45,392 bases of DNA from Ruminiclostridium sp. Its GTDB lineage: Bacteria > Bacillota > Clostridia > Oscillospirales > Ruminococcaceae. The DNA is taken from the NCBI GenBank assembly GCA_017625405.1, contig JAGALB010000018.1, forward strand, positions 1 to 45,392. Reading direction: 5' to 3'. Both the position numbers and the translations under genes were made by a program. Below, in pieces: positions 1 to 45,392 of this stretch; positions within the stretch are counted from its first letter, which is position 1; each line of letters begins with the position of its first letter. The notes under the pieces are model-generated. The model did not search any database. It was given only the letters and a program-made list of their open reading frames with translations, and was not told the DNA's origin.

Positions 1-679
1 AGAATTCAAATAAAGGCGCCGTTTCATAGGATTTACCTGCAGCTCTTACATCCTTAAGCACTTCACTGTTCGGGTGAGTGCCGAGAGCAAAACATCCTAT
101 TGCTTCATATTTCTGAAGCTCTGCTGCATTTTCGGGTGTGAAATCGTAGATTTCAGGGTTTTCTGGTATGCGCCGATTGTTCTCAAATTCTTTGATATTT
201 GTTACACCTGGATAGAAGCCGTCCTCGTCAACATAAATGCTTTCAATATCGAAATATACATTATGCATATACCCAAACTGTAATATAACGTTTAATAATT
301 CATCGGATTTATTCAGCAACACTATAACTTCTTCTGTAGGCGAAACTGTTTTACTTATTGTCGCAATAATGTTATATTCCGAATCCAGATATATTTCCTC
401 TGTTTCTCTGTCAACAATAACTGCGGCGGCACTGAATCCTATTCGCTGTAAGTATAATTCATCGAAACAAAGTCCGAGGCTGAGGAAAACATGCCCCTTG
501 CTATTGGTTCTCTGTATGTATGCGGTAGCTTGATTGGTTGTGGCAATTGAGGCGAAACCAGTGTACCACTGACATGCAATAACCGAAATACCAAGAGCTA
601 ATACTGTAACTAAAATTGCAATAATCGGCCATATAATTATCCTTTTCATAAGGAAATCCTTGAATTTAAGCTTTTTCAT
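1..679 (-). CDS. Sensor histidine kinase, N-terminal part (cut by window edge)
   Basis: Reading the minus strand from the ATG at 679 gives an uninterrupted frame of 226 codons that runs off the left edge. It begins MKKLKFKDFLMKR, has one membrane segment at about residues 13-35 (IIWPIIAILVTVLALGISVI), then an extracytoplasmic region of about 190 residues. A ribosome site GGAGAGG lies just upstream. The gene starts 25 bp after the response regulator stop on the same strand, the usual regulator-kinase order, so I infer a membrane sensor kinase. The kinase core lies outside the window, so this rests on topology and context. The ectodomain family was not recognised. An in-frame ATG at codon 11 is an alternative start. 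Confidence 0.7.
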   Translation of the reverse strand, partial: MKKLKFKDFLMKRIIIWPIIAILVTVLALGISVIACQWYTGFASIATTNQATAYIQRTNSKGHVFLSLGLCFDELYLQRIGFSAAAVIVDRETEEIYLDSEYNIIATISKTVSPTEEVIVLLNKSDELLNVILQFGYMHNVYFDIESIYVDEDGFYPGVTNIKEFENNRRIPENPEIYDFTPENAAELQKYEAIGCFALGTHPNSEVLKDVRAAGKSYETAPLFEF

Positions 680-704
680 AATAACCTCTCCTTTTCGGAA
701 ACGT

Positions 705-1382
705 TTATTCGGTCAGTTTATACCCCTTTGTAATAACGGTCTTAATCTGACTGCCTGAGTTTCCGAGAGCCTTTCTCAGTTTTTTGATATGGTTATCCAC
801 TACCCTGTCGCTGCCGAAATAATCATAGCCCCAGATTTTGTTCAGCAGTGTATCACGGTCGATAACCCAGTTCTTATGTTCAAGCAGATATTTGAGAAGT
901 GAAAATTCCTTGGGTGCAAGTTCGACTGCTTCACCGCAGGCGGTAACCTGCAGGGTGATAAGATTCATGCGTATATCACCGCAGACTATTTCCCTGGTGA
1001 TAACCATACCCTTTGAACGCTTCAGCTGCGCATTTACCTTTGCGTAAAGCTCAGCGGGCGAAAAAGGCTTTACTATGTAATCGTCACATCCCAGCTCGTA
1101 GCCGTAGAGAATATCCTCTTCCCTTGCTCTTGCGGTAAGGAAAAGTACGGGAACGATACTGCTCTTCCTGATTTCACGGCAGAGGGAGAAGCCGTCAATC
1201 CCGGGGAGCATTATATCCAGCATAATAAGATCAAATTCCTGATTTTTTATAAGCTCCAGCCCACTATCACCGTCCTGCGCAGTAACGATTGATATAGTTC
1301 CGTCGCTTTTGTCGGAAAAGTAATCTTCGATTACCTCTCTTATCTGATTGTCGTCTTCAACCAGTAAAACCCTGTATGCCAT
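705..1382 (-). CDS. OmpR/PhoB-type response regulator
   Basis: This 225-aa protein has a receiver domain (residues 1-120) with the acidic pair ED-D at 9-11, phospho-acceptor Asp56 in LDIMLPG and the conserved VKPF lysine. A C-terminal winged-helix DNA-binding domain (about 130-225) carries the typical LAPKEFSLLKYLLEHKN and RVVDNHIKKLRKAL segments. A cytoplasmic transcription factor phosphorylated by a partner kinase is the family role; the partner is almost certainly the gene that follows at 679. The start is supported by AAAGGAATGAGGGT before ATG. The regulon is not evident from this window; the secreted esterases to the right are possible targets by proximity only. Confidence 0.92.
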   Translation of the reverse strand: MAYRVLLVEDDNQIREVIEDYFSDKSDGTISIVTAQDGDSGLELIKNQEFDLIMLDIMLPGIDGFSLCREIRKSSIVPVLFLTARAREEDILYGYELGCDDYIVKPFSPAELYAKVNAQLKRSKGMVITREIVCGDIRMNLITLQVTACGEAVELAPKEFSLLKYLLEHKNWVIDRDTLLNKIWGYDYFGSDRVVDNHIKKLRKALGNSGSQIKTVITKGYKLTE

Positions 1383-1457
1383 ACCCTCATTCCTTTCCTG
1401 TGACTTTAATTTATCATAAGGATGTATCCTTTGTGTGTCCTTGATTGGTCTTTTTTC

Positions 1458-1486
1458 AGTATATCACATTTTTTGTCAGTATACAA
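1458..1486 (-). promoter_or_regulatory. Promoter of response regulator-kinase operon
   Basis: On the minus strand, TTGTAT (1486-1481) and TATACT (1463-1458) are separated by 17 bp, about 75 bp before the regulator start. The -35 differs from consensus; the -10 is good. Confidence 0.55.
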
Positions 1487-1522
1487 TAAAACTCCGCAGA
1501 AATAAATCTGCGGAGTTTTATT
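1486..1522 (-). terminator. Rho-independent terminator after SGNH lipoprotein gene
   Basis: A perfect inverted repeat, ACTCCGCAGA and TCTGCGGAGT around a 6-nt AT-rich loop, is followed on the minus strand by TTTTATTG. It lies about 95 bp past the stop of the gene at 1616. The plus-strand side also has TTTTATTA, so it may work both ways. Confidence 0.85.
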
Positions 1523-1615
1523 ATCAGAATAAATCAATGTTTTGAAACCTGCCGTTGTGTCTGTTCAGTAAATAACAGCATTATAAAAGGCAGGAGCCGC
1601 CCGAGGTGGCACACC

Positions 1616-3028
1616 TCAGGAGATAGCAATGGCAGAAATGGCAACCATGGACTTTTCGCCTGTGTGGGGAACAATTTCCACAGTGTGCTTACCTGCTTCG
1701 GGGAAGCAGATAACTTCTTCTGCTTCAACATAATTGCCCCAGCCACCGGGGAAGCGTGAATCAATAGTTTTTGCAACCTGACCGTCAACTACAACGTCAA
1801 ATGTGCCGCCCATTGATGTAAGCTTTGAGTAGAATACACCGATGTTCTTTGCCTCTACTTCAAACCTGAGAGGCTCAATACCTTCAAATGTACCGTCCTT
1901 GGAACGTGCAATCCAGCGTCCTCCGAAATTGCCGAAAATAGTAGATTCACTTTCCCAGCCTGTGTCTGAAGCAGGAGCAGCATTTTCGGGAGTGATGAGA
2001 GCAGCCTTTTCAAACTTACCGTTTGCGGAAGAAAGGTCGCTTTCATTTTCTGTATCAATGGAATCCACATTGTCGATTACATCCTGTAAGTAAGCTGTGA
2101 TAAGCTCGGTAAGAACAGAGTGACCTGCAACGTTGGGGTGAATGTTATCGTCGGAAATATCATCCCATACGATGTGGCCCTTGTCGATTACGTCAAGAAT
2201 AGCTTCACGATAGGAAATCATGGGGATGTCATAAGCAGCACATACTTCGGAGTGATATTCCACAAAGCTTGTACCGTCCTCCTGTGTCATTGCGATTGTA
2301 ACGACAGCAGGTGCAGATTCGCTTTCCCAGAGCTTCTTGATGAGGCCTTCGTAGGATTCCTTATCTCTCTGGATATTTGCGTGTGTATCATTTACAGTAA
2401 AATCAATGAATACAAGGTCGGGATTCTTGGAAACTACATCACGTTCTGCTCTGTGAACACCGATATAGGAGCCTGTTGCACCGATACCTGCACGTACATA
2501 TTCAACTTCAGCATCAGGGAATGTCTTGATAATCCAGTCAGTTGTAAGTCTTGCATAGCAGTCCTTGTCGCCTGCGCTGGAACCCTGTGTAATAGAGCCG
2601 CCGAGGTAAGCTACTGTAACCTTTTCGCCTGCCTGAGCCTTCTTTACGAATTTCGCAAGTCTTGCCTGATTACCCTTTATGTATGTGGAAAGCGCAACCA
2701 TTCTGTCGGTAACACCGTCAGCAATTACATACTTGCTGTCTTCGGGAATTTCCACACCTGCATAAATAGCATTTGCTGCATTTTCCTTTGCTGCAGCCTG
2801 TGCATCAGGGCTTAAAGCTCCGCATACTGCACACTTTTCGGTGTTGCTGACTTCGCCGCATTCGCAAAGCCATGCATCAACAGTTTCAGCGGGTTCAGCC
2901 GCAACGGTTGTTGTAGCTTCAGTATCTGCCGCAGAGGTTGTTGTAGCAGTTCCTGTTGCTGCGCTGTTGCAGCCTGCCATAGAAATAACAACAGCTGCTG
3001 CACACATTAATGAAATAATTTTCTTCAT
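1616..3028 (-). CDS. SGNH/GDSL hydrolase lipoprotein with zinc ribbon
   Basis: This 470-aa protein begins with a lipoprotein signal (ISMAGC, Cys20), so it is probably tethered outside the cell. A low-complexity Ala/Thr linker leads to a short zinc-ribbon-like knuckle (CECG at 55-58, CAVCG at 66-70). The SGNH hydrolase domain (about 105-320) has GGSIT with nucleophile Ser145, FTVND (Asn213) and DDNIHPN with His297. A C-terminal beta-rich segment (about 345-470) resembles the accessory domain of carbohydrate esterases. Deacetylation of a plant polysaccharide is the inferred role. It is divergent from the esterase at 3174. Codon use matches the neighbours. The zinc ribbon on an exported protein is unusual. 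Confidence 0.85.
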   Translation of the reverse strand: MKKIISLMCAAAVVISMAGCNSAATGTATTTSAADTEATTTVAAEPAETVDAWLCECGEVSNTEKCAVCGALSPDAQAAAKENAANAIYAGVEIPEDSKYVIADGVTDRMVALSTYIKGNQARLAKFVKKAQAGEKVTVAYLGGSITQGSSAGDKDCYARLTTDWIIKTFPDAEVEYVRAGIGATGSYIGVHRAERDVVSKNPDLVFIDFTVNDTHANIQRDKESYEGLIKKLWESESAPAVVTIAMTQEDGTSFVEYHSEVCAAYDIPMISYREAILDVIDKGHIVWDDISDDNIHPNVAGHSVLTELITAYLQDVIDNVDSIDTENESDLSSANGKFEKAALITPENAAPASDTGWESESTIFGNFGGRWIARSKDGTFEGIEPLRFEVEAKNIGVFYSKLTSMGGTFDVVVDGQVAKTIDSRFPGGWGNYVEAEEVICFPEAGKHTVEIVPHTGEKSMVAISAIAIS

Positions 3029-3066
3029 ATCATATACCCTTTCTTTATGATTAATATGTTGTTTAT

Positions 3067-3095
3067 ACTATATCATTTTTTTGCTTAAAAGTCAA
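3067..3095 (-). promoter_or_regulatory. Promoter of SGNH lipoprotein gene
   Basis: Minus-strand TTGACT (3095-3090) and TATAGT (3072-3067) have a 17-bp spacer, ending 39 bp before the start codon. Confidence 0.7.
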
Positions 3096-3113
3096 TAATT
3101 ATTACTTATATAC

Positions 3114-3142
3114 TTGAATTTTTTAACTTAATATGCTATGAT
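3114..3142 (+). promoter_or_regulatory. Promoter of esterase operon
   Basis: TTGAAT (3114-3119) and TATGAT (3137-3142) have a 17-bp spacer, 31 bp before the ATG at 3174. It is back to back with the promoter of the divergent esterase, leaving 18 bp between the two -35 boxes, so a shared regulator could act on both. Confidence 0.65.
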
Positions 3143-3173
3143 AATTATAACAAAATAAAGCGAGGTAACAATT

Positions 3174-4202
3174 ATGGCTGTTTTTACCGCAGATAATAGC
3201 GCATTTTCCTACATGGGCAGAGTGGATTTCTCCGATAAATCCGCCCCCATGCTTATTTACGCAGGCAGCAGTATCCGCTGCCGTTTCAAGGGCACATACC
3301 TTAAAGCAACCCTTGACAATGTGTGCATGCATACATATACATCCTTCGGTGCTGTGATTGACGGTCTTCAGTACAAGATTGACATGAAAAACGAAAACGG
3401 TGCAGCTGAATACACCGTTGCCGAAAATCTCGCCGATGAGGAACACACCCTCATTCTTTTCAAAAGACAGGCTGCGGCACATTACTTCAGATTCATTTCC
3501 CTTGAAACAGACGGAGAAGTGCTCCCTGCAAATGAAAAATACGACCTGAAGCTTGAATACTACGGTGACAGCGTTTCCGCAGGTGAAGTTACCGAGGCTC
3601 TTTATTACGACGGACACTGCGACCCCGAAAATCACGGCAGCATCTACGACAACAGCTATTTCAGCTATACCTGGATTCTTGCCCGCAGACTTAATGCACA
3701 GTTCTATAACAACTCCCAGGGAGGTCTTGCGCTCTTTGACAAGACAGGTTATTTCTACGACAAGGACCTTACAGGTCTTGAAACCACCTACGATAAGCTC
3801 AGCTACGTGCCTTATGCACCCATGGGACTTACAGAGTGGGATTTCAGCAGCTACACTCCCGACATTGTTGTGTTTGCAATCGGTCAGAACGATGCAAACC
3901 CCGACCCCAAAGCTATTTTTGACAAGGAATATGCAGAAAAGTGGAAGGCAAAATACAAGGAAATTGTTCTGGAATTAAAGGAACGTTACGGCAATGTAAA
4001 ATTCCTGCTTATCACTACTGTTTTAATGCATGATCCCAGATGGGACGAAGTTCTTGATGAAATCAAGGAAGAGCTGGGCGATTACGTATACCGTTACCGC
4101 TTCAACCGCAACGGTGCGGCAACTCCCGGTCATCCCAGAGCTACCGAACAGACTGAAATGGCAGTTGAGCTTGAACAGTTCATCAGAGCCAATATGTTAT
4201 AA
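3174..4202 (+). CDS. CE2-like SGNH esterase (probable acetyl esterase)
   Basis: This 342-aa protein has the two-domain plan of CE2 acetyl esterases: an N-terminal beta-sandwich (about 1-120) and a C-terminal SGNH domain with YYGDSVSAGE (Ser133), VFAIGQND (Asn239) and a late GHP (His320). There is no signal peptide, so it appears cytoplasmic and would act on imported acetylated oligosaccharides. That fits the extracellular esterase encoded divergently. The ATG follows CGAGGT at a short distance. It heads a run of four close genes (3174-5105). The esterase class is a family assignment; the exact substrate is inferred. Confidence 0.8.
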   Translation: MAVFTADNSAFSYMGRVDFSDKSAPMLIYAGSSIRCRFKGTYLKATLDNVCMHTYTSFGAVIDGLQYKIDMKNENGAAEYTVAENLADEEHTLILFKRQAAAHYFRFISLETDGEVLPANEKYDLKLEYYGDSVSAGEVTEALYYDGHCDPENHGSIYDNSYFSYTWILARRLNAQFYNNSQGGLALFDKTGYFYDKDLTGLETTYDKLSYVPYAPMGLTEWDFSSYTPDIVVFAIGQNDANPDPKAIFDKEYAEKWKAKYKEIVLELKERYGNVKFLLITTVLMHDPRWDEVLDEIKEELGDYVYRYRFNRNGAATPGHPRATEQTEMAVELEQFIRANML

Positions 4203-4211
4203 GAGGTAAAA

Positions 4212-4505
4212 ATGAGTATTACTGTAAATATCTATTATACGGGCGAAAACGGCAATGCCAGGAAGTTTGCGGAAGAAATGACCGCAAGAGGCATCGTTGA
4301 CCGTATACGTGCAGAGGAAGGAAACGAAAGATATGAGTATTTCTTTCCTATGGATGACAGTGAAACGGTGTTGCTGATTGACCGTTGGAAGGACCAGCAG
4401 GCACTTGACATACATCATAAAACAGAAATGATGGCGGAAATTGCCGTGCTTCGCAAGAAGTACAAGCTCAGAATGAAGGTTGAACGCTATGTTGACGAGA
4501 ATTGA
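4212..4505 (+). CDS. ABM-type putative quinol monooxygenase
   Basis: This 97-aa protein fits the antibiotic biosynthesis monooxygenase / YgiN dimeric alpha-beta barrel fold: a central strand LIDRWKDQQALDIHHKTEM matches the family pattern of a strand, Trp, and an H-containing helix start. Such proteins act on quinols or other aromatics, often without a cofactor; the substrate here is unknown. It starts 9 bp after the esterase stop, with AGAGGT as ribosome site, and its end overlaps the next gene by 17 bp, so it is translated as part of the same message. Confidence 0.75.
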   Translation: MSITVNIYYTGENGNARKFAEEMTARGIVDRIRAEEGNERYEYFFPMDDSETVLLIDRWKDQQALDIHHKTEMMAEIAVLRKKYKLRMKVERYVDEN

Positions 4506-4722
4506 CGAGCTTCACACCACGCCTATGGGTGTAGAACGCATAAAACGCAATCTGTCCATTGATACTGACCCTGTTCAGTGGTGCAGGACTGCTATTCTAT
4601 GTCCCGACGCCGTCATTGAACGAAAAGGCAAGAACTACTACATCAAAGCAAAAGGTGCGGTAATCACTGTAAATGCGTATAGCTTCACGATAATTACTGC
4701 ACATAGAAAGGAACAATTATGA
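4489..4722 (+). CDS. DUF3781-like protein
   Basis: This 77-aa protein (MLTRIDELHTTPMG start) carries the pattern I associate with DUF3781: LHTTxxGxERIKRNL, a central WC, then RKGKNYYIK and a C-terminal ITVNAYSFTIITAH strand pair. Function is unknown. The start codon lies inside the preceding gene (17-bp overlap); a TTG at 4480 is an alternative. Its stop overlaps the next ATG by 4 bp (ATGA), so translation is coupled in both directions. Confidence 0.72.
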   Translation: MLTRIDELHTTPMGVERIKRNLSIDTDPVQWCRTAILCPDAVIERKGKNYYIKAKGAVITVNAYSFTIITAHRKEQL

Positions 4723-5105
4723 ATTTATTGCCATATTTTTGGAGTGTGCTTGACGAGGATAAAAGTCCGATTGTGATATGCGACTTAAATCATACAATTA
4801 TCTATATGAACCCCGTTGCCTGTGAGCGTTATAAAAAGCAGGGCGGTTATCTTCTGAAAGGAAAAAATCTCCTTAAATGTCATAATCAAAAATCACGTGA
4901 GATGATTGAAAAGATAATTGCATGGTTTGAAGAAAGCTACGACAACAACAGAGTTTATACTTATCACAATGATGAAGAAAATAAAGATGTATATATGGTT
5001 GCGCTCAGAGATGAAAGCGGGGATTTAATCGGCTATTATGAAAAACACGAATACCGCAGTGCGGAAAACTCAGAACGTTATGATTTCGGTAATCATAACG
5101 CCTGA
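4719..5105 (+). CDS. Single-domain PAS protein
   Basis: This 128-aa cytoplasmic protein is almost only a PAS fold: SPIVICDLNHTIIYMNPVAC opens the domain, a charged helix follows (HNQKSREMIEKIIAWF), and the last strands read VYMVALRDESGDLIGYYEKH. No output domain is attached. Stand-alone PAS proteins usually sense small ligands or redox state and pass the signal to a partner by contact. Coupling by ATGA to the DUF3781-like gene suggests that the two proteins work together. Ligand and partner are unknown. Confidence 0.75.
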   Translation: MNLLPYFWSVLDEDKSPIVICDLNHTIIYMNPVACERYKKQGGYLLKGKNLLKCHNQKSREMIEKIIAWFEESYDNNRVYTYHNDEENKDVYMVALRDESGDLIGYYEKHEYRSAENSERYDFGNHNA

Positions 5106-5110
5106 AAGAA

Positions 5111-5596
5111 TTATTCAGACTGCGTGACCCACACATCAATCTCATCAGCGGAAGGCTTTTCAAAAAAGCCTTCCGCTTTTTCTGCAAGTCCTTCATCAAC
5201 ATAATACGCTGATATTTCGCCGTTTTCCACCATTCTGTTACGCTTGTCAATGCGCTTTTTCCACAGGTTGTCAGATATATCTATATAATGAAACTCGCAG
5301 GTAATTCCGTGCTTTTTATAAAACTCACGGGCATATTCCCTTTCGGACCTCTGCCAGAAGCCCCAGTCAAATACAACATTGATCTTGTTTTCTATAATTT
5401 CCAGAGATTTTTCATACAGGTATTCTTCTGCACGTGCCACGTATTCATCGTGCATATCGCCTGTATCGTTTCTGAAAAGCGCAAGTGTTATCTCATCGAC
5501 GGAAAGCAGAACGCCACCGCATTTTTTACACATTTCTCTTGCGTATGTGCTTTTACCCGAACAGATTTTTCCGCAGGTCATTATCACCTTGGCCAT
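5111..5596 (-). CDS. P-loop kinase / AAA_33-like ATP-binding protein
   Basis: This 161-aa protein starts at ATG 5596 (AAAGGAG just upstream) rather than at an in-frame start 7 codons earlier. It has a Walker A motif GKICSGKST near the N-terminus, then LLSVDEI, and a VVFDWGFW strand typical of AAA_33 and zeta-toxin-like small-molecule or RNA kinases, followed by an Arg-rich lid (KKRIDKRN). The phosphorylated substrate is unknown; such enzymes are often antibiotic- or nucleoside-kinase-like. It converges on the PAS gene with only 5 bp between stops, and its coding sequence contains that operon's terminator. Confidence 0.72.
   Translation of the reverse strand: MAKVIMTCGKICSGKSTYAREMCKKCGGVLLSVDEITLALFRNDTGDMHDEYVARAEEYLYEKSLEIIENKINVVFDWGFWQRSEREYAREFYKKHGITCEFHYIDISDNLWKKRIDKRNRMVENGEISAYYVDEGLAEKAEGFFEKPSADEIDVWVTQSE
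5148..5181 (+). terminator. Terminator of esterase-PAS operon, inside the opposing gene
   Basis: A perfect 13-bp stem (GCGGAAGGCTTTT and AAAAGCCTTCCGC, 3-nt loop CAA) is followed by five T on the plus strand. It lies about 45 bp past the PAS stop yet inside the 3' coding part of the convergent kinase gene. Confidence 0.8.
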
Positions 5597-5663
5597 AATA
5601 TCACTCCTTTTCTGCAAATTATATCACACAGACCGCTTATTGTCAAAAAATAACGGGCAGCTA

Positions 5664-5692
5664 TTGATTTTTTTTCGCTTTTGTGTTACAAT
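5664..5692 (+). promoter_or_regulatory. Promoter of cobalamin operon
   Basis: TTGATT (5664-5669) and TACAAT (5687-5692) have a 17-bp spacer and an extended -10 (TGT before the box). Transcription would begin near 5699, just before the riboswitch. Confidence 0.75.
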
Positions 5693-5699
5693 ATGCAGG

Positions 5700-5905
5700 T
5701 AACAATGTAAACTACTGCGGTTCGAAAGGCTTTGCCGAGTAGACTAACAGGGAATCCGGTCAGAATCCGGAACAACCGCCATTACTGTATTTGACGAAGA
5801 AGCAGAGAATGCCATTGGGATTATTCCTGAGAAGGTTCTGCTTCACGGCATATGCCCGTCATAAGTCAGGATACCTGCCGCAGCTTTTCAGGTTAAACTT
5901 AACTT
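5700..5905 (+). promoter_or_regulatory. Cobalamin (B12) riboswitch
   Basis: Core landmarks appear in order: AACAGGGAATCCGGT near 5745, AATCCGG, CCGCCATTACTGT, GCCATTG, GAAGG, and the B12 box AGTCAGGATACCTGCC at 5864-5879. This is the conserved layout of the cobalamin aptamer, which binds adenosyl- or other cobalamins and shuts expression. It sits 17-bp-promoter-proximal in a leader of about 340 nt before the first gene. AGGTTAA at 5890-5896 can pair with TTAACCT in the terminator at 5998-6004, giving a plausible antiterminator. Confidence 0.92.
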
Positions 5906-5994
5906 GGGTGTGAAGTGTTCAGCCGATTTACTGCATAATTTTCAAGCTGTATTTTTACGGCTTTGTTTTTGTTGTGCAAATAAATCGTACTGTT

Positions 5995-6023
5995 CCCTTA
6001 ACCTTCAGGTTGAGGGATTTTTG
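5995..6023 (+). terminator. Riboswitch-controlled terminator
   Basis: CCCTTAACC (5995-6003), loop TTCA and GGTTGAGGG form a 9-bp stem with one wobble, followed by ATTTTTGTTT. Its left arm can instead pair with 5890-5896, so ligand binding would favour termination. Confidence 0.8.
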
Positions 6024-6042
6024 TTTGTAAAGGAGGGATAAT

Positions 6043-6237
6043 GTGATTTCTGAAGAAAAAAAGGGCTGGGCGGTAGAACTTTTGAAAAACAAGCACCACG
6101 AAACAGGAAGAATGCCCAGAAAGGACGATTTTGATTCAGTCACACTCTCCCGTATAAAGGCATATCTTGGTCCGTGGCCGAGAGCATTGGAAACGGCAGG
6201 GCTGAAAGAAGCCAGAACTGCAAAAACAAAATCATAA
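6043..6237 (+). CDS. Homing-endonuclease-associated repeat (HNR) small protein
   Basis: This 64-aa protein uses a GTG start preceded by AGGAGG at good distance; an overlapping ATG two bases earlier is blocked by an immediate stop. It matches the short repeat seen next to HNH and homing endonucleases: AVELLKNKHHETGRMPRKDDF then IKAYLGPWPRALETAGL, a small helical nucleic-acid-binding unit. No nuclease is present. It lies between the B12 riboswitch and the transport genes, 17 bp before the next start, so it is B12-regulated. Why a DNA- or RNA-binding peptide should be in this operon is unclear. Confidence 0.7.
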   Translation: MISEEKKGWAVELLKNKHHETGRMPRKDDFDSVTLSRIKAYLGPWPRALETAGLKEARTAKTKS

Positions 6238-6254
6238 AAAAAGAGGTAAGAAAA

Positions 6255-7043
6255 ATGAAAAAGAATTTAACAGCAATTTTAACAACAGCAATGATTACAG
6301 GTGCATTTACATTAACAGCGTCAGCTGAGGAATCGGTAACAGTCAATGTCACAATTTCCGACGGAAACGGACAGCTTGCAATTGCACAGGCTTCGGTTAT
6401 CGCCAAGGATATCAACGGCGACGGAAAGGTCAGTATTGACGAGGCTTTATATGCCGCACACGAGGAAGAATATAACGGTGGTGCAGCCGCAGGCTACAAC
6501 GCATATGACAGCGACTACGGACGCTCTCTCGGTATGCTCTGGGGTGATGACTGCGGCTCATACGGCTACTATGTAAACAACGCTTCGGCTATGAGCCTTG
6601 ACGATGAAGTAAAGGAAAACGACTATATAAACGCTTTCTGCTATACCGACCTTGAAACCTGGTCTGACACCTACTGCTACTTTGACAAGTATGGAACAGA
6701 TGGCGACAAGTTTACCCTTACTCTCAGTGCGGCCGCATGGGATGAAAACTATAACCCCATTACCGTTCCCGTTGAAGGTGCAGTTATCACAATCAACGGC
6801 GAAAGAACTGAATTTGTAACAGATGCAGAGGGCAAGGCGGATATCACAATATCTGACCCTGAAACAGGTATTCATGTTATAAGCGCAGTTTCCGACACAC
6901 AGACACTTGTTCCCCCTGTATGCCTTGCATGGGGCTATGGCGAAGACTCAGAAACCAGCAACCCCACAACAGGCATTTCCGTAAGTCTTGCAGGCTTGGC
7001 ATTATCAGCTTCGGCAGCAATTATTTCAAGAAAAAGAAAGTAA
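6255..7043 (+). CDS. Wall-anchored EF-hand protein of B12 operon
   Basis: This 262-aa exported protein starts at ATG 6255 (AAGAGGT upstream). It has a signal peptide (cleavage near TASA-EE), a single calcium-loop motif DINGDGKVSIDEAL at about 57-70, and a following segment GYYVNN...SLDDEVKENDYINAF that looks like the DUF4430-type fold. A beta-sandwich domain (about 170-225) resembles Ig-like carrier domains. The C-terminus has NPTTG, a hydrophobic stretch and RKRK, that is, a sortase signal. With the B12 riboswitch and the ECF genes downstream it is likely a surface corrinoid-capture protein; direct binding is inferred. Confidence 0.75.
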   Translation: MKKNLTAILTTAMITGAFTLTASAEESVTVNVTISDGNGQLAIAQASVIAKDINGDGKVSIDEALYAAHEEEYNGGAAAGYNAYDSDYGRSLGMLWGDDCGSYGYYVNNASAMSLDDEVKENDYINAFCYTDLETWSDTYCYFDKYGTDGDKFTLTLSAAAWDENYNPITVPVEGAVITINGERTEFVTDAEGKADITISDPETGIHVISAVSDTQTLVPPVCLAWGYGEDSETSNPTTGISVSLAGLALSASAAIISRKRK

Positions 7044-7044
7044 T

Positions 7045-8682
7045 ATGAAGAAAAGATTTTTAACAATAATCAGCACTGCTCTGTGTGCTTTTATGACTTT
7101 CGGAAGCTTTTCCGCCTGTGCACAGTCAGAAACCGTCAGCAAGGTCCGTGACCTTGTTGACGGAATTATAGATTTCAAGCTTTCACAGACAGAAAGCAGC
7201 TCGGTTCAGGAATGGATTGACGGAAAGCTCTCGGAAAATGCAGGAATGTCGGGAGAATGGTACGTATTCGGTTTAAGCAGATACGACGAATATGATTTCT
7301 CGGCGTATAATGCCGCTCTGAATGAATACCTTTCAGAAAAGGAAGTGCGTTCAGCTTCCTCAAGACTGAAATTCGCCATTGTTCTCGCCTGCACAGAAAG
7401 CGGTAACAGCTATATACAGACGGCACTTGACAGCTCCGTTGGCGGTCAGGGTGTGATGAGCTTCATCTATGGTCTGCATATGTTTGGCAACGGTTATTCA
7501 AGCAGCACAACAACTGCGGAAGAAACAATAAAAGGCTTGCTTGCTCTGAGAAAAAACGACGGCGGCTGGGCAGTCACAGGCGATACCGCTGAAACAGACG
7601 CAACTGCCATGGCGGTACAGGCGCTTGCACCTTATTATGATTCCGACAATTCCGTAAAGGAAGCTGTTGACACTGCCCTTTCCCTGCTTTCTGAAAGACA
7701 GATGGAAAACGGAGTTTTTGCAAGCTACGGAGTACCCAACCCCGAAAGCACAGGACAGGTTCTTCTGGCTCTTACAAGTATGGGTATTGACCCGCAGGCA
7801 GATGAAAGATTCATAAAAAACGGAAATACACTTATTGACGGAATTGAACTTTTCAGAAACGAAGACGGAAGCTTCCGCCATGAAATTGACGGCACATTCA
7901 ACGAAAGCGCAACCGTTCAGACCTTTTACTGTCTTGTTTCATATCTGAGATTTTCAGAAGGCAAAACACCGCTTTATGTTCTTGAAAAAGACACCGCTTC
8001 CGATACGCCTCTGGAAGAAGCGCCCTCTGTTACGGAAACGCAAGAAGCACAGCCCACTGCGGAAGAGGAACTGCCTCAGGAAGCGGAAGTCACTACGCAA
8101 AAAGGAAGCTACAAGCCTGTCGTATGTCTTATAATTGCAGGCGCAGGTGTAATTTCAATAATAGTTCTGGTAATTCTCAAAAAGGCAAAAAGGCAGAATA
8201 TAATCGCCGCCGCTGTAATAACTGCGGCAGGAATTATCTTTGTGCTTGTTACGGATTTCAGCAGTGCTGACAGCTATTACGGCAAGGTTACCGTCAAAAC
8301 AAATCCTGTCGGAACGGTGACTCTTTCCGTGCGATGTGATACGGTCGTCGGTAAAAGCGATGCTGAATATATACCTGATGACGGAATTATCGTTACAGAC
8401 GAATTTCAGATAGAACAGGGCGAAACTGCTTTTGATATTCTTGTGGAAGCTGCTAAGAAGCACAGCATCCAACTGGATTATTCGGGAGCTTCAGATACCG
8501 TTTATATTGTAGGTATAAACCACCTTTATGAATTTGATTTCGGCGATTTGTCAGGCTGGATGTATACAGTAAATGACGAAAAGCCCTCGGTAGGATGCGA
8601 CGGATATACACTTTCCGACGGCGACAGGGTGGATTTTGTCTATACCTGTGAAATGGGAAATGATTTACAATTAAAGGAGTGA
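7045..8682 (+). CDS. Transcobalamin-like toroid plus DUF4430 protein
   Basis: This 545-aa protein starts at ATG 7045, one base after the previous stop. It has an exported N-terminus (FGSFSACAQ; possibly a lipobox-like Cys), then an alpha/alpha toroid of the squalene-cyclase / prenyltransferase type (about 60-310, with repeats such as GGWAVTGDTAETDATAMAVQAL and STGQVLLALTSMGI). An acidic linker leads to two membrane segments (about 358-375 and 388-405), and a C-terminal DUF4430 domain (about 420-545: FDILVEAAKKH, LSGWMYTVND, DGDRVDFVYTCE). Toroid plus DUF4430 is the layout of eukaryotic intrinsic factor and transcobalamin. A two-pass hairpin would leave both domains outside. Role: B12 capture, inferred from riboswitch and ECF context. 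Confidence 0.82.
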   Translation: MKKRFLTIISTALCAFMTFGSFSACAQSETVSKVRDLVDGIIDFKLSQTESSSVQEWIDGKLSENAGMSGEWYVFGLSRYDEYDFSAYNAALNEYLSEKEVRSASSRLKFAIVLACTESGNSYIQTALDSSVGGQGVMSFIYGLHMFGNGYSSSTTTAEETIKGLLALRKNDGGWAVTGDTAETDATAMAVQALAPYYDSDNSVKEAVDTALSLLSERQMENGVFASYGVPNPESTGQVLLALTSMGIDPQADERFIKNGNTLIDGIELFRNEDGSFRHEIDGTFNESATVQTFYCLVSYLRFSEGKTPLYVLEKDTASDTPLEEAPSVTETQEAQPTAEEELPQEAEVTTQKGSYKPVVCLIIAGAGVISIIVLVILKKAKRQNIIAAAVITAAGIIFVLVTDFSSADSYYGKVTVKTNPVGTVTLSVRCDTVVGKSDAEYIPDDGIIVTDEFQIEQGETAFDILVEAAKKHSIQLDYSGASDTVYIVGINHLYEFDFGDLSGWMYTVNDEKPSVGCDGYTLSDGDRVDFVYTCEMGNDLQLKE

Positions 8683-8687
8683 GTAAA

Positions 8688-9560
8688 ATGGGAGCAATTG
8701 ACAGAATCAATCCTGTGGCGGCGGCAGTTTATTTTCTTGCTGCGGCAGGCATTGCCATGTTCAGTATGAATCCTGTTATACTCTCCCTTTCCCTTTCGGG
8801 TGCTGTCTGCTTTTTCTTTATTAAAAGCAGAAGCACCGGTATAAAAAGTCATCTTTATTCCTTGCTTTTGTTTATCGTAATGGCGCTTATAAACCCATTC
8901 GTAAATCATAACGGTGTAACCGTACTGTTTATAATGAATGACAACCCCATAACGCTGGAAGCGCTTATTTACGGAATTGCCGCTTCTGCCATGATAATTT
9001 CAGTGCTGTACTGGTTCAGAAGCTTTACGGAAATAATGACCAGCGACAAGCTGCTTTATATATTCGGAAGGCTGTCGCCAAAGCTTGCGCTGATACTCTC
9101 GATGGCACTGAGATTTGTACCGATGTTCGGCAATCAGCTTTATAAAACCGAGCAGGCACAGAAGGCCGCAGGACTTTATAAGGAGGATAATATTGCAGAT
9201 ACCTTCAAGGGAAAAACCGATATTTTCAGTATCATAATTACCTGGGGACTTGAAAACGGAATAATCACCGCAGACAGCATGACCGCAAGAGGTTACGGCT
9301 GTGCACGCAGGACAAGCTTTTCACTTTTCCGCTGGCGAAAGGGCGATTTTATATTCCTTGCAATAACCGCTGCGTTGTTTGCGGCTTCTCTATGGGGAAC
9401 TATGGCGGCGGATTTTGCCTATTACCCTGCCATAGCATTTTCAGAAGCGGATTATCGCACGGTCACAGGCTTCACTTCTTACGGACTTCTTGTCTTTCTC
9501 CCTTCAATTTTCGAAATAAAGGAGGCTTTACGGTGGAAATATTTAAAATCGAAAATCTGA
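8688..9560 (+). CDS. ecfT: ECF transporter transmembrane component EcfT
   Basis: This 290-aa polytopic membrane protein starts at ATG 8688 with AAAGGAG 8 bp before; a GTG at 8679 overlaps the ribosome site. It has several hydrophobic helices and the two short Ala-Arg-Gly type coupling signatures: MALRFVPMF and TADSMTARGYG, used by EcfT to contact the ATPases. It is preceded by the toroid gene (5-bp gap) and overlaps the ATPase gene by 28 bp. It acts in the membrane as the scaffold linking S component and ATPases. Confidence 0.9.
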   Translation: MGAIDRINPVAAAVYFLAAAGIAMFSMNPVILSLSLSGAVCFFFIKSRSTGIKSHLYSLLLFIVMALINPFVNHNGVTVLFIMNDNPITLEALIYGIAASAMIISVLYWFRSFTEIMTSDKLLYIFGRLSPKLALILSMALRFVPMFGNQLYKTEQAQKAAGLYKEDNIADTFKGKTDIFSIIITWGLENGIITADSMTARGYGCARRTSFSLFRWRKGDFIFLAITAALFAASLWGTMAADFAYYPAIAFSEADYRTVTGFTSYGLLVFLPSIFEIKEALRWKYLKSKI

Positions 9561-11170
9561 ATTTTACCTATCCCTTATGTAAGGAAAAGGCTGTCAGCAA
9601 TATTTCCTTTTCCGTAAACGAGGGAGAATTCATTACTATATGCGGTGCAACAGGCAGCGGTAAATCCACCCTGCTCCGCCTGCTGAAAAAGGAGCTTTCT
9701 CCCCTTGGAGAAAAATCAGGAGCTATCCTCTTCTGCGGAAAGGATATCGAACAGTGGGAGCAAAGGGATTCCGCCTCGCTGATAGGTTTTGTAATGCAAA
9801 AACCCGAGCAGCAGATAGTAACCGACAAGGTATGGCACGAGCTTGCATTCGGCCTGGAAAACCTGGGCATCCCTGCTGAAACAATTCGCAGCAGAACTGC
9901 AGAAATGGCTTCATATTTCGGTATAGAAAAATGGTTTGAAAAAAGCACCTCTGCCCTGTCAGGCGGTCAGAAGCAGCTGCTCAACTTAGCTTCGGTAATG
10001 GTTATGCAGCCCAAGGTGCTGATTCTTGACGAGCCTACCGCACAGCTTGACCCTATTGCCGCTTCGGAGTTCATTTCCACCCTGAAAAAACTCAACAGCG
10101 AGCTGGGACTTACAGTAATAATAGCCGAACACAGGCTTGAAGATGTCATTCCTGTAAGCGACAGGCTCATGGTTATGGAAAAAGGCGCTGTTACAGGTTT
10201 TGATACACCTTCGGAAGTAATTGCTGCGCTCTCGGGGGAAAGCATTGTGCTTAACGCAATGCCTGCCTCGGCTCGTCTTTTCCACAAGCTTTCAGGAAAC
10301 GGAAAATGTCCTCTTGATATACGTGAAGGCAGAGAGTTTATCCGCAACAATTACCACAACCGCATGCGCACCTTAAACAAAGAAGAATATATACATAATA
10401 AAGAAAAGGCGCTCTCCTTTTCCGAAGTTTTTTTCCGCTATGAACGCAATTCACCCGATGTACTTGACGGTCTTAATCTTGACATTTACAAAAACGAGGT
10501 TTACTGTATCCTGGGCGGAAACGGCTCAGGAAAAACCACCGCATTATGTGCGGCGGCTGACCTTATAAAAATATACAGCGGTAAAATCACCGTTTTCGGC
10601 AAGGAAATCAGAAAATACAGAAATCAGACCCTTTACAATGAATGCGTGGCAATGCTTCCTCAGGATGTGCAGACAATGTTCCTCAGAAACACCGTCGGCG
10701 AAGAACTTAAGAATGCCGCTGAAGCGGTAAAGCTGCTCCCTGTAAGCATTGAACATCTGTACGACAAGCACCCTTATGACCTTTCGGGCGGTGAACAGCA
10801 GCTTGTTGCTCTTGCAAAGGTTCTTTCAACAAAACCAAAACTTTTACTTATGGATGAGCCTGCAAAGGGACTTGATGCAAACGCAAGACTCGGACTTGTG
10901 AAAGTTATTCACAAACTGAAAGCTGAGGGAATCACAGTAGTGATTGTAACTCATGACCCGGAATTTTCCGCAATGTGCGCCGACAGATGCGGTCTTTTCT
11001 TCAGAGGAAATATAGTTTCTGAGGGCACGCCTACTGAATTCTTCTCACAGAACAGCTTCTACACTACTGCAGGAATCCGCATGACAAAGGGGTACTATGA
11101 AAATGCGGTTACTGTTGATGACATTGCCGCCTTATGCCACGAAAACGGCAGAAAGGACGGTAAAGCATGA
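9533..11170 (+). CDS. ecfA: Fused EcfA-EcfA' ATPase
   Basis: This 545-aa protein starts at GTG 9533, with AAAGGAGG just upstream; upstream in-frame codons lie inside ecfT. It contains two complete ABC ATPase halves: Walker A GATGSGKST (about 38-46) and GGNGSGKTT (about 327), signatures LSGGQ (about 141) and LSGGEQ (about 416), Walker B VLILDEP and LLLMDEPAKG. Most ECF systems use separate EcfA and EcfA' chains; here they are one polypeptide. It powers import through EcfT. It overlaps the S-component start by 4 bp (ATGA). A dedicated (group I-like) operon arrangement is suggested by the co-located S gene. Confidence 0.92.
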   Translation: MEIFKIENLNFTYPLCKEKAVSNISFSVNEGEFITICGATGSGKSTLLRLLKKELSPLGEKSGAILFCGKDIEQWEQRDSASLIGFVMQKPEQQIVTDKVWHELAFGLENLGIPAETIRSRTAEMASYFGIEKWFEKSTSALSGGQKQLLNLASVMVMQPKVLILDEPTAQLDPIAASEFISTLKKLNSELGLTVIIAEHRLEDVIPVSDRLMVMEKGAVTGFDTPSEVIAALSGESIVLNAMPASARLFHKLSGNGKCPLDIREGREFIRNNYHNRMRTLNKEEYIHNKEKALSFSEVFFRYERNSPDVLDGLNLDIYKNEVYCILGGNGSGKTTALCAAADLIKIYSGKITVFGKEIRKYRNQTLYNECVAMLPQDVQTMFLRNTVGEELKNAAEAVKLLPVSIEHLYDKHPYDLSGGEQQLVALAKVLSTKPKLLLMDEPAKGLDANARLGLVKVIHKLKAEGITVVIVTHDPEFSAMCADRCGLFFRGNIVSEGTPTEFFSQNSFYTTAGIRMTKGYYENAVTVDDIAALCHENGRKDGKA

Positions 11171-11853
11171 ACGTCATAAAAAACAGGAATATACGCAATG
11201 CCCTGAAAATCATCGTTCCCTTTGTGATTATTCCTCTGCTTGCCGCTCTTGGCAGTGCTGCAATGTTTGAAAAAAGACATATCATCATTTCCCTTGCAGC
11301 AGCTGCTTTCAGTCTGCTTCTTTTTTCCGCAGGCTTTGAAAGAAAAGCAACAGGCGGGAGGCGTATGGTTATTGTGGCAATAATGATTGCCCTTTGTATT
11401 GTGGGCAGATTCATTCCATTTTTCAAACCTGTCACCGCAATTTCGATAATTACCGCTATTTATCTCGGAGGAGAAGCGGGATTTCTCACAGGCTCTCTTG
11501 CGGCATTCCTTTCAAATTTCTATTTCGGTCAAGGTCCCTGGACAGCATTCCAGATGCTTGCGTGGGGGCTTACAGGCCTTATAGCAGGTTATCTTGCCGA
11601 ACCGCTTAAACGCCATAAATTACTGCTGCTTATTTACGGCGCTTTTTCGGGTGTTATCTATTCATTTGTCATGGACGTGTGGACAGTACTATGGTATAAC
11701 GGCGGCTTCGACGGTACGCTTTTTCTTTCAGCGGTGGTTTCGGCACTGCCCTTCACCGTTGTTTACGCAGTTTCCAATCTCGCCTTTCTGTGGCTTATGG
11801 CAAGACCTTTCGGTGAAAAGCTTGAAAGAATCAAAATCAAATACGGAGTTTAA
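11167..11853 (+). CDS. ECF transporter substrate-specific (S) component, probable cobalamin
   Basis: This 228-aa membrane protein has about six hydrophobic segments and the S-component stretch FLSNFYFGQGPWTAFQMLAWG, plus the helix-1/2 region with FIPFFKPVTA. It confers substrate choice. The B12 riboswitch at the head of the operon and the transcobalamin-like gene point to cobalamin or a precursor corrinoid; CbrT-type S components are the known analog. Substrate assignment is by context. It is the last gene before a strong terminator. Confidence 0.82.
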   Translation: MNVIKNRNIRNALKIIVPFVIIPLLAALGSAAMFEKRHIIISLAAAAFSLLLFSAGFERKATGGRRMVIVAIMIALCIVGRFIPFFKPVTAISIITAIYLGGEAGFLTGSLAAFLSNFYFGQGPWTAFQMLAWGLTGLIAGYLAEPLKRHKLLLLIYGAFSGVIYSFVMDVWTVLWYNGGFDGTLFLSAVVSALPFTVVYAVSNLAFLWLMARPFGEKLERIKIKYGV

Positions 11854-11886
11854 AAAGACCTGCGACAGCACTTCGCAGGTCTTTTT
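11852..11886 (+). terminator. Terminator of cobalamin operon
   Basis: AAAAAGACCTGCGA and TTCGCAGGTCTTTTT form a strong stem around CAGCAC, ending in a T-tract. The hairpin begins within the stop codon. Confidence 0.9.
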
Positions 11887-11949
11887 GTCTGAAAAATAGC
11901 ATTATTGTGCCAATGTTCATATTTGATGAATTTTTTACCGCATTTATAC

Positions 11950-11977
11950 TTGAAAATTTGAAAGTTTGTGATATAAT
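11950..11977 (+). promoter_or_regulatory. Promoter of GH74-type gene
   Basis: TTGAAA (11950-11955) and TATAAT (11972-11977) have a 16-bp spacer, 33 bp before ATG 12011. Confidence 0.7.
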
Positions 11978-12010
11978 GGTAGCAGTATAATTTTTACGGA
12001 GGAATATCTG

Positions 12011-14209
12011 ATGTTAAAAAAGAAAATTTCTGTTGTTATGGCTGCAGTGATGTGCCTTACCTGTCTTGCAGGCTGTAACAGTGATGTTGCAGCAACCGAC
12101 AGCACTACCGCAGCTGACGCTCAGCTTCCCGCAGGTGAAGTTACCGGGGAATTATCAGGCGGCGTGGACGGCTGGACTTACGGTCAGGTTGCAATGGGCG
12201 GCGGCGGATTCGTAACGGGCGTTTTTTCGACCTGCGAAGAAAACGTTTACTATGCCCGTACAGACGTAGGCGGAGCATACCGCTGGAACGAACAGGACAA
12301 GCAGTGGAAGTCGCTCAACTACTGGGTTTCGCCCGAAGATGTAGGTCTTCTCGGCATAAGCGCTATTGCTGTTGACCCTGAAAATGCCGCAAAGGTATAT
12401 ATGCTGGCAGGCACCGAATATTTCAGTGGCGGAAAGACCTGTATCCTTATTTCTGAAAATTACGGCGAAAGCTTTGATGTAGTCGAGCTTACCGATATGA
12501 TAAAGGTTCACGGCAACGGAATGGGCAGAGGCAACGGCGAAAGACTCGCCATTGACCCCAACAACAAGGAAACCATTCTTGCAGGCGGATGCTCAAGCGG
12601 TATCATACGCAGCACCGACGGCGGCAGAACCTGGACTCAGACAGATTTCCCCGTAAAGGGCACAACTAACGGAAACGGCGTCAACATTATCGTATTCGAC
12701 CCCAATACAGAAGGTCTTGTATATGCAGCCGCTTCCCAGACAAGCGAAAATCTCTTTGTTTCAAAGGACAGCGGTGCTACATGGACTGCTCTCGGCTGGA
12801 ATCCCGACCTTATGCCTCAGCGTATCAAGCTGGACTCCAAGGGCAGCCTCTATGTTGTCTGCGGTGATAAGGAAGGCCCCTGGAATCAGTCAAAGGGCGC
12901 TGTTTACAAATATGACCCTGCTTCCGGTACAGCTGAAAATATCGCTCCTACCGAAAATCCCTTCGGCGATATTGTAATTGACCCTACCGACGAAAACAAA
13001 ATGGTGCTTGTCACAACACAGACATGGGTTCAGCAGCCTAACGGCTCATGGGGCGATACCTTCTTCACAACCACCGACGGCGGTGCTAACTGGACTGATA
13101 TAATCAGCAAAATGACAATGTCCACAAACGATATACCCTGGATTGAAGACTGCGCTATGCACTGGTGCTGCTCGCTGTCCATGAATCCTTTCGACACCGA
13201 TGAAATCATGGTTACAAGCGGTAACGGCATATTCGCCTGCGACAACATTTTTGACGAAGCACCCGCTTTCTATTTTAACTCTAACGGTATTGAAGAAACA
13301 GTACCTATGGATATTATCACTCTTCCCGACTATCCTCTTGTTACAGCGGTTATGGACTATGACGGATTCGTTCACGAGGATATTTCCAAGCATCCTCAGC
13401 GTCATCAGGACAAAATCGGCTCTACAACAAGTATTACAATTGCTGCACAGAACAGGGATTACTGGGCTAAGGTAGGCGGAAATGACAGCACACAGATGTT
13501 AAGCATTTCCACTGATGGCGGCAAAACCTGGTCAGCTGCAAGAAGAAAGCCTGAAAAGGGCAAGAACTACTATCAGGGCTGTGTTGCTTTCAACGCTGAC
13601 GGCAGCAGACTTATCTGGCTTCCCTCCAACTCAAGCTTTGCATTCTATACCGAAGACCTGGGCGCTTCCTGGACAAAGTGCGAAGGTCTTATGGGCAAGG
13701 ATATATACATTATAGGTGACAGCGTAAACCCTGACTACGTATACGCTTACGGCAAGGATAAGTTATATGTAAGCTCAGACGGCGGCAAGAACTTCACCAA
13801 GAAGGGAACCGACCTCTTCCTCTTTGAAGACAGAATCTGTATTGCTCCCGAAGAAGGCTGCTTCTACCTCCCCACAGGCGGCGGTCTTTATAAGACAACC
13901 GACCACGGCGAAACATTCACACAGTATGAAACCGTTGCACAGTGCAACAGCGTAGGTATAGGCAAGGCAAAGAACGAGGGCGACCCCTATGTAATCTATA
14001 TCTACGGCAACACCAAGGAAAACCAGACAATAGGCATCCACATGTCAGAAGACGACGGTGCAACCTGGACTCTTATCACCGATGAAGCTCACCAGTTCGG
14101 CGGTATGGGTAACGGCGATATGATCAACGGCGACCTTAATGTTTACGGCAGATGCTATATGACTACCGTAGGTCTTGGCGTAGTATACTGCGATAAGACC
14201 GAAAAATAA
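12011..14209 (+). CDS. GH74-type xyloglucanase/glucanase lipoprotein
   Basis: This 732-aa protein has a lipoprotein signal (TCLAGC, Cys22) and a GH74 body of two seven-bladed propellers. N-terminal hallmarks are AMGGGGFVTG and YARTDVGGAYRW, with catalytic base Asp85, and GRGNGERLAIDP. The probable general acid is Asp449 in AVMDYDGFVHEDI, aligned with the family pattern GDxGGFxHDD. At least seven Asp-box loops occur (STDGGRTW, SKDSGATW, TTDGGANW, STDGGKTW, SSDGGKNF, TTDHGETF, SEDDGATW). GH74 enzymes cleave xyloglucan or other beta-1,4-glucans; the exact substrate is not readable here. No dockerin or CBM is attached, so it acts as a cell-tethered enzyme. ATG follows ACGGAGG. Confidence 0.88.
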   Translation: MLKKKISVVMAAVMCLTCLAGCNSDVAATDSTTAADAQLPAGEVTGELSGGVDGWTYGQVAMGGGGFVTGVFSTCEENVYYARTDVGGAYRWNEQDKQWKSLNYWVSPEDVGLLGISAIAVDPENAAKVYMLAGTEYFSGGKTCILISENYGESFDVVELTDMIKVHGNGMGRGNGERLAIDPNNKETILAGGCSSGIIRSTDGGRTWTQTDFPVKGTTNGNGVNIIVFDPNTEGLVYAAASQTSENLFVSKDSGATWTALGWNPDLMPQRIKLDSKGSLYVVCGDKEGPWNQSKGAVYKYDPASGTAENIAPTENPFGDIVIDPTDENKMVLVTTQTWVQQPNGSWGDTFFTTTDGGANWTDIISKMTMSTNDIPWIEDCAMHWCCSLSMNPFDTDEIMVTSGNGIFACDNIFDEAPAFYFNSNGIEETVPMDIITLPDYPLVTAVMDYDGFVHEDISKHPQRHQDKIGSTTSITIAAQNRDYWAKVGGNDSTQMLSISTDGGKTWSAARRKPEKGKNYYQGCVAFNADGSRLIWLPSNSSFAFYTEDLGASWTKCEGLMGKDIYIIGDSVNPDYVYAYGKDKLYVSSDGGKNFTKKGTDLFLFEDRICIAPEEGCFYLPTGGGLYKTTDHGETFTQYETVAQCNSVGIGKAKNEGDPYVIYIYGNTKENQTIGIHMSEDDGATWTLITDEAHQFGGMGNGDMINGDLNVYGRCYMTTVGLGVVYCDKTEK

Positions 14210-14220
14210 GGAGCATTACA

Positions 14221-14646
14221 ATGTATTTCAACGAACTTGCAATCGGTATGAAAACTGCAATCCCTTCAACGGTTATTGAAAAAGAGGAAATGCTGGATTT
14301 TGCAAGAAAATATGATAATATTCCGCTTCATACCGATGAGGAATATGCAAAGAACACACGCTTCGGCGGTCTTATTGCACCCGGCGTAATGTCCTTTTTA
14401 TGCGTATGGGCAAAATATCTTGAAGTAGATTTTTTCGGTGAAGAGCTTATTGCAGGAATGTCCACAAAGATAGAATGGTTCAGGCCTGTTTTTCCTGCTG
14501 ATACACTCACAGCGGAAGCTGAAATCACCAATCTTACAAAAAGAAATGAACATAGCGGAATTGCCGAAGTAACAATCAATGCGTATAATCAGAACAATGA
14601 GCTTGTACTGAAGGCAACCACCGAAGCACTTTTAAAATGCAGATAA
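14221..14646 (+). CDS. MaoC-like (R)-specific enoyl-CoA hydratase family protein
   Basis: This 141-aa hot-dog-fold protein has the hydratase-2 loop YDNIPLHTDEEYA with catalytic-type Asp and His, followed by RFGGLIAPG and a C-terminal IEWFRPVFPADTL strand typical of MaoC proteins. Family members hydrate or dehydrate acyl-CoA thioesters. It starts 11 bp after the GH74 stop with AAGGAG, so it shares that message, but no metabolic link between the two is obvious. It is followed by a strong palindrome before the MFS gene. Confidence 0.85.
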   Translation: MYFNELAIGMKTAIPSTVIEKEEMLDFARKYDNIPLHTDEEYAKNTRFGGLIAPGVMSFLCVWAKYLEVDFFGEELIAGMSTKIEWFRPVFPADTLTAEAEITNLTKRNEHSGIAEVTINAYNQNNELVLKATTEALLKCR

Positions 14647-14653
14647 TCTACAT

Positions 14654-14681
14654 GGGCTGAAAAGCATATGCTTTTCAGCCC
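14654..14681. repeat. Perfect 28-bp palindrome between MaoC-like and MFS genes
   Basis: GGGCTGAAAAGCAT is followed directly by its reverse complement ATGCTTTTCAGCCC. No T-tract follows, so it may be a weak terminator, an RNA-processing hairpin or an operator; which one is not decided by sequence. Confidence 0.75.
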
Positions 14682-14703
14682 GTGTTATGCGAAGGATTCA
14701 TTT

Positions 14704-15858
14704 ATGTACTTATTATTACTTGCTGTTATTTATATTGCTTTTATCAGTCTTGGTCTTCCCGACTCTCTTCTTGGCTCGGCATGGCCTACAATGCGTGTGG
14801 ATTTCGATGTTCCGATTTCGTATATGGGCATTGTATCAATGATAATCGCAGGCGGTACAATTATTTCGGGACTGATGTCCGAAAGACTGACCAAAAAATT
14901 CAGCGCAAAGGCTGTAACAACCGTAAGCGTCATACTTACAGCGATTGCCTTATACGGTTTTTCGACCGCAACTGAATTTATTCATCTCTGCCTGTGGGGT
15001 ATTCCCTACGGACTCGGTGCAGGCGCCATAGACGCAGCGCTCAATAACTATGTAGCACTTCATTATAAGTCAAAGCATATGAGCTGGCTGCACTGCTTCT
15101 GGGGTGTAGGCACTATCATAAGTCCTTATGTAATGAGCTATGCACTTACCCATTCCGTATGGATGGACGGTTATCGCACAGTTTCCTATATCCAGTTCGG
15201 AATTGCTGTAATTCTGATTCTGACACTGCCATTATGGAAAATCAACAGCAGCAAAAATGCCGCTGCGGAAAACGCACCCGTCCTCGGAGTAAGAGGCGCA
15301 TTGAAAATCAAAGGCGTACCCTCACTTCTGGTCGGCTTTTTCGCCTACTGTGCGGCAGAAGCCACAACAATGCTGTGGGCAAGCAGTTATTTTGAAGGTG
15401 TAAGAGGTGCTTCAAAGGAAGAAGCCGCAGCGCTCGGCTCTCTGTTCTTTATCGGGATTACCGCAGGCAGATTCCTGTCGGGCTTCATTACAGACAAAAT
15501 CGGCGACAACAGAATGATACGCATCGGTACAGGTGTTGCCTTGCTGGGTGCGCTTTGTATTGCCGTGCCTCTGAAAGCGGTGACAATTGCAGGCTTTATT
15601 ATAATCGGACTTGGATGTGCTCCCGTATACCCCTGTATAATCCATTCCACGCCCTATAATTTCGGTGCTGAAAATTCACAGGGCATTATCGGTATACAGA
15701 TGGCAAGCGCATATGTGGGCTCTACCTTTATGCCGCCGATTTTCGGCCTTATAGCAAACCATATCAATATTGCCTTCTTACCGCTTTATATTGCATTTTT
15801 CTTTATTCTCCTGCTTACGATGATATCAAAAACCGAAAAGCTATGTAAAAAAGACTGA
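14704..15858 (+). CDS. MFS transporter
   Basis: This 384-aa protein starts at ATG 14704 with GAAGGA upstream; a start at 14668 would lie inside the palindrome. It has about 12 hydrophobic helices. The opening SLGLPDSLLGSAWPTMR and loop SERLTKKFSAKAV after helix 2 fit the sugar/FucP-like side of the MFS superfamily, and FITDKIGDNRMIRIG matches the second-half loop. Substrate unknown; the GH74-type enzyme upstream makes an oligosaccharide possible. A terminator follows at 15901. Confidence 0.85.
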   Translation: MYLLLLAVIYIAFISLGLPDSLLGSAWPTMRVDFDVPISYMGIVSMIIAGGTIISGLMSERLTKKFSAKAVTTVSVILTAIALYGFSTATEFIHLCLWGIPYGLGAGAIDAALNNYVALHYKSKHMSWLHCFWGVGTIISPYVMSYALTHSVWMDGYRTVSYIQFGIAVILILTLPLWKINSSKNAAAENAPVLGVRGALKIKGVPSLLVGFFAYCAAEATTMLWASSYFEGVRGASKEEAAALGSLFFIGITAGRFLSGFITDKIGDNRMIRIGTGVALLGALCIAVPLKAVTIAGFIIIGLGCAPVYPCIIHSTPYNFGAENSQGIIGIQMASAYVGSTFMPPIFGLIANHINIAFLPLYIAFFFILLLTMISKTEKLCKKD

Positions 15859-15900
15859 ACAGAAGGCGGATGTCATGCGCTGATGATTACATAAACAAAA

Positions 15901-15937
15901 ACAACCTGTGAGAACGGAAATCACAGGTTGCTTTTTT
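15901..15937 (+). terminator. Terminator after MFS gene
   Basis: CAACCTGTGA and TCACAGGTTG around GAACGGAAA, followed by CTTTTTTG, 42 bp past the stop. Confidence 0.88.
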
Positions 15938-15962
15938 GTGGCCCGCAAATCACGGACAGAAT

Positions 15963-15988
15963 TTACCTCCCGACTATTGCCGGGAGGT
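15963..15988 (-). terminator. Hairpin after secreted-protein gene
   Basis: ACCTCCCG and CGGGAGGT form an 8-bp stem about 30 bp past the stop of the minus-strand gene at 16020. There is no clear T-tract, so it may stabilise the 3' end rather than terminate. Confidence 0.4.
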
Positions 15989-16019
15989 GAATGAGAAAAG
16001 ATATATGCGTTATGAAGGA

Positions 16020-17165
16020 TTAAATCTTGTTATCAAGTCTGTAAGAATTAACAACTCTGGAATTTGTAGAATTGTAACCTGCTTCATCATTGTAAATTAC
16101 ATAACATAAGCCTTCTTCAGCTATTACTGAATTAATAGTTGTTCTTAAGCTATATTCATACTGTCTTCTGTAATAATCACCTAAATAACTATTCCAATTT
16201 GAAAGTGAATCAAATCCGTTGTAAGATTTCTTGTCACCGATATAAACATAAATTCTGCAACCATCAACTACAACACCTACAAAATCGTTTGTGTACTGTG
16301 CGTTAGAAGCTTCAGATAAGAAGAAATCGTACTGAGAACCAGGAACACGCTCTGTTGCCTTGTGATTTACCTTATAAACTGCCTGACGTTCCTTGAGATT
16401 ATTACCATACCAGCCCTTAGCAGTAATGTAAAGAGAATGAGAAACCGTATTGCCAGGAGCAACATATGTATTGTCTGTGGAATATGTTGTTTTAATGCTA
16501 CCGTCATAAGAAGCGGCAGAAAGACCAGTTCTTATATTTACACCGGAACCAGCTGTTACAGCGAAGAAAGGAAAACAAGATTTAGTAGTAATAGTGGATT
16601 TTACGTATCCAACGTTTCTTAAATATGTTTTTGTAATACCAGCGTAATCAATGCTTACATAACTATTTAAATTGAAATTAGAAGAAAGTTCACCCTGCTT
16701 GGATAACGCTGTGAGGAAATTGATAAATTTTCCATTGTAATCCTGTTCAAGTGTGCCCCAACTTACAAGAACATATCTGCCCATATCTTTGTTATACTTA
16801 AGTTCTGTAATAACGTTGTTGCCCCAGTAATCCTTGATTCGCATATAACTTGCAAACTTGTAAGCACTTTCTGCTGTGTTTACTTCCTTTGGAAACGCAA
16901 GAACAACCCAATCCTTTTTAGGATAATGGTCGAGCTTAATATCAATAGCCTGACCTCCATTATATATTTCATTATTCATATATTTAACAGTAGGTTCAGG
17001 AATATTTTTTACAGTGCTTGTTGTTACAGCTGTCTTATCGCCAAGCCAGTTGTATGCCTTGTTATAATTGCTAGCATCAAGTGTATATGCAGAAGCATTG
17101 ATAGATGTAGCTGCGAGTGTTGCAACAGATAAAGCTGCTGCTACAATTTTCTTAAATGTGTTCAT
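16020..17165 (-). CDS. Secreted protein of unknown family (381 aa)
   Basis: This protein has a clear signal peptide (MNTFKKIVAAALSVATLAA, cleavage near INASA-Y) and no wall anchor, so it should be released. The mature part is rich in Tyr, Asn, Ser and Thr with alternating beta-strand-like stretches (YVSIDYAGITKTYL, SLYITAKGWYGNN, VVVDGCRIYVYIGDKK). No family was recognised. Codon use is more AT-rich than in the flanking genes, hinting at a different history or lower expression. CTCCTT on the plus strand gives the ribosome site AAGGAG. It shares its upstream region with the PBP-LytTR regulator at 17727. Confidence 0.8.
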   Translation of the reverse strand: MNTFKKIVAAALSVATLAATSINASAYTLDASNYNKAYNWLGDKTAVTTSTVKNIPEPTVKYMNNEIYNGGQAIDIKLDHYPKKDWVVLAFPKEVNTAESAYKFASYMRIKDYWGNNVITELKYNKDMGRYVLVSWGTLEQDYNGKFINFLTALSKQGELSSNFNLNSYVSIDYAGITKTYLRNVGYVKSTITTKSCFPFFAVTAGSGVNIRTGLSAASYDGSIKTTYSTDNTYVAPGNTVSHSLYITAKGWYGNNLKERQAVYKVNHKATERVPGSQYDFFLSEASNAQYTNDFVGVVVDGCRIYVYIGDKKSYNGFDSLSNWNSYLGDYYRRQYEYSLRTTINSVIAEEGLCYVIYNDEAGYNSTNSRVVNSYRLDNKI

Positions 17166-17449
17166 GATAATTTCTCCTTGATATAATTAAAAAATATGTG
17201 ATTTGATTTTTAGCCACGTTCCGTTTTGGGAGCTGTCCGATGTGCACCTCGGTTCTCCATCTGTCACTCATTATAAGCCAAAGACCGCTTGGTTTCAATA
17301 TTTTTCCGACAAAAGGTCTGAAAAAAGCAGGAAGTGGTCACTATTTTTTTCAAGTTGCCGATATTTCGCCCAGGTTGCCACCTCAAAAAAACAAAATCAG
17401 AAAAATGCACCGAAATGCCGAAAACGGCAGCTTGGATTTGCCGCAGCGG

Positions 17450-17475
17450 CAGGTCAGAAATGCAGTTCTGACCTG
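17450..17475. repeat. 10-bp inverted repeat in the 17.2-17.7 kb intergenic region
   Basis: CAGGTCAGAA (17450-17459), loop ATGCAG, TTCTGACCTG (17466-17475); the stem extends by three more pairs including a wobble. No T-tract follows. It lies in the 561-bp gap between the secreted protein (minus) and the regulator (plus), which holds no gene that I can support. Confidence 0.7.
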
Positions 17476-17510
17476 TCGGTAGTTACTTACCTGCCACAAA
17501 AACATCAGAA

Positions 17511-17650
17511 TTTTGGCATCTGATTTACGGAATTACCTGTAATATTGCGGTTTTTGACGTATGGCAGGATATTCTGGCGGCATGATGAAATGCCAGGCGG
17601 CATCTTGCGTCTTGTATATGAATTTCATGCATTTTTTTGGCATCTTATTA
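17511..17650 (+). repeat. Direct repeat TTTTGGCATCTKATTWA, two copies
   Basis: TTTTGGCATCTGATTTA at 17511 and TTTTGGCATCTTATTACA at 17635 match at 14 of 16 positions, 124 bp apart. Further GGCAT words lie between them (GGCGGCATGATGAAATGCC at 17577, GGCGGCATCTTGCG at 17597). They sit just before the promoter of the regulator at 17727 and may be protein-binding sites. Confidence 0.5.
17617..17632 (+). promoter_or_regulatory. Candidate PBP-LytTR operator element
   Basis: TATGAATTTCATGCAT; its 13-bp core GAATTTCATGCAT recurs exactly at 21506-21518 in the promoter region of the paralogous regulator. It lies 27 bp before the -35 box at 17659. Confidence 0.5.
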
Positions 17651-17658
17651 CAAAAGTA

Positions 17659-17687
17659 TTGATTTTTTTTAAAAACTTATATATAAT
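17659..17687 (+). promoter_or_regulatory. Promoter of PBP-LytTR regulator 1
   Basis: TTGATT (17659-17664) and TATAAT (17682-17687) have a 17-bp spacer, 39 bp before ATG 17727. Confidence 0.7.
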
Positions 17688-17726
17688 ATAAACAAGGAAA
17701 AATTATCGTAACGGAGGGTATTTTTC

Positions 17727-19466
17727 ATGAAAAAAACGATTTACATTATTGCAGGTCAATTCAAAAACGATTACATGGATAAATATGTAACCGGTGCAAT
17801 GCGAAAAGCCAACGAGCTTGATTATGATACCGTTACATTTTCCATGTCACGTTACTACCGTACAAAAACCAATTGCGAAAAAGATATTTACAAGCTTATA
17901 GATTTCAGTAAATGTGACGGCGTAATACTCAATGCCGAATCATTTTACGAACTCAAGAACCTTGCGGCGACCGTAGAGCAGAGGATTATCCTCAGCGGTA
18001 AGCCTTATACCGTAATAGGTGCTTCTGCTTATACAGACAACTATTTCCACTATCCATATTTCGACGATATGGTTACTATGGTAAATCATCTTATCGAAGA
18101 ACACGGATGCAGGAAAATCTACTGTCTCGGAGATGTACCCGACAGCCAGAGCTCACGAATCGAGGGCTTCAAGGCGGCTATGAAGGCTCATAATCTTCCC
18201 TGTCCTCAGTCTTATCTTCTTTACGGCGGCTTCTGGATAGACTGTGCCGAGCGACTTGCAAAAGATATTGCAAGAGAAATAATTGAAAAGCCTGACGCTG
18301 TTATGTGTATCAATGACCAGATAGCGAATGCACTTGTGCGTGCTTTTTACCGAAACGGAATCTCTGTACCTGAAGACGTTCTCGTTGCAGGTCTTGACGG
18401 ACACCCCTGCGCTTTCAATTATGAGCTGCCCATTACTACCGTTATGATAGACGGCGAGCATCTTGGAAAAACAGCAATGAACAGACTGCATGAAATGATG
18501 GGCAATGAGATTGATCTTGTACCTATCAAAAAGAACCGTGTGAAGGCAGGCGCAAGCTGCGGCTGCGGTGCCAGAAAGTCAAGACATATCCGCAGCCGTA
18601 TAGAAGAAGCCAACGAGTATGAAAACTATACAATGTATTACCGCAACAGCGAAATACAGGAAAAGCTGTACCATATAAACGACTATTCCGAGCTGCCTAT
18701 TATTCTGGATAACCTTACATATCTTGTACCGAATATGAGCACATTCTCAGTTTCTCTGCTGAGAGGTCAAAATCAGGCGGAGTGCCTGTTCCACAGCTCA
18801 TGGTCAAACGGTGACAGCACAGTAAAATTTGACTATCGTGATATACTGCCGCCCAACGGCAATATGGACAGCCAGGTAAGAAATACACACGTTGTGCCTA
18901 TTTCTTTCAACGAGAAATTCTACGGGTATATTACGGCAGGTTATCACCAGCCAAACGTGTACAATGAATTTCTGCAGAAATTCATACGTGATATATCAAT
19001 TGCACTGGATATATATGAACGCCACAGTGGAATAAATGCTGTTTCACTGCCTGAACTCAAGCCTGAACGTGCTACAACAAAGGCGTATCCAGGTATGAAG
19101 CATATTGATGAAGATCACGATGATATGCCCGAAAATGACAGCCATACCATATATGCTCTTAAAAACGGCACGCTGGCAAAGGTCAACTTTGATAACATAC
19201 TGTATTTTGAAGCCTATGAGAAAAAGGTAAATGTAGTACTCAAAAGCGGGGCTTACGAGGTACGCAATACCTTATCTGAGCTTGAAGAAATGATGCAGAC
19301 AAAAAACTATATGCGTGTATCAAAATCGATACTGCTGAATATTGATAAAGTTGCAGCTATAAAGCCTGAAACAGACCGGACAGTTGTAGCGGTGCTTGCA
19401 AACAAGCAGGAAGTCAGGGTTTCCAGAAGATATGCAAAAGAATTCAAAGACAGAATGAAGTTCTGA
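17727..19466 (+). CDS. PBP-LytTR one-component regulator 1
   Basis: This 579-aa cytoplasmic protein has no signal peptide. Residues 1-275 are a LacI-type periplasmic-binding fold (KKTIYIIAGQFKNDYMDKYV; HLIEEHGCRKIYCLGD; PDAVMCINDQIANALVRAF; VPEDVLVAGLDG) but the usual N-terminal LacI helix-turn-helix is missing. A GASCGCG knuckle (about 275) leads to a middle sensor-like region (290-440), and the C-terminus (about 471-579) is a LytTR DNA-binding domain (FDNILYFEAYEKKVNVVL, YMRVSKSILLNIDKV). Thus a sugar-binding sensor is joined to a LytTR output. ATG follows GGAGGG. A paralog of the same plan lies convergently at 19680. Confidence 0.85.
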   Translation: MKKTIYIIAGQFKNDYMDKYVTGAMRKANELDYDTVTFSMSRYYRTKTNCEKDIYKLIDFSKCDGVILNAESFYELKNLAATVEQRIILSGKPYTVIGASAYTDNYFHYPYFDDMVTMVNHLIEEHGCRKIYCLGDVPDSQSSRIEGFKAAMKAHNLPCPQSYLLYGGFWIDCAERLAKDIAREIIEKPDAVMCINDQIANALVRAFYRNGISVPEDVLVAGLDGHPCAFNYELPITTVMIDGEHLGKTAMNRLHEMMGNEIDLVPIKKNRVKAGASCGCGARKSRHIRSRIEEANEYENYTMYYRNSEIQEKLYHINDYSELPIILDNLTYLVPNMSTFSVSLLRGQNQAECLFHSSWSNGDSTVKFDYRDILPPNGNMDSQVRNTHVVPISFNEKFYGYITAGYHQPNVYNEFLQKFIRDISIALDIYERHSGINAVSLPELKPERATTKAYPGMKHIDEDHDDMPENDSHTIYALKNGTLAKVNFDNILYFEAYEKKVNVVLKSGAYEVRNTLSELEEMMQTKNYMRVSKSILLNIDKVAAIKPETDRTVVAVLANKQEVRVSRRYAKEFKDRMKF

Positions 19467-19496
19467 TAAATAAGAATCGCACAACCAAAGATGTGC

Positions 19497-19550
19497 GATG
19501 ATGAGATGACAGTCAGAAATGACTTTGTTAGGGATCTTACTTTTGTCAGT
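19497..19550 (+). pseudogene. Relic of a DUF5640-type C-terminus
   Basis: These 18 codons read DDEMTVRNDFVRDLTFVS and match the C-terminus of the lipoprotein at 37018 (GDELTVRNDFVWDLTYTR) at about 12 of 18 positions, with the others mostly conservative. No upstream domain remains. It lies 31 bp past the regulator stop and is read here as a leftover of a deleted gene. Confidence 0.55.
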
Positions 19551-19569
19551 AAAATTACTTATAGAAAAG

Positions 19570-19608
19570 AAGAGCGAAAGAGTTTTAAATCTTTCGCTCT
19601 TGTGTTTT
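19570..19608. terminator. Bidirectional terminator between the convergent regulators
   Basis: AAGAGCGAAAGA and TCTTTCGCTCTT form a 12-bp stem around GTTTTAAA, with TGTTTTAT on the plus side and TTCTTTTCTAT on the minus side. Confidence 0.85.
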
Positions 19609-19679
19609 ATCTGTCATCTGAAATATTATACACGGACAAGAAACCTGAGCTGACGTTTGATCTACGTATTACAATATAA

Positions 19680-21383
19680 TCAGGTAACACCTATCCTGTC
19701 CCTGAAATCAGCAACAAATTTTCTTGAAACTTTTACAGCCGCCTTACTGCCGAGGATTACTTCAAATGTTCTGTCAGGACCGGGAGCGACTGATGTAACT
19801 TTTGAAAGATTAATCAGAGCGGATTTGGAAACACGCATAAAACCACAACCGGAAAGCATTTCTTCAAGCACAATAAGCGTTTTTCTGATTTCATAGCGTC
19901 CTGATTTCAGCACAGCAACAGTTTTGCGGCCTTCCGACTCAAACGCAAGTATGTTTTCAACAGGCACTCTGTGCATTGTACCGCTTTTAACCACAAAAAC
20001 AAAATTATGATTGGCAAAATCTTCAATCTGCCCGCTGATGAGCGCATCTGAATAATCCTGCACATAACGGTATTTTTTATTTTTGATAAGGTGAATAGCA
20101 ACTGAAAGTCTGCTAAGATACCTTTTCAGCAGGAAATTGTAAACAAGAGGATCATTATAACCCGTTACTGCATGACCATACAATACGCCGTCAAAAATCA
20201 ACGGAAGAACATGACTGTTCTCAGGAATACTGGAGTATGATAAAGAAGACGGACATATTTCGTTCGACGGAAATTCCGTAAAATTGCCTTCTCTTACAAG
20301 GTCAGTCATATAAACACACTCGGATGTGCTTTCATCTTTTTTCAGGCATACCGCAAAGAAATTCTTGTCAGGTATAAGATAATCCGTATTGGAAACAACT
20401 TTTGAGAAATCTGCCATATTATCGCAGGCATAAAGCATTTCCTCAAGGCTGCTGTTGCTGTAGTACATCTCTTCCTTGCGACGTTTTTCAAACAGCTCAA
20501 GCTTCAATCTGGTATCAATGGGCTTGTTGTTTCCGCAGCCGCAGCTCATACCTGTTATTATGCTGGTTTTGGGTCTGCTTATCAGATGTTCTTCCTCGCC
20601 TGTAATCAGCGAACACAGCTTTGAAACTGCTTTTCTGCCGATATATTCCGAATCGCACGGACAGGTAGTCACAGAAATTATATTGTTAATTTTATTTCTT
20701 GTGCCGAAGCCCGATACGATGATATCCTCAGGCACTCTTATTCCGTAGGCTGCAAGCGAGGTTATAAAAAAGGATGCAATGGTATCATCATAACACATTA
20801 CAGCATCAGGAATTTCAACATTACTGTAAGCTATATCCCTTGCCAGCTTTTCAGCACACTCCTGCCAGAAACCACCGTATATAAGATTATCTTCGGTACA
20901 GGACAGACCGTGCTTCTTCATTGAATCTATAAAACCTGCGTCACGCTCTGTTTCATACCCGGCATGACCACCGAGAAAATATACAACCTCACAGCCGTGT
21001 TCATCGATTATATGATCAGTAAGTGCTTCAAAGCTGCTGCGGTTGTTTTCGGAAAATACATTTTCGTAAATATCCGACTTTCCGATTACTACAACAGGCT
21101 TTTTACATTTTCTTTGTATATCCTTTTCTACCATCTTACCCAGTGATTTATGTGCGGCAAAGGACTTTTCAAAAAACACAACACCGTCATAACGATTGAA
21201 ATCTATAAGCGAAAAAACACTTTCCTCATTATTTGTATGAACCTCAGCCATTAACGGCATTGAAAAGACAACGGTCCTGCAATTTGTCCTGTTTGCCTGT
21301 TTTTCAATCCCGACTATGTATTCATCCCTGTAATCCTCGGTCATATCTGCCATAATTACGCATATTGTCATCTTACTGTTCAT
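19680..21383 (-). CDS. PBP-LytTR one-component regulator 2
   Basis: This 567-aa paralog of the 17727 product has the same order: LacI-type binding fold without HTH (KMTICVIMADMTEDYRDEYI; HIIDEHGCEVVYFLGG; PDAVMCYDDTIASFFITSL; VPEDIIVSGFG), a GMSCGCG knuckle, a middle region (LEEMLYACDNMADFSKV), and a C-terminal LytTR domain (VENILAFESEGRKTVAVL, GFMRVSKSALINLSKV). The start is set by CGGAGGTGACCT before ATG. It is divergent from the giant surface protein gene at 21688, the likely target. The two copies have diverged strongly, so ligands may differ. Confidence 0.85.
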   Translation of the reverse strand: MNSKMTICVIMADMTEDYRDEYIVGIEKQANRTNCRTVVFSMPLMAEVHTNNEESVFSLIDFNRYDGVVFFEKSFAAHKSLGKMVEKDIQRKCKKPVVVIGKSDIYENVFSENNRSSFEALTDHIIDEHGCEVVYFLGGHAGYETERDAGFIDSMKKHGLSCTEDNLIYGGFWQECAEKLARDIAYSNVEIPDAVMCYDDTIASFFITSLAAYGIRVPEDIIVSGFGTRNKINNIISVTTCPCDSEYIGRKAVSKLCSLITGEEEHLISRPKTSIITGMSCGCGNNKPIDTRLKLELFEKRRKEEMYYSNSSLEEMLYACDNMADFSKVVSNTDYLIPDKNFFAVCLKKDESTSECVYMTDLVREGNFTEFPSNEICPSSLSYSSIPENSHVLPLIFDGVLYGHAVTGYNDPLVYNFLLKRYLSRLSVAIHLIKNKKYRYVQDYSDALISGQIEDFANHNFVFVVKSGTMHRVPVENILAFESEGRKTVAVLKSGRYEIRKTLIVLEEMLSGCGFMRVSKSALINLSKVTSVAPGPDRTFEVILGSKAAVKVSRKFVADFRDRIGVT

Positions 21384-21420
21384 AGGTCACCTCCGGAACA
21401 CAATATGTATATCCATCCTG

Positions 21421-21449
21421 ATTATAATATGATATATATGATATGTCAA
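21421..21449 (-). promoter_or_regulatory. Promoter of PBP-LytTR regulator 2
   Basis: Both boxes match consensus on the minus strand: TTGACA (21449-21444) and TATAAT (21426-21421), spacer 17 bp. Repeats at 21461-21490 lie just upstream of the -35. Confidence 0.85.
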
Positions 21450-21460
21450 GATATTTTTGG

Positions 21461-21490
21461 TATAAAATTCATATCTGGTGTATAAAATTC
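21461..21490. promoter_or_regulatory. Candidate LytTR operator: 10-bp direct repeat, 10-bp spacer
   Basis: TATAAAATTC occurs exactly at 21461-21470 and 21481-21490, a 20-bp period that puts both on one DNA face. LytTR domains bind two direct repeats of about this size and spacing. Location upstream of the regulator 2 promoter and between divergent genes fits an activator or autoregulatory site. Confidence 0.6.
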
Positions 21491-21505
21491 CATTTTTCTC
21501 GGTTG

Positions 21506-21518
21506 GAATTTCATGCAT
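21506..21518 (+). promoter_or_regulatory. GAATTTCATGCAT element, second copy
   Basis: Exact 13-bp match to 17620-17632. Its GAATTTYAT part is also seen, in reverse, within both repeats at 21461-21490 (GAATTTTAT). Confidence 0.5.
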
Positions 21519-21615
21519 TAAAATCGCCGTTTTTATACAATTTTGTACATCATATAACCCCATGCCGCCATTTTGCGCAAAACCTCTTGAAATCGCTGTT
21601 CTTATGATGTAAACT

Positions 21616-21621
21616 TATAAT
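21616..21621 (+). promoter_or_regulatory. -10 box for giant surface protein gene
   Basis: TATAAT with no recognisable -35 at the right distance (TCGCTG at 21593-21598), as expected for an activator-dependent promoter; 66 bp before ATG 21688. Confidence 0.5.
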
Positions 21622-21687
21622 GAATTATTATACACTCAATACGGCATTTCATCTTGACATGCTGTACGTATGAAAGGAATTCTTTTT

Positions 21688-24600
21688 ATGAAAAGAACAA
21701 AACTTATCCTGTCCGCAATAAGCACTCTGCTTTCACTGACGCTCCTGATTGGTATGCTTCCCCATATCACCTTCACGGCATCTGCTGAAAGCGGCTCTGC
21801 CTCCTTCCCTGTCAATTACGACCCGAATGACGGTATGATAAAATACGGTCATACAGGTAAAGTCGGTATGCGTGCTGAAAATGACGTAAACAACCACTAC
21901 GAAAAAAACGATAAGGTTGTAAACTTCCCTGAAGATCTCATAAATCTCAAGGACGAAAACGGTCAGCTTAAATTCCCCGATTACAATGCTGCCGATGCTT
22001 ATTACGACTATTCGGATATGTTCAATGAAGCACTTTCCCTTGCTCGTGCAAAGGACAACTGCGACGTATTCGTACAGCCGGGTGTATACTACTTTACAAA
22101 ATCAGTCTACCTCTGGGGTTATACAAGAATCAATGCCGTTGCGGGGCAGACTGCATTTGTCATCAAGCCCAACTTTCAGGACAAAGACGGTAATCCCGTT
22201 GATGTAAACGGCTTTTTCACAAATGCCGACCTCAGCTCCACATACTCCTGGTACTTTTCAAGCATAAACGATATTGCTTTTGTTGTCGAAGGTACTCACA
22301 ACGCATTCAAGCCTACCAACACCGCACAGAACATCATAGCAAATCTCTGTACCGACGGTATTCAGGCTGTTGATAAATTCAACCTTTTCTATCGTGTACG
22401 TATCAAATACGGCGCTGTCAATAATATCGGCGCTTCAGGCTTTGAATCCTTCATGCGCTGGTCATATGTTGATATGCTCACAAGGATTCAGGATGTTACG
22501 ATAGGTCCTACAAAGTATGTTTATTACGGTGTTGAAACCAACGACGCCTTCTTCTATGACAACCACTATTACGGCGGTTATTATACCGACTCGGACGGCT
22601 ATTCACAGCTGCCTTTATTCCAGATAAACTTCAGCATGGGCACAACCATGTTTACAAATTCCTATATAGGTAATTATTATTTCTCAAGAAGCGGAGCTTC
22701 GGCATGGTGTCCCCACACATCCTACTCGAATCTGACTTTTGAACGTGTATATAACTTTGTTATGGATACAACCGTTGACTCCTCTTCCTCTGTAAGCGGA
22801 TGCTTATTCAAGGACGGCGCATACAACGACATTGCCGCTTATTTTGAAAGTCAGGGTATACCTGCCTTTGATTACTGGGACCGTACCTGGAGCTATGAAG
22901 AAAACAGATTCATATATAACAGCAAAGGATATATAATCCGTGACACGATTACAGGTAACAAGCTTGATTCCGCAAACCATGCTCACGGCCAGTACATAAC
23001 TCTTATAGAGCTTCACAACGGTATCAGCTTCACCCAGAATAAAATCGAGTGCGATTCTCTTGACTGGACTATTCTTGTAAGACTCACCGACTCTGAATGG
23101 ACTTCAAGATACACAGCAAGAAGAAGTGCTGACAACATCACCTTTGCCGATAACGCATTCAAGATAAACGAATGGGTAAAAGAGAACCTTTTCATTGACG
23201 ACTGGAAAGGCGGAAAGCCCTTATCCGACGACTGGTATGACAAGACTATAATTGTATGGGGCGAAAGAGGCTGGAACAACTCTGACGGAACTCCTGCCAT
23301 GGGCTGGGTAGGTGCTGACGGACCCGAAGACGTAAGCTGGATGGAAGGCTATGTCTATGTATCCCCGTATTACAGCAGATACCTTGATTTCACAGCCTTC
23401 AGCAGCCCAACAGCTCCCACAGCAGGTTATGCTGCACTCGGAGCAGTGGGCGCAGACGAGCAGGCGCTGGAAAATATGGGTGTGGAAGACAGATATTATT
23501 ATGACCTGAATTCTACCTCTATTGAAAAAGTTTATTTTGAAAGAGATTTCGGCGGTTTCAGCTGGAATACAGGCTCAAACCATCAGAAGCTTCAGGAAGC
23601 CTTTGACTATGTAGCAACTCATGACGCTATACTCTATATTGAAAACGGAACATTCTACACAAGCGAGCCAATTGTTCTCCGTGGCGGTGCTACATACCGT
23701 GTAGTTTTTGACGGTACAATCAGAAGCCATAAAACGGCGGAAATGGACGGTACGGGTATGTTTGTAATGAGTGCTGACGACAACGCTCCTATAAACGGTT
23801 ATTTCATCGGTACAGACCTGTATCTTCAGAACTGCAATACCAGTGGTTTCTTTAATGTAAATACCGATAATTTCTATTTTAATATCGGAAGTGTACAGCG
23901 TGGTGTAGGTTGCTTCACAAACTGCAAGCTGAACAACACCATTATCCATGAAGGTCAGATTCAGTACTGCGATTACGGATTCTTCTACAAGACTATTACA
24001 AACAATACCCTTGTAAAGAATGTATACGGTACAGCAAGTACATGGATAGAAGGTGCAGACGGCATTTCTCCCGGCGATAAGAACTATCGTTATTTTATTT
24101 CCGATTCCGACTTTGCCCATTCCACATGGAGAGGCTGCTGGCTTGAATTCGGTCAGTTCTCAAACGGCAGAACACTTACAGGCGCAGGCAACAGCGTTTA
24201 CCGTGGCAACCTTATTGACTACACTTATAATTACAGCTTTGGCAGAAACGACGTTTTCTGCGGCAATACCCTTACAAGAGCAAGTTACAGCAATATCACA
24301 AACCACATGGTGAACTCTAACTTCCCTATTGACCTGCCCGATATACTTACAAACAAGCCTATGGTCATGTTCCATGTAAGCGATGGTCTTCGTCTTATAG
24401 GAAATATGGATATCGGCACTATGAACGCAATGACTCATTTCGTAGAGTTCGACAGCCCCGGCATAAGCTACACCGACCAGAACGGAAACACCGTAAAATC
24501 CATTTCCGACACACGTATTCTCGGCAACGGTGTTACAACTGTATATCACGGCGATTATAAGGTTGCACAGCCTTATATCCCGTGGGGAAAATCAGATGAT

Positions 24601-27078
24601 ATCGTTTTTGAAAACTGTAAGAACAATGTGATCGATCTGCTTCACTTCTACGAAATCGACCAGCAGGACGATCCCGAAACAGCAGAAGACGAAACATTCA
24701 TCATACCCAGAAACGAGCTTATCGACAATTCAATCCCCAGAACAAAATTCTATGTAAACGGTGAGCTTATAGTTGTTGATTATCCCGTCATCCCTGAACA
24801 TAATCTTACTCAGGCTGTGACACCCCAGCCGCCTCAGGATGAAATTTTTGATGTTCCGAACAAATGGACGGAAACCGCTGCTGAAACGGAATACCGTCTT
24901 TACGACTTCAAGAACAGATCCGACGCTGAGCTTGAACAGCTGAAAAACGACTTTGCGGATTTCATTGATGAATCAACAATATACGTAAACCGTAATTCTG
25001 TATACAATAAGGCTGTGCTTCCCGATTCGGCAGGTTTTGCGGTTGAATTCACCTATGACAAAATCAAGGATCTCCCCGAAGAACAGCGTTTTGCAATCCT
25101 CAAAACCCTTCTTCATTACGAAACTGCGGTTTCACCCGGCGGCAACAAATCCTTCTACACCGACCAGTCCCGTGACCATACGGATTTCGACAGCACAAAT
25201 TACGGCGCAGGAAATTTCTGCCGACCTACCTTTGCAATAGTTTTTGATGATCCTGAAATCTCAGGAGATAATCTCGTAGGCGTAACAGGCAGCCTGCACT
25301 ACAATTTCAGATTCTCCTACGCATGGTTGGGTAAGCGCCAGATGATACTCGTTCATTCTGAGGATGCAGACTTCTATTATGGTGTTGCCATAGGCTATTC
25401 CGAGCGTGGTACAGGTTTGTTTACCGTTCCGTGTAAAATCGAAAAGAACGCCTTGCACAGAGTCGGCGTTTTCGATGAATGGACTGGTACGCATGTGAAT
25501 GTGGGCAGCGACCGTACCAACCACAGAATGTACGACCCGTTCGGCAGAATATACAGCCCGAAAGACGGCAGTTATTCTTATGACGTATTCGGTGATTATA
25601 CCGAAATCCCTATGTTCAACCGCAACATAAAACTGTTTGAATCTCTTATTTTCGGTGTAGATTTCACTATGGAATACAACGAAGGATATGATTCAGTTAC
25701 TATCTTTGCAAATATCGACTTCAGCAACGCAGGCGAAGACGAGGGTGGATACAATTTCACCGATACGGGTGAATATGTTGAATACAACCCGCCGCTTAAA
25801 GCTACCACAAGAAAGGTAAGCCTCGGAACATTCGACCTTGCAGGAAACAACAAGGTATTCGGCATCTGGGGCGGCGACCAGACATGGATTGAAAGCGTTC
25901 AGTTTGAATATAAACCTCAGGCCATGTCAACCTGCAACCACAGCTTCACCAACACTATTACAAGACAGGGTGCCTGCACAACCGACTCGACGGTTAAATA
26001 CACATGTATCTACTGCGGATATGAATACGAAAAGGTGCTTGCAGCAACAGGGCATCGTTTTGTTGACAGAATCAACAACGACGGAACTGCACTTCGCACC
26101 TGTTCGGTATGCGGATTTGCCTACGGCACCGCTTCCACAGATATAGAATCGTGTTCGCATGTATATACAAGAACCGTAATAAATGAGTTAACTTGTTTTG
26201 CTGACGGCATATATCAGTATATCTGCGATTACTGCGATGATTCATATACAGAAATTGAAAAAACCACAGGTCACATTTATAAAACAACTGTAATAAGACC
26301 TACCGCAACCAAACCGGGGTATTCAATTCATGAATGCGAAAGATGCGGTGACTCATATACCGACAACCACACAGACGCAGCAGGTAATCCCGCAAATATG
26401 GGCAACAACCGCATTATCGGCATAAGCGACGGTGCTGTATATACAGTAGGCGAAACAATAACATTCCGTGCTATCGGTGACGGAATGGATGATACTGATG
26501 ATATTTACTCAACCAGATTCATACCTGCTTCATGGTCAGTAAATCCCAGCGGCACATGGAATGCTGCGCCCTATACTGCCACATTTACAATCGAAAATGT
26601 CGGCAGCTACACCCTCGGTGTAAAATTCAGAGAAGAAAAATTCCAGAACGGCGAATGGGTCGGAACAGGAATTGTGAACGAAAAGACTGTAAGCTTCTCG
26701 GTAGTTGAAAAATCCAATTCAGGCAGTGGTACACGGCCACCTTATGTACCTCCTGTTACCGAAAAGCCCGTGCCTGATTCACCGTCAAATCCTGTTGTTA
26801 CAGTTACAACTTCAGCAACAACTGTAACAGAAGAGCCCGACGAAGAAATCACGGAGCCTGAAAATGAAACAGACGAACCCGAAGAGGAGATTACGGACAC
26901 TGAAGAGGATACAGATACAACAAAACCTGCCGAGGATGAAAAAGATGTGGCTGAATCTGAGGAAGAAGCATCAGAAAATGAAGAAGCTGACGGCAATCCT
27001 GTAACAGGTGTTCTGGTAAGCTTCGGAGGTGTTATCATCTCTTTGGCGGTATTGGTTATTACCAAAAAGAAACATTAA
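21688..27078 (+). CDS. Giant wall-anchored beta-helix surface protein (1796 aa)
   Basis: Start is ATG 21688, preceded by AAAGGA; an ATG 18 bp earlier has no ribosome site. A signal peptide (cleavage near TASA-E) is followed by two right-handed beta-helix regions (about 90-480 and 630-900; pectin-lyase-like, with repeated short N/G turns), a beta-sandwich region (about 1050-1410), four Cys/His repeats (about 1415-1565; CNHSFT, CIYCGYEYEK, CDYCDDSYTEIE, CERCGDSYTD, with GH spacers), an Ig-like domain (1570-1675), an acidic Thr/Glu linker and an NPVTG wall-sorting signal with membrane helix and KKKH. Probable plant-polysaccharide-acting or adhesive function; catalytic residues were not identified. 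Confidence 0.8.
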   Translation: MKRTKLILSAISTLLSLTLLIGMLPHITFTASAESGSASFPVNYDPNDGMIKYGHTGKVGMRAENDVNNHYEKNDKVVNFPEDLINLKDENGQLKFPDYNAADAYYDYSDMFNEALSLARAKDNCDVFVQPGVYYFTKSVYLWGYTRINAVAGQTAFVIKPNFQDKDGNPVDVNGFFTNADLSSTYSWYFSSINDIAFVVEGTHNAFKPTNTAQNIIANLCTDGIQAVDKFNLFYRVRIKYGAVNNIGASGFESFMRWSYVDMLTRIQDVTIGPTKYVYYGVETNDAFFYDNHYYGGYYTDSDGYSQLPLFQINFSMGTTMFTNSYIGNYYFSRSGASAWCPHTSYSNLTFERVYNFVMDTTVDSSSSVSGCLFKDGAYNDIAAYFESQGIPAFDYWDRTWSYEENRFIYNSKGYIIRDTITGNKLDSANHAHGQYITLIELHNGISFTQNKIECDSLDWTILVRLTDSEWTSRYTARRSADNITFADNAFKINEWVKENLFIDDWKGGKPLSDDWYDKTIIVWGERGWNNSDGTPAMGWVGADGPEDVSWMEGYVYVSPYYSRYLDFTAFSSPTAPTAGYAALGAVGADEQALENMGVEDRYYYDLNSTSIEKVYFERDFGGFSWNTGSNHQKLQEAFDYVATHDAILYIENGTFYTSEPIVLRGGATYRVVFDGTIRSHKTAEMDGTGMFVMSADDNAPINGYFIGTDLYLQNCNTSGFFNVNTDNFYFNIGSVQRGVGCFTNCKLNNTIIHEGQIQYCDYGFFYKTITNNTLVKNVYGTASTWIEGADGISPGDKNYRYFISDSDFAHSTWRGCWLEFGQFSNGRTLTGAGNSVYRGNLIDYTYNYSFGRNDVFCGNTLTRASYSNITNHMVNSNFPIDLPDILTNKPMVMFHVSDGLRLIGNMDIGTMNAMTHFVEFDSPGISYTDQNGNTVKSISDTRILGNGVTTVYHGDYKVAQPYIPWGKSDDIVFENCKNNVIDLLHFYEIDQQDDPETAEDETFIIPRNELIDNSIPRTKFYVNGELIVVDYPVIPEHNLTQAVTPQPPQDEIFDVPNKWTETAAETEYRLYDFKNRSDAELEQLKNDFADFIDESTIYVNRNSVYNKAVLPDSAGFAVEFTYDKIKDLPEEQRFAILKTLLHYETAVSPGGNKSFYTDQSRDHTDFDSTNYGAGNFCRPTFAIVFDDPEISGDNLVGVTGSLHYNFRFSYAWLGKRQMILVHSEDADFYYGVAIGYSERGTGLFTVPCKIEKNALHRVGVFDEWTGTHVNVGSDRTNHRMYDPFGRIYSPKDGSYSYDVFGDYTEIPMFNRNIKLFESLIFGVDFTMEYNEGYDSVTIFANIDFSNAGEDEGGYNFTDTGEYVEYNPPLKATTRKVSLGTFDLAGNNKVFGIWGGDQTWIESVQFEYKPQAMSTCNHSFTNTITRQGACTTDSTVKYTCIYCGYEYEKVLAATGHRFVDRINNDGTALRTCSVCGFAYGTASTDIESCSHVYTRTVINELTCFADGIYQYICDYCDDSYTEIEKTTGHIYKTTVIRPTATKPGYSIHECERCGDSYTDNHTDAAGNPANMGNNRIIGISDGAVYTVGETITFRAIGDGMDDTDDIYSTRFIPASWSVNPSGTWNAAPYTATFTIENVGSYTLGVKFREEKFQNGEWVGTGIVNEKTVSFSVVEKSNSGSGTRPPYVPPVTEKPVPDSPSNPVVTVTTSATTVTEEPDEEITEPENETDEPEEEITDTEEDTDTTKPAEDEKDVAESEEEASENEEADGNPVTGVLVSFGGVIISLAVLVITKKKH

Positions 27079-27166
27079 CCATCATGTTAAACCTTTTCCG
27101 GAAGCACATATAAGATTTATGGTTGATGCGATTAAACACTATGTACTTAACTGAATTGTTCAAAAA

Positions 27167-27206
27167 CAAAACCGGCACATCTCGTTGATGTGCCGATTTG
27201 TTTTTC
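27167..27206 (+). terminator. Terminator of giant surface protein gene
   Basis: CGGCACATC (27173) and GATGTGCCG form a 9-bp stem around TCGTT, followed by ATTTGTTTTTC. Confidence 0.85.
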
Positions 27207-27224
27207 ATTATTGTAAATACATCT

Positions 27225-27300
27225 TTTTCTGCCACAGGCAGCGGTCGGATAATACGCCACAGACTTCGCAGCGAAGTCATATAAAACAAAAGTCTCCAGA
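27225..27300 (-). repeat. Dispersed repeat, copy A
   Basis: About 75 bp, nearly 90 percent the same as 38541-38612. It contains small hairpins CTGCCTGTGGCAG and GACTTCGCTGCGAAGTC (minus strand) and, at its 5' end, AGTCT-GG-AGACT followed by TTTTGTTTT, which should end the phoR message. Confidence 0.8.
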
Positions 27301-27307
27301 CTATATA

Positions 27308-28954
27308 TCAAAAAACGATTTTTACTGTTGTGCCTTTTCCGACCTTGCTGTCAAGCGTTATCTTTCCGCCGTGATACTGTACCGCATGCTTTACAATAGA
27401 AAGGCCAAGACCGGTACCTCCCGTTTCTTTGGAGTGACTCTTATCTACCCGATAGAACCGTTCAAAAATACGACTGTGATGTTCTGGCGAAATTCCTATA
27501 CCTGTATCCTTTACAGATACCACCGCATGACCATTTTCTTTGTAAATTTCAATTTCTGCCTTGCCGCCTTCTACATTGTAACGAATAGCATTGTCACAAA
27601 GATTATAAATAATCTCATAAATATATCGACGTACACCAAAAATTGTCTGATTCTCCCCTTCGACAGAAAGCTCGACTTTTTTCTTTTCCGCCGATACTGT
27701 CAGCACTTCGACAACCTCCTCTGCAACCTCTGTAAGATCAACAGTTTCTGTTGCAGGTTCATTGTTTTCGTCAAGCTGAGAAAGACGGATTATATCATTG
27801 ATAAGAGAAATAAGCCTTGTAGCTTCTTTACGGATATTGCTTACAAATCTTACATTATCTTCGGGTTTTACAAGTCCGTTTTCAAGAAGCTCGGCGCTTC
27901 CTATAATGGATTGAAGCGGGGTTTTCAGTTCATGAGTAACATTAGCGGTGAATTCCTGACGGTTGCGCTGTGCAAAGGCACGATCGGTAATATCAAACGC
28001 AAGAATAACCGCACCCAGAACGTTTCCGTCTGATACAATGGAATTAATATTGAACTGATATTCATTGCCATTTCGTTCTTCGGTGTATTCACTGTGCTTT
28101 CCGTCAAGAGCATTCCAGATAGCCTTGCTCATTTTACTTGTGAGGTCAACAAGCAGAAAATCGCTCCCCTTGATATCCTTTTTAACATCAAATATCTTCT
28201 TGGCTGCCGCATTCATACTAAGCACCATTCCATGCTCATCAAGAAGAACAAGCCCTTCGTTCATAGAAGAAATAATCTGCTCAAATTCATCTGATTTACG
28301 GCGCAGTGCTTCCATCTGCGTGCTGATCTGCTTATGTTGTCCATGAATCTTATTGAGAATAGGCTCTAATTCCTCATAAGTGCTGTTTTCAGAAGGATGC
28401 TCCAGATCAAGCTGCATCAAAGGCTCAGTTATCTTTTTTGACATAGCGTGAGAAAGAATACCGGCAACTGCCGCCGCAACCATGATAATAGCAATAATTG
28501 CAGGCAGCATGCTGATAACAAGAGCGCCTACGGTAAGCTGACTTACCGAAACACGAAGCACATCACCGTTTTCAAGAAGAACCGCTTCATAAAATGTTTT
28601 TTCGGTTAGTGTAGATGAATTTCGTACGCTGCTGCCTATACCGCTCTTAAATGCTTCTGCAATTTCCTCACGTTCTGCGTGATTGTCCATCCCTTCCGCA
28701 TTTACCTGAGTATCATAAAGCACCGTACCGTCAGTATCAACTACGGTAAACCGGAACATAGTGGAGTCGAAATTTTCAAAATACTCAATACCGATTTTGT
28801 TTACAGTATCAGCAACAAGTGATAATTCTGCTTTCAGGCGTTTTATCTGAGAAGTGTTATAATAATCATATAAAAAGCTTGTTGCAATACCTATACTGGC
28901 AAAAAGCACTACTAACGCCACTGAAAATATAGACTGAAATATTTTTCTGGTCAT
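27308..28954 (-). CDS. phoR: PhoR-like sensor histidine kinase
   Basis: This 548-aa membrane kinase has TM1 (about 8-30), an ectodomain (about 31-140), TM2 (about 145-168), HAMP-like linker, a PAS domain (about 225-325, MNEGLVLLDEHGMVLSMNAAA), then a HisKA domain with the phospho-His in NVTHELKTPL and an HATPase domain with N box NLCDNAIRYN, G1 DTGIGIS, and G2 GGTGLGLSIV. This is the PhoR layout. It overlaps the response regulator stop by 4 bp (ATGA). The Na/Pi cotransporter and PHO box upstream support a phosphate-starvation role. Confidence 0.88.
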   Translation of the reverse strand: MTRKIFQSIFSVALVVLFASIGIATSFLYDYYNTSQIKRLKAELSLVADTVNKIGIEYFENFDSTMFRFTVVDTDGTVLYDTQVNAEGMDNHAEREEIAEAFKSGIGSSVRNSSTLTEKTFYEAVLLENGDVLRVSVSQLTVGALVISMLPAIIAIIMVAAAVAGILSHAMSKKITEPLMQLDLEHPSENSTYEELEPILNKIHGQHKQISTQMEALRRKSDEFEQIISSMNEGLVLLDEHGMVLSMNAAAKKIFDVKKDIKGSDFLLVDLTSKMSKAIWNALDGKHSEYTEERNGNEYQFNINSIVSDGNVLGAVILAFDITDRAFAQRNRQEFTANVTHELKTPLQSIIGSAELLENGLVKPEDNVRFVSNIRKEATRLISLINDIIRLSQLDENNEPATETVDLTEVAEEVVEVLTVSAEKKKVELSVEGENQTIFGVRRYIYEIIYNLCDNAIRYNVEGGKAEIEIYKENGHAVVSVKDTGIGISPEHHSRIFERFYRVDKSHSKETGGTGLGLSIVKHAVQYHGGKITLDSKVGKGTTVKIVF

Positions 28955-29625
28955 ATTTCATTCTCCAATCTGTATCCAACGCCGATAACAGTCTTGATCT
29001 GACCGCCCGCACTACCCAGCTTATGTCGAAGGGTTTTTATGTGCATATCAACAGTACGTGTTTCACCGATATAATCCATACCCCATATTTTACTCATCAG
29101 CTTGTCTCTTGAAAAAACTATACCCGGATTGCGAATAAAAAGTTTAAGCATTTCAAACTCCTTGTGTGTAAGCTCAATCTTTTCTCCGTTTACAATGACC
29201 TTATGTTCAGTTTCTTTCAAGGTAATGCTGCCAACTGTAATATCACATAGAATATCTTCTTTAACAGTACGGCGGAGAACCGCTTTTACACGCGCAACCA
29301 TTTCCATAACTCCAAATGGCTTTACGAGATAATCATCCGCACCTGAATTGAGACCGCCTATCTTATCCATTTCAGTACCTTTTGCAGTTGCCATTATTAC
29401 AGATATATCTTTATAAGCTGATTCGCTGCGCAATATTTTTAAAACTTCAAGTCCGTCCATACCGGGCATCATGATATCCAGAATAATCAAATCAGGTTTT
29501 TCTGTTTTAAGTGCTTCAAGCATGGATGCACCATCAGCAAAGCCTCTTGCCTCAAAGCCTGTCTGCTCTAATGTATATACTTCAATTTCACGTATGGTAC
29601 TGTCATCGTCAACACACCAGATCAT
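28951..29625 (-). CDS. phoB: PhoB-like response regulator
   Basis: Start is ATG 29625 with AAAGAGG before it; a GTG 7 codons earlier is less likely. This 224-aa protein has a receiver domain (VDDD at 5-8, phospho-acceptor Asp50 in ILDIMMPG, Lys in VKPFGVME) and a winged-helix output (LTHKEFEMLKLFIRNPG; TRTVDMHIKTLRHKLG). It would bind PHO boxes such as that at 31539. It has its own promoter at 29664 and is translationally coupled to the kinase. Phosphate role is from context. Confidence 0.87.
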   Translation of the reverse strand: MIWCVDDDSTIREIEVYTLEQTGFEARGFADGASMLEALKTEKPDLIILDIMMPGMDGLEVLKILRSESAYKDISVIMATAKGTEMDKIGGLNSGADDYLVKPFGVMEMVARVKAVLRRTVKEDILCDITVGSITLKETEHKVIVNGEKIELTHKEFEMLKLFIRNPGIVFSRDKLMSKIWGMDYIGETRTVDMHIKTLRHKLGSAGGQIKTVIGVGYRLENEI

Positions 29626-29663
29626 ATTTTTGCATACCTCTTTCACTGATTGTTTGCTATATA

Positions 29664-29692
29664 ATTATAACACGTTTCTTAGTCATATGCAA
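29664..29692 (-). promoter_or_regulatory. Promoter of phoB-phoR
   Basis: Minus-strand TTGCAT (29692-29687) and TATAAT (29669-29664), 17-bp spacer, in the 91-bp gap after the cotransporter gene. Confidence 0.75.
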
Positions 29693-29716
29693 TGCCGGTT
29701 TTAACATTAATATATT

Positions 29717-31468
29717 TTATACGAATGACAGATACTTTCTGGTATATTCAGTGTATTTTTCCCTGTAAAATTCACTGTCGCTTCTTATAAGTTTAATAGA
29801 TTCGTGCAGATTCATATTCTGTTCCTTTGTATCCATAACACAGCCTGCGATATTGGAACAATGATCAGATACTCTTTCCATATTTGTAATAAGGTCACTC
29901 CACACAAAGCCTGCTTCAATGCCGCAATCACCTACACGTAAACGCTCAATATGACGGGTACGGAGAAGTTCTTTCATTCTGTCAATAACCTGTTCGAGAG
30001 GTTCAACAAGATTGGCTGTATCAACATTATTATCTATAAAAGCTGTATATGAGAGTGCAACAATTTCGTTTGTAGCAGCGCAAAGCGAATCCATTTCTGC
30101 TTTCGCTCCTTCTGAAAATACAATTCCTTTTTCACGCATTTCCTCAACTGATTCAAGAATGTTAACAGCGTGGTCAGATATACGCTCAAAGTCACCAATT
30201 GCCTTTAAAAGCATAGATGCCGTAGCACCTTCGGTTTCATTAAGCTGTTTCATACTAAGCTTCACAAGATAGCTTCCGATAACGTCTTCAAGATGGTCTG
30301 TCTTTTCTTCAGCCTCATGAATTTCTTCTGCCTTTGATTTATCATAATTTCCAAAACATTCCACGCTGTTTTTTAAAGCTTCGGTAGCAATCTTCGCCAT
30401 ATCACAAGTAAGATTATGCGCACATTCAAGTGCGATTGCAGGAGTGGAAAGAAGTCTGTCATCAAGTTCGGAGGTTTTTTCAGGCAATTTTGAATCAGGA
30501 ATCAGCTTGTATGCAAGCTTTTCAAGAAGCCCGGACATCGGAAGTAAAATCAATGTACACGCAATATTGAAAACAGAGTGCGCAGTTGCGATACCGGCAA
30601 ACGTTGCGGATTCATCAAGCAACGCAGGAGATAAAATTGCTTTCACTAACGTAAATGCAATCAGACACACAACGGTTCCTATAACATTAAAGGATAAATG
30701 CACGAGTGCAGCACGCTTTGCATTCTTTGTTGTTCCTACGGAGGAAAGCATTGCCGTTACACAGGTACCGATGTTCTGACCCATAATAATCGGAATAGCC
30801 GCACCGTAGGAAACTGCACCTGTTGCCGCAAGAGCCTGAAGGATACCGACTGAGGCAGAGCTGGACTGAATAATTGCTGTAAGAACGGCGCCGGCAAGTA
30901 CACCCAGTATAGGATTCTTAAACATAATAAACAATTCCTGAAACGCAGGAACATCTCTCAGACCTGAAACAGCACCTGTCATTGTTTCCATACCGAACAT
31001 CAATGTGGCAAATCCCAATAACACTGTACCTATGTCCTTCTTCTTGTTACTCTTTGTAAACATATAGAACACTATGCCAATAAGAGCAAGTATAGGTGTA
31101 AAAGAAGATGGCTTCAATAATTTTATGAAGATATTATCCCCGGAAATACCACTGAGACTTAATATCCATGCTGTAACAGTAGTACCGACGTTCGCCCCCA
31201 TAATAACGTGTATTGCCTGCTTTAAAGACATAAGCTTTGAGTTTACAAAACCGACAACCATAACGGTTGTTGCAGAGGAACTCTGAATAACAGCAGTAAC
31301 GCCGAGGCCCGTAAGCAGACCTGCAAATTTACCGGTAGTAAGCTTTCCTATCATATTTTCAAGCTTACTTCCTGCACTTCTTTCCAGGGCTCCGCCCATA
31401 AGATTCATTCCGAAAAGAAATAGACAAAGTCCGCCTATCAGCGTTAATACATCAAAAATATCCATCAT
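29717..31468 (-). CDS. Na/Pi cotransporter family protein with PhoU domain
   Basis: This 583-aa protein has two inverted Na/Pi-cotransport repeats, each with the QSSS signature (AVIQSSSATTVMVVGF and IIQSSSASVGILQAL), about eight membrane helices in residues 1-330, and a C-terminal PhoU-like helical domain (about 350-560). It would import phosphate with sodium, the PhoU part tuning activity. The start is ATGATG after GAGG. A PHO box lies upstream, and phoB-phoR downstream, making a compact phosphate module. Confidence 0.9.
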   Translation of the reverse strand: MMDIFDVLTLIGGLCLFLFGMNLMGGALERSAGSKLENMIGKLTTGKFAGLLTGLGVTAVIQSSSATTVMVVGFVNSKLMSLKQAIHVIMGANVGTTVTAWILSLSGISGDNIFIKLLKPSSFTPILALIGIVFYMFTKSNKKKDIGTVLLGFATLMFGMETMTGAVSGLRDVPAFQELFIMFKNPILGVLAGAVLTAIIQSSSASVGILQALAATGAVSYGAAIPIIMGQNIGTCVTAMLSSVGTTKNAKRAALVHLSFNVIGTVVCLIAFTLVKAILSPALLDESATFAGIATAHSVFNIACTLILLPMSGLLEKLAYKLIPDSKLPEKTSELDDRLLSTPAIALECAHNLTCDMAKIATEALKNSVECFGNYDKSKAEEIHEAEEKTDHLEDVIGSYLVKLSMKQLNETEGATASMLLKAIGDFERISDHAVNILESVEEMREKGIVFSEGAKAEMDSLCAATNEIVALSYTAFIDNNVDTANLVEPLEQVIDRMKELLRTRHIERLRVGDCGIEAGFVWSDLITNMERVSDHCSNIAGCVMDTKEQNMNLHESIKLIRSDSEFYREKYTEYTRKYLSFV

Positions 31469-31512
31469 GATTACCTCACATATTCATAGTATGTTAAATG
31501 CGCTTTTCTAAC

Positions 31513-31518
31513 ATTATA
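31513..31518 (-). promoter_or_regulatory. -10 box for Na/Pi cotransporter gene
   Basis: TATAAT on the minus strand, about 45 bp before the start; no clear -35, as expected with a PHO box upstream. Confidence 0.65.
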
Positions 31519-31538
31519 CCCATATTTTACAGAAGAAA

Positions 31539-31578
31539 AGTAAAATCTGTAATCACATCCATGTAAAATCCATGTAAA
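31539..31578 (-). promoter_or_regulatory. PHO box
   Basis: On the minus strand, TTTACA occurs exactly twice 11 bp apart (31578-31573, 31567-31562), followed by ATTACA (31553) and TTTACT (31544). Firmicute PhoP-type sites use TTWACA repeats with about 5-bp gaps. It is placed 20-60 bp upstream of the -10 box. Confidence 0.7.
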
Positions 31579-31620
31579 ATAACAGTCCGAACTCATAATA
31601 ATTCAGGCTGTTATAATATC

Positions 31621-31665
31621 AGAAAAAAATCCGAACACTTTCGACGTTACGAAAGTGTTCGGATT
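31621..31665 (-). terminator. Terminator of binding-protein/LuxR operon
   Basis: A perfect 16-bp stem (AATCCGAACACTTTCG and CGAAAGTGTTCGGATT, loop ACGTTA) is followed by TTTTTTTCT on the minus strand, about 105 bp past the LuxR-type gene stop. Confidence 0.9.
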
Positions 31666-31674
31666 ATGAATTAT

Positions 31675-31751
31675 CGGCTCCTGTTACCTAACCCACTCAG
31701 TAGCATCAGACTCGCAGTCATACGCTCTTGCGGGTGGGATATAGTACCGGA
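31675..31751 (-). pseudogene. Degraded tRNA-like element
   Basis: A 77-nt minus-strand segment aligns with the tRNA-Asn-like remnant at 38635: same 5' word TCCSGTACTATMTYCC, GAGCGYATGACTG, and 3' end GTAACAGGAGCC. The T-arm and anticodon arm no longer fold as a tRNA. It lies in the 3' untranslated part of the upstream operon, directly before its terminator, as in the other copy. Confidence 0.5.
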
Positions 31752-31769
31752 AATATTAACCTTATAATC

Positions 31770-33428
31770 TTACGTCCAGTCCTCTTTCCCGTCCCTGTGC
31801 TGTTTCAGTGCAGCATAACGCAGCAGCTGCTTACGTGAGGAAATTCCAAGCTTACTGTAAATATTCTTGTTGTGGTACTTGATTGTATTTTCGGTGATGT
31901 GCATGATTTCCGCAATCTGCTTTGCAGTCTTTCCCGAAAGATACAGCTCGTATACCCTGTACTCGGTGGGAGTAAGCATACTGAGATTTTCAACAAAGAA
32001 GTTATACTCTTCGGGGACAATATCCTCCTTATGTTTTTCGGCAAGGCGGTCAATTTCACTTTTTGCAAGCTCGTATTTTTCAGCCGCCTTTTCGTATTCT
32101 TCCTTTGCTTTACGTGCCTCTTCCTCGGCATATCGTTTTGCATTTTCAAGGTCATCCAGCTGCTGCTCATAGTAATTGTCCTTTTCTTCAAGAAAGGCGA
32201 AAAGGTCATCTATTTCACGGATACGAAGCTGCTCACCGTAATCTTCCTTTGATTTGACCTGCTCTATTTTCTTCAGAATAGGCGAAACGTACTTCTTGCT
32301 CATAAAAATACAGCATACGGTGGCGAGAATTGCAGCAATCAGAAAAATCAGCAGGATATTTATCTGTCCTTTACGCAAAAAGCTTTCATACTGCGTTTTC
32401 GGAAGCATAACAGCAATACTGAAGGTCTCTTTTCCGAGTGTTATTTTCTCTGTAAGTCCCACGCATTTTTCGTTGCCGAAATCAAACAGTTGTGAATCCT
32501 TTTTATTTGTGATATTTAACCCGTTTTCGATATTATTATAACGCCCTGAGCTGAATTGACCTGAATAAATGCCATTATTCTCGTCAAGCAGACCGCAGGT
32601 TACATCTCCCCAGAGTCCATCCTCAGTTTTGTATGACAGCTGAAACAAAAGGTCGTTTATTTCAAAGCCGCAGACACCGATGATATTGTCATTATAATCC
32701 CGAATGGGAACATAAACATATCTCGCTCTTTCCCATGTGTCGGGAATGATAGAGGCAGAGCTTAAAATATAGTGTGTTCCGTCCGAAAAGGTTTCGTTGC
32801 AGTGTTCAAAAAAATCGGTACTGCTTTCATTTTTCCAACCGCTGTGGAAATTGATTCCTCTGCTTTTTCCCGTTGAGAATGAGCCTCTGTAAATGGAGAA
32901 ATCATTATTTACGGTATTTTCGGAGTAAAGGTTAATGTATTTCAGATAGATTCCGCTGTAAAGTGGCGCATCGGAATTATCTTTTGCTGTGGTGTCAAGA
33001 ATATAGAATGCGCCGCTTGCAGGGGCAACCTGCATATTAAGGTAAACCGATTCGTAAAGCCTGTCTTGTAAAGCGTCAAGTACTTCTGATTTGTTTTCCA
33101 GTTCTTCAAAGCTGATATTGTTCTCAGTCAGATAGTTCTGGATTGAATCAGAAAGCTGCCCCGAAAAGGATATTGCACAAGCCGCAAGCTCGTCGCAATC
33201 ATTCTCAATGCTGTCCGAGCAGGCAGAAAGCTGTGCGTTAAGGGCGTTCATTATCTGCCTGTCGGTAGGATTAAGAATACCGAACAGATTCAGCAGAATT
33301 ATTATAACTGCAAGGAACAGGCATATCACAGAAAAAACATAAACAGCAAATCTTCTGCGCATTGACAGACCTTCGGATTTGAATTGCTTTATAAGACTCT
33401 TTACGTCAAGATATCTCAGTATATTCAT
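31770..33428 (-). CDS. Transmembrane LuxR-type receptor (one-component)
   Basis: This 552-aa protein has TM1 (about 27-51), a large extracytoplasmic region (about 52-365; dCache-like, with GAFYILDTTAKDN and RYVYVPIRDYNDNIIGVCGFEIND), TM2 (about 369-389), a Lys/Glu-rich coiled coil (about 415-475) and a C-terminal LuxR helix-turn-helix (LTPTEYRVYELYLSGKTAKQ; ITENTIKYHNKNIYSKLGI). It has no kinase or receiver domain, so it should bind DNA while still in the membrane. It starts 10 bp after the binding-protein gene, and GAGGGT serves as ribosome site. Probable role: sense a ligand or loaded binding protein outside the cell and regulate transcription directly. Confidence 0.85.
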   Translation of the reverse strand: MNILRYLDVKSLIKQFKSEGLSMRRRFAVYVFSVICLFLAVIIILLNLFGILNPTDRQIMNALNAQLSACSDSIENDCDELAACAISFSGQLSDSIQNYLTENNISFEELENKSEVLDALQDRLYESVYLNMQVAPASGAFYILDTTAKDNSDAPLYSGIYLKYINLYSENTVNNDFSIYRGSFSTGKSRGINFHSGWKNESSTDFFEHCNETFSDGTHYILSSASIIPDTWERARYVYVPIRDYNDNIIGVCGFEINDLLFQLSYKTEDGLWGDVTCGLLDENNGIYSGQFSSGRYNNIENGLNITNKKDSQLFDFGNEKCVGLTEKITLGKETFSIAVMLPKTQYESFLRKGQINILLIFLIAAILATVCCIFMSKKYVSPILKKIEQVKSKEDYGEQLRIREIDDLFAFLEEKDNYYEQQLDDLENAKRYAEEEARKAKEEYEKAAEKYELAKSEIDRLAEKHKEDIVPEEYNFFVENLSMLTPTEYRVYELYLSGKTAKQIAEIMHITENTIKYHNKNIYSKLGISSRKQLLRYAALKQHRDGKEDWT

Positions 33429-33438
33429 TGGCCTACCC

Positions 33439-34806
33439 TCACATATCCTTGTTTGAAAGCTTTTTCAGTTCTTCAAGGGAAGCAGCAGCAAGCTCATTCA
33501 GCACAGTATCCTTGTCCTCGCCATTTTCTGTGCGTTCAACATACTGGTTGCGTGCGGATTTCAGCACCAGTTTTACATTCTGCTCGAAATCGCTCTGAAT
33601 ATCAGAGGCGCTGTCATAAACAGGCAGAGAATAAAGATCGTAGCTGTCCATCATAACATTCATCATATCATAAAGATTTCGATAGCTTTCATTTTCAGCA
33701 ACGCTTGTGTCAGCAAAAAGCTCCGCAAAAGCCTCATCTGTAACAGGAAGATAGCCTGTGCTTGTAACAAAGCGCAGGTTATTTTCTTTTTCGGTAAGCC
33801 ATCTTGCAAAAATAAATGCGCCGTAATTTTTGCGTTCATCATCACTCTTTACAGCGAAAAGTCCTCCGCCTCTGTGGACAGCGGCAGGCTTTTCCGTTGT
33901 AAACACAGGATACGGCAAAGAAACCGAGGTGATATTTTCGGTTGTGTTGTCAGGGTAAAACACCATTTCAGGCTGATAAAGGATATCAGCCGTTGAGCCT
34001 ATGTTAGAGATGATTTCAACAGTCTTCCAGCGTGAAGCGGCGTAGCCGTCATCAAGACATATTCCGCCGTATATTGCGGACTCGCTTAAAGGAAGCCATA
34101 CCTGTTCAAAGGCTTCGTCATTGAGATTAAGCTTACCGTCCTTGATAAATTCACCGCCATAAGCCTTCATTCCGATATATGTATAATTATAAAAATCGTT
34201 TATCTGTGTAAAATTCTGACCGCCGGACCAGTCATAATAGATATTAGCCGTTTCAAATAAACCATTATAGGTTTTTAGCATATCATCTGATACGCCTGTT
34301 TCGGCACTGAATCTATCAAATAAAGTTTTATTCAAAAACAAAGCTTCGGAAGATTTTGCAATCGGAAGCATAAGCAGGTTATCGTCAAAATATCCTTCAG
34401 CTATGAATTCATCTCTGAATACAGATAGCTCTTCATCTGAAAAGTAATCATTCCAGCAGAGAAGCTTATCCTCCCCTACTATTTCCGCTACCCTTGGATA
34501 TGCAGTGAAAAGGTCAGGCAAATCCTCTGCACCCGGCTCATCGTTTGCCGAAGCAGAAAGAGCCTTGTCGATTGCCGAGGAGCTTGTTACCGATACAACA
34601 TTCACCGTAACACCGTTTTCTCTGCCGACAGTATCGTTGAATTCATCAATTGCGTCATTGAGGGGAGATTTTGTCTGACTGCCGTAAACATGCCACATTG
34701 TAAGTGTTACAGGATTATCGGCGTCAGGCTTTGTTTTATCTGAACAGCCTGAAAAGCAGACTGCTGTTATTGCAAAAGTTAAAATTACAGAAATAATCTT
34801 TTTCAT
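33439..34806 (-). CDS. Extracellular solute-binding lipoprotein (family 1), orphan
   Basis: This 455-aa protein has a lipobox (CFSGC) and the family-1 sugar-binding opening VTLTMWHVYGSQTKSPLNDAIDEFN, then typical internal segments (FTAYPRVAEIVGE, FLNKTLFDRF, GGGLFAVKS, AFIFARWLTEKEN). Such proteins bind sugars or other solutes for ABC importers. No permease or ATPase gene is near; the only partner is the membrane LuxR receptor that follows by 10 bp. It is thus probably a ligand-capture part of a sensing system, or shared with a remote transporter. Confidence 0.88.
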   Translation of the reverse strand: MKKIISVILTFAITAVCFSGCSDKTKPDADNPVTLTMWHVYGSQTKSPLNDAIDEFNDTVGRENGVTVNVVSVTSSSAIDKALSASANDEPGAEDLPDLFTAYPRVAEIVGEDKLLCWNDYFSDEELSVFRDEFIAEGYFDDNLLMLPIAKSSEALFLNKTLFDRFSAETGVSDDMLKTYNGLFETANIYYDWSGGQNFTQINDFYNYTYIGMKAYGGEFIKDGKLNLNDEAFEQVWLPLSESAIYGGICLDDGYAASRWKTVEIISNIGSTADILYQPEMVFYPDNTTENITSVSLPYPVFTTEKPAAVHRGGGLFAVKSDDERKNYGAFIFARWLTEKENNLRFVTSTGYLPVTDEAFAELFADTSVAENESYRNLYDMMNVMMDSYDLYSLPVYDSASDIQSDFEQNVKLVLKSARNQYVERTENGEDKDTVLNELAAASLEELKKLSNKDM

Positions 34807-34833
34807 TATATATGCCCTTTCTTTACGGGCGTC

Positions 34834-34883
34834 CTACCCAATTTGCTACCCGTTTTATGCGTATTTTTTCAGCTTTCCTACCC
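34834..34883 (-). repeat. CTACCC repeats upstream of the binding-protein gene
   Basis: CTACCC (GGGTAG on the minus strand) at 34834, 34846 and 34878; the first two are 12 bp apart, and the third is 32 bp further. Another CCTACCC lies at 33433 in the junction of the operon. They are candidate binding sites for the LuxR-type receptor. Confidence 0.4.
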
Positions 34884-34987
34884 TTTTTCGATAATTCGGG
34901 TGGTGCTGAAATATCTGTTTTTTGTTATGATAATATCTGCAAGGGTAAAAGAGAGTATATATCCTGCCTCGTTTATGGGTACTTCAT

Positions 34988-35019
34988 GTTCCTGTGGGTG
35001 CGCCAACATGCACAGGAAC
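34988..35019. repeat. Hairpin upstream of the 35.1-kb operon
   Basis: GTTCCTGTG (34988) and CACAGGAAC (35011) can form a 9-bp stem with a 14-nt loop, 76 bp before the ATG at 35096. No T-tract directly follows. The rest of the 34.81-35.09 kb gap shows no gene. Confidence 0.5.
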
Positions 35020-35095
35020 CGCCCATCATTTTATTTTAGCATATTGCCTTCTTTAAGTCAAGCATTGCTGAAGAATCAACAAAGGAGAGGAAATT

Positions 35096-35554
35096 ATGAG
35101 CTACACAGGAAAATGGAAGCTCCATTCTGTCATGATATTCGATGACGACAATATGCCGCTTTTCCTCACTCCGGAGGAATATCTGAGTTCGCCTATGCCT
35201 TACATAGACGAAAGTGACGAGGAAGCTGTTGCAGACGAAATCAGAGAACGCGGAAGAATTATCGGCATGTCGATCAAAATCTGCGAGGACGGTAAATTAT
35301 ACATGCTGTCTCCTTTACCCGAGAACATTCCGCAGGAAGAAGTTGACGCTGCTGTTGCGGCAGGCATAATAAAGGTCGTGGACGGAGCTATCGCTGACGA
35401 GCCGAAAGCGTGGGAGTTCCGTGACGGTGAATTATGGTTTGATACCGGCATCGAAGGTGAGATTTACGAAGAAAAAGCCGACAGTTGGGTTAAGCCTATT
35501 GACGAAAACGGCTTCTTTAATTTTATGAATTTCAGATTTATCAAGGAGGACTAA
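35096..35554 (+). CDS. Hypothetical protein (152 aa), first of a four-gene operon
   Basis: This acidic cytoplasmic protein follows AGGAGAGG at good distance. It begins GKWKLHSVMIFDDDNMPLFL and has beta-strand-rich repeats (DGKLYMLSPLPENI, DGELWFDTG, WVKPIDENGFF), which recall the lipocalin/calycin-like folds used in the DUF5640 family (a GxW opening and strand spacing), but the match is weak. No signal peptide. The next gene starts 3 bp later, so it is translationally coupled. Confidence 0.7.
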   Translation: MSYTGKWKLHSVMIFDDDNMPLFLTPEEYLSSPMPYIDESDEEAVADEIRERGRIIGMSIKICEDGKLYMLSPLPENIPQEEVDAAVAAGIIKVVDGAIADEPKAWEFRDGELWFDTGIEGEIYEEKADSWVKPIDENGFFNFMNFRFIKED

Positions 35555-35557
35555 CAA

Positions 35558-36157
35558 ATGGGATTATTTGATTCGCTTATGAAATCAGCAGGAAATGCTA
35601 TCAAGAATGAAACTGTAAAGGCAGTAAACAATGCCGCTTCATCAGTCGGAAAGGGCAGCAACCGCACAGAAAGCTTTACCTTTGCTTCACTTCCGAACAG
35701 TCTTGCTGAGTTACAGGCAATGCCTGAAGCTTCTCTTGACTCCGCATTCAAGACAACCGCACTTACCATTGCGGTGCTCTGCGCTTATGAAAAGAACCCC
35801 GACGGCTGTATTGAAATGCTGAATTTCCTTAAGGGGCCTGCTGATGTGAGTACATACGAAAAGGGATTTATCAAGGAACGTCTGAACGGTAAATTCTATA
35901 AGACCTTTTCTTTCTTCGAAGGTGCAACTCCTGAAAACGGCTACAAACCCAACACGCCTTATGTTATAAACGTAAGTGAAAACCCTTATTCCTTCGACGA
36001 AGAAAACTGGGCAACACTTTATGTTACAAGCGGCGGTGCGGATAATCCCCGCCCTGTAAAGCTGAGAAAGAAGCCGTCTACAGGTCAGTGGTTCCTGAAC
36101 GACATTCAGTGTCTTGCGGATATCCGTGTTCCTGTTGAGGAAGACCCTTGGGCATAA
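35558..36157 (+). CDS. DUF6935-like protein (199 aa)
   Basis: It begins MGLFDSLMKSAGNAIKNETVKAVNNAASSVGKG, an amphipathic start that could touch membrane, then a central helical region FASLPNSLAELQAMPEASLD and a C-terminal beta region with RKKPSTGQWFLNDIQCLADIR. I associate this order with DUF6935, often next to zinc-ribbon and vWA-type proteins in Clostridia; function is unknown. Ribosome site AAGGAGG. Gap to the next gene 12 bp. Confidence 0.6.
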   Translation: MGLFDSLMKSAGNAIKNETVKAVNNAASSVGKGSNRTESFTFASLPNSLAELQAMPEASLDSAFKTTALTIAVLCAYEKNPDGCIEMLNFLKGPADVSTYEKGFIKERLNGKFYKTFSFFEGATPENGYKPNTPYVINVSENPYSFDEENWATLYVTSGGADNPRPVKLRKKPSTGQWFLNDIQCLADIRVPVEEDPWA

Positions 36158-36169
36158 AGGAGGATTATT

Positions 36170-37006
36170 ATGGGTTTATTCAGTAAGGAAGCCTGCGCTT
36201 TCTGCGGCACAGAGGTTGGTATGCTAAAGCGCTCAAAGCTTCAGACCAAGGAATATATATGCAATGATTGTAAGAAAAAGACAAATCCCTTTGCAAGAAT
36301 GGATTATACCTCAAAAGACAACGCACAGCGTATGATGGATACGCTTGCACAGGAGGCGGCTGACTTTGAAAAAAGCTTTGACAGTGCCGAAAACCGTTTT
36401 CAGAGTGCCGAGAGAAGCTTCAAGACATGGGATTTAGGCAGTCATAGAGTACAGTACCGCTGCAACACAAGGCTTGGTGCTTTTCAGATTATTTCCGAAA
36501 ATCACAGCAACTATGAGCACGTTCCCGTGTTTTACTTTGACTCAATGATACCGTATCAGTTTGATGACGGCAACAAAAATCTCGCAGGTTTAAGAAACAG
36601 AGAGATTATGGATCTCAATGCGGAATATGTAGCTGTGAAAGAGGATAAGGATATGGACGGAAATCTCACCGCCTGCACAGTAATTATTCCGTATAACGAT
36701 ACATGCATCCGTGAAATAAGATTAAATGGAAATGTAAGAGATGAAAGCGATAAGAACGTTTTTTACGATTTGGCGGAGAGAATTAACCGTGACAGAAAGA
36801 CATGGATAAATAACGGCATCTATGACGAAGAAAGAAAAAACAGAATGCAGATGCGTAATCTTGGCGACATGGCAGCAGAAGTGCTCAAAGCCGCTGCAAC
36901 AGGCGGAAATGTTGAGGAGGCTGTGAAGCAAGGTATTGAAACTGCAAATGACATCGAAGAAGGCAAAGTGAAACAGGGCTTCTTCGGCAAATTATTCAGA
37001 AAATAA
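36170..37006 (+). CDS. DUF4428 zinc-ribbon protein (278 aa)
   Basis: An N-terminal zinc ribbon (CAFCG at 9-13, CNDC at 31-34) matches the DUF4428 pattern, preceded by the same MGLF start as its neighbour. Residues 75-210 form a beta-rich domain (GAFQIISENHSNYEHVPVFYF, CTVIIPYNDTCIREIRL), and the C-terminal 50 residues are helical (EVLKAAATGGNVEEAVKQGIE). Cytoplasmic, function unknown. The shared start with the DUF6935-like protein suggests that both pack on the same surface or membrane. Confidence 0.75.
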   Translation: MGLFSKEACAFCGTEVGMLKRSKLQTKEYICNDCKKKTNPFARMDYTSKDNAQRMMDTLAQEAADFEKSFDSAENRFQSAERSFKTWDLGSHRVQYRCNTRLGAFQIISENHSNYEHVPVFYFDSMIPYQFDDGNKNLAGLRNREIMDLNAEYVAVKEDKDMDGNLTACTVIIPYNDTCIREIRLNGNVRDESDKNVFYDLAERINRDRKTWINNGIYDEERKNRMQMRNLGDMAAEVLKAAATGGNVEEAVKQGIETANDIEEGKVKQGFFGKLFRK

Positions 37007-37017
37007 GGAGTGAAATT

Positions 37018-38451
37018 GTGAAAATGAAAAAAATTTTGGCGGTTGCTCTTGCCGCTATGGTAACAGCTTCAATGTCTGCCTGCGGAAGTGATAACTCACC
37101 TGAAAATACAGGCAGCACCGCAGAAACAACCACAACTACAACTGCAACTACAACGACGGCGGCAGAAACTACAACAACCGCTGACGTTACAACAACGAAA
37201 GCAAAAGAAGCAGATGCACCTGATAACAACAGCAATACCACCGCAGAAAGCGTCAAGGTATACTACGGCTGGGGACAGGACGAAGATGAATACACAGCGG
37301 TAATTTACTGCCCTGAGGGTGCGGAATTCAGCGAATATACTTTAGCCACCTACGCTGAAGAAGGTCTTTTGATGTCGGCAGATGTGGAAGATGAAGCAAA
37401 TGAATATTCAGTCACAAGCAACAGCTACTGGCATCCCGACGCATACACAAACGATGATATGCTTCTTTCAATTCTCCAGCAGCTTTATTTCAACGGTGAG
37501 ATTGATGCTGCAACAGCGGAAGAATACAGCAACTGCTCCCAGAAAGTCACACCCCTTGGCTTCAAGTGGAACGGTTACGATGTGATTATGCTCGAAACCA
37601 GCTATACTTTCCTTGATTACGGCGAACAGACCGACATTTTCATCGGTGTTGAATATGATCTGAAATACTGGGAAGTCGATGATGAAACCTACGCAGCGAA
37701 AGATCTTACAACAAAGGGGCTTTTCGGTTTTGATGCATTCTACTACGGCTGGGATGAAATAACACAGGAGCACTGGGCTTGGATTGCAGGCGAGCTTTTC
37801 GGCGTGGATACCGGAATTGAGAATCCTTTTGCAAAGGACAGCAATGAAGAACAAATACCTGCCGATATTGATCCCTCTGCACTTATCGGTAAGTGGTGCG
37901 ATAAGTCCAGCGACTGGGAAGATACATATTTCTTCGACTACAATGATAACGGCAGCTACACAAGCGGTTTTGAAAACACCTTTACCTGGTCTGTCGAAGG
38001 TAATGTGCTCACCGTCTTTTATGCAGAAGACGATATTGAAAGCTTTGCTGCAACAGTAAACGAAAACGAACTTGTTCTCATAGATAAATTCGGTTATGAG
38101 CAGAGATTTGAAAAGGTTGTTGAAGAGGATGAAACAGAACCCGAAACCGAAAACAGCACCGAAGAGGAAGTAAATCCCAATATTGACGCTATTATCGGCA
38201 CCTGGAAGGAAAACACGACAGGTTATGATGAAACCTTTACCTTCAACACTGACGGCACTGGTCATTACAGCTGTTTAAACGACGAGGGCGGAACATACGA
38301 ATGCACCTTTACCTATGAATTCTTCAGAAGCGACTATGTTGATATTTACTACGACGACGGCGATATTGGCGGTTTTCTGATTGCAATTGACGGCGATGAG
38401 CTGACAGTAAGGAATGACTTTGTATGGGATTTGACATATACACGACAGTAA
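37018..38451 (+). CDS. Lipoprotein with two DUF5640-like domains
   Basis: A GTG start fits AAGGAG 7 bp before; ATG 37024 is an alternative. This 477-aa protein has a lipobox (SMSACG), a Thr-rich linker, a domain (about 80-280) of unknown kind, and two C-terminal calycin-like repeats (about 285-360, LIGKWCDKSSDWEDTYFFD; about 393-477, IIGTWKENTTGYDETFTF), each with GxW and ending in a charged strand (DGDELTVRND). The second copy has a relic twin at 19497. It is anchored outside the cell; its three operon partners lack a signal peptide. Confidence 0.8.
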   Translation: MKMKKILAVALAAMVTASMSACGSDNSPENTGSTAETTTTTTATTTTAAETTTTADVTTTKAKEADAPDNNSNTTAESVKVYYGWGQDEDEYTAVIYCPEGAEFSEYTLATYAEEGLLMSADVEDEANEYSVTSNSYWHPDAYTNDDMLLSILQQLYFNGEIDAATAEEYSNCSQKVTPLGFKWNGYDVIMLETSYTFLDYGEQTDIFIGVEYDLKYWEVDDETYAAKDLTTKGLFGFDAFYYGWDEITQEHWAWIAGELFGVDTGIENPFAKDSNEEQIPADIDPSALIGKWCDKSSDWEDTYFFDYNDNGSYTSGFENTFTWSVEGNVLTVFYAEDDIESFAATVNENELVLIDKFGYEQRFEKVVEEDETEPETENSTEEEVNPNIDAIIGTWKENTTGYDETFTFNTDGTGHYSCLNDEGGTYECTFTYEFFRSDYVDIYYDDGDIGGFLIAIDGDELTVRNDFVWDLTYTRQ

Positions 38452-38475
38452 GGCTACAATCTTAACAGAAAACAT

Positions 38476-38510
38476 AAAAGGCGTATGGAAAAAAGCATAC
38501 GCCTTTTTGT
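38476..38510 (+). terminator. Terminator of the 35.1-38.5 kb operon
   Basis: AAAAGGCGTATG and CATACGCCTTTTT around GAAAAAAG, 24 bp past the lipoprotein stop. Confidence 0.9.
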
Positions 38511-38540
38511 TTTTATCTACCCAACCCCTCACAAAACTGC

Positions 38541-38612
38541 TTTTCTGCCACAGGCAGCGGTCGGACAATCCGCCACCGACTTCGCAGCACAGTCGTATAA
38601 AACAAAAGTCCC
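38541..38612 (-). repeat. Dispersed repeat, copy B
   Basis: About 90 percent the same as 27225-27300 over some 72 bp, in the same orientation, and again abutting a minus-strand terminator hairpin that ends in TTTTGTTTTATA. Confidence 0.8.
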
Positions 38613-38633
38613 CGAACAAAAGTTCGAGGACTT
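38598..38633 (-). terminator. Terminator after the tRNA-like remnant
   Basis: On the minus strand AAGTCCTCGAAC, loop TTTT, GTTCGGGGACTT (one wobble), then TTGTTTTA. It lies immediately past the CCA end of the tRNA-like element. Confidence 0.85.
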
Positions 38634-38634
38634 A

Positions 38635-38706
38635 TGGCTCCTGTTACTGGACTTGAACCAGTGGCATCATGATTAACAGTCATGCGCTCTGGAAGATAGT
38701 ACGGGA
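38635..38706 (-). pseudogene. tRNA-Asn(GTT)-like remnant
   Basis: A 72-nt minus-strand segment has a good anticodon arm (ATGAC-TGTTAAT-CATGATG region with GTT), a perfect T-arm (ACTGG-TTCAAGT-CCAGT) and an acceptor 3' strand AACAGGA, discriminator G and encoded CCA. The D-arm is about 4 nt short and two of the seven acceptor pairs do not match, so it is judged non-functional. It lies 54 bp past the serine recombinase stop: a possible integration scar. Confidence 0.6.
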
Positions 38707-38759
38707 GGCACATAAAACAATATATCGGTAGGCGCAGCGTTAACTGCGCCCAAGATTCC

Positions 38760-40346
38760 TTATTCAGTAATATAAGTTTTATAAATTTCGTTTAAGGTTA
38801 CTATTATTTCATAACCCTTTTTAATTTCAATTCGGTCAAAAATCTCCGCAATAATCATCTTCTTCCGCTCGATACTCGCAAGAGAATATTCTTCCGCCCA
38901 AGTGGTGAGCTTGGCATATCCGTTTTTAGCAGATTCTTTTTCAACACTGAGATTTTCAAGTCGTTTTGTGCAGCCTTTAAGTTCTTCCTCGTTACTCATT
39001 CTTTTGGTTTTTACCGCCTCAAGACTTGCATTAAGCTGGTCTGTTGTGAACTTGCTCTCGCCGATTAAGGCATTGCCAATTTCAAGAATAAGGCTTTTTT
39101 CTTTTTCATAACTCTTGCTTATTTCCGCCTTTAATCTCTTTTCGGTCTGCTTTAATTCAGAGATTCTTGCTTCATAAGTCTTAGCAATCGCAACAGATTC
39201 AGGGGTATCAGCAATATTGCTCAGAATATTAATAACCATATTTTCAATAGCAGTATCAACTATCCCAATCTTATACCCTGCCTGCCCGTCGCAATCACAA
39301 CGACGATTTGCTCTGTTGCCGCAGACGTAATTCTTGTTGACATATCTCTGCTTAACACCTTCTTTGGTTTCATAAAAGCAACTTGAAGAAGATGCTGTAA
39401 TCCTACCACCGCAATGACCGCAGAACACATTGCCTGAAAGCAAGGTCGGACCTTTTGTGTTAAGGCTTATTGTTCTCTTTTCCGCATTCTTGGCACTGCG
39501 CTGTTCAAGAATATCCTGAACTTTATAAAACGTTTCGTCGTCAATTATTCTGAGATGTTCTTGATAAGGTCCTTTAATATCCTTGGTGTCAAGATGACCT
39601 ATGTAGATGCGATTTTTCAAAATTCGCATAATATTCGTGCGTTGGAACTTAGCACCGTTATGCGTCTTAATACCTTTATTATTAAGATACTCTGCAAGCT
39701 GGTGTGTACCCTTCCCTTCTTCGGCTGTCATACGAAAAAGCTCACGAACATACTCGGCTTCCTCTTCCTTTATACACAGAACATTTATCAATCTGCCTTT
39801 GCGGTTGGTCTCGCCTGTTGAAATAAGTTGATAACCGAACATAGGTGGTCCACCACGATAGCCGCCGTTCTGCACAAGGATTTCTAATGCTGCTTTCACA
39901 CGAACAGATATATTACGACTTTCCTGCTTTGCACTAAGTCCTCTGAATGTAAGCATAAACTCGTCCTCAAAACTATCGGCTGTAATCTCACCTTCGACAA
40001 CGGTAAAAACTCGTATCCCTTTTTCAAGAAGACTGGTTATGAAGTTGGTGGTTTCGTTTCCTTTTCTGCCAATGCGGTCTAGCTTGAAAGCGACTAAAAC
40101 ATCAAACTCGTTATTGCTTGTACGATTTGCAATATCAATTATTGACTCTCTTTCATACATACCGTTCTTGTAAGCCGACTTAGTTTCGGTTATTGTGTCA
40201 ACGATTTCCCAACCGTTCTGTTCGCATAGAGCGACACATTTTTCCTGCTGAACAGGCAGTAAGCAATCATCATTGCCGTTAGCCTGTTTTGCTGTAGAAA
40301 CCCTGAGCAGCAGGAGAGCTCTGGGTTTTGTGTTTTCATTAAACAC
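38760..40346 (-). CDS. Large serine recombinase
   Basis: This 528-aa protein uses GTG 40346 after AAAGGAGG. An N-terminal resolvase domain has LLLLRVST with catalytic Ser17, FDVLVAFKLDRIGR and the family arginines; then a recombinase domain (about 170-270: GGPPMFGYQL, RILKNRIYIGHL), a zinc ribbon (CGHCGG near 315 with later CGN and CDCD), a coiled coil (about 390-475) and a C-terminal tail (MIIAEIFDRIEIKKGYEI). Members integrate and excise phages and mobilizable elements using att sites without host factors. It marks the start of an accessory island that extends right; its attachment partner sites are not defined here. Confidence 0.92.
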   Translation of the reverse strand: MFNENTKPRALLLLRVSTAKQANGNDDCLLPVQQEKCVALCEQNGWEIVDTITETKSAYKNGMYERESIIDIANRTSNNEFDVLVAFKLDRIGRKGNETTNFITSLLEKGIRVFTVVEGEITADSFEDEFMLTFRGLSAKQESRNISVRVKAALEILVQNGGYRGGPPMFGYQLISTGETNRKGRLINVLCIKEEEAEYVRELFRMTAEEGKGTHQLAEYLNNKGIKTHNGAKFQRTNIMRILKNRIYIGHLDTKDIKGPYQEHLRIIDDETFYKVQDILEQRSAKNAEKRTISLNTKGPTLLSGNVFCGHCGGRITASSSSCFYETKEGVKQRYVNKNYVCGNRANRRCDCDGQAGYKIGIVDTAIENMVINILSNIADTPESVAIAKTYEARISELKQTEKRLKAEISKSYEKEKSLILEIGNALIGESKFTTDQLNASLEAVKTKRMSNEEELKGCTKRLENLSVEKESAKNGYAKLTTWAEEYSLASIERKKMIIAEIFDRIEIKKGYEIIVTLNEIYKTYITE

Positions 40347-40386
40347 GATAGATTCCTCCTTTGTCGGAATCCCTCGGTTCGTCCAA

Positions 40387-40404
40387 GTAGCAGGAGCCTG
40401 CTAC
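40387..40404. repeat. 8-bp inverted repeat around a 2-bp core, 5' of recombinase
   Basis: GTAGCAGG-AG-CCTGCTAC. Two-bp cores flanked by dyads are seen in serine-integrase att sites, but it may just as well be a leader hairpin, as it lies between the short gene at 40411 and the recombinase start. Confidence 0.4.
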
Positions 40405-40410
40405 GCATAG

Positions 40411-40539
40411 TTAGTCCCCTTTCATTTTTCTCAATCTGCACCTTGCGGTACTGTTTCCATTCATCTTATTCACCTTGCGGTGCTTTATTTTTCCATTAAT
40501 TAAATTCAAAAAGGGATTATTTTTGTTTTTATAACTCAT
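40411..40539 (-). CDS. Possible 42-aa basic leader protein
   Basis: Minus-strand ATG 40539 opens 42 codons (MSYKNKNNPFLNLINGK... ending RCRLRKMKGD), rich in Lys, Arg and Asn, ending 64 bp before the recombinase start. It contains a 12-bp sequence repeat (CACCGCAAGGTG, TACCGCAAGGTG). The ribosome site is weak, so reality is uncertain; it could be a small regulator or excisionase-like accessory gene for the recombinase. Confidence 0.3.
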   Translation of the reverse strand: MSYKNKNNPFLNLINGKIKHRKVNKMNGNSTARCRLRKMKGD

Positions 40540-40566
40540 TTGCACCGCATGACGCAGGTGTAGTAT

Positions 40567-40595
40567 ACATTATTTTATCTTTTTTGCTTTGTCAA
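40567..40595 (-). promoter_or_regulatory. Probable promoter of recombinase region
   Basis: Minus-strand TTGACA (40595-40590) and TAATGT (40572-40567), 17-bp spacer. An overlapping TATACT lies slightly further downstream. Confidence 0.5.
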
Positions 40596-40599
40596 GTAA

Positions 40600-40930
40600 A
40601 AAACAAATGTGTGAGAACCTTTTGAAAATTTCATCTTTTCATCACACTTCTACATATTATCGGAAAGATAATTTAATTAATATCTCCACGTTTTTTGCGG
40701 ATATTATTGTCATTTACATGGTTTAATGTTCAAGTTTTAGTAAAAGATGTTATTCGTATCAAGAAAGCAGAAAACAGTATGCTTAAGCGTGCAAAGTGTA
40801 ATTTTTATTCATTTTACTTTGCTCCTTTTGGTCACAATATGGTGGCTGTCAAGTTCACTTTCGTTACACCACAATAAAAACTTTTTATATAAGGTTTTTA
40901 TTGCATGCTTCGTTTGGAAGTTAGTTAAAT
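40600..40930. other. AT-rich gap, no convincing gene
   Basis: This AT-rich stretch separates the recombinase promoter from the 4-TM gene terminator. A plus-strand frame of 60 codons and several shorter ones lack ribosome sites and family-like features. Nothing else was recognised. Confidence 0.5.
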
Positions 40931-40969
40931 ATAAAAACGCTATATAATAATTTATTCTGTATAGCGTTT
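40931..40969 (-). terminator. Terminator of the 343-aa/4-TM unit
   Basis: AAACGCTATA (40935) and TATAGCGTTT (40960) around an AT-rich 15-nt loop; on the minus strand TTTTTATATTT follows. Confidence 0.75.
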
Positions 40970-40978
40970 CAGTTAAAA

Positions 40979-41584
40979 TTATTTTAATTTCCTTTCTATT
41001 TTTTCTAATGTTGTTTGTATACTATTATATTTGGCTTCTTCTTCTTGTGCTTCCTTGGCAGAGTTTTCAACACACAAAGCAAATATTTTAATTAATGCAG
41101 CCAAGAAAATAATCATATAGCATATTGAAATCAAAGTAAGAATCATCGCAGCAAGTATCAAGATTCCGTTTGCACCAAATGATGTTACCAACACATTTAA
41201 ATATACCGCAATAATATTTGCTATAAAGCCCACTGAAATTGTAACAATAAAAGAAATGTGCGAGTTGTTTTTAGACAATTTTTCCGTAACCGTTGTTTTT
41301 GCAGTAGCAAAAATTGAAATTACAGCCGAATAAATAGCAATCGATATTTCTAAAAAGCCTTGAATATTATTCAAGAATGTTATAAAACTATCTTGTTGAC
41401 AAATAACATATTCGACAATTTCCGCCCCAGTAAATAATATCGTTATGCCTATAATTATAAGTGCACAAATAATAGCTTTAATCAATTGCTTAAAAAAGGC
41501 TTCTATGTATAAATAATTCAAATGCTTTTTATGTTTAATTTTTTGTTTAGATTGGCTGTTCTTCGTTTCCAAATTTATCACCAC
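40979..41584 (-). CDS. 4-TM membrane protein of two-gene unit (possible effector)
   Basis: This 201-aa protein starts at GTG 41584 inside the preceding gene (38-bp overlap); a TTG a few codons later is an alternative. A Lys-rich N-terminus is followed by four membrane helices (about 34-57, 70-95, 108-135, 140-170) and a short cytoplasmic tail with a coiled-coil signature (EEEAKYNSIQTTLEKIERKLK). No family was recognised with confidence. The plan, a small 4-TM protein coupled to a larger soluble partner, recalls the RexA/RexB and Kiwa defence pairs and SLATT-type effectors. Codon use is AT-rich, unlike genes before 40 kb. Role as membrane-disrupting effector is inference. Confidence 0.75.
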   Translation of the reverse strand: MVINLETKNSQSKQKIKHKKHLNYLYIEAFFKQLIKAIICALIIIGITILFTGAEIVEYVICQQDSFITFLNNIQGFLEISIAIYSAVISIFATAKTTVTEKLSKNNSHISFIVTISVGFIANIIAVYLNVLVTSFGANGILILAAMILTLISICYMIIFLAALIKIFALCVENSAKEAQEEEAKYNSIQTTLEKIERKLK

Positions 41585-42578
41585 CCGTTAAAGAAGGCAG
41601 ATTACTGATTGTTAATGGCTCGTTAGACAATAATGGATTTTTATAATAATTTCTTTTGCGTTCTAATATAGCGTCTAAATTAGACTCAATTAATTCAGAA
41701 GCTTTTTCTAAAAGAATTGTGCTCAATTCAACAGAAGTACTATCATAGTTTAAATTTGCCTTTAATTCTATGTCAGCGTTTTTTATACGAGCTATAGATA
41801 GTTCATCCTCTTTACGATATTTATATTTGACAGTAATTTCCTTAACAAAATCGTCATCAATGTCTAACACATTTAAAAGCTCATAAACATTATCAATGTT
41901 CATTGTCTTTTTCCCATTTCTGCCAAGCCCAAGAGATATTTTGAAATTTGAATTATCAAGCAACCCTTTTGATGACTTTGACATAAGTTCTATCCCTTGC
42001 AACATCGTGCTGTGTGCTGCCTCGGTTTGCTTGATTTTACTGTTAAAATAATATTCAATATCTTCATCTAAGTTTAAAGACAACTCTATTGACTTTACTT
42101 CTTCTGAACATCGTATAGTATCTATGCTTGTATGATTAAATAAAGGTCTTATCTTAATTTTAAATTCCGAATCAGGAATATAACTATTAAGAAATTCACA
42201 TATTCTTTTGGATGAGGGTGCGCCTTTAAATAATGTCAGTATAGCAATTTTATCTTTTTCATTATAGTATAAAAGATTAACATCATACAACTTATCAGTA
42301 GATGGTGTAGCTATAAAATCATCAGACTGGTCTTCTACATAAGGTGTATTGCTTTTCATAAATCCAAATGGAATAACCATTTCATCTCTTGCGCCAGATA
42401 TAGGACGATTATATTTAAATATATTCATCTTTTTATCACTAATATGAATGCTTGATGATGTTTTTTTAGAAATAATTTCATTCTCTAATCTATTTAAGTA
42501 ATCAGAGACGCTCAAATCGCACACTTGCCTATCTTCGTTTTCAAATGCGATTGTGTAAAACTGTACCTTGCGTGTCAT
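41547..42578 (-). CDS. 343-aa cytoplasmic protein of two-gene unit (possible sensor)
   Basis: Start is ATG 42578 with GGAG at 11 bp; an upstream GTG overlaps the ribosome site. No signal or membrane segment. The N-terminal part is mixed alpha/beta (RKVQFYTIAFENEDR, ISGARDEMVIPFGFMK); the middle has LYDVNLLYYNEKDKIAILTLFKG, then a helical segment (TEAAHSTMLQGIELMSKSSKG) and a beta/alpha C-terminus (VKEITVKYKYRKEDELSIARI; LLEKASELIESNLDAILERK). It resembles DUF6731-type proteins, but I am not sure. With the overlapped 4-TM gene it forms a sealed two-gene transcription unit within a mobile-type island. Confidence 0.7.
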   Translation of the reverse strand: MTRKVQFYTIAFENEDRQVCDLSVSDYLNRLENEIISKKTSSSIHISDKKMNIFKYNRPISGARDEMVIPFGFMKSNTPYVEDQSDDFIATPSTDKLYDVNLLYYNEKDKIAILTLFKGAPSSKRICEFLNSYIPDSEFKIKIRPLFNHTSIDTIRCSEEVKSIELSLNLDEDIEYYFNSKIKQTEAAHSTMLQGIELMSKSSKGLLDNSNFKISLGLGRNGKKTMNIDNVYELLNVLDIDDDFVKEITVKYKYRKEDELSIARIKNADIELKANLNYDSTSVELSTILLEKASELIESNLDAILERKRNYYKNPLLSNEPLTISNLPSLTGGDKFGNEEQPI

Positions 42579-42614
42579 ATAAATATCCACTCCATTCACT
42601 ATGATGTCAAATAC

Positions 42615-42643
42615 ATAATATCACTTATAAAAATTAAATGCAA
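42615..42643 (-). promoter_or_regulatory. Promoter of the 343-aa/4-TM unit
   Basis: Minus-strand TTGCAT (42643-42638) and TATTAT (42620-42615), 17-bp spacer, 36 bp before ATG 42578. Confidence 0.7.
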
Positions 42644-42826
42644 TACTTCTTTACAAAATATGTTAGAATTCGACATATTAATTTGGTTATTATCACCTAA
42701 AATTGTCAATACAAAATGGCAACCACTGTTTACCTCATATAATAAGGTATAAAAAAGAAAGAAAATTTTTATTTACTTTAATTGCAGATTTAAAGTTTAT
42801 CTCCAAGTGGTAGTTTTTAAAAACAC

Positions 42827-44113
42827 CTATATTTTTAAAATTTCTTTTATTATCTTAGTTCTTTCAGATGACAAACCTGATTCTTTCGCAAAATCACTCC
42901 ACATCGAAACGGCATTTTCAACCTGCTCAATACAATTTTCTGCCTCTGATTTCTTCAGACCTGCTTTATCTGCAACTTTACGAAAATCTTCTTTTTGTAT
43001 ATTTTTATATTTCCCGTTAATCAACATCTGGTGAGAATTCACCCATACGCTATCCTTACTATATGAAAATGTCATGTCAAACGCAGGTGCCAATGACCAT
43101 TCGCCTTTTTTATTCATAAGAAAGGCAATATTTTTTGTATGGTCATCATAGTTTTTAGCGAGCTCATTGAATATCATACGCTTATACAACTGCACAAAAT
43201 CAGTATGCGACAATTTCATCTGACGCATTACGCTGAATGCTTCCTCATAAGAATATGCTCTTGGCGAGTTAAAATCCATATGTGCGATGGCACACAAGCT
43301 CTGCATATGCAGTTTTTCGCCTTTAGAGCCTATACGGTCAAATCTTTTCGTCATAAAATGCGCTCTGCCGTTTTCCTTATATAAACGACACTCGCTCATT
43401 TCTATACCTGCCGCCTTTGCCATAAGATAATAGGCATATTCGATTCTGGTATACTCACCGCTATCAGGGGTAGAATCCTTGTCTTTGTTATTTGAAATAT
43501 CATCGAACTTTAAAAGCCAGTATTCATATCCTTTGCCCGCATTGACTTGACCCGAACGGATATCGTTTGTTTCAGGGTTCCACGCAATCAATGTCTTTGC
43601 TCTTGCACCGCCTACAGATGAACTGCATTGCATCAGCTGAGCAACCATATCTTTGTTATGTTTAATATGCAGGCTTTCTTTTTCCGATAAAATTTCAGAG
43701 GCAAGCTTTGTTAAAGCGTCTATATCAACAGGCACATCATCGTCAACAATATCTGTTGACGGCTCATATTCCAAAGCTCCCATTCCCCTTTTTCCTGTAT
43801 AGCACAGTTTTTCCAGAGAGGTTAATGAATCTTCGGTTCTGTCGAGACTTTCCAAATATTTCTTTATAACAATATTACCGAATTTATCAGGCAAGGAATC
43901 CGCAACCAATCCCGGCAGCCCTTTAAATGTTACCTCGGATAAACTGGGAAAGGAATATGTCATATTTGAAAGCGGCATTTTTATCGGAGACACATTTATT
44001 CCGCTTGATATAAAATCCTCATCGTACTGAAATCCAATCAATCCGTTATCCTGCCTGTGAAGATAACCAATTACTGTGCCCCATAATTTTACTCTTACAT
44101 TTTCTAAGCTCAT
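42827..44113 (-). CDS. hipA: HipA-family serine/threonine kinase toxin
   Basis: This 428-aa protein has the HipA N-terminal coupling domain (VRVKLWGTVIGYLHRQDNGLIGFQYDEDF; SEVTFKGLPGLVADSLPDKFG) and the kinase domain: the ATP-loop stretch SSVGGARAK (about 170), EYWLLKFD with the Lys, the catalytic loop FNELAKNYDDHTKN (about 321, Asp then His-Asn), and the DFG-like APAFDMTF (about 343). Conserved residues are all present, so it should be active. HipA kinases phosphorylate translation factors such as tRNA synthetases and halt growth; the target here is unknown. It lies 5 bp after hipB, and GGAGAGG inside the hipB end is its ribosome site. Confidence 0.9.
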   Translation of the reverse strand: MSLENVRVKLWGTVIGYLHRQDNGLIGFQYDEDFISSGINVSPIKMPLSNMTYSFPSLSEVTFKGLPGLVADSLPDKFGNIVIKKYLESLDRTEDSLTSLEKLCYTGKRGMGALEYEPSTDIVDDDVPVDIDALTKLASEILSEKESLHIKHNKDMVAQLMQCSSSVGGARAKTLIAWNPETNDIRSGQVNAGKGYEYWLLKFDDISNNKDKDSTPDSGEYTRIEYAYYLMAKAAGIEMSECRLYKENGRAHFMTKRFDRIGSKGEKLHMQSLCAIAHMDFNSPRAYSYEEAFSVMRQMKLSHTDFVQLYKRMIFNELAKNYDDHTKNIAFLMNKKGEWSLAPAFDMTFSYSKDSVWVNSHQMLINGKYKNIQKEDFRKVADKAGLKKSEAENCIEQVENAVSMWSDFAKESGLSSERTKIIKEILKI

Positions 44114-44118
44114 AAATA

Positions 44119-44460
44119 TTACTCATCCTCTCCCCATGTCCATTTTGAATTTGACTTTTTACTGTTCGACTTAACTCGTTGCTTTTCAGGTCTTTCTTCA
44201 AACAATGATTTAAAATCAGGCTGTGGTTCAGGAATAAGAATATCAATGTTATCCGCAAGATTCAGCACTGATAATATTTTTATATAATTTGATATTTTGA
44301 CATCATCACCTTTTTCAATACGCGTCACAGTACTTGCCGAAACTCCGCACTTTTCAGCGAGTTCTGCCTGTGTAACACTCATAGAAATACGATATTGTTT
44401 AATGCGTCGTCCCATTTCCTTTAAAATTTTTTCTTCAGAATATCCGCCAATAATTTTCAT
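44119..44460 (-). CDS. hipB: HipB-like XRE antitoxin
   Basis: This 113-aa protein starts at ATG 44460 (GGGGTG upstream; a TTG 9 codons earlier is less likely). It has a Cro/XRE helix-turn-helix (about 15-65, SVTQAELAEKCGVSASTVTRIEKGDD), then a flexible Lys/Ser-rich C-terminus (KSNSKKSNSKWTWGEDE) ending in a Trp, as in antitoxins whose tail contacts HipA. It would neutralise HipA and repress its own promoter through the palindrome at 44517. Confidence 0.87.
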   Translation of the reverse strand: MKIIGGYSEEKILKEMGRRIKQYRISMSVTQAELAEKCGVSASTVTRIEKGDDVKISNYIKILSVLNLADNIDILIPEPQPDFKSLFEERPEKQRVKSNSKKSNSKWTWGEDE

Positions 44461-44476
44461 AACGCACCCCGTTTTA

Positions 44477-44488
44477 TAATTAGTCAAA
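44477..44488 (-). promoter_or_regulatory. HipB operator-like half-site
   Basis: TAATTAGTCAAA matches the arm of the main palindrome (TAATTTGTCAA) with one mismatch, between the -10 box and the start codon. Confidence 0.45.
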
Positions 44489-44499
44489 TATGCATAATT

Positions 44500-44528
44500 A
44501 TAATACCATACAGCACTTAATTTGTCAA
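44500..44528 (-). promoter_or_regulatory. hipBA promoter
   Basis: Minus-strand TTGACA (44528-44523) and TATTAT (44505-44500), 17-bp spacer. The -35 lies in one arm of the palindrome, so HipB binding would block RNA polymerase. Confidence 0.8.
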
Positions 44529-44542
44529 GTTTGACAAATTAA
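44517..44542. promoter_or_regulatory. HipB operator, 26-bp palindrome
   Basis: Two perfect 12-bp arms (TTAATTTGTCAA and TTGACAAATTAA) around GT, centred on the hipBA -35 box. Confidence 0.75.
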
Positions 44543-44929
44543 AATCAGGTTATTTTTCATAATCTATGCTGCATAATACTATTATCTAACATGCTTTTAA
44601 CTAACCTTTCCGCTTACTGCTGAAATATAATTAAGCGTGAAAGTAAGGTTATTTTAAACAATTATTCCGCTTTATTTCAATTTCATTATAACTTACATTT
44701 ATTAACACATTTTCTGTTTTTATTCAGCTTTTTGAGCGCAAAACGCTCGATTTTACATATTAAAAACATAAAATCCGTTTTTAATTATAATAAATCCTGC
44801 AAATTTCTCGTTATTTCATTTTTTATTTAAAATTAAGTCGCAAAAGCACCCAACTTTCAAGTGAGCTGCTATAAATAATTCCCCTATATATTATGATAGA
44901 GCAAATGTGAAAAATTTAAATTATAATTA

Positions 44930-44952
44930 TAATTTGTCATATCTGAATAATT
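44930..44952. promoter_or_regulatory. HipB operator-like site, degenerate
   Basis: TAATTTGTCA with a diverged right arm (TGAATAATTA), 400 bp upstream of hipB. Confidence 0.35.
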
Positions 44953-44969
44953 ATAGCGTATTTTCAGGC

Positions 44970-44995
44970 TTAATTTGTCAGGTTTGAAGAATTAA
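44970..44995. promoter_or_regulatory. HipB operator-like site, 23 of 26 positions match
   Basis: Left arm TTAATTTGTCA exact, right arm TTTGAAGAATTAA with two changes, about 450 bp from the main operator. No promoter or gene next to it was recognised. Confidence 0.5.
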
Positions 44996-45211
44996 ATCTT
45001 ATTCATCACTATATGCTCGTCCAATGTTCTCAGCGTATACCATTCTATCATTGAAATTTACGGCAAAGGATTTATAAAATCAGATTTATATAGCTTTTAC
45101 ACGTTTTATAAATGCTTTCCGTAAATTTTCCAGACAGTATCCGGAAAATCTCAACACATAAATTTACCTATTTACACCCACACCACCGAAACAGTATGGC
45201 CGACTCTTTCT

Positions 45212-45392
45212 TTATTCCGCTTTCTCTAAAAACTCAAACCCATAACTATTGTCCATAACCACAACTGCCGCGTACTGCCTTAACTCCTTCACAGCGTCAT
45301 TAAACTCAGTTTCAGGAATTGTTTCTTTCGTAATAACAACAAGGTCAAATTCTCCCGCCTTTATCTTTGAAAGCATAATATCGTACTGCACA
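45212..45392 (-). CDS. C-terminal end of an unknown gene (cut by window edge)
   Basis: On the minus strand an open frame enters at the right edge and ends at a TAA at 45214-45212. The 59 visible residues include KAGEFDLVVITKETIPETEF and QYAAVVVMDNSYGFEFLEKAE, a mixed alpha/beta pattern. No family could be named. Codon use is less AT-rich than the gap next to it. Confidence 0.5.
   Translation of the reverse strand, partial: VQYDIMLSKIKAGEFDLVVITKETIPETEFNDAVKELRQYAAVVVMDNSYGFEFLEKAE

Follow-up and report, generated by a model that had tools for sequence, protein, structure and literature searches.

The 45,392-nt stretch of DNA analysed here (the window) carries an operon with which a Gram-positive, gut-type bacterium probably scavenges corrinoids. 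The system would be repressed by B12, and in it a surface receptor would feed an ECF importer. This reading builds on features that were computed directly, namely the gene content, a riboswitch with its terminator, the topology of the candidate receptor, the recurrence of the operon, the kinship of its S component to CbrT, and a B12-dependent enzyme in a genome without matches to CbiC and CbiD. The candidate receptor (P0001) combines a toroid with a C-terminal SLBB (DUF4430) domain. The idea of B12 scavenging by bacterial proteins with these two domains is not new: in the accessible text of Burroughs et al. 2007, such proteins, encoded in CbiO/CbiQ operons, are proposed to clasp B12 (PMC1796856). 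Since B12 scavenging by such proteins was already foreseen there, the operon of the window represents a case of the predicted kind.

Gene content and control of the operon

All features of the operon are located on the forward strand. A cobalamin riboswitch aptamer (RF00174, 83.2 bits compared to a gathering score of 31.5, E 3.7e-19) at 5701..5896 is followed, ahead of the first gene, by an intrinsic terminator at 5994..6017 composed of a 10-pair stem and a T tail (-15.5 kcal/mol, z -3.9 against shuffles). An aptamer followed by a terminator is the arrangement of a switch that turns transcription off, and the terminator most likely serves as the expression platform, which would be off when B12 is plentiful. 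Control by a cobalamin riboswitch, as claimed in an earlier sequence-based note on this DNA (the original prediction), was thus found, but P0001 is not the first gene behind it. Two reading frames are located in between, a 64-aa ORF (6043..6237, GTG start) and the gene of the 262-aa protein P2. The 64-aa ORF, located between the terminator and the operon, encodes a homing-endonuclease-associated repeat (HNH_repeat, PF18780, E 8.1e-8, 32.9 bits against 26) and is perhaps a passenger. The P0001 gene (7045..8682; ATG at 7045, TGA at 8680-8682, 545 aa) starts one base past the stop of its upstream neighbour P2.

Downstream, P0001 is adjoined by a full ECF importer, in agreement with the original prediction. 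An EcfT membrane coupling subunit of the CbiQ family (8688..9560, PF02361 E 4.1e-9), for which the start after AAGGAG at 8674-8679 was selected, is followed by a fused EcfA1-EcfA2 ECF ATPase (9533..11170) with a GTG start after AGGAGG, two stretches matching PF00005, and a TIGR04520 score of 341.6 bits against 315. The third gene encodes a CbrT-like S component (11167..11853, PF12822 E 2.6e-10). Its best PDB sequence match is 6fnp (E 6.9e-12), and a profile of 28 S-component sequences matches 6fnp with 3.3e-16, the next match being at 9.1e-4. 6FNP is the ECF-CbrT complex of Lactobacillus delbrueckii (PMC5997447). According to the accessible text of that study, CbrT binds cobalamin and cobinamide, mediates the ATP-driven uptake of both, shows nanomolar substrate binding, and transports with the ECF module alone in liposomes and in E. 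coli, for which a triple mutant lacking btuF, btuC, and metE was employed (PMC5997447), so that a receptor is not strictly needed. Judged from this relationship, the substrate of the S component is probably cobalamin; no other single observation points as strongly to the putative cargo as the CbrT kinship, which is new relative to the original prediction. The two systems agree in their S components, which are homologous, and in a module of EcfT and two ATPases. In the window, however, a single polypeptide contains both ATPases, and the N-terminus of the S component is longer by approximately 55 residues. Furthermore, no extracellular receptor is described for ECF-CbrT in the accessible text (PMC5997447), while here a toroid-SLBB protein is encoded in the operon.

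A methionine synthase of the MetH type is encoded in the window's own genome (2.1 Mb, 64 contigs, 99.93% complete), and CbiC and CbiD, searched in this genome, gave no match (0/1 genome each). The presence of MetH together with the unmatched CbiC and CbiD suggests that the host needs corrinoids and seems unable to build the corrin ring. The only other cobalamin riboswitch match in the genome is located ahead of genes encoding a substrate-binding protein, BtuC-like, BtuD-like, and CbiK-like proteins, and a CobA fragment; a CobQ fragment precedes this second riboswitch set, the NCBIfam matches of which are under the curated cut-offs. Due to this second, BtuFCD-like candidate importer, the ECF system need not be the sole entry route.

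In locus L074 (G000:C5), two small membrane-anchored proteins (697-1170 and 5052-5597), NEAT-like by eye, flank a riboswitch-led set of genes for a substrate-binding protein and for BtuC-like, BtuD-like, and CbiK-like proteins. Neither Pfam (E<=0.01) nor NCBIfam (E<=0.001) gives a match for the two proteins; together with the importer set they possibly form another surface corrinoid relay. The same locus encodes a CbiK-type cobaltochelatase (4099-5004), which may act outside the membrane because of its lipoprotein-like N-terminus, although CbiC and CbiD are unmatched in this genome.

Architecture of the toroid-SLBB protein and of P2

P0001 is composed of an N-terminal hydrophobic signal, the toroid (approximately residues 40-330, 7162..8034), a variable linker, two membrane helices (residues 359-377, 8119..8175, and residues 385-403, 8197..8253), and the C-terminal SLBB (DUF4430) beta-grasp domain (residues 412-540, 8278..8664), the range of which was extended from the PF14478 core by family alignments. 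PF14478 is matched on residues 459-534 (E 1.6e-17, 64.2 bits, cut-off 23.8) and in 65/65 aligned relatives (E<=0.01). Two SLBB cysteines, C431 and C518, are conserved in 64/65 and 57/65 relatives, respectively, and could form a disulfide. The membrane helices were predicted with a simple scan of hydropathy, a method that cannot distinguish a signal peptide from an anchor. Both are present in all 65 aligned relatives, and the loop between them contains on average 3.9 K/R and 0.02 D/E. Because of this positive loop, the toroid and the SLBB domain should both face outward according to the positive-inside rule. The two membrane passes and the outward orientation had been claimed before and agree with these observations.

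The toroid comprises about 290 residues with six inner-helix-like motifs. On its own, the P0001 toroid gives weak matches only (SQHop_cyclase_C, E 0.0049), but at the family level the assignment is clear: SQHop_cyclase_C is found in 55 and Prenyltrans in 41 of the 65 members (E<=0.01), and a profile of 33 diverse toroid members matches a solved SQHop_cyclase_C-domain protein in the PDB with 5.6e-20 and squalene-hopene cyclase with 5.2e-15. A toroid joined to a C-terminal DUF4430 domain, the core of the original prediction, was thereby recovered. Superposition of the six motifs places a conservation peak at W72, K109, S139, M189, Q238, and Q292 (mean of 4.68 bits, toroid mean 2.16), which was equalled by 2/20000 random anchor sets over the same 22 offsets. 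Since the anchors were placed by eye, this is a consistency test; the pattern fits a putative alpha6/alpha6 barrel having a conserved rim or cavity. The conserved residues assigned to the putative rim are E71, W72, K109, S139, D185, Q192, N232, E234, Q238, H279, and Q292.

Mammalian transcobalamin, intrinsic factor, and haptocorrin are soluble carriers without membrane helices, unlike P0001, and have in common with it the order of toroid and beta-grasp domain. DUF4430 also occurs at the C-terminus of animal transcobalamins, as stated in the accessible text of PMC4350170. At the sequence level, the earlier claim that P0001 contains the same two parts as transcobalamin and intrinsic factor is weak. 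PF01122, the eukaryotic cobalamin-binding toroid family of the mammalian carriers, stays below its cut-off of 25 in P0001 (10.8 bits, E 0.24) and is absent from the 25 families most matched by the 65 members (E<=5). Neither transcobalamin nor intrinsic factor was found among the PDB sequences with the toroid and SLBB profiles at E<=10, and PDB searches with P0001, P0002, and the profiles of the whole family, P2, SLBB, and toroid retrieved no transcobalamin.

Relatives in which toroid and SLBB domain are encoded separately offer an explanation for the double membrane pass. Among 40 family loci, the two domains are fused in 15 and encoded by separate ORFs in 17; one further locus (L059) is a weak separate case, and seven contain the SLBB domain alone. 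Except for L054 and L065, the toroid proteins of the 17 separate loci possess a C-terminal helix or wall motif (15 loci), and except for L064, a hydrophobic segment or lipobox is located ahead of the SLBB domain (16 loci). Helix 1 of P0001, the C-terminal anchor of the toroid half, is the counterpart of the C-terminal anchor of the separate toroid proteins; helix 2 anchors the SLBB half at its N-terminus and is equivalent to the hydrophobic segment at the N-terminus of the separate SLBB proteins. Within a single genus, one genome has the two domains on separate genes (L060) and another has them fused (L063), and in L060 the toroid and SLBB genes overlap by ATGA at 9405, within the inter-helix loop. 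Since the separate forms are self-anchored and the split in L060 falls into the loop, P0001 has the appearance of two membrane-anchored proteins that were fused at their cytoplasmic ends, which would account for the two passes. The recurrence of fused and separate forms beside the same transporter argues for a cooperation of toroid, SLBB domain, and S component. In case of L064, a single 626-aa ORF (3374-5254) comprises an S-component-like membrane part and an SLBB domain, a natural fusion of putative importer and receptor parts. Considering separate and fused forms together, the mean column identity is higher for the SLBB domain (48%) than for the toroid (36%).

The toroid protein itself bears an extra SLBB domain in the separate systems L048, L050, L055, and L057. 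Giant toroid proteins of approximately 1280-2000 aa beside a small SLBB protein occur in L048, L051, L055, L057, and L070, with wall-anchor motifs in three of the five.

P2 (6255..7043), a secreted protein of 262 aa that is absent from the original prediction, has a C-terminal anchor of the NPTTG type (NCBIfam NPXTG anchor, 26.7 bits, cut-off 23.5). Its N-terminal domain is possibly a divergent SLBB domain with a DxDxDG-type loop, and the second domain appears Ig-like or carboxypeptidase-regulatory-like. The loop is present in 52/59 aligned members of the P2 family; an xPxTG motif near the end occurs in just 21/59, which counts against our main reading. P2 is not recognised as DUF4430 by Pfam. 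With hhalign, the N-terminal domain from a close alignment was aligned to the SLBB domain over 66 columns in sensible register (Prob 21%, E 0.001), and from a diverse alignment over 64 columns with Prob 1.7% and E 0.03, compared to 0.9% for a toroid control and 1.2% for a reversed-SLBB control. P2 belongs to the proposed scavenging system, in which it would take its part at the cell surface.

Conservation of the operon in relatives

Matches to P0001 were obtained in 71/197 sampled genomes of the same family, and family-profile matches in 118/398 genomes sampled across the phylum, where those among the matches listed are largely single-domain. A search of viral contigs retrieved no relatives. 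The loci named in the following are the best 80 of 517 confirmed relatives in a collection of species genomes, many of which are metagenome-assembled; as the best-scoring ones were selected, the conservation of the operon is measured on the closest kin. These 80 loci include many from Ruminococcus, Lachnospiraceae, Oscillospiraceae, and other Clostridia of herbivore guts, among them the culturable Ruminococcus flavefaciens, which has the operon in MA2007 and Y1 (L083, L087). P2, toroid plus SLBB, EcfT, EcfA, and S component are all present in 60 of the best 80 of 517 loci, and P2, EcfT, EcfA, and S component were counted singly in 70, 72, 68, and 66, respectively. The exact order P2, toroid plus SLBB, EcfT, EcfA, S component was observed in 48 of these 80 loci and the alternative order EcfT, EcfA, S component, P2, toroid plus SLBB in six, and several of the gene losses are explained by contig ends. 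No ECF genes are located near the toroid-SLBB gene in L093 and L110, nor downstream of it in L138, in which the upstream part is cut off; these loci count against the main reading.

A B12-class riboswitch is located upstream on the same strand in 44 of the best 80 of 517 loci, 37 of these 44 reaching the gathering score, and in 43 of the 69 loci for which 1 kb or more of upstream DNA is available. The gene set thus recurs behind B12 riboswitches in many genomes, in support of the original prediction. At the thresholds used, none was found upstream in the remaining 26 of the 69 assessable loci, which again counts against the main reading. For the 80 loci, entire genomes were searched for RF00174, and the matches were then placed by coordinates. 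Of 42 loci with an upstream placement, 40 were kept, 33 with scores reaching the gathering score and seven below it; the RF00174 assignments at L078 and L139 were dropped as coordinate coincidences, since direct Rfam scans list none there. A direct scan of 10 of the 42 assignments re-identified seven, whereas L078 and L139 were absent and L134, which is below the gathering score, was unlisted; the other 32 rest on coordinates. AdoCbl-II aptamers, sought in 27 of the 80 loci, were found in L078, L079, L083, and L086. The B12-box motif occurs in 12/42 of the assigned stretches compared to 142/800 random 200-mers and is uninformative.

A same-strand aptamer of the B12 class, located no more than approximately 5 kb upstream, was detected in 23 of the 40 loci of the family set. 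This set consists of 40 of the 71 matching genomes (197 sampled), taken from the upper part of the match list, and it overlaps with the 80-locus set: L131 and L038 are seemingly one contig with the same riboswitch position, and others may be shared as well. A second cobalamin riboswitch occurs inside the operon, between the toroid plus SLBB gene and EcfT, in L105 (10713-10845, by Rfam directly) and L114 (10648-10780, by coordinates).

Proposed mechanism and alternative explanations

The operon shares several properties with the clade described in the accessible text of Burroughs et al. 2007, i.e., secreted toroid plus SLBB proteins with a signal peptide, CbiO- and CbiQ-like genes, hosts usually without key B12 synthesis enzymes, and predicted B12 scavenging (PMC1796856). 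Toroid-SLBB fusion, signal peptide, and CbiO/CbiQ-like genes are found in the window as well, and key synthesis enzymes, represented by CbiC and CbiD, are unmatched in the host genome. According to the accessible text, the operons of that clade often encode a second, paralogous surface SLBB protein (PMC1796856); here, P2 is a conserved surface protein, possibly of the SLBB type, present in 70 of the best 80 of 517 loci. The word riboswitch (0 occurrences), a CbrT-type S component, the double membrane pass, and the separate-gene forms are absent from the accessible text (PMC1796856). Among the matches listed in the open-access literature, we recognised no later experimental work on bacterial toroid plus SLBB proteins. 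BtuG and BtuH of Bacteroides provide an analogy only: they likewise capture B12 at the surface ahead of an importer in gut bacteria, and, as far as the accessible texts state, BtuG takes B12 from intrinsic factor (PMC6143338) and is a beta-propeller (PMC6977713). BtuG is located on the Gram-negative outer membrane, whereas the system of the window is Gram-positive.

We infer corrinoid binding by toroid and SLBB domain, closure of the clamp, hand-over to the S component, and the part of P2 as follows. At low B12, transcription would pass the riboswitch terminator. The toroid-TM-TM-SLBB protein would be placed on the membrane with both domains outside, and P2, at the wall or the outer membrane face, would collect corrinoid outside the membrane together with it. 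Toroid and SLBB domain could then close on one corrinoid in transcobalamin fashion before handing it over to the CbrT-like S component; turnover of the S component by the ECF module, at the expense of ATP, would drive the corrinoid into the cell. That P0001 may work like a transcobalamin is a good hypothesis; that it is a transcobalamin is not supported, as PF01122 is not reached and the profiles miss the human binders.

An alternative is that the ECF system alone imports B12 and that the toroid-SLBB protein represents a structural or regulatory outer partner that does not bind corrinoids, e.g., by docking P2 or guarding the S component. The activity of CbrT with its ECF module only, in liposomes and E. 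coli, according to the accessible text (PMC5997447), is in line with this, as are the failure of the toroid and SLBB profiles to reach transcobalamin and the better conservation of the SLBB domain, the fusion of which to an S component in L064 could mean docking. However, the toroid has equivalent positions that are conserved together, which would be expected if they lined a cavity, and Burroughs et al. 2007, in the accessible text, link this clade to the B12-contacting beta-grasp domain of transcobalamin (PMC1796856). We regard a non-binding partner as unlikely. An even more improbable explanation, which we reject, is a prenyltransferase or squalene-cyclase-like enzyme whose gene is located beside a B12 importer by chance. 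Squalene and terpene cyclases are indeed the closest named families and structures of the toroid, but the N-terminal domain of transcobalamin is an alpha/alpha toroid as well (accessible text of PMC1796856), P0001 has a signal peptide, and among the best 80 of 517 loci the gene is accompanied by ECF genes, S component, and P2 in 60 and by a riboswitch in 44.

The gut habitat has many cobamides on offer, and it is conceivable, though less likely than not, that the system imports a corrinoid other than cobalamin, or a precursor such as cobinamide, pseudo-cobamides, or cobyric acid. The retention of a CbiK-like gene and of fragments of CobQ and CobA, with CbiC and CbiD unmatched, fits a late-stage salvage, and cobinamide is also taken up by CbrT, as stated in the accessible text of PMC5997447. 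The observations made here fit either kind of cargo. The mechanism would remain unchanged, and such a cargo refines the surface-receptor reading rather than opposing it.

In one B12-switched unit, the operon couples a CbrT-type importer to a surface protein built of the two domain kinds that clasp B12 in the human carriers. If this protein binds B12, it would be a direct bacterial counterpart of intrinsic factor, possibly related to the ancestor that was proposed in 2007, and a competitor for the B12 of host and neighbours. The occurrence of fused and separate gene forms opens the putative clamp to direct testing with small soluble pieces. It is tempting to speculate about an exchange of lids, although we consider it doubtful: one toroid would hold the corrinoid and swap an outer beta-grasp lid located at the wall or outer surface (P2 or its SLBB counterpart) for an inner, membrane-tied lid, so that B12 would travel from the cell surface to the CbrT-type S component without ever being released. 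In that case, the transcobalamin and intrinsic factor of animals would represent freed, soluble copies of a bacterial relay, reduced to the toroid plus one lid.

Elsewhere in the window, an ORF of 1802 aa without Pfam match at E<=1e-4 is located at 21670-27078, and paralogous regulators composed of a LacI-type periplasmic-binding domain and a LytTR DNA-binding domain are encoded at 17727-19466 on the forward and at 19680-21383 on the reverse strand.
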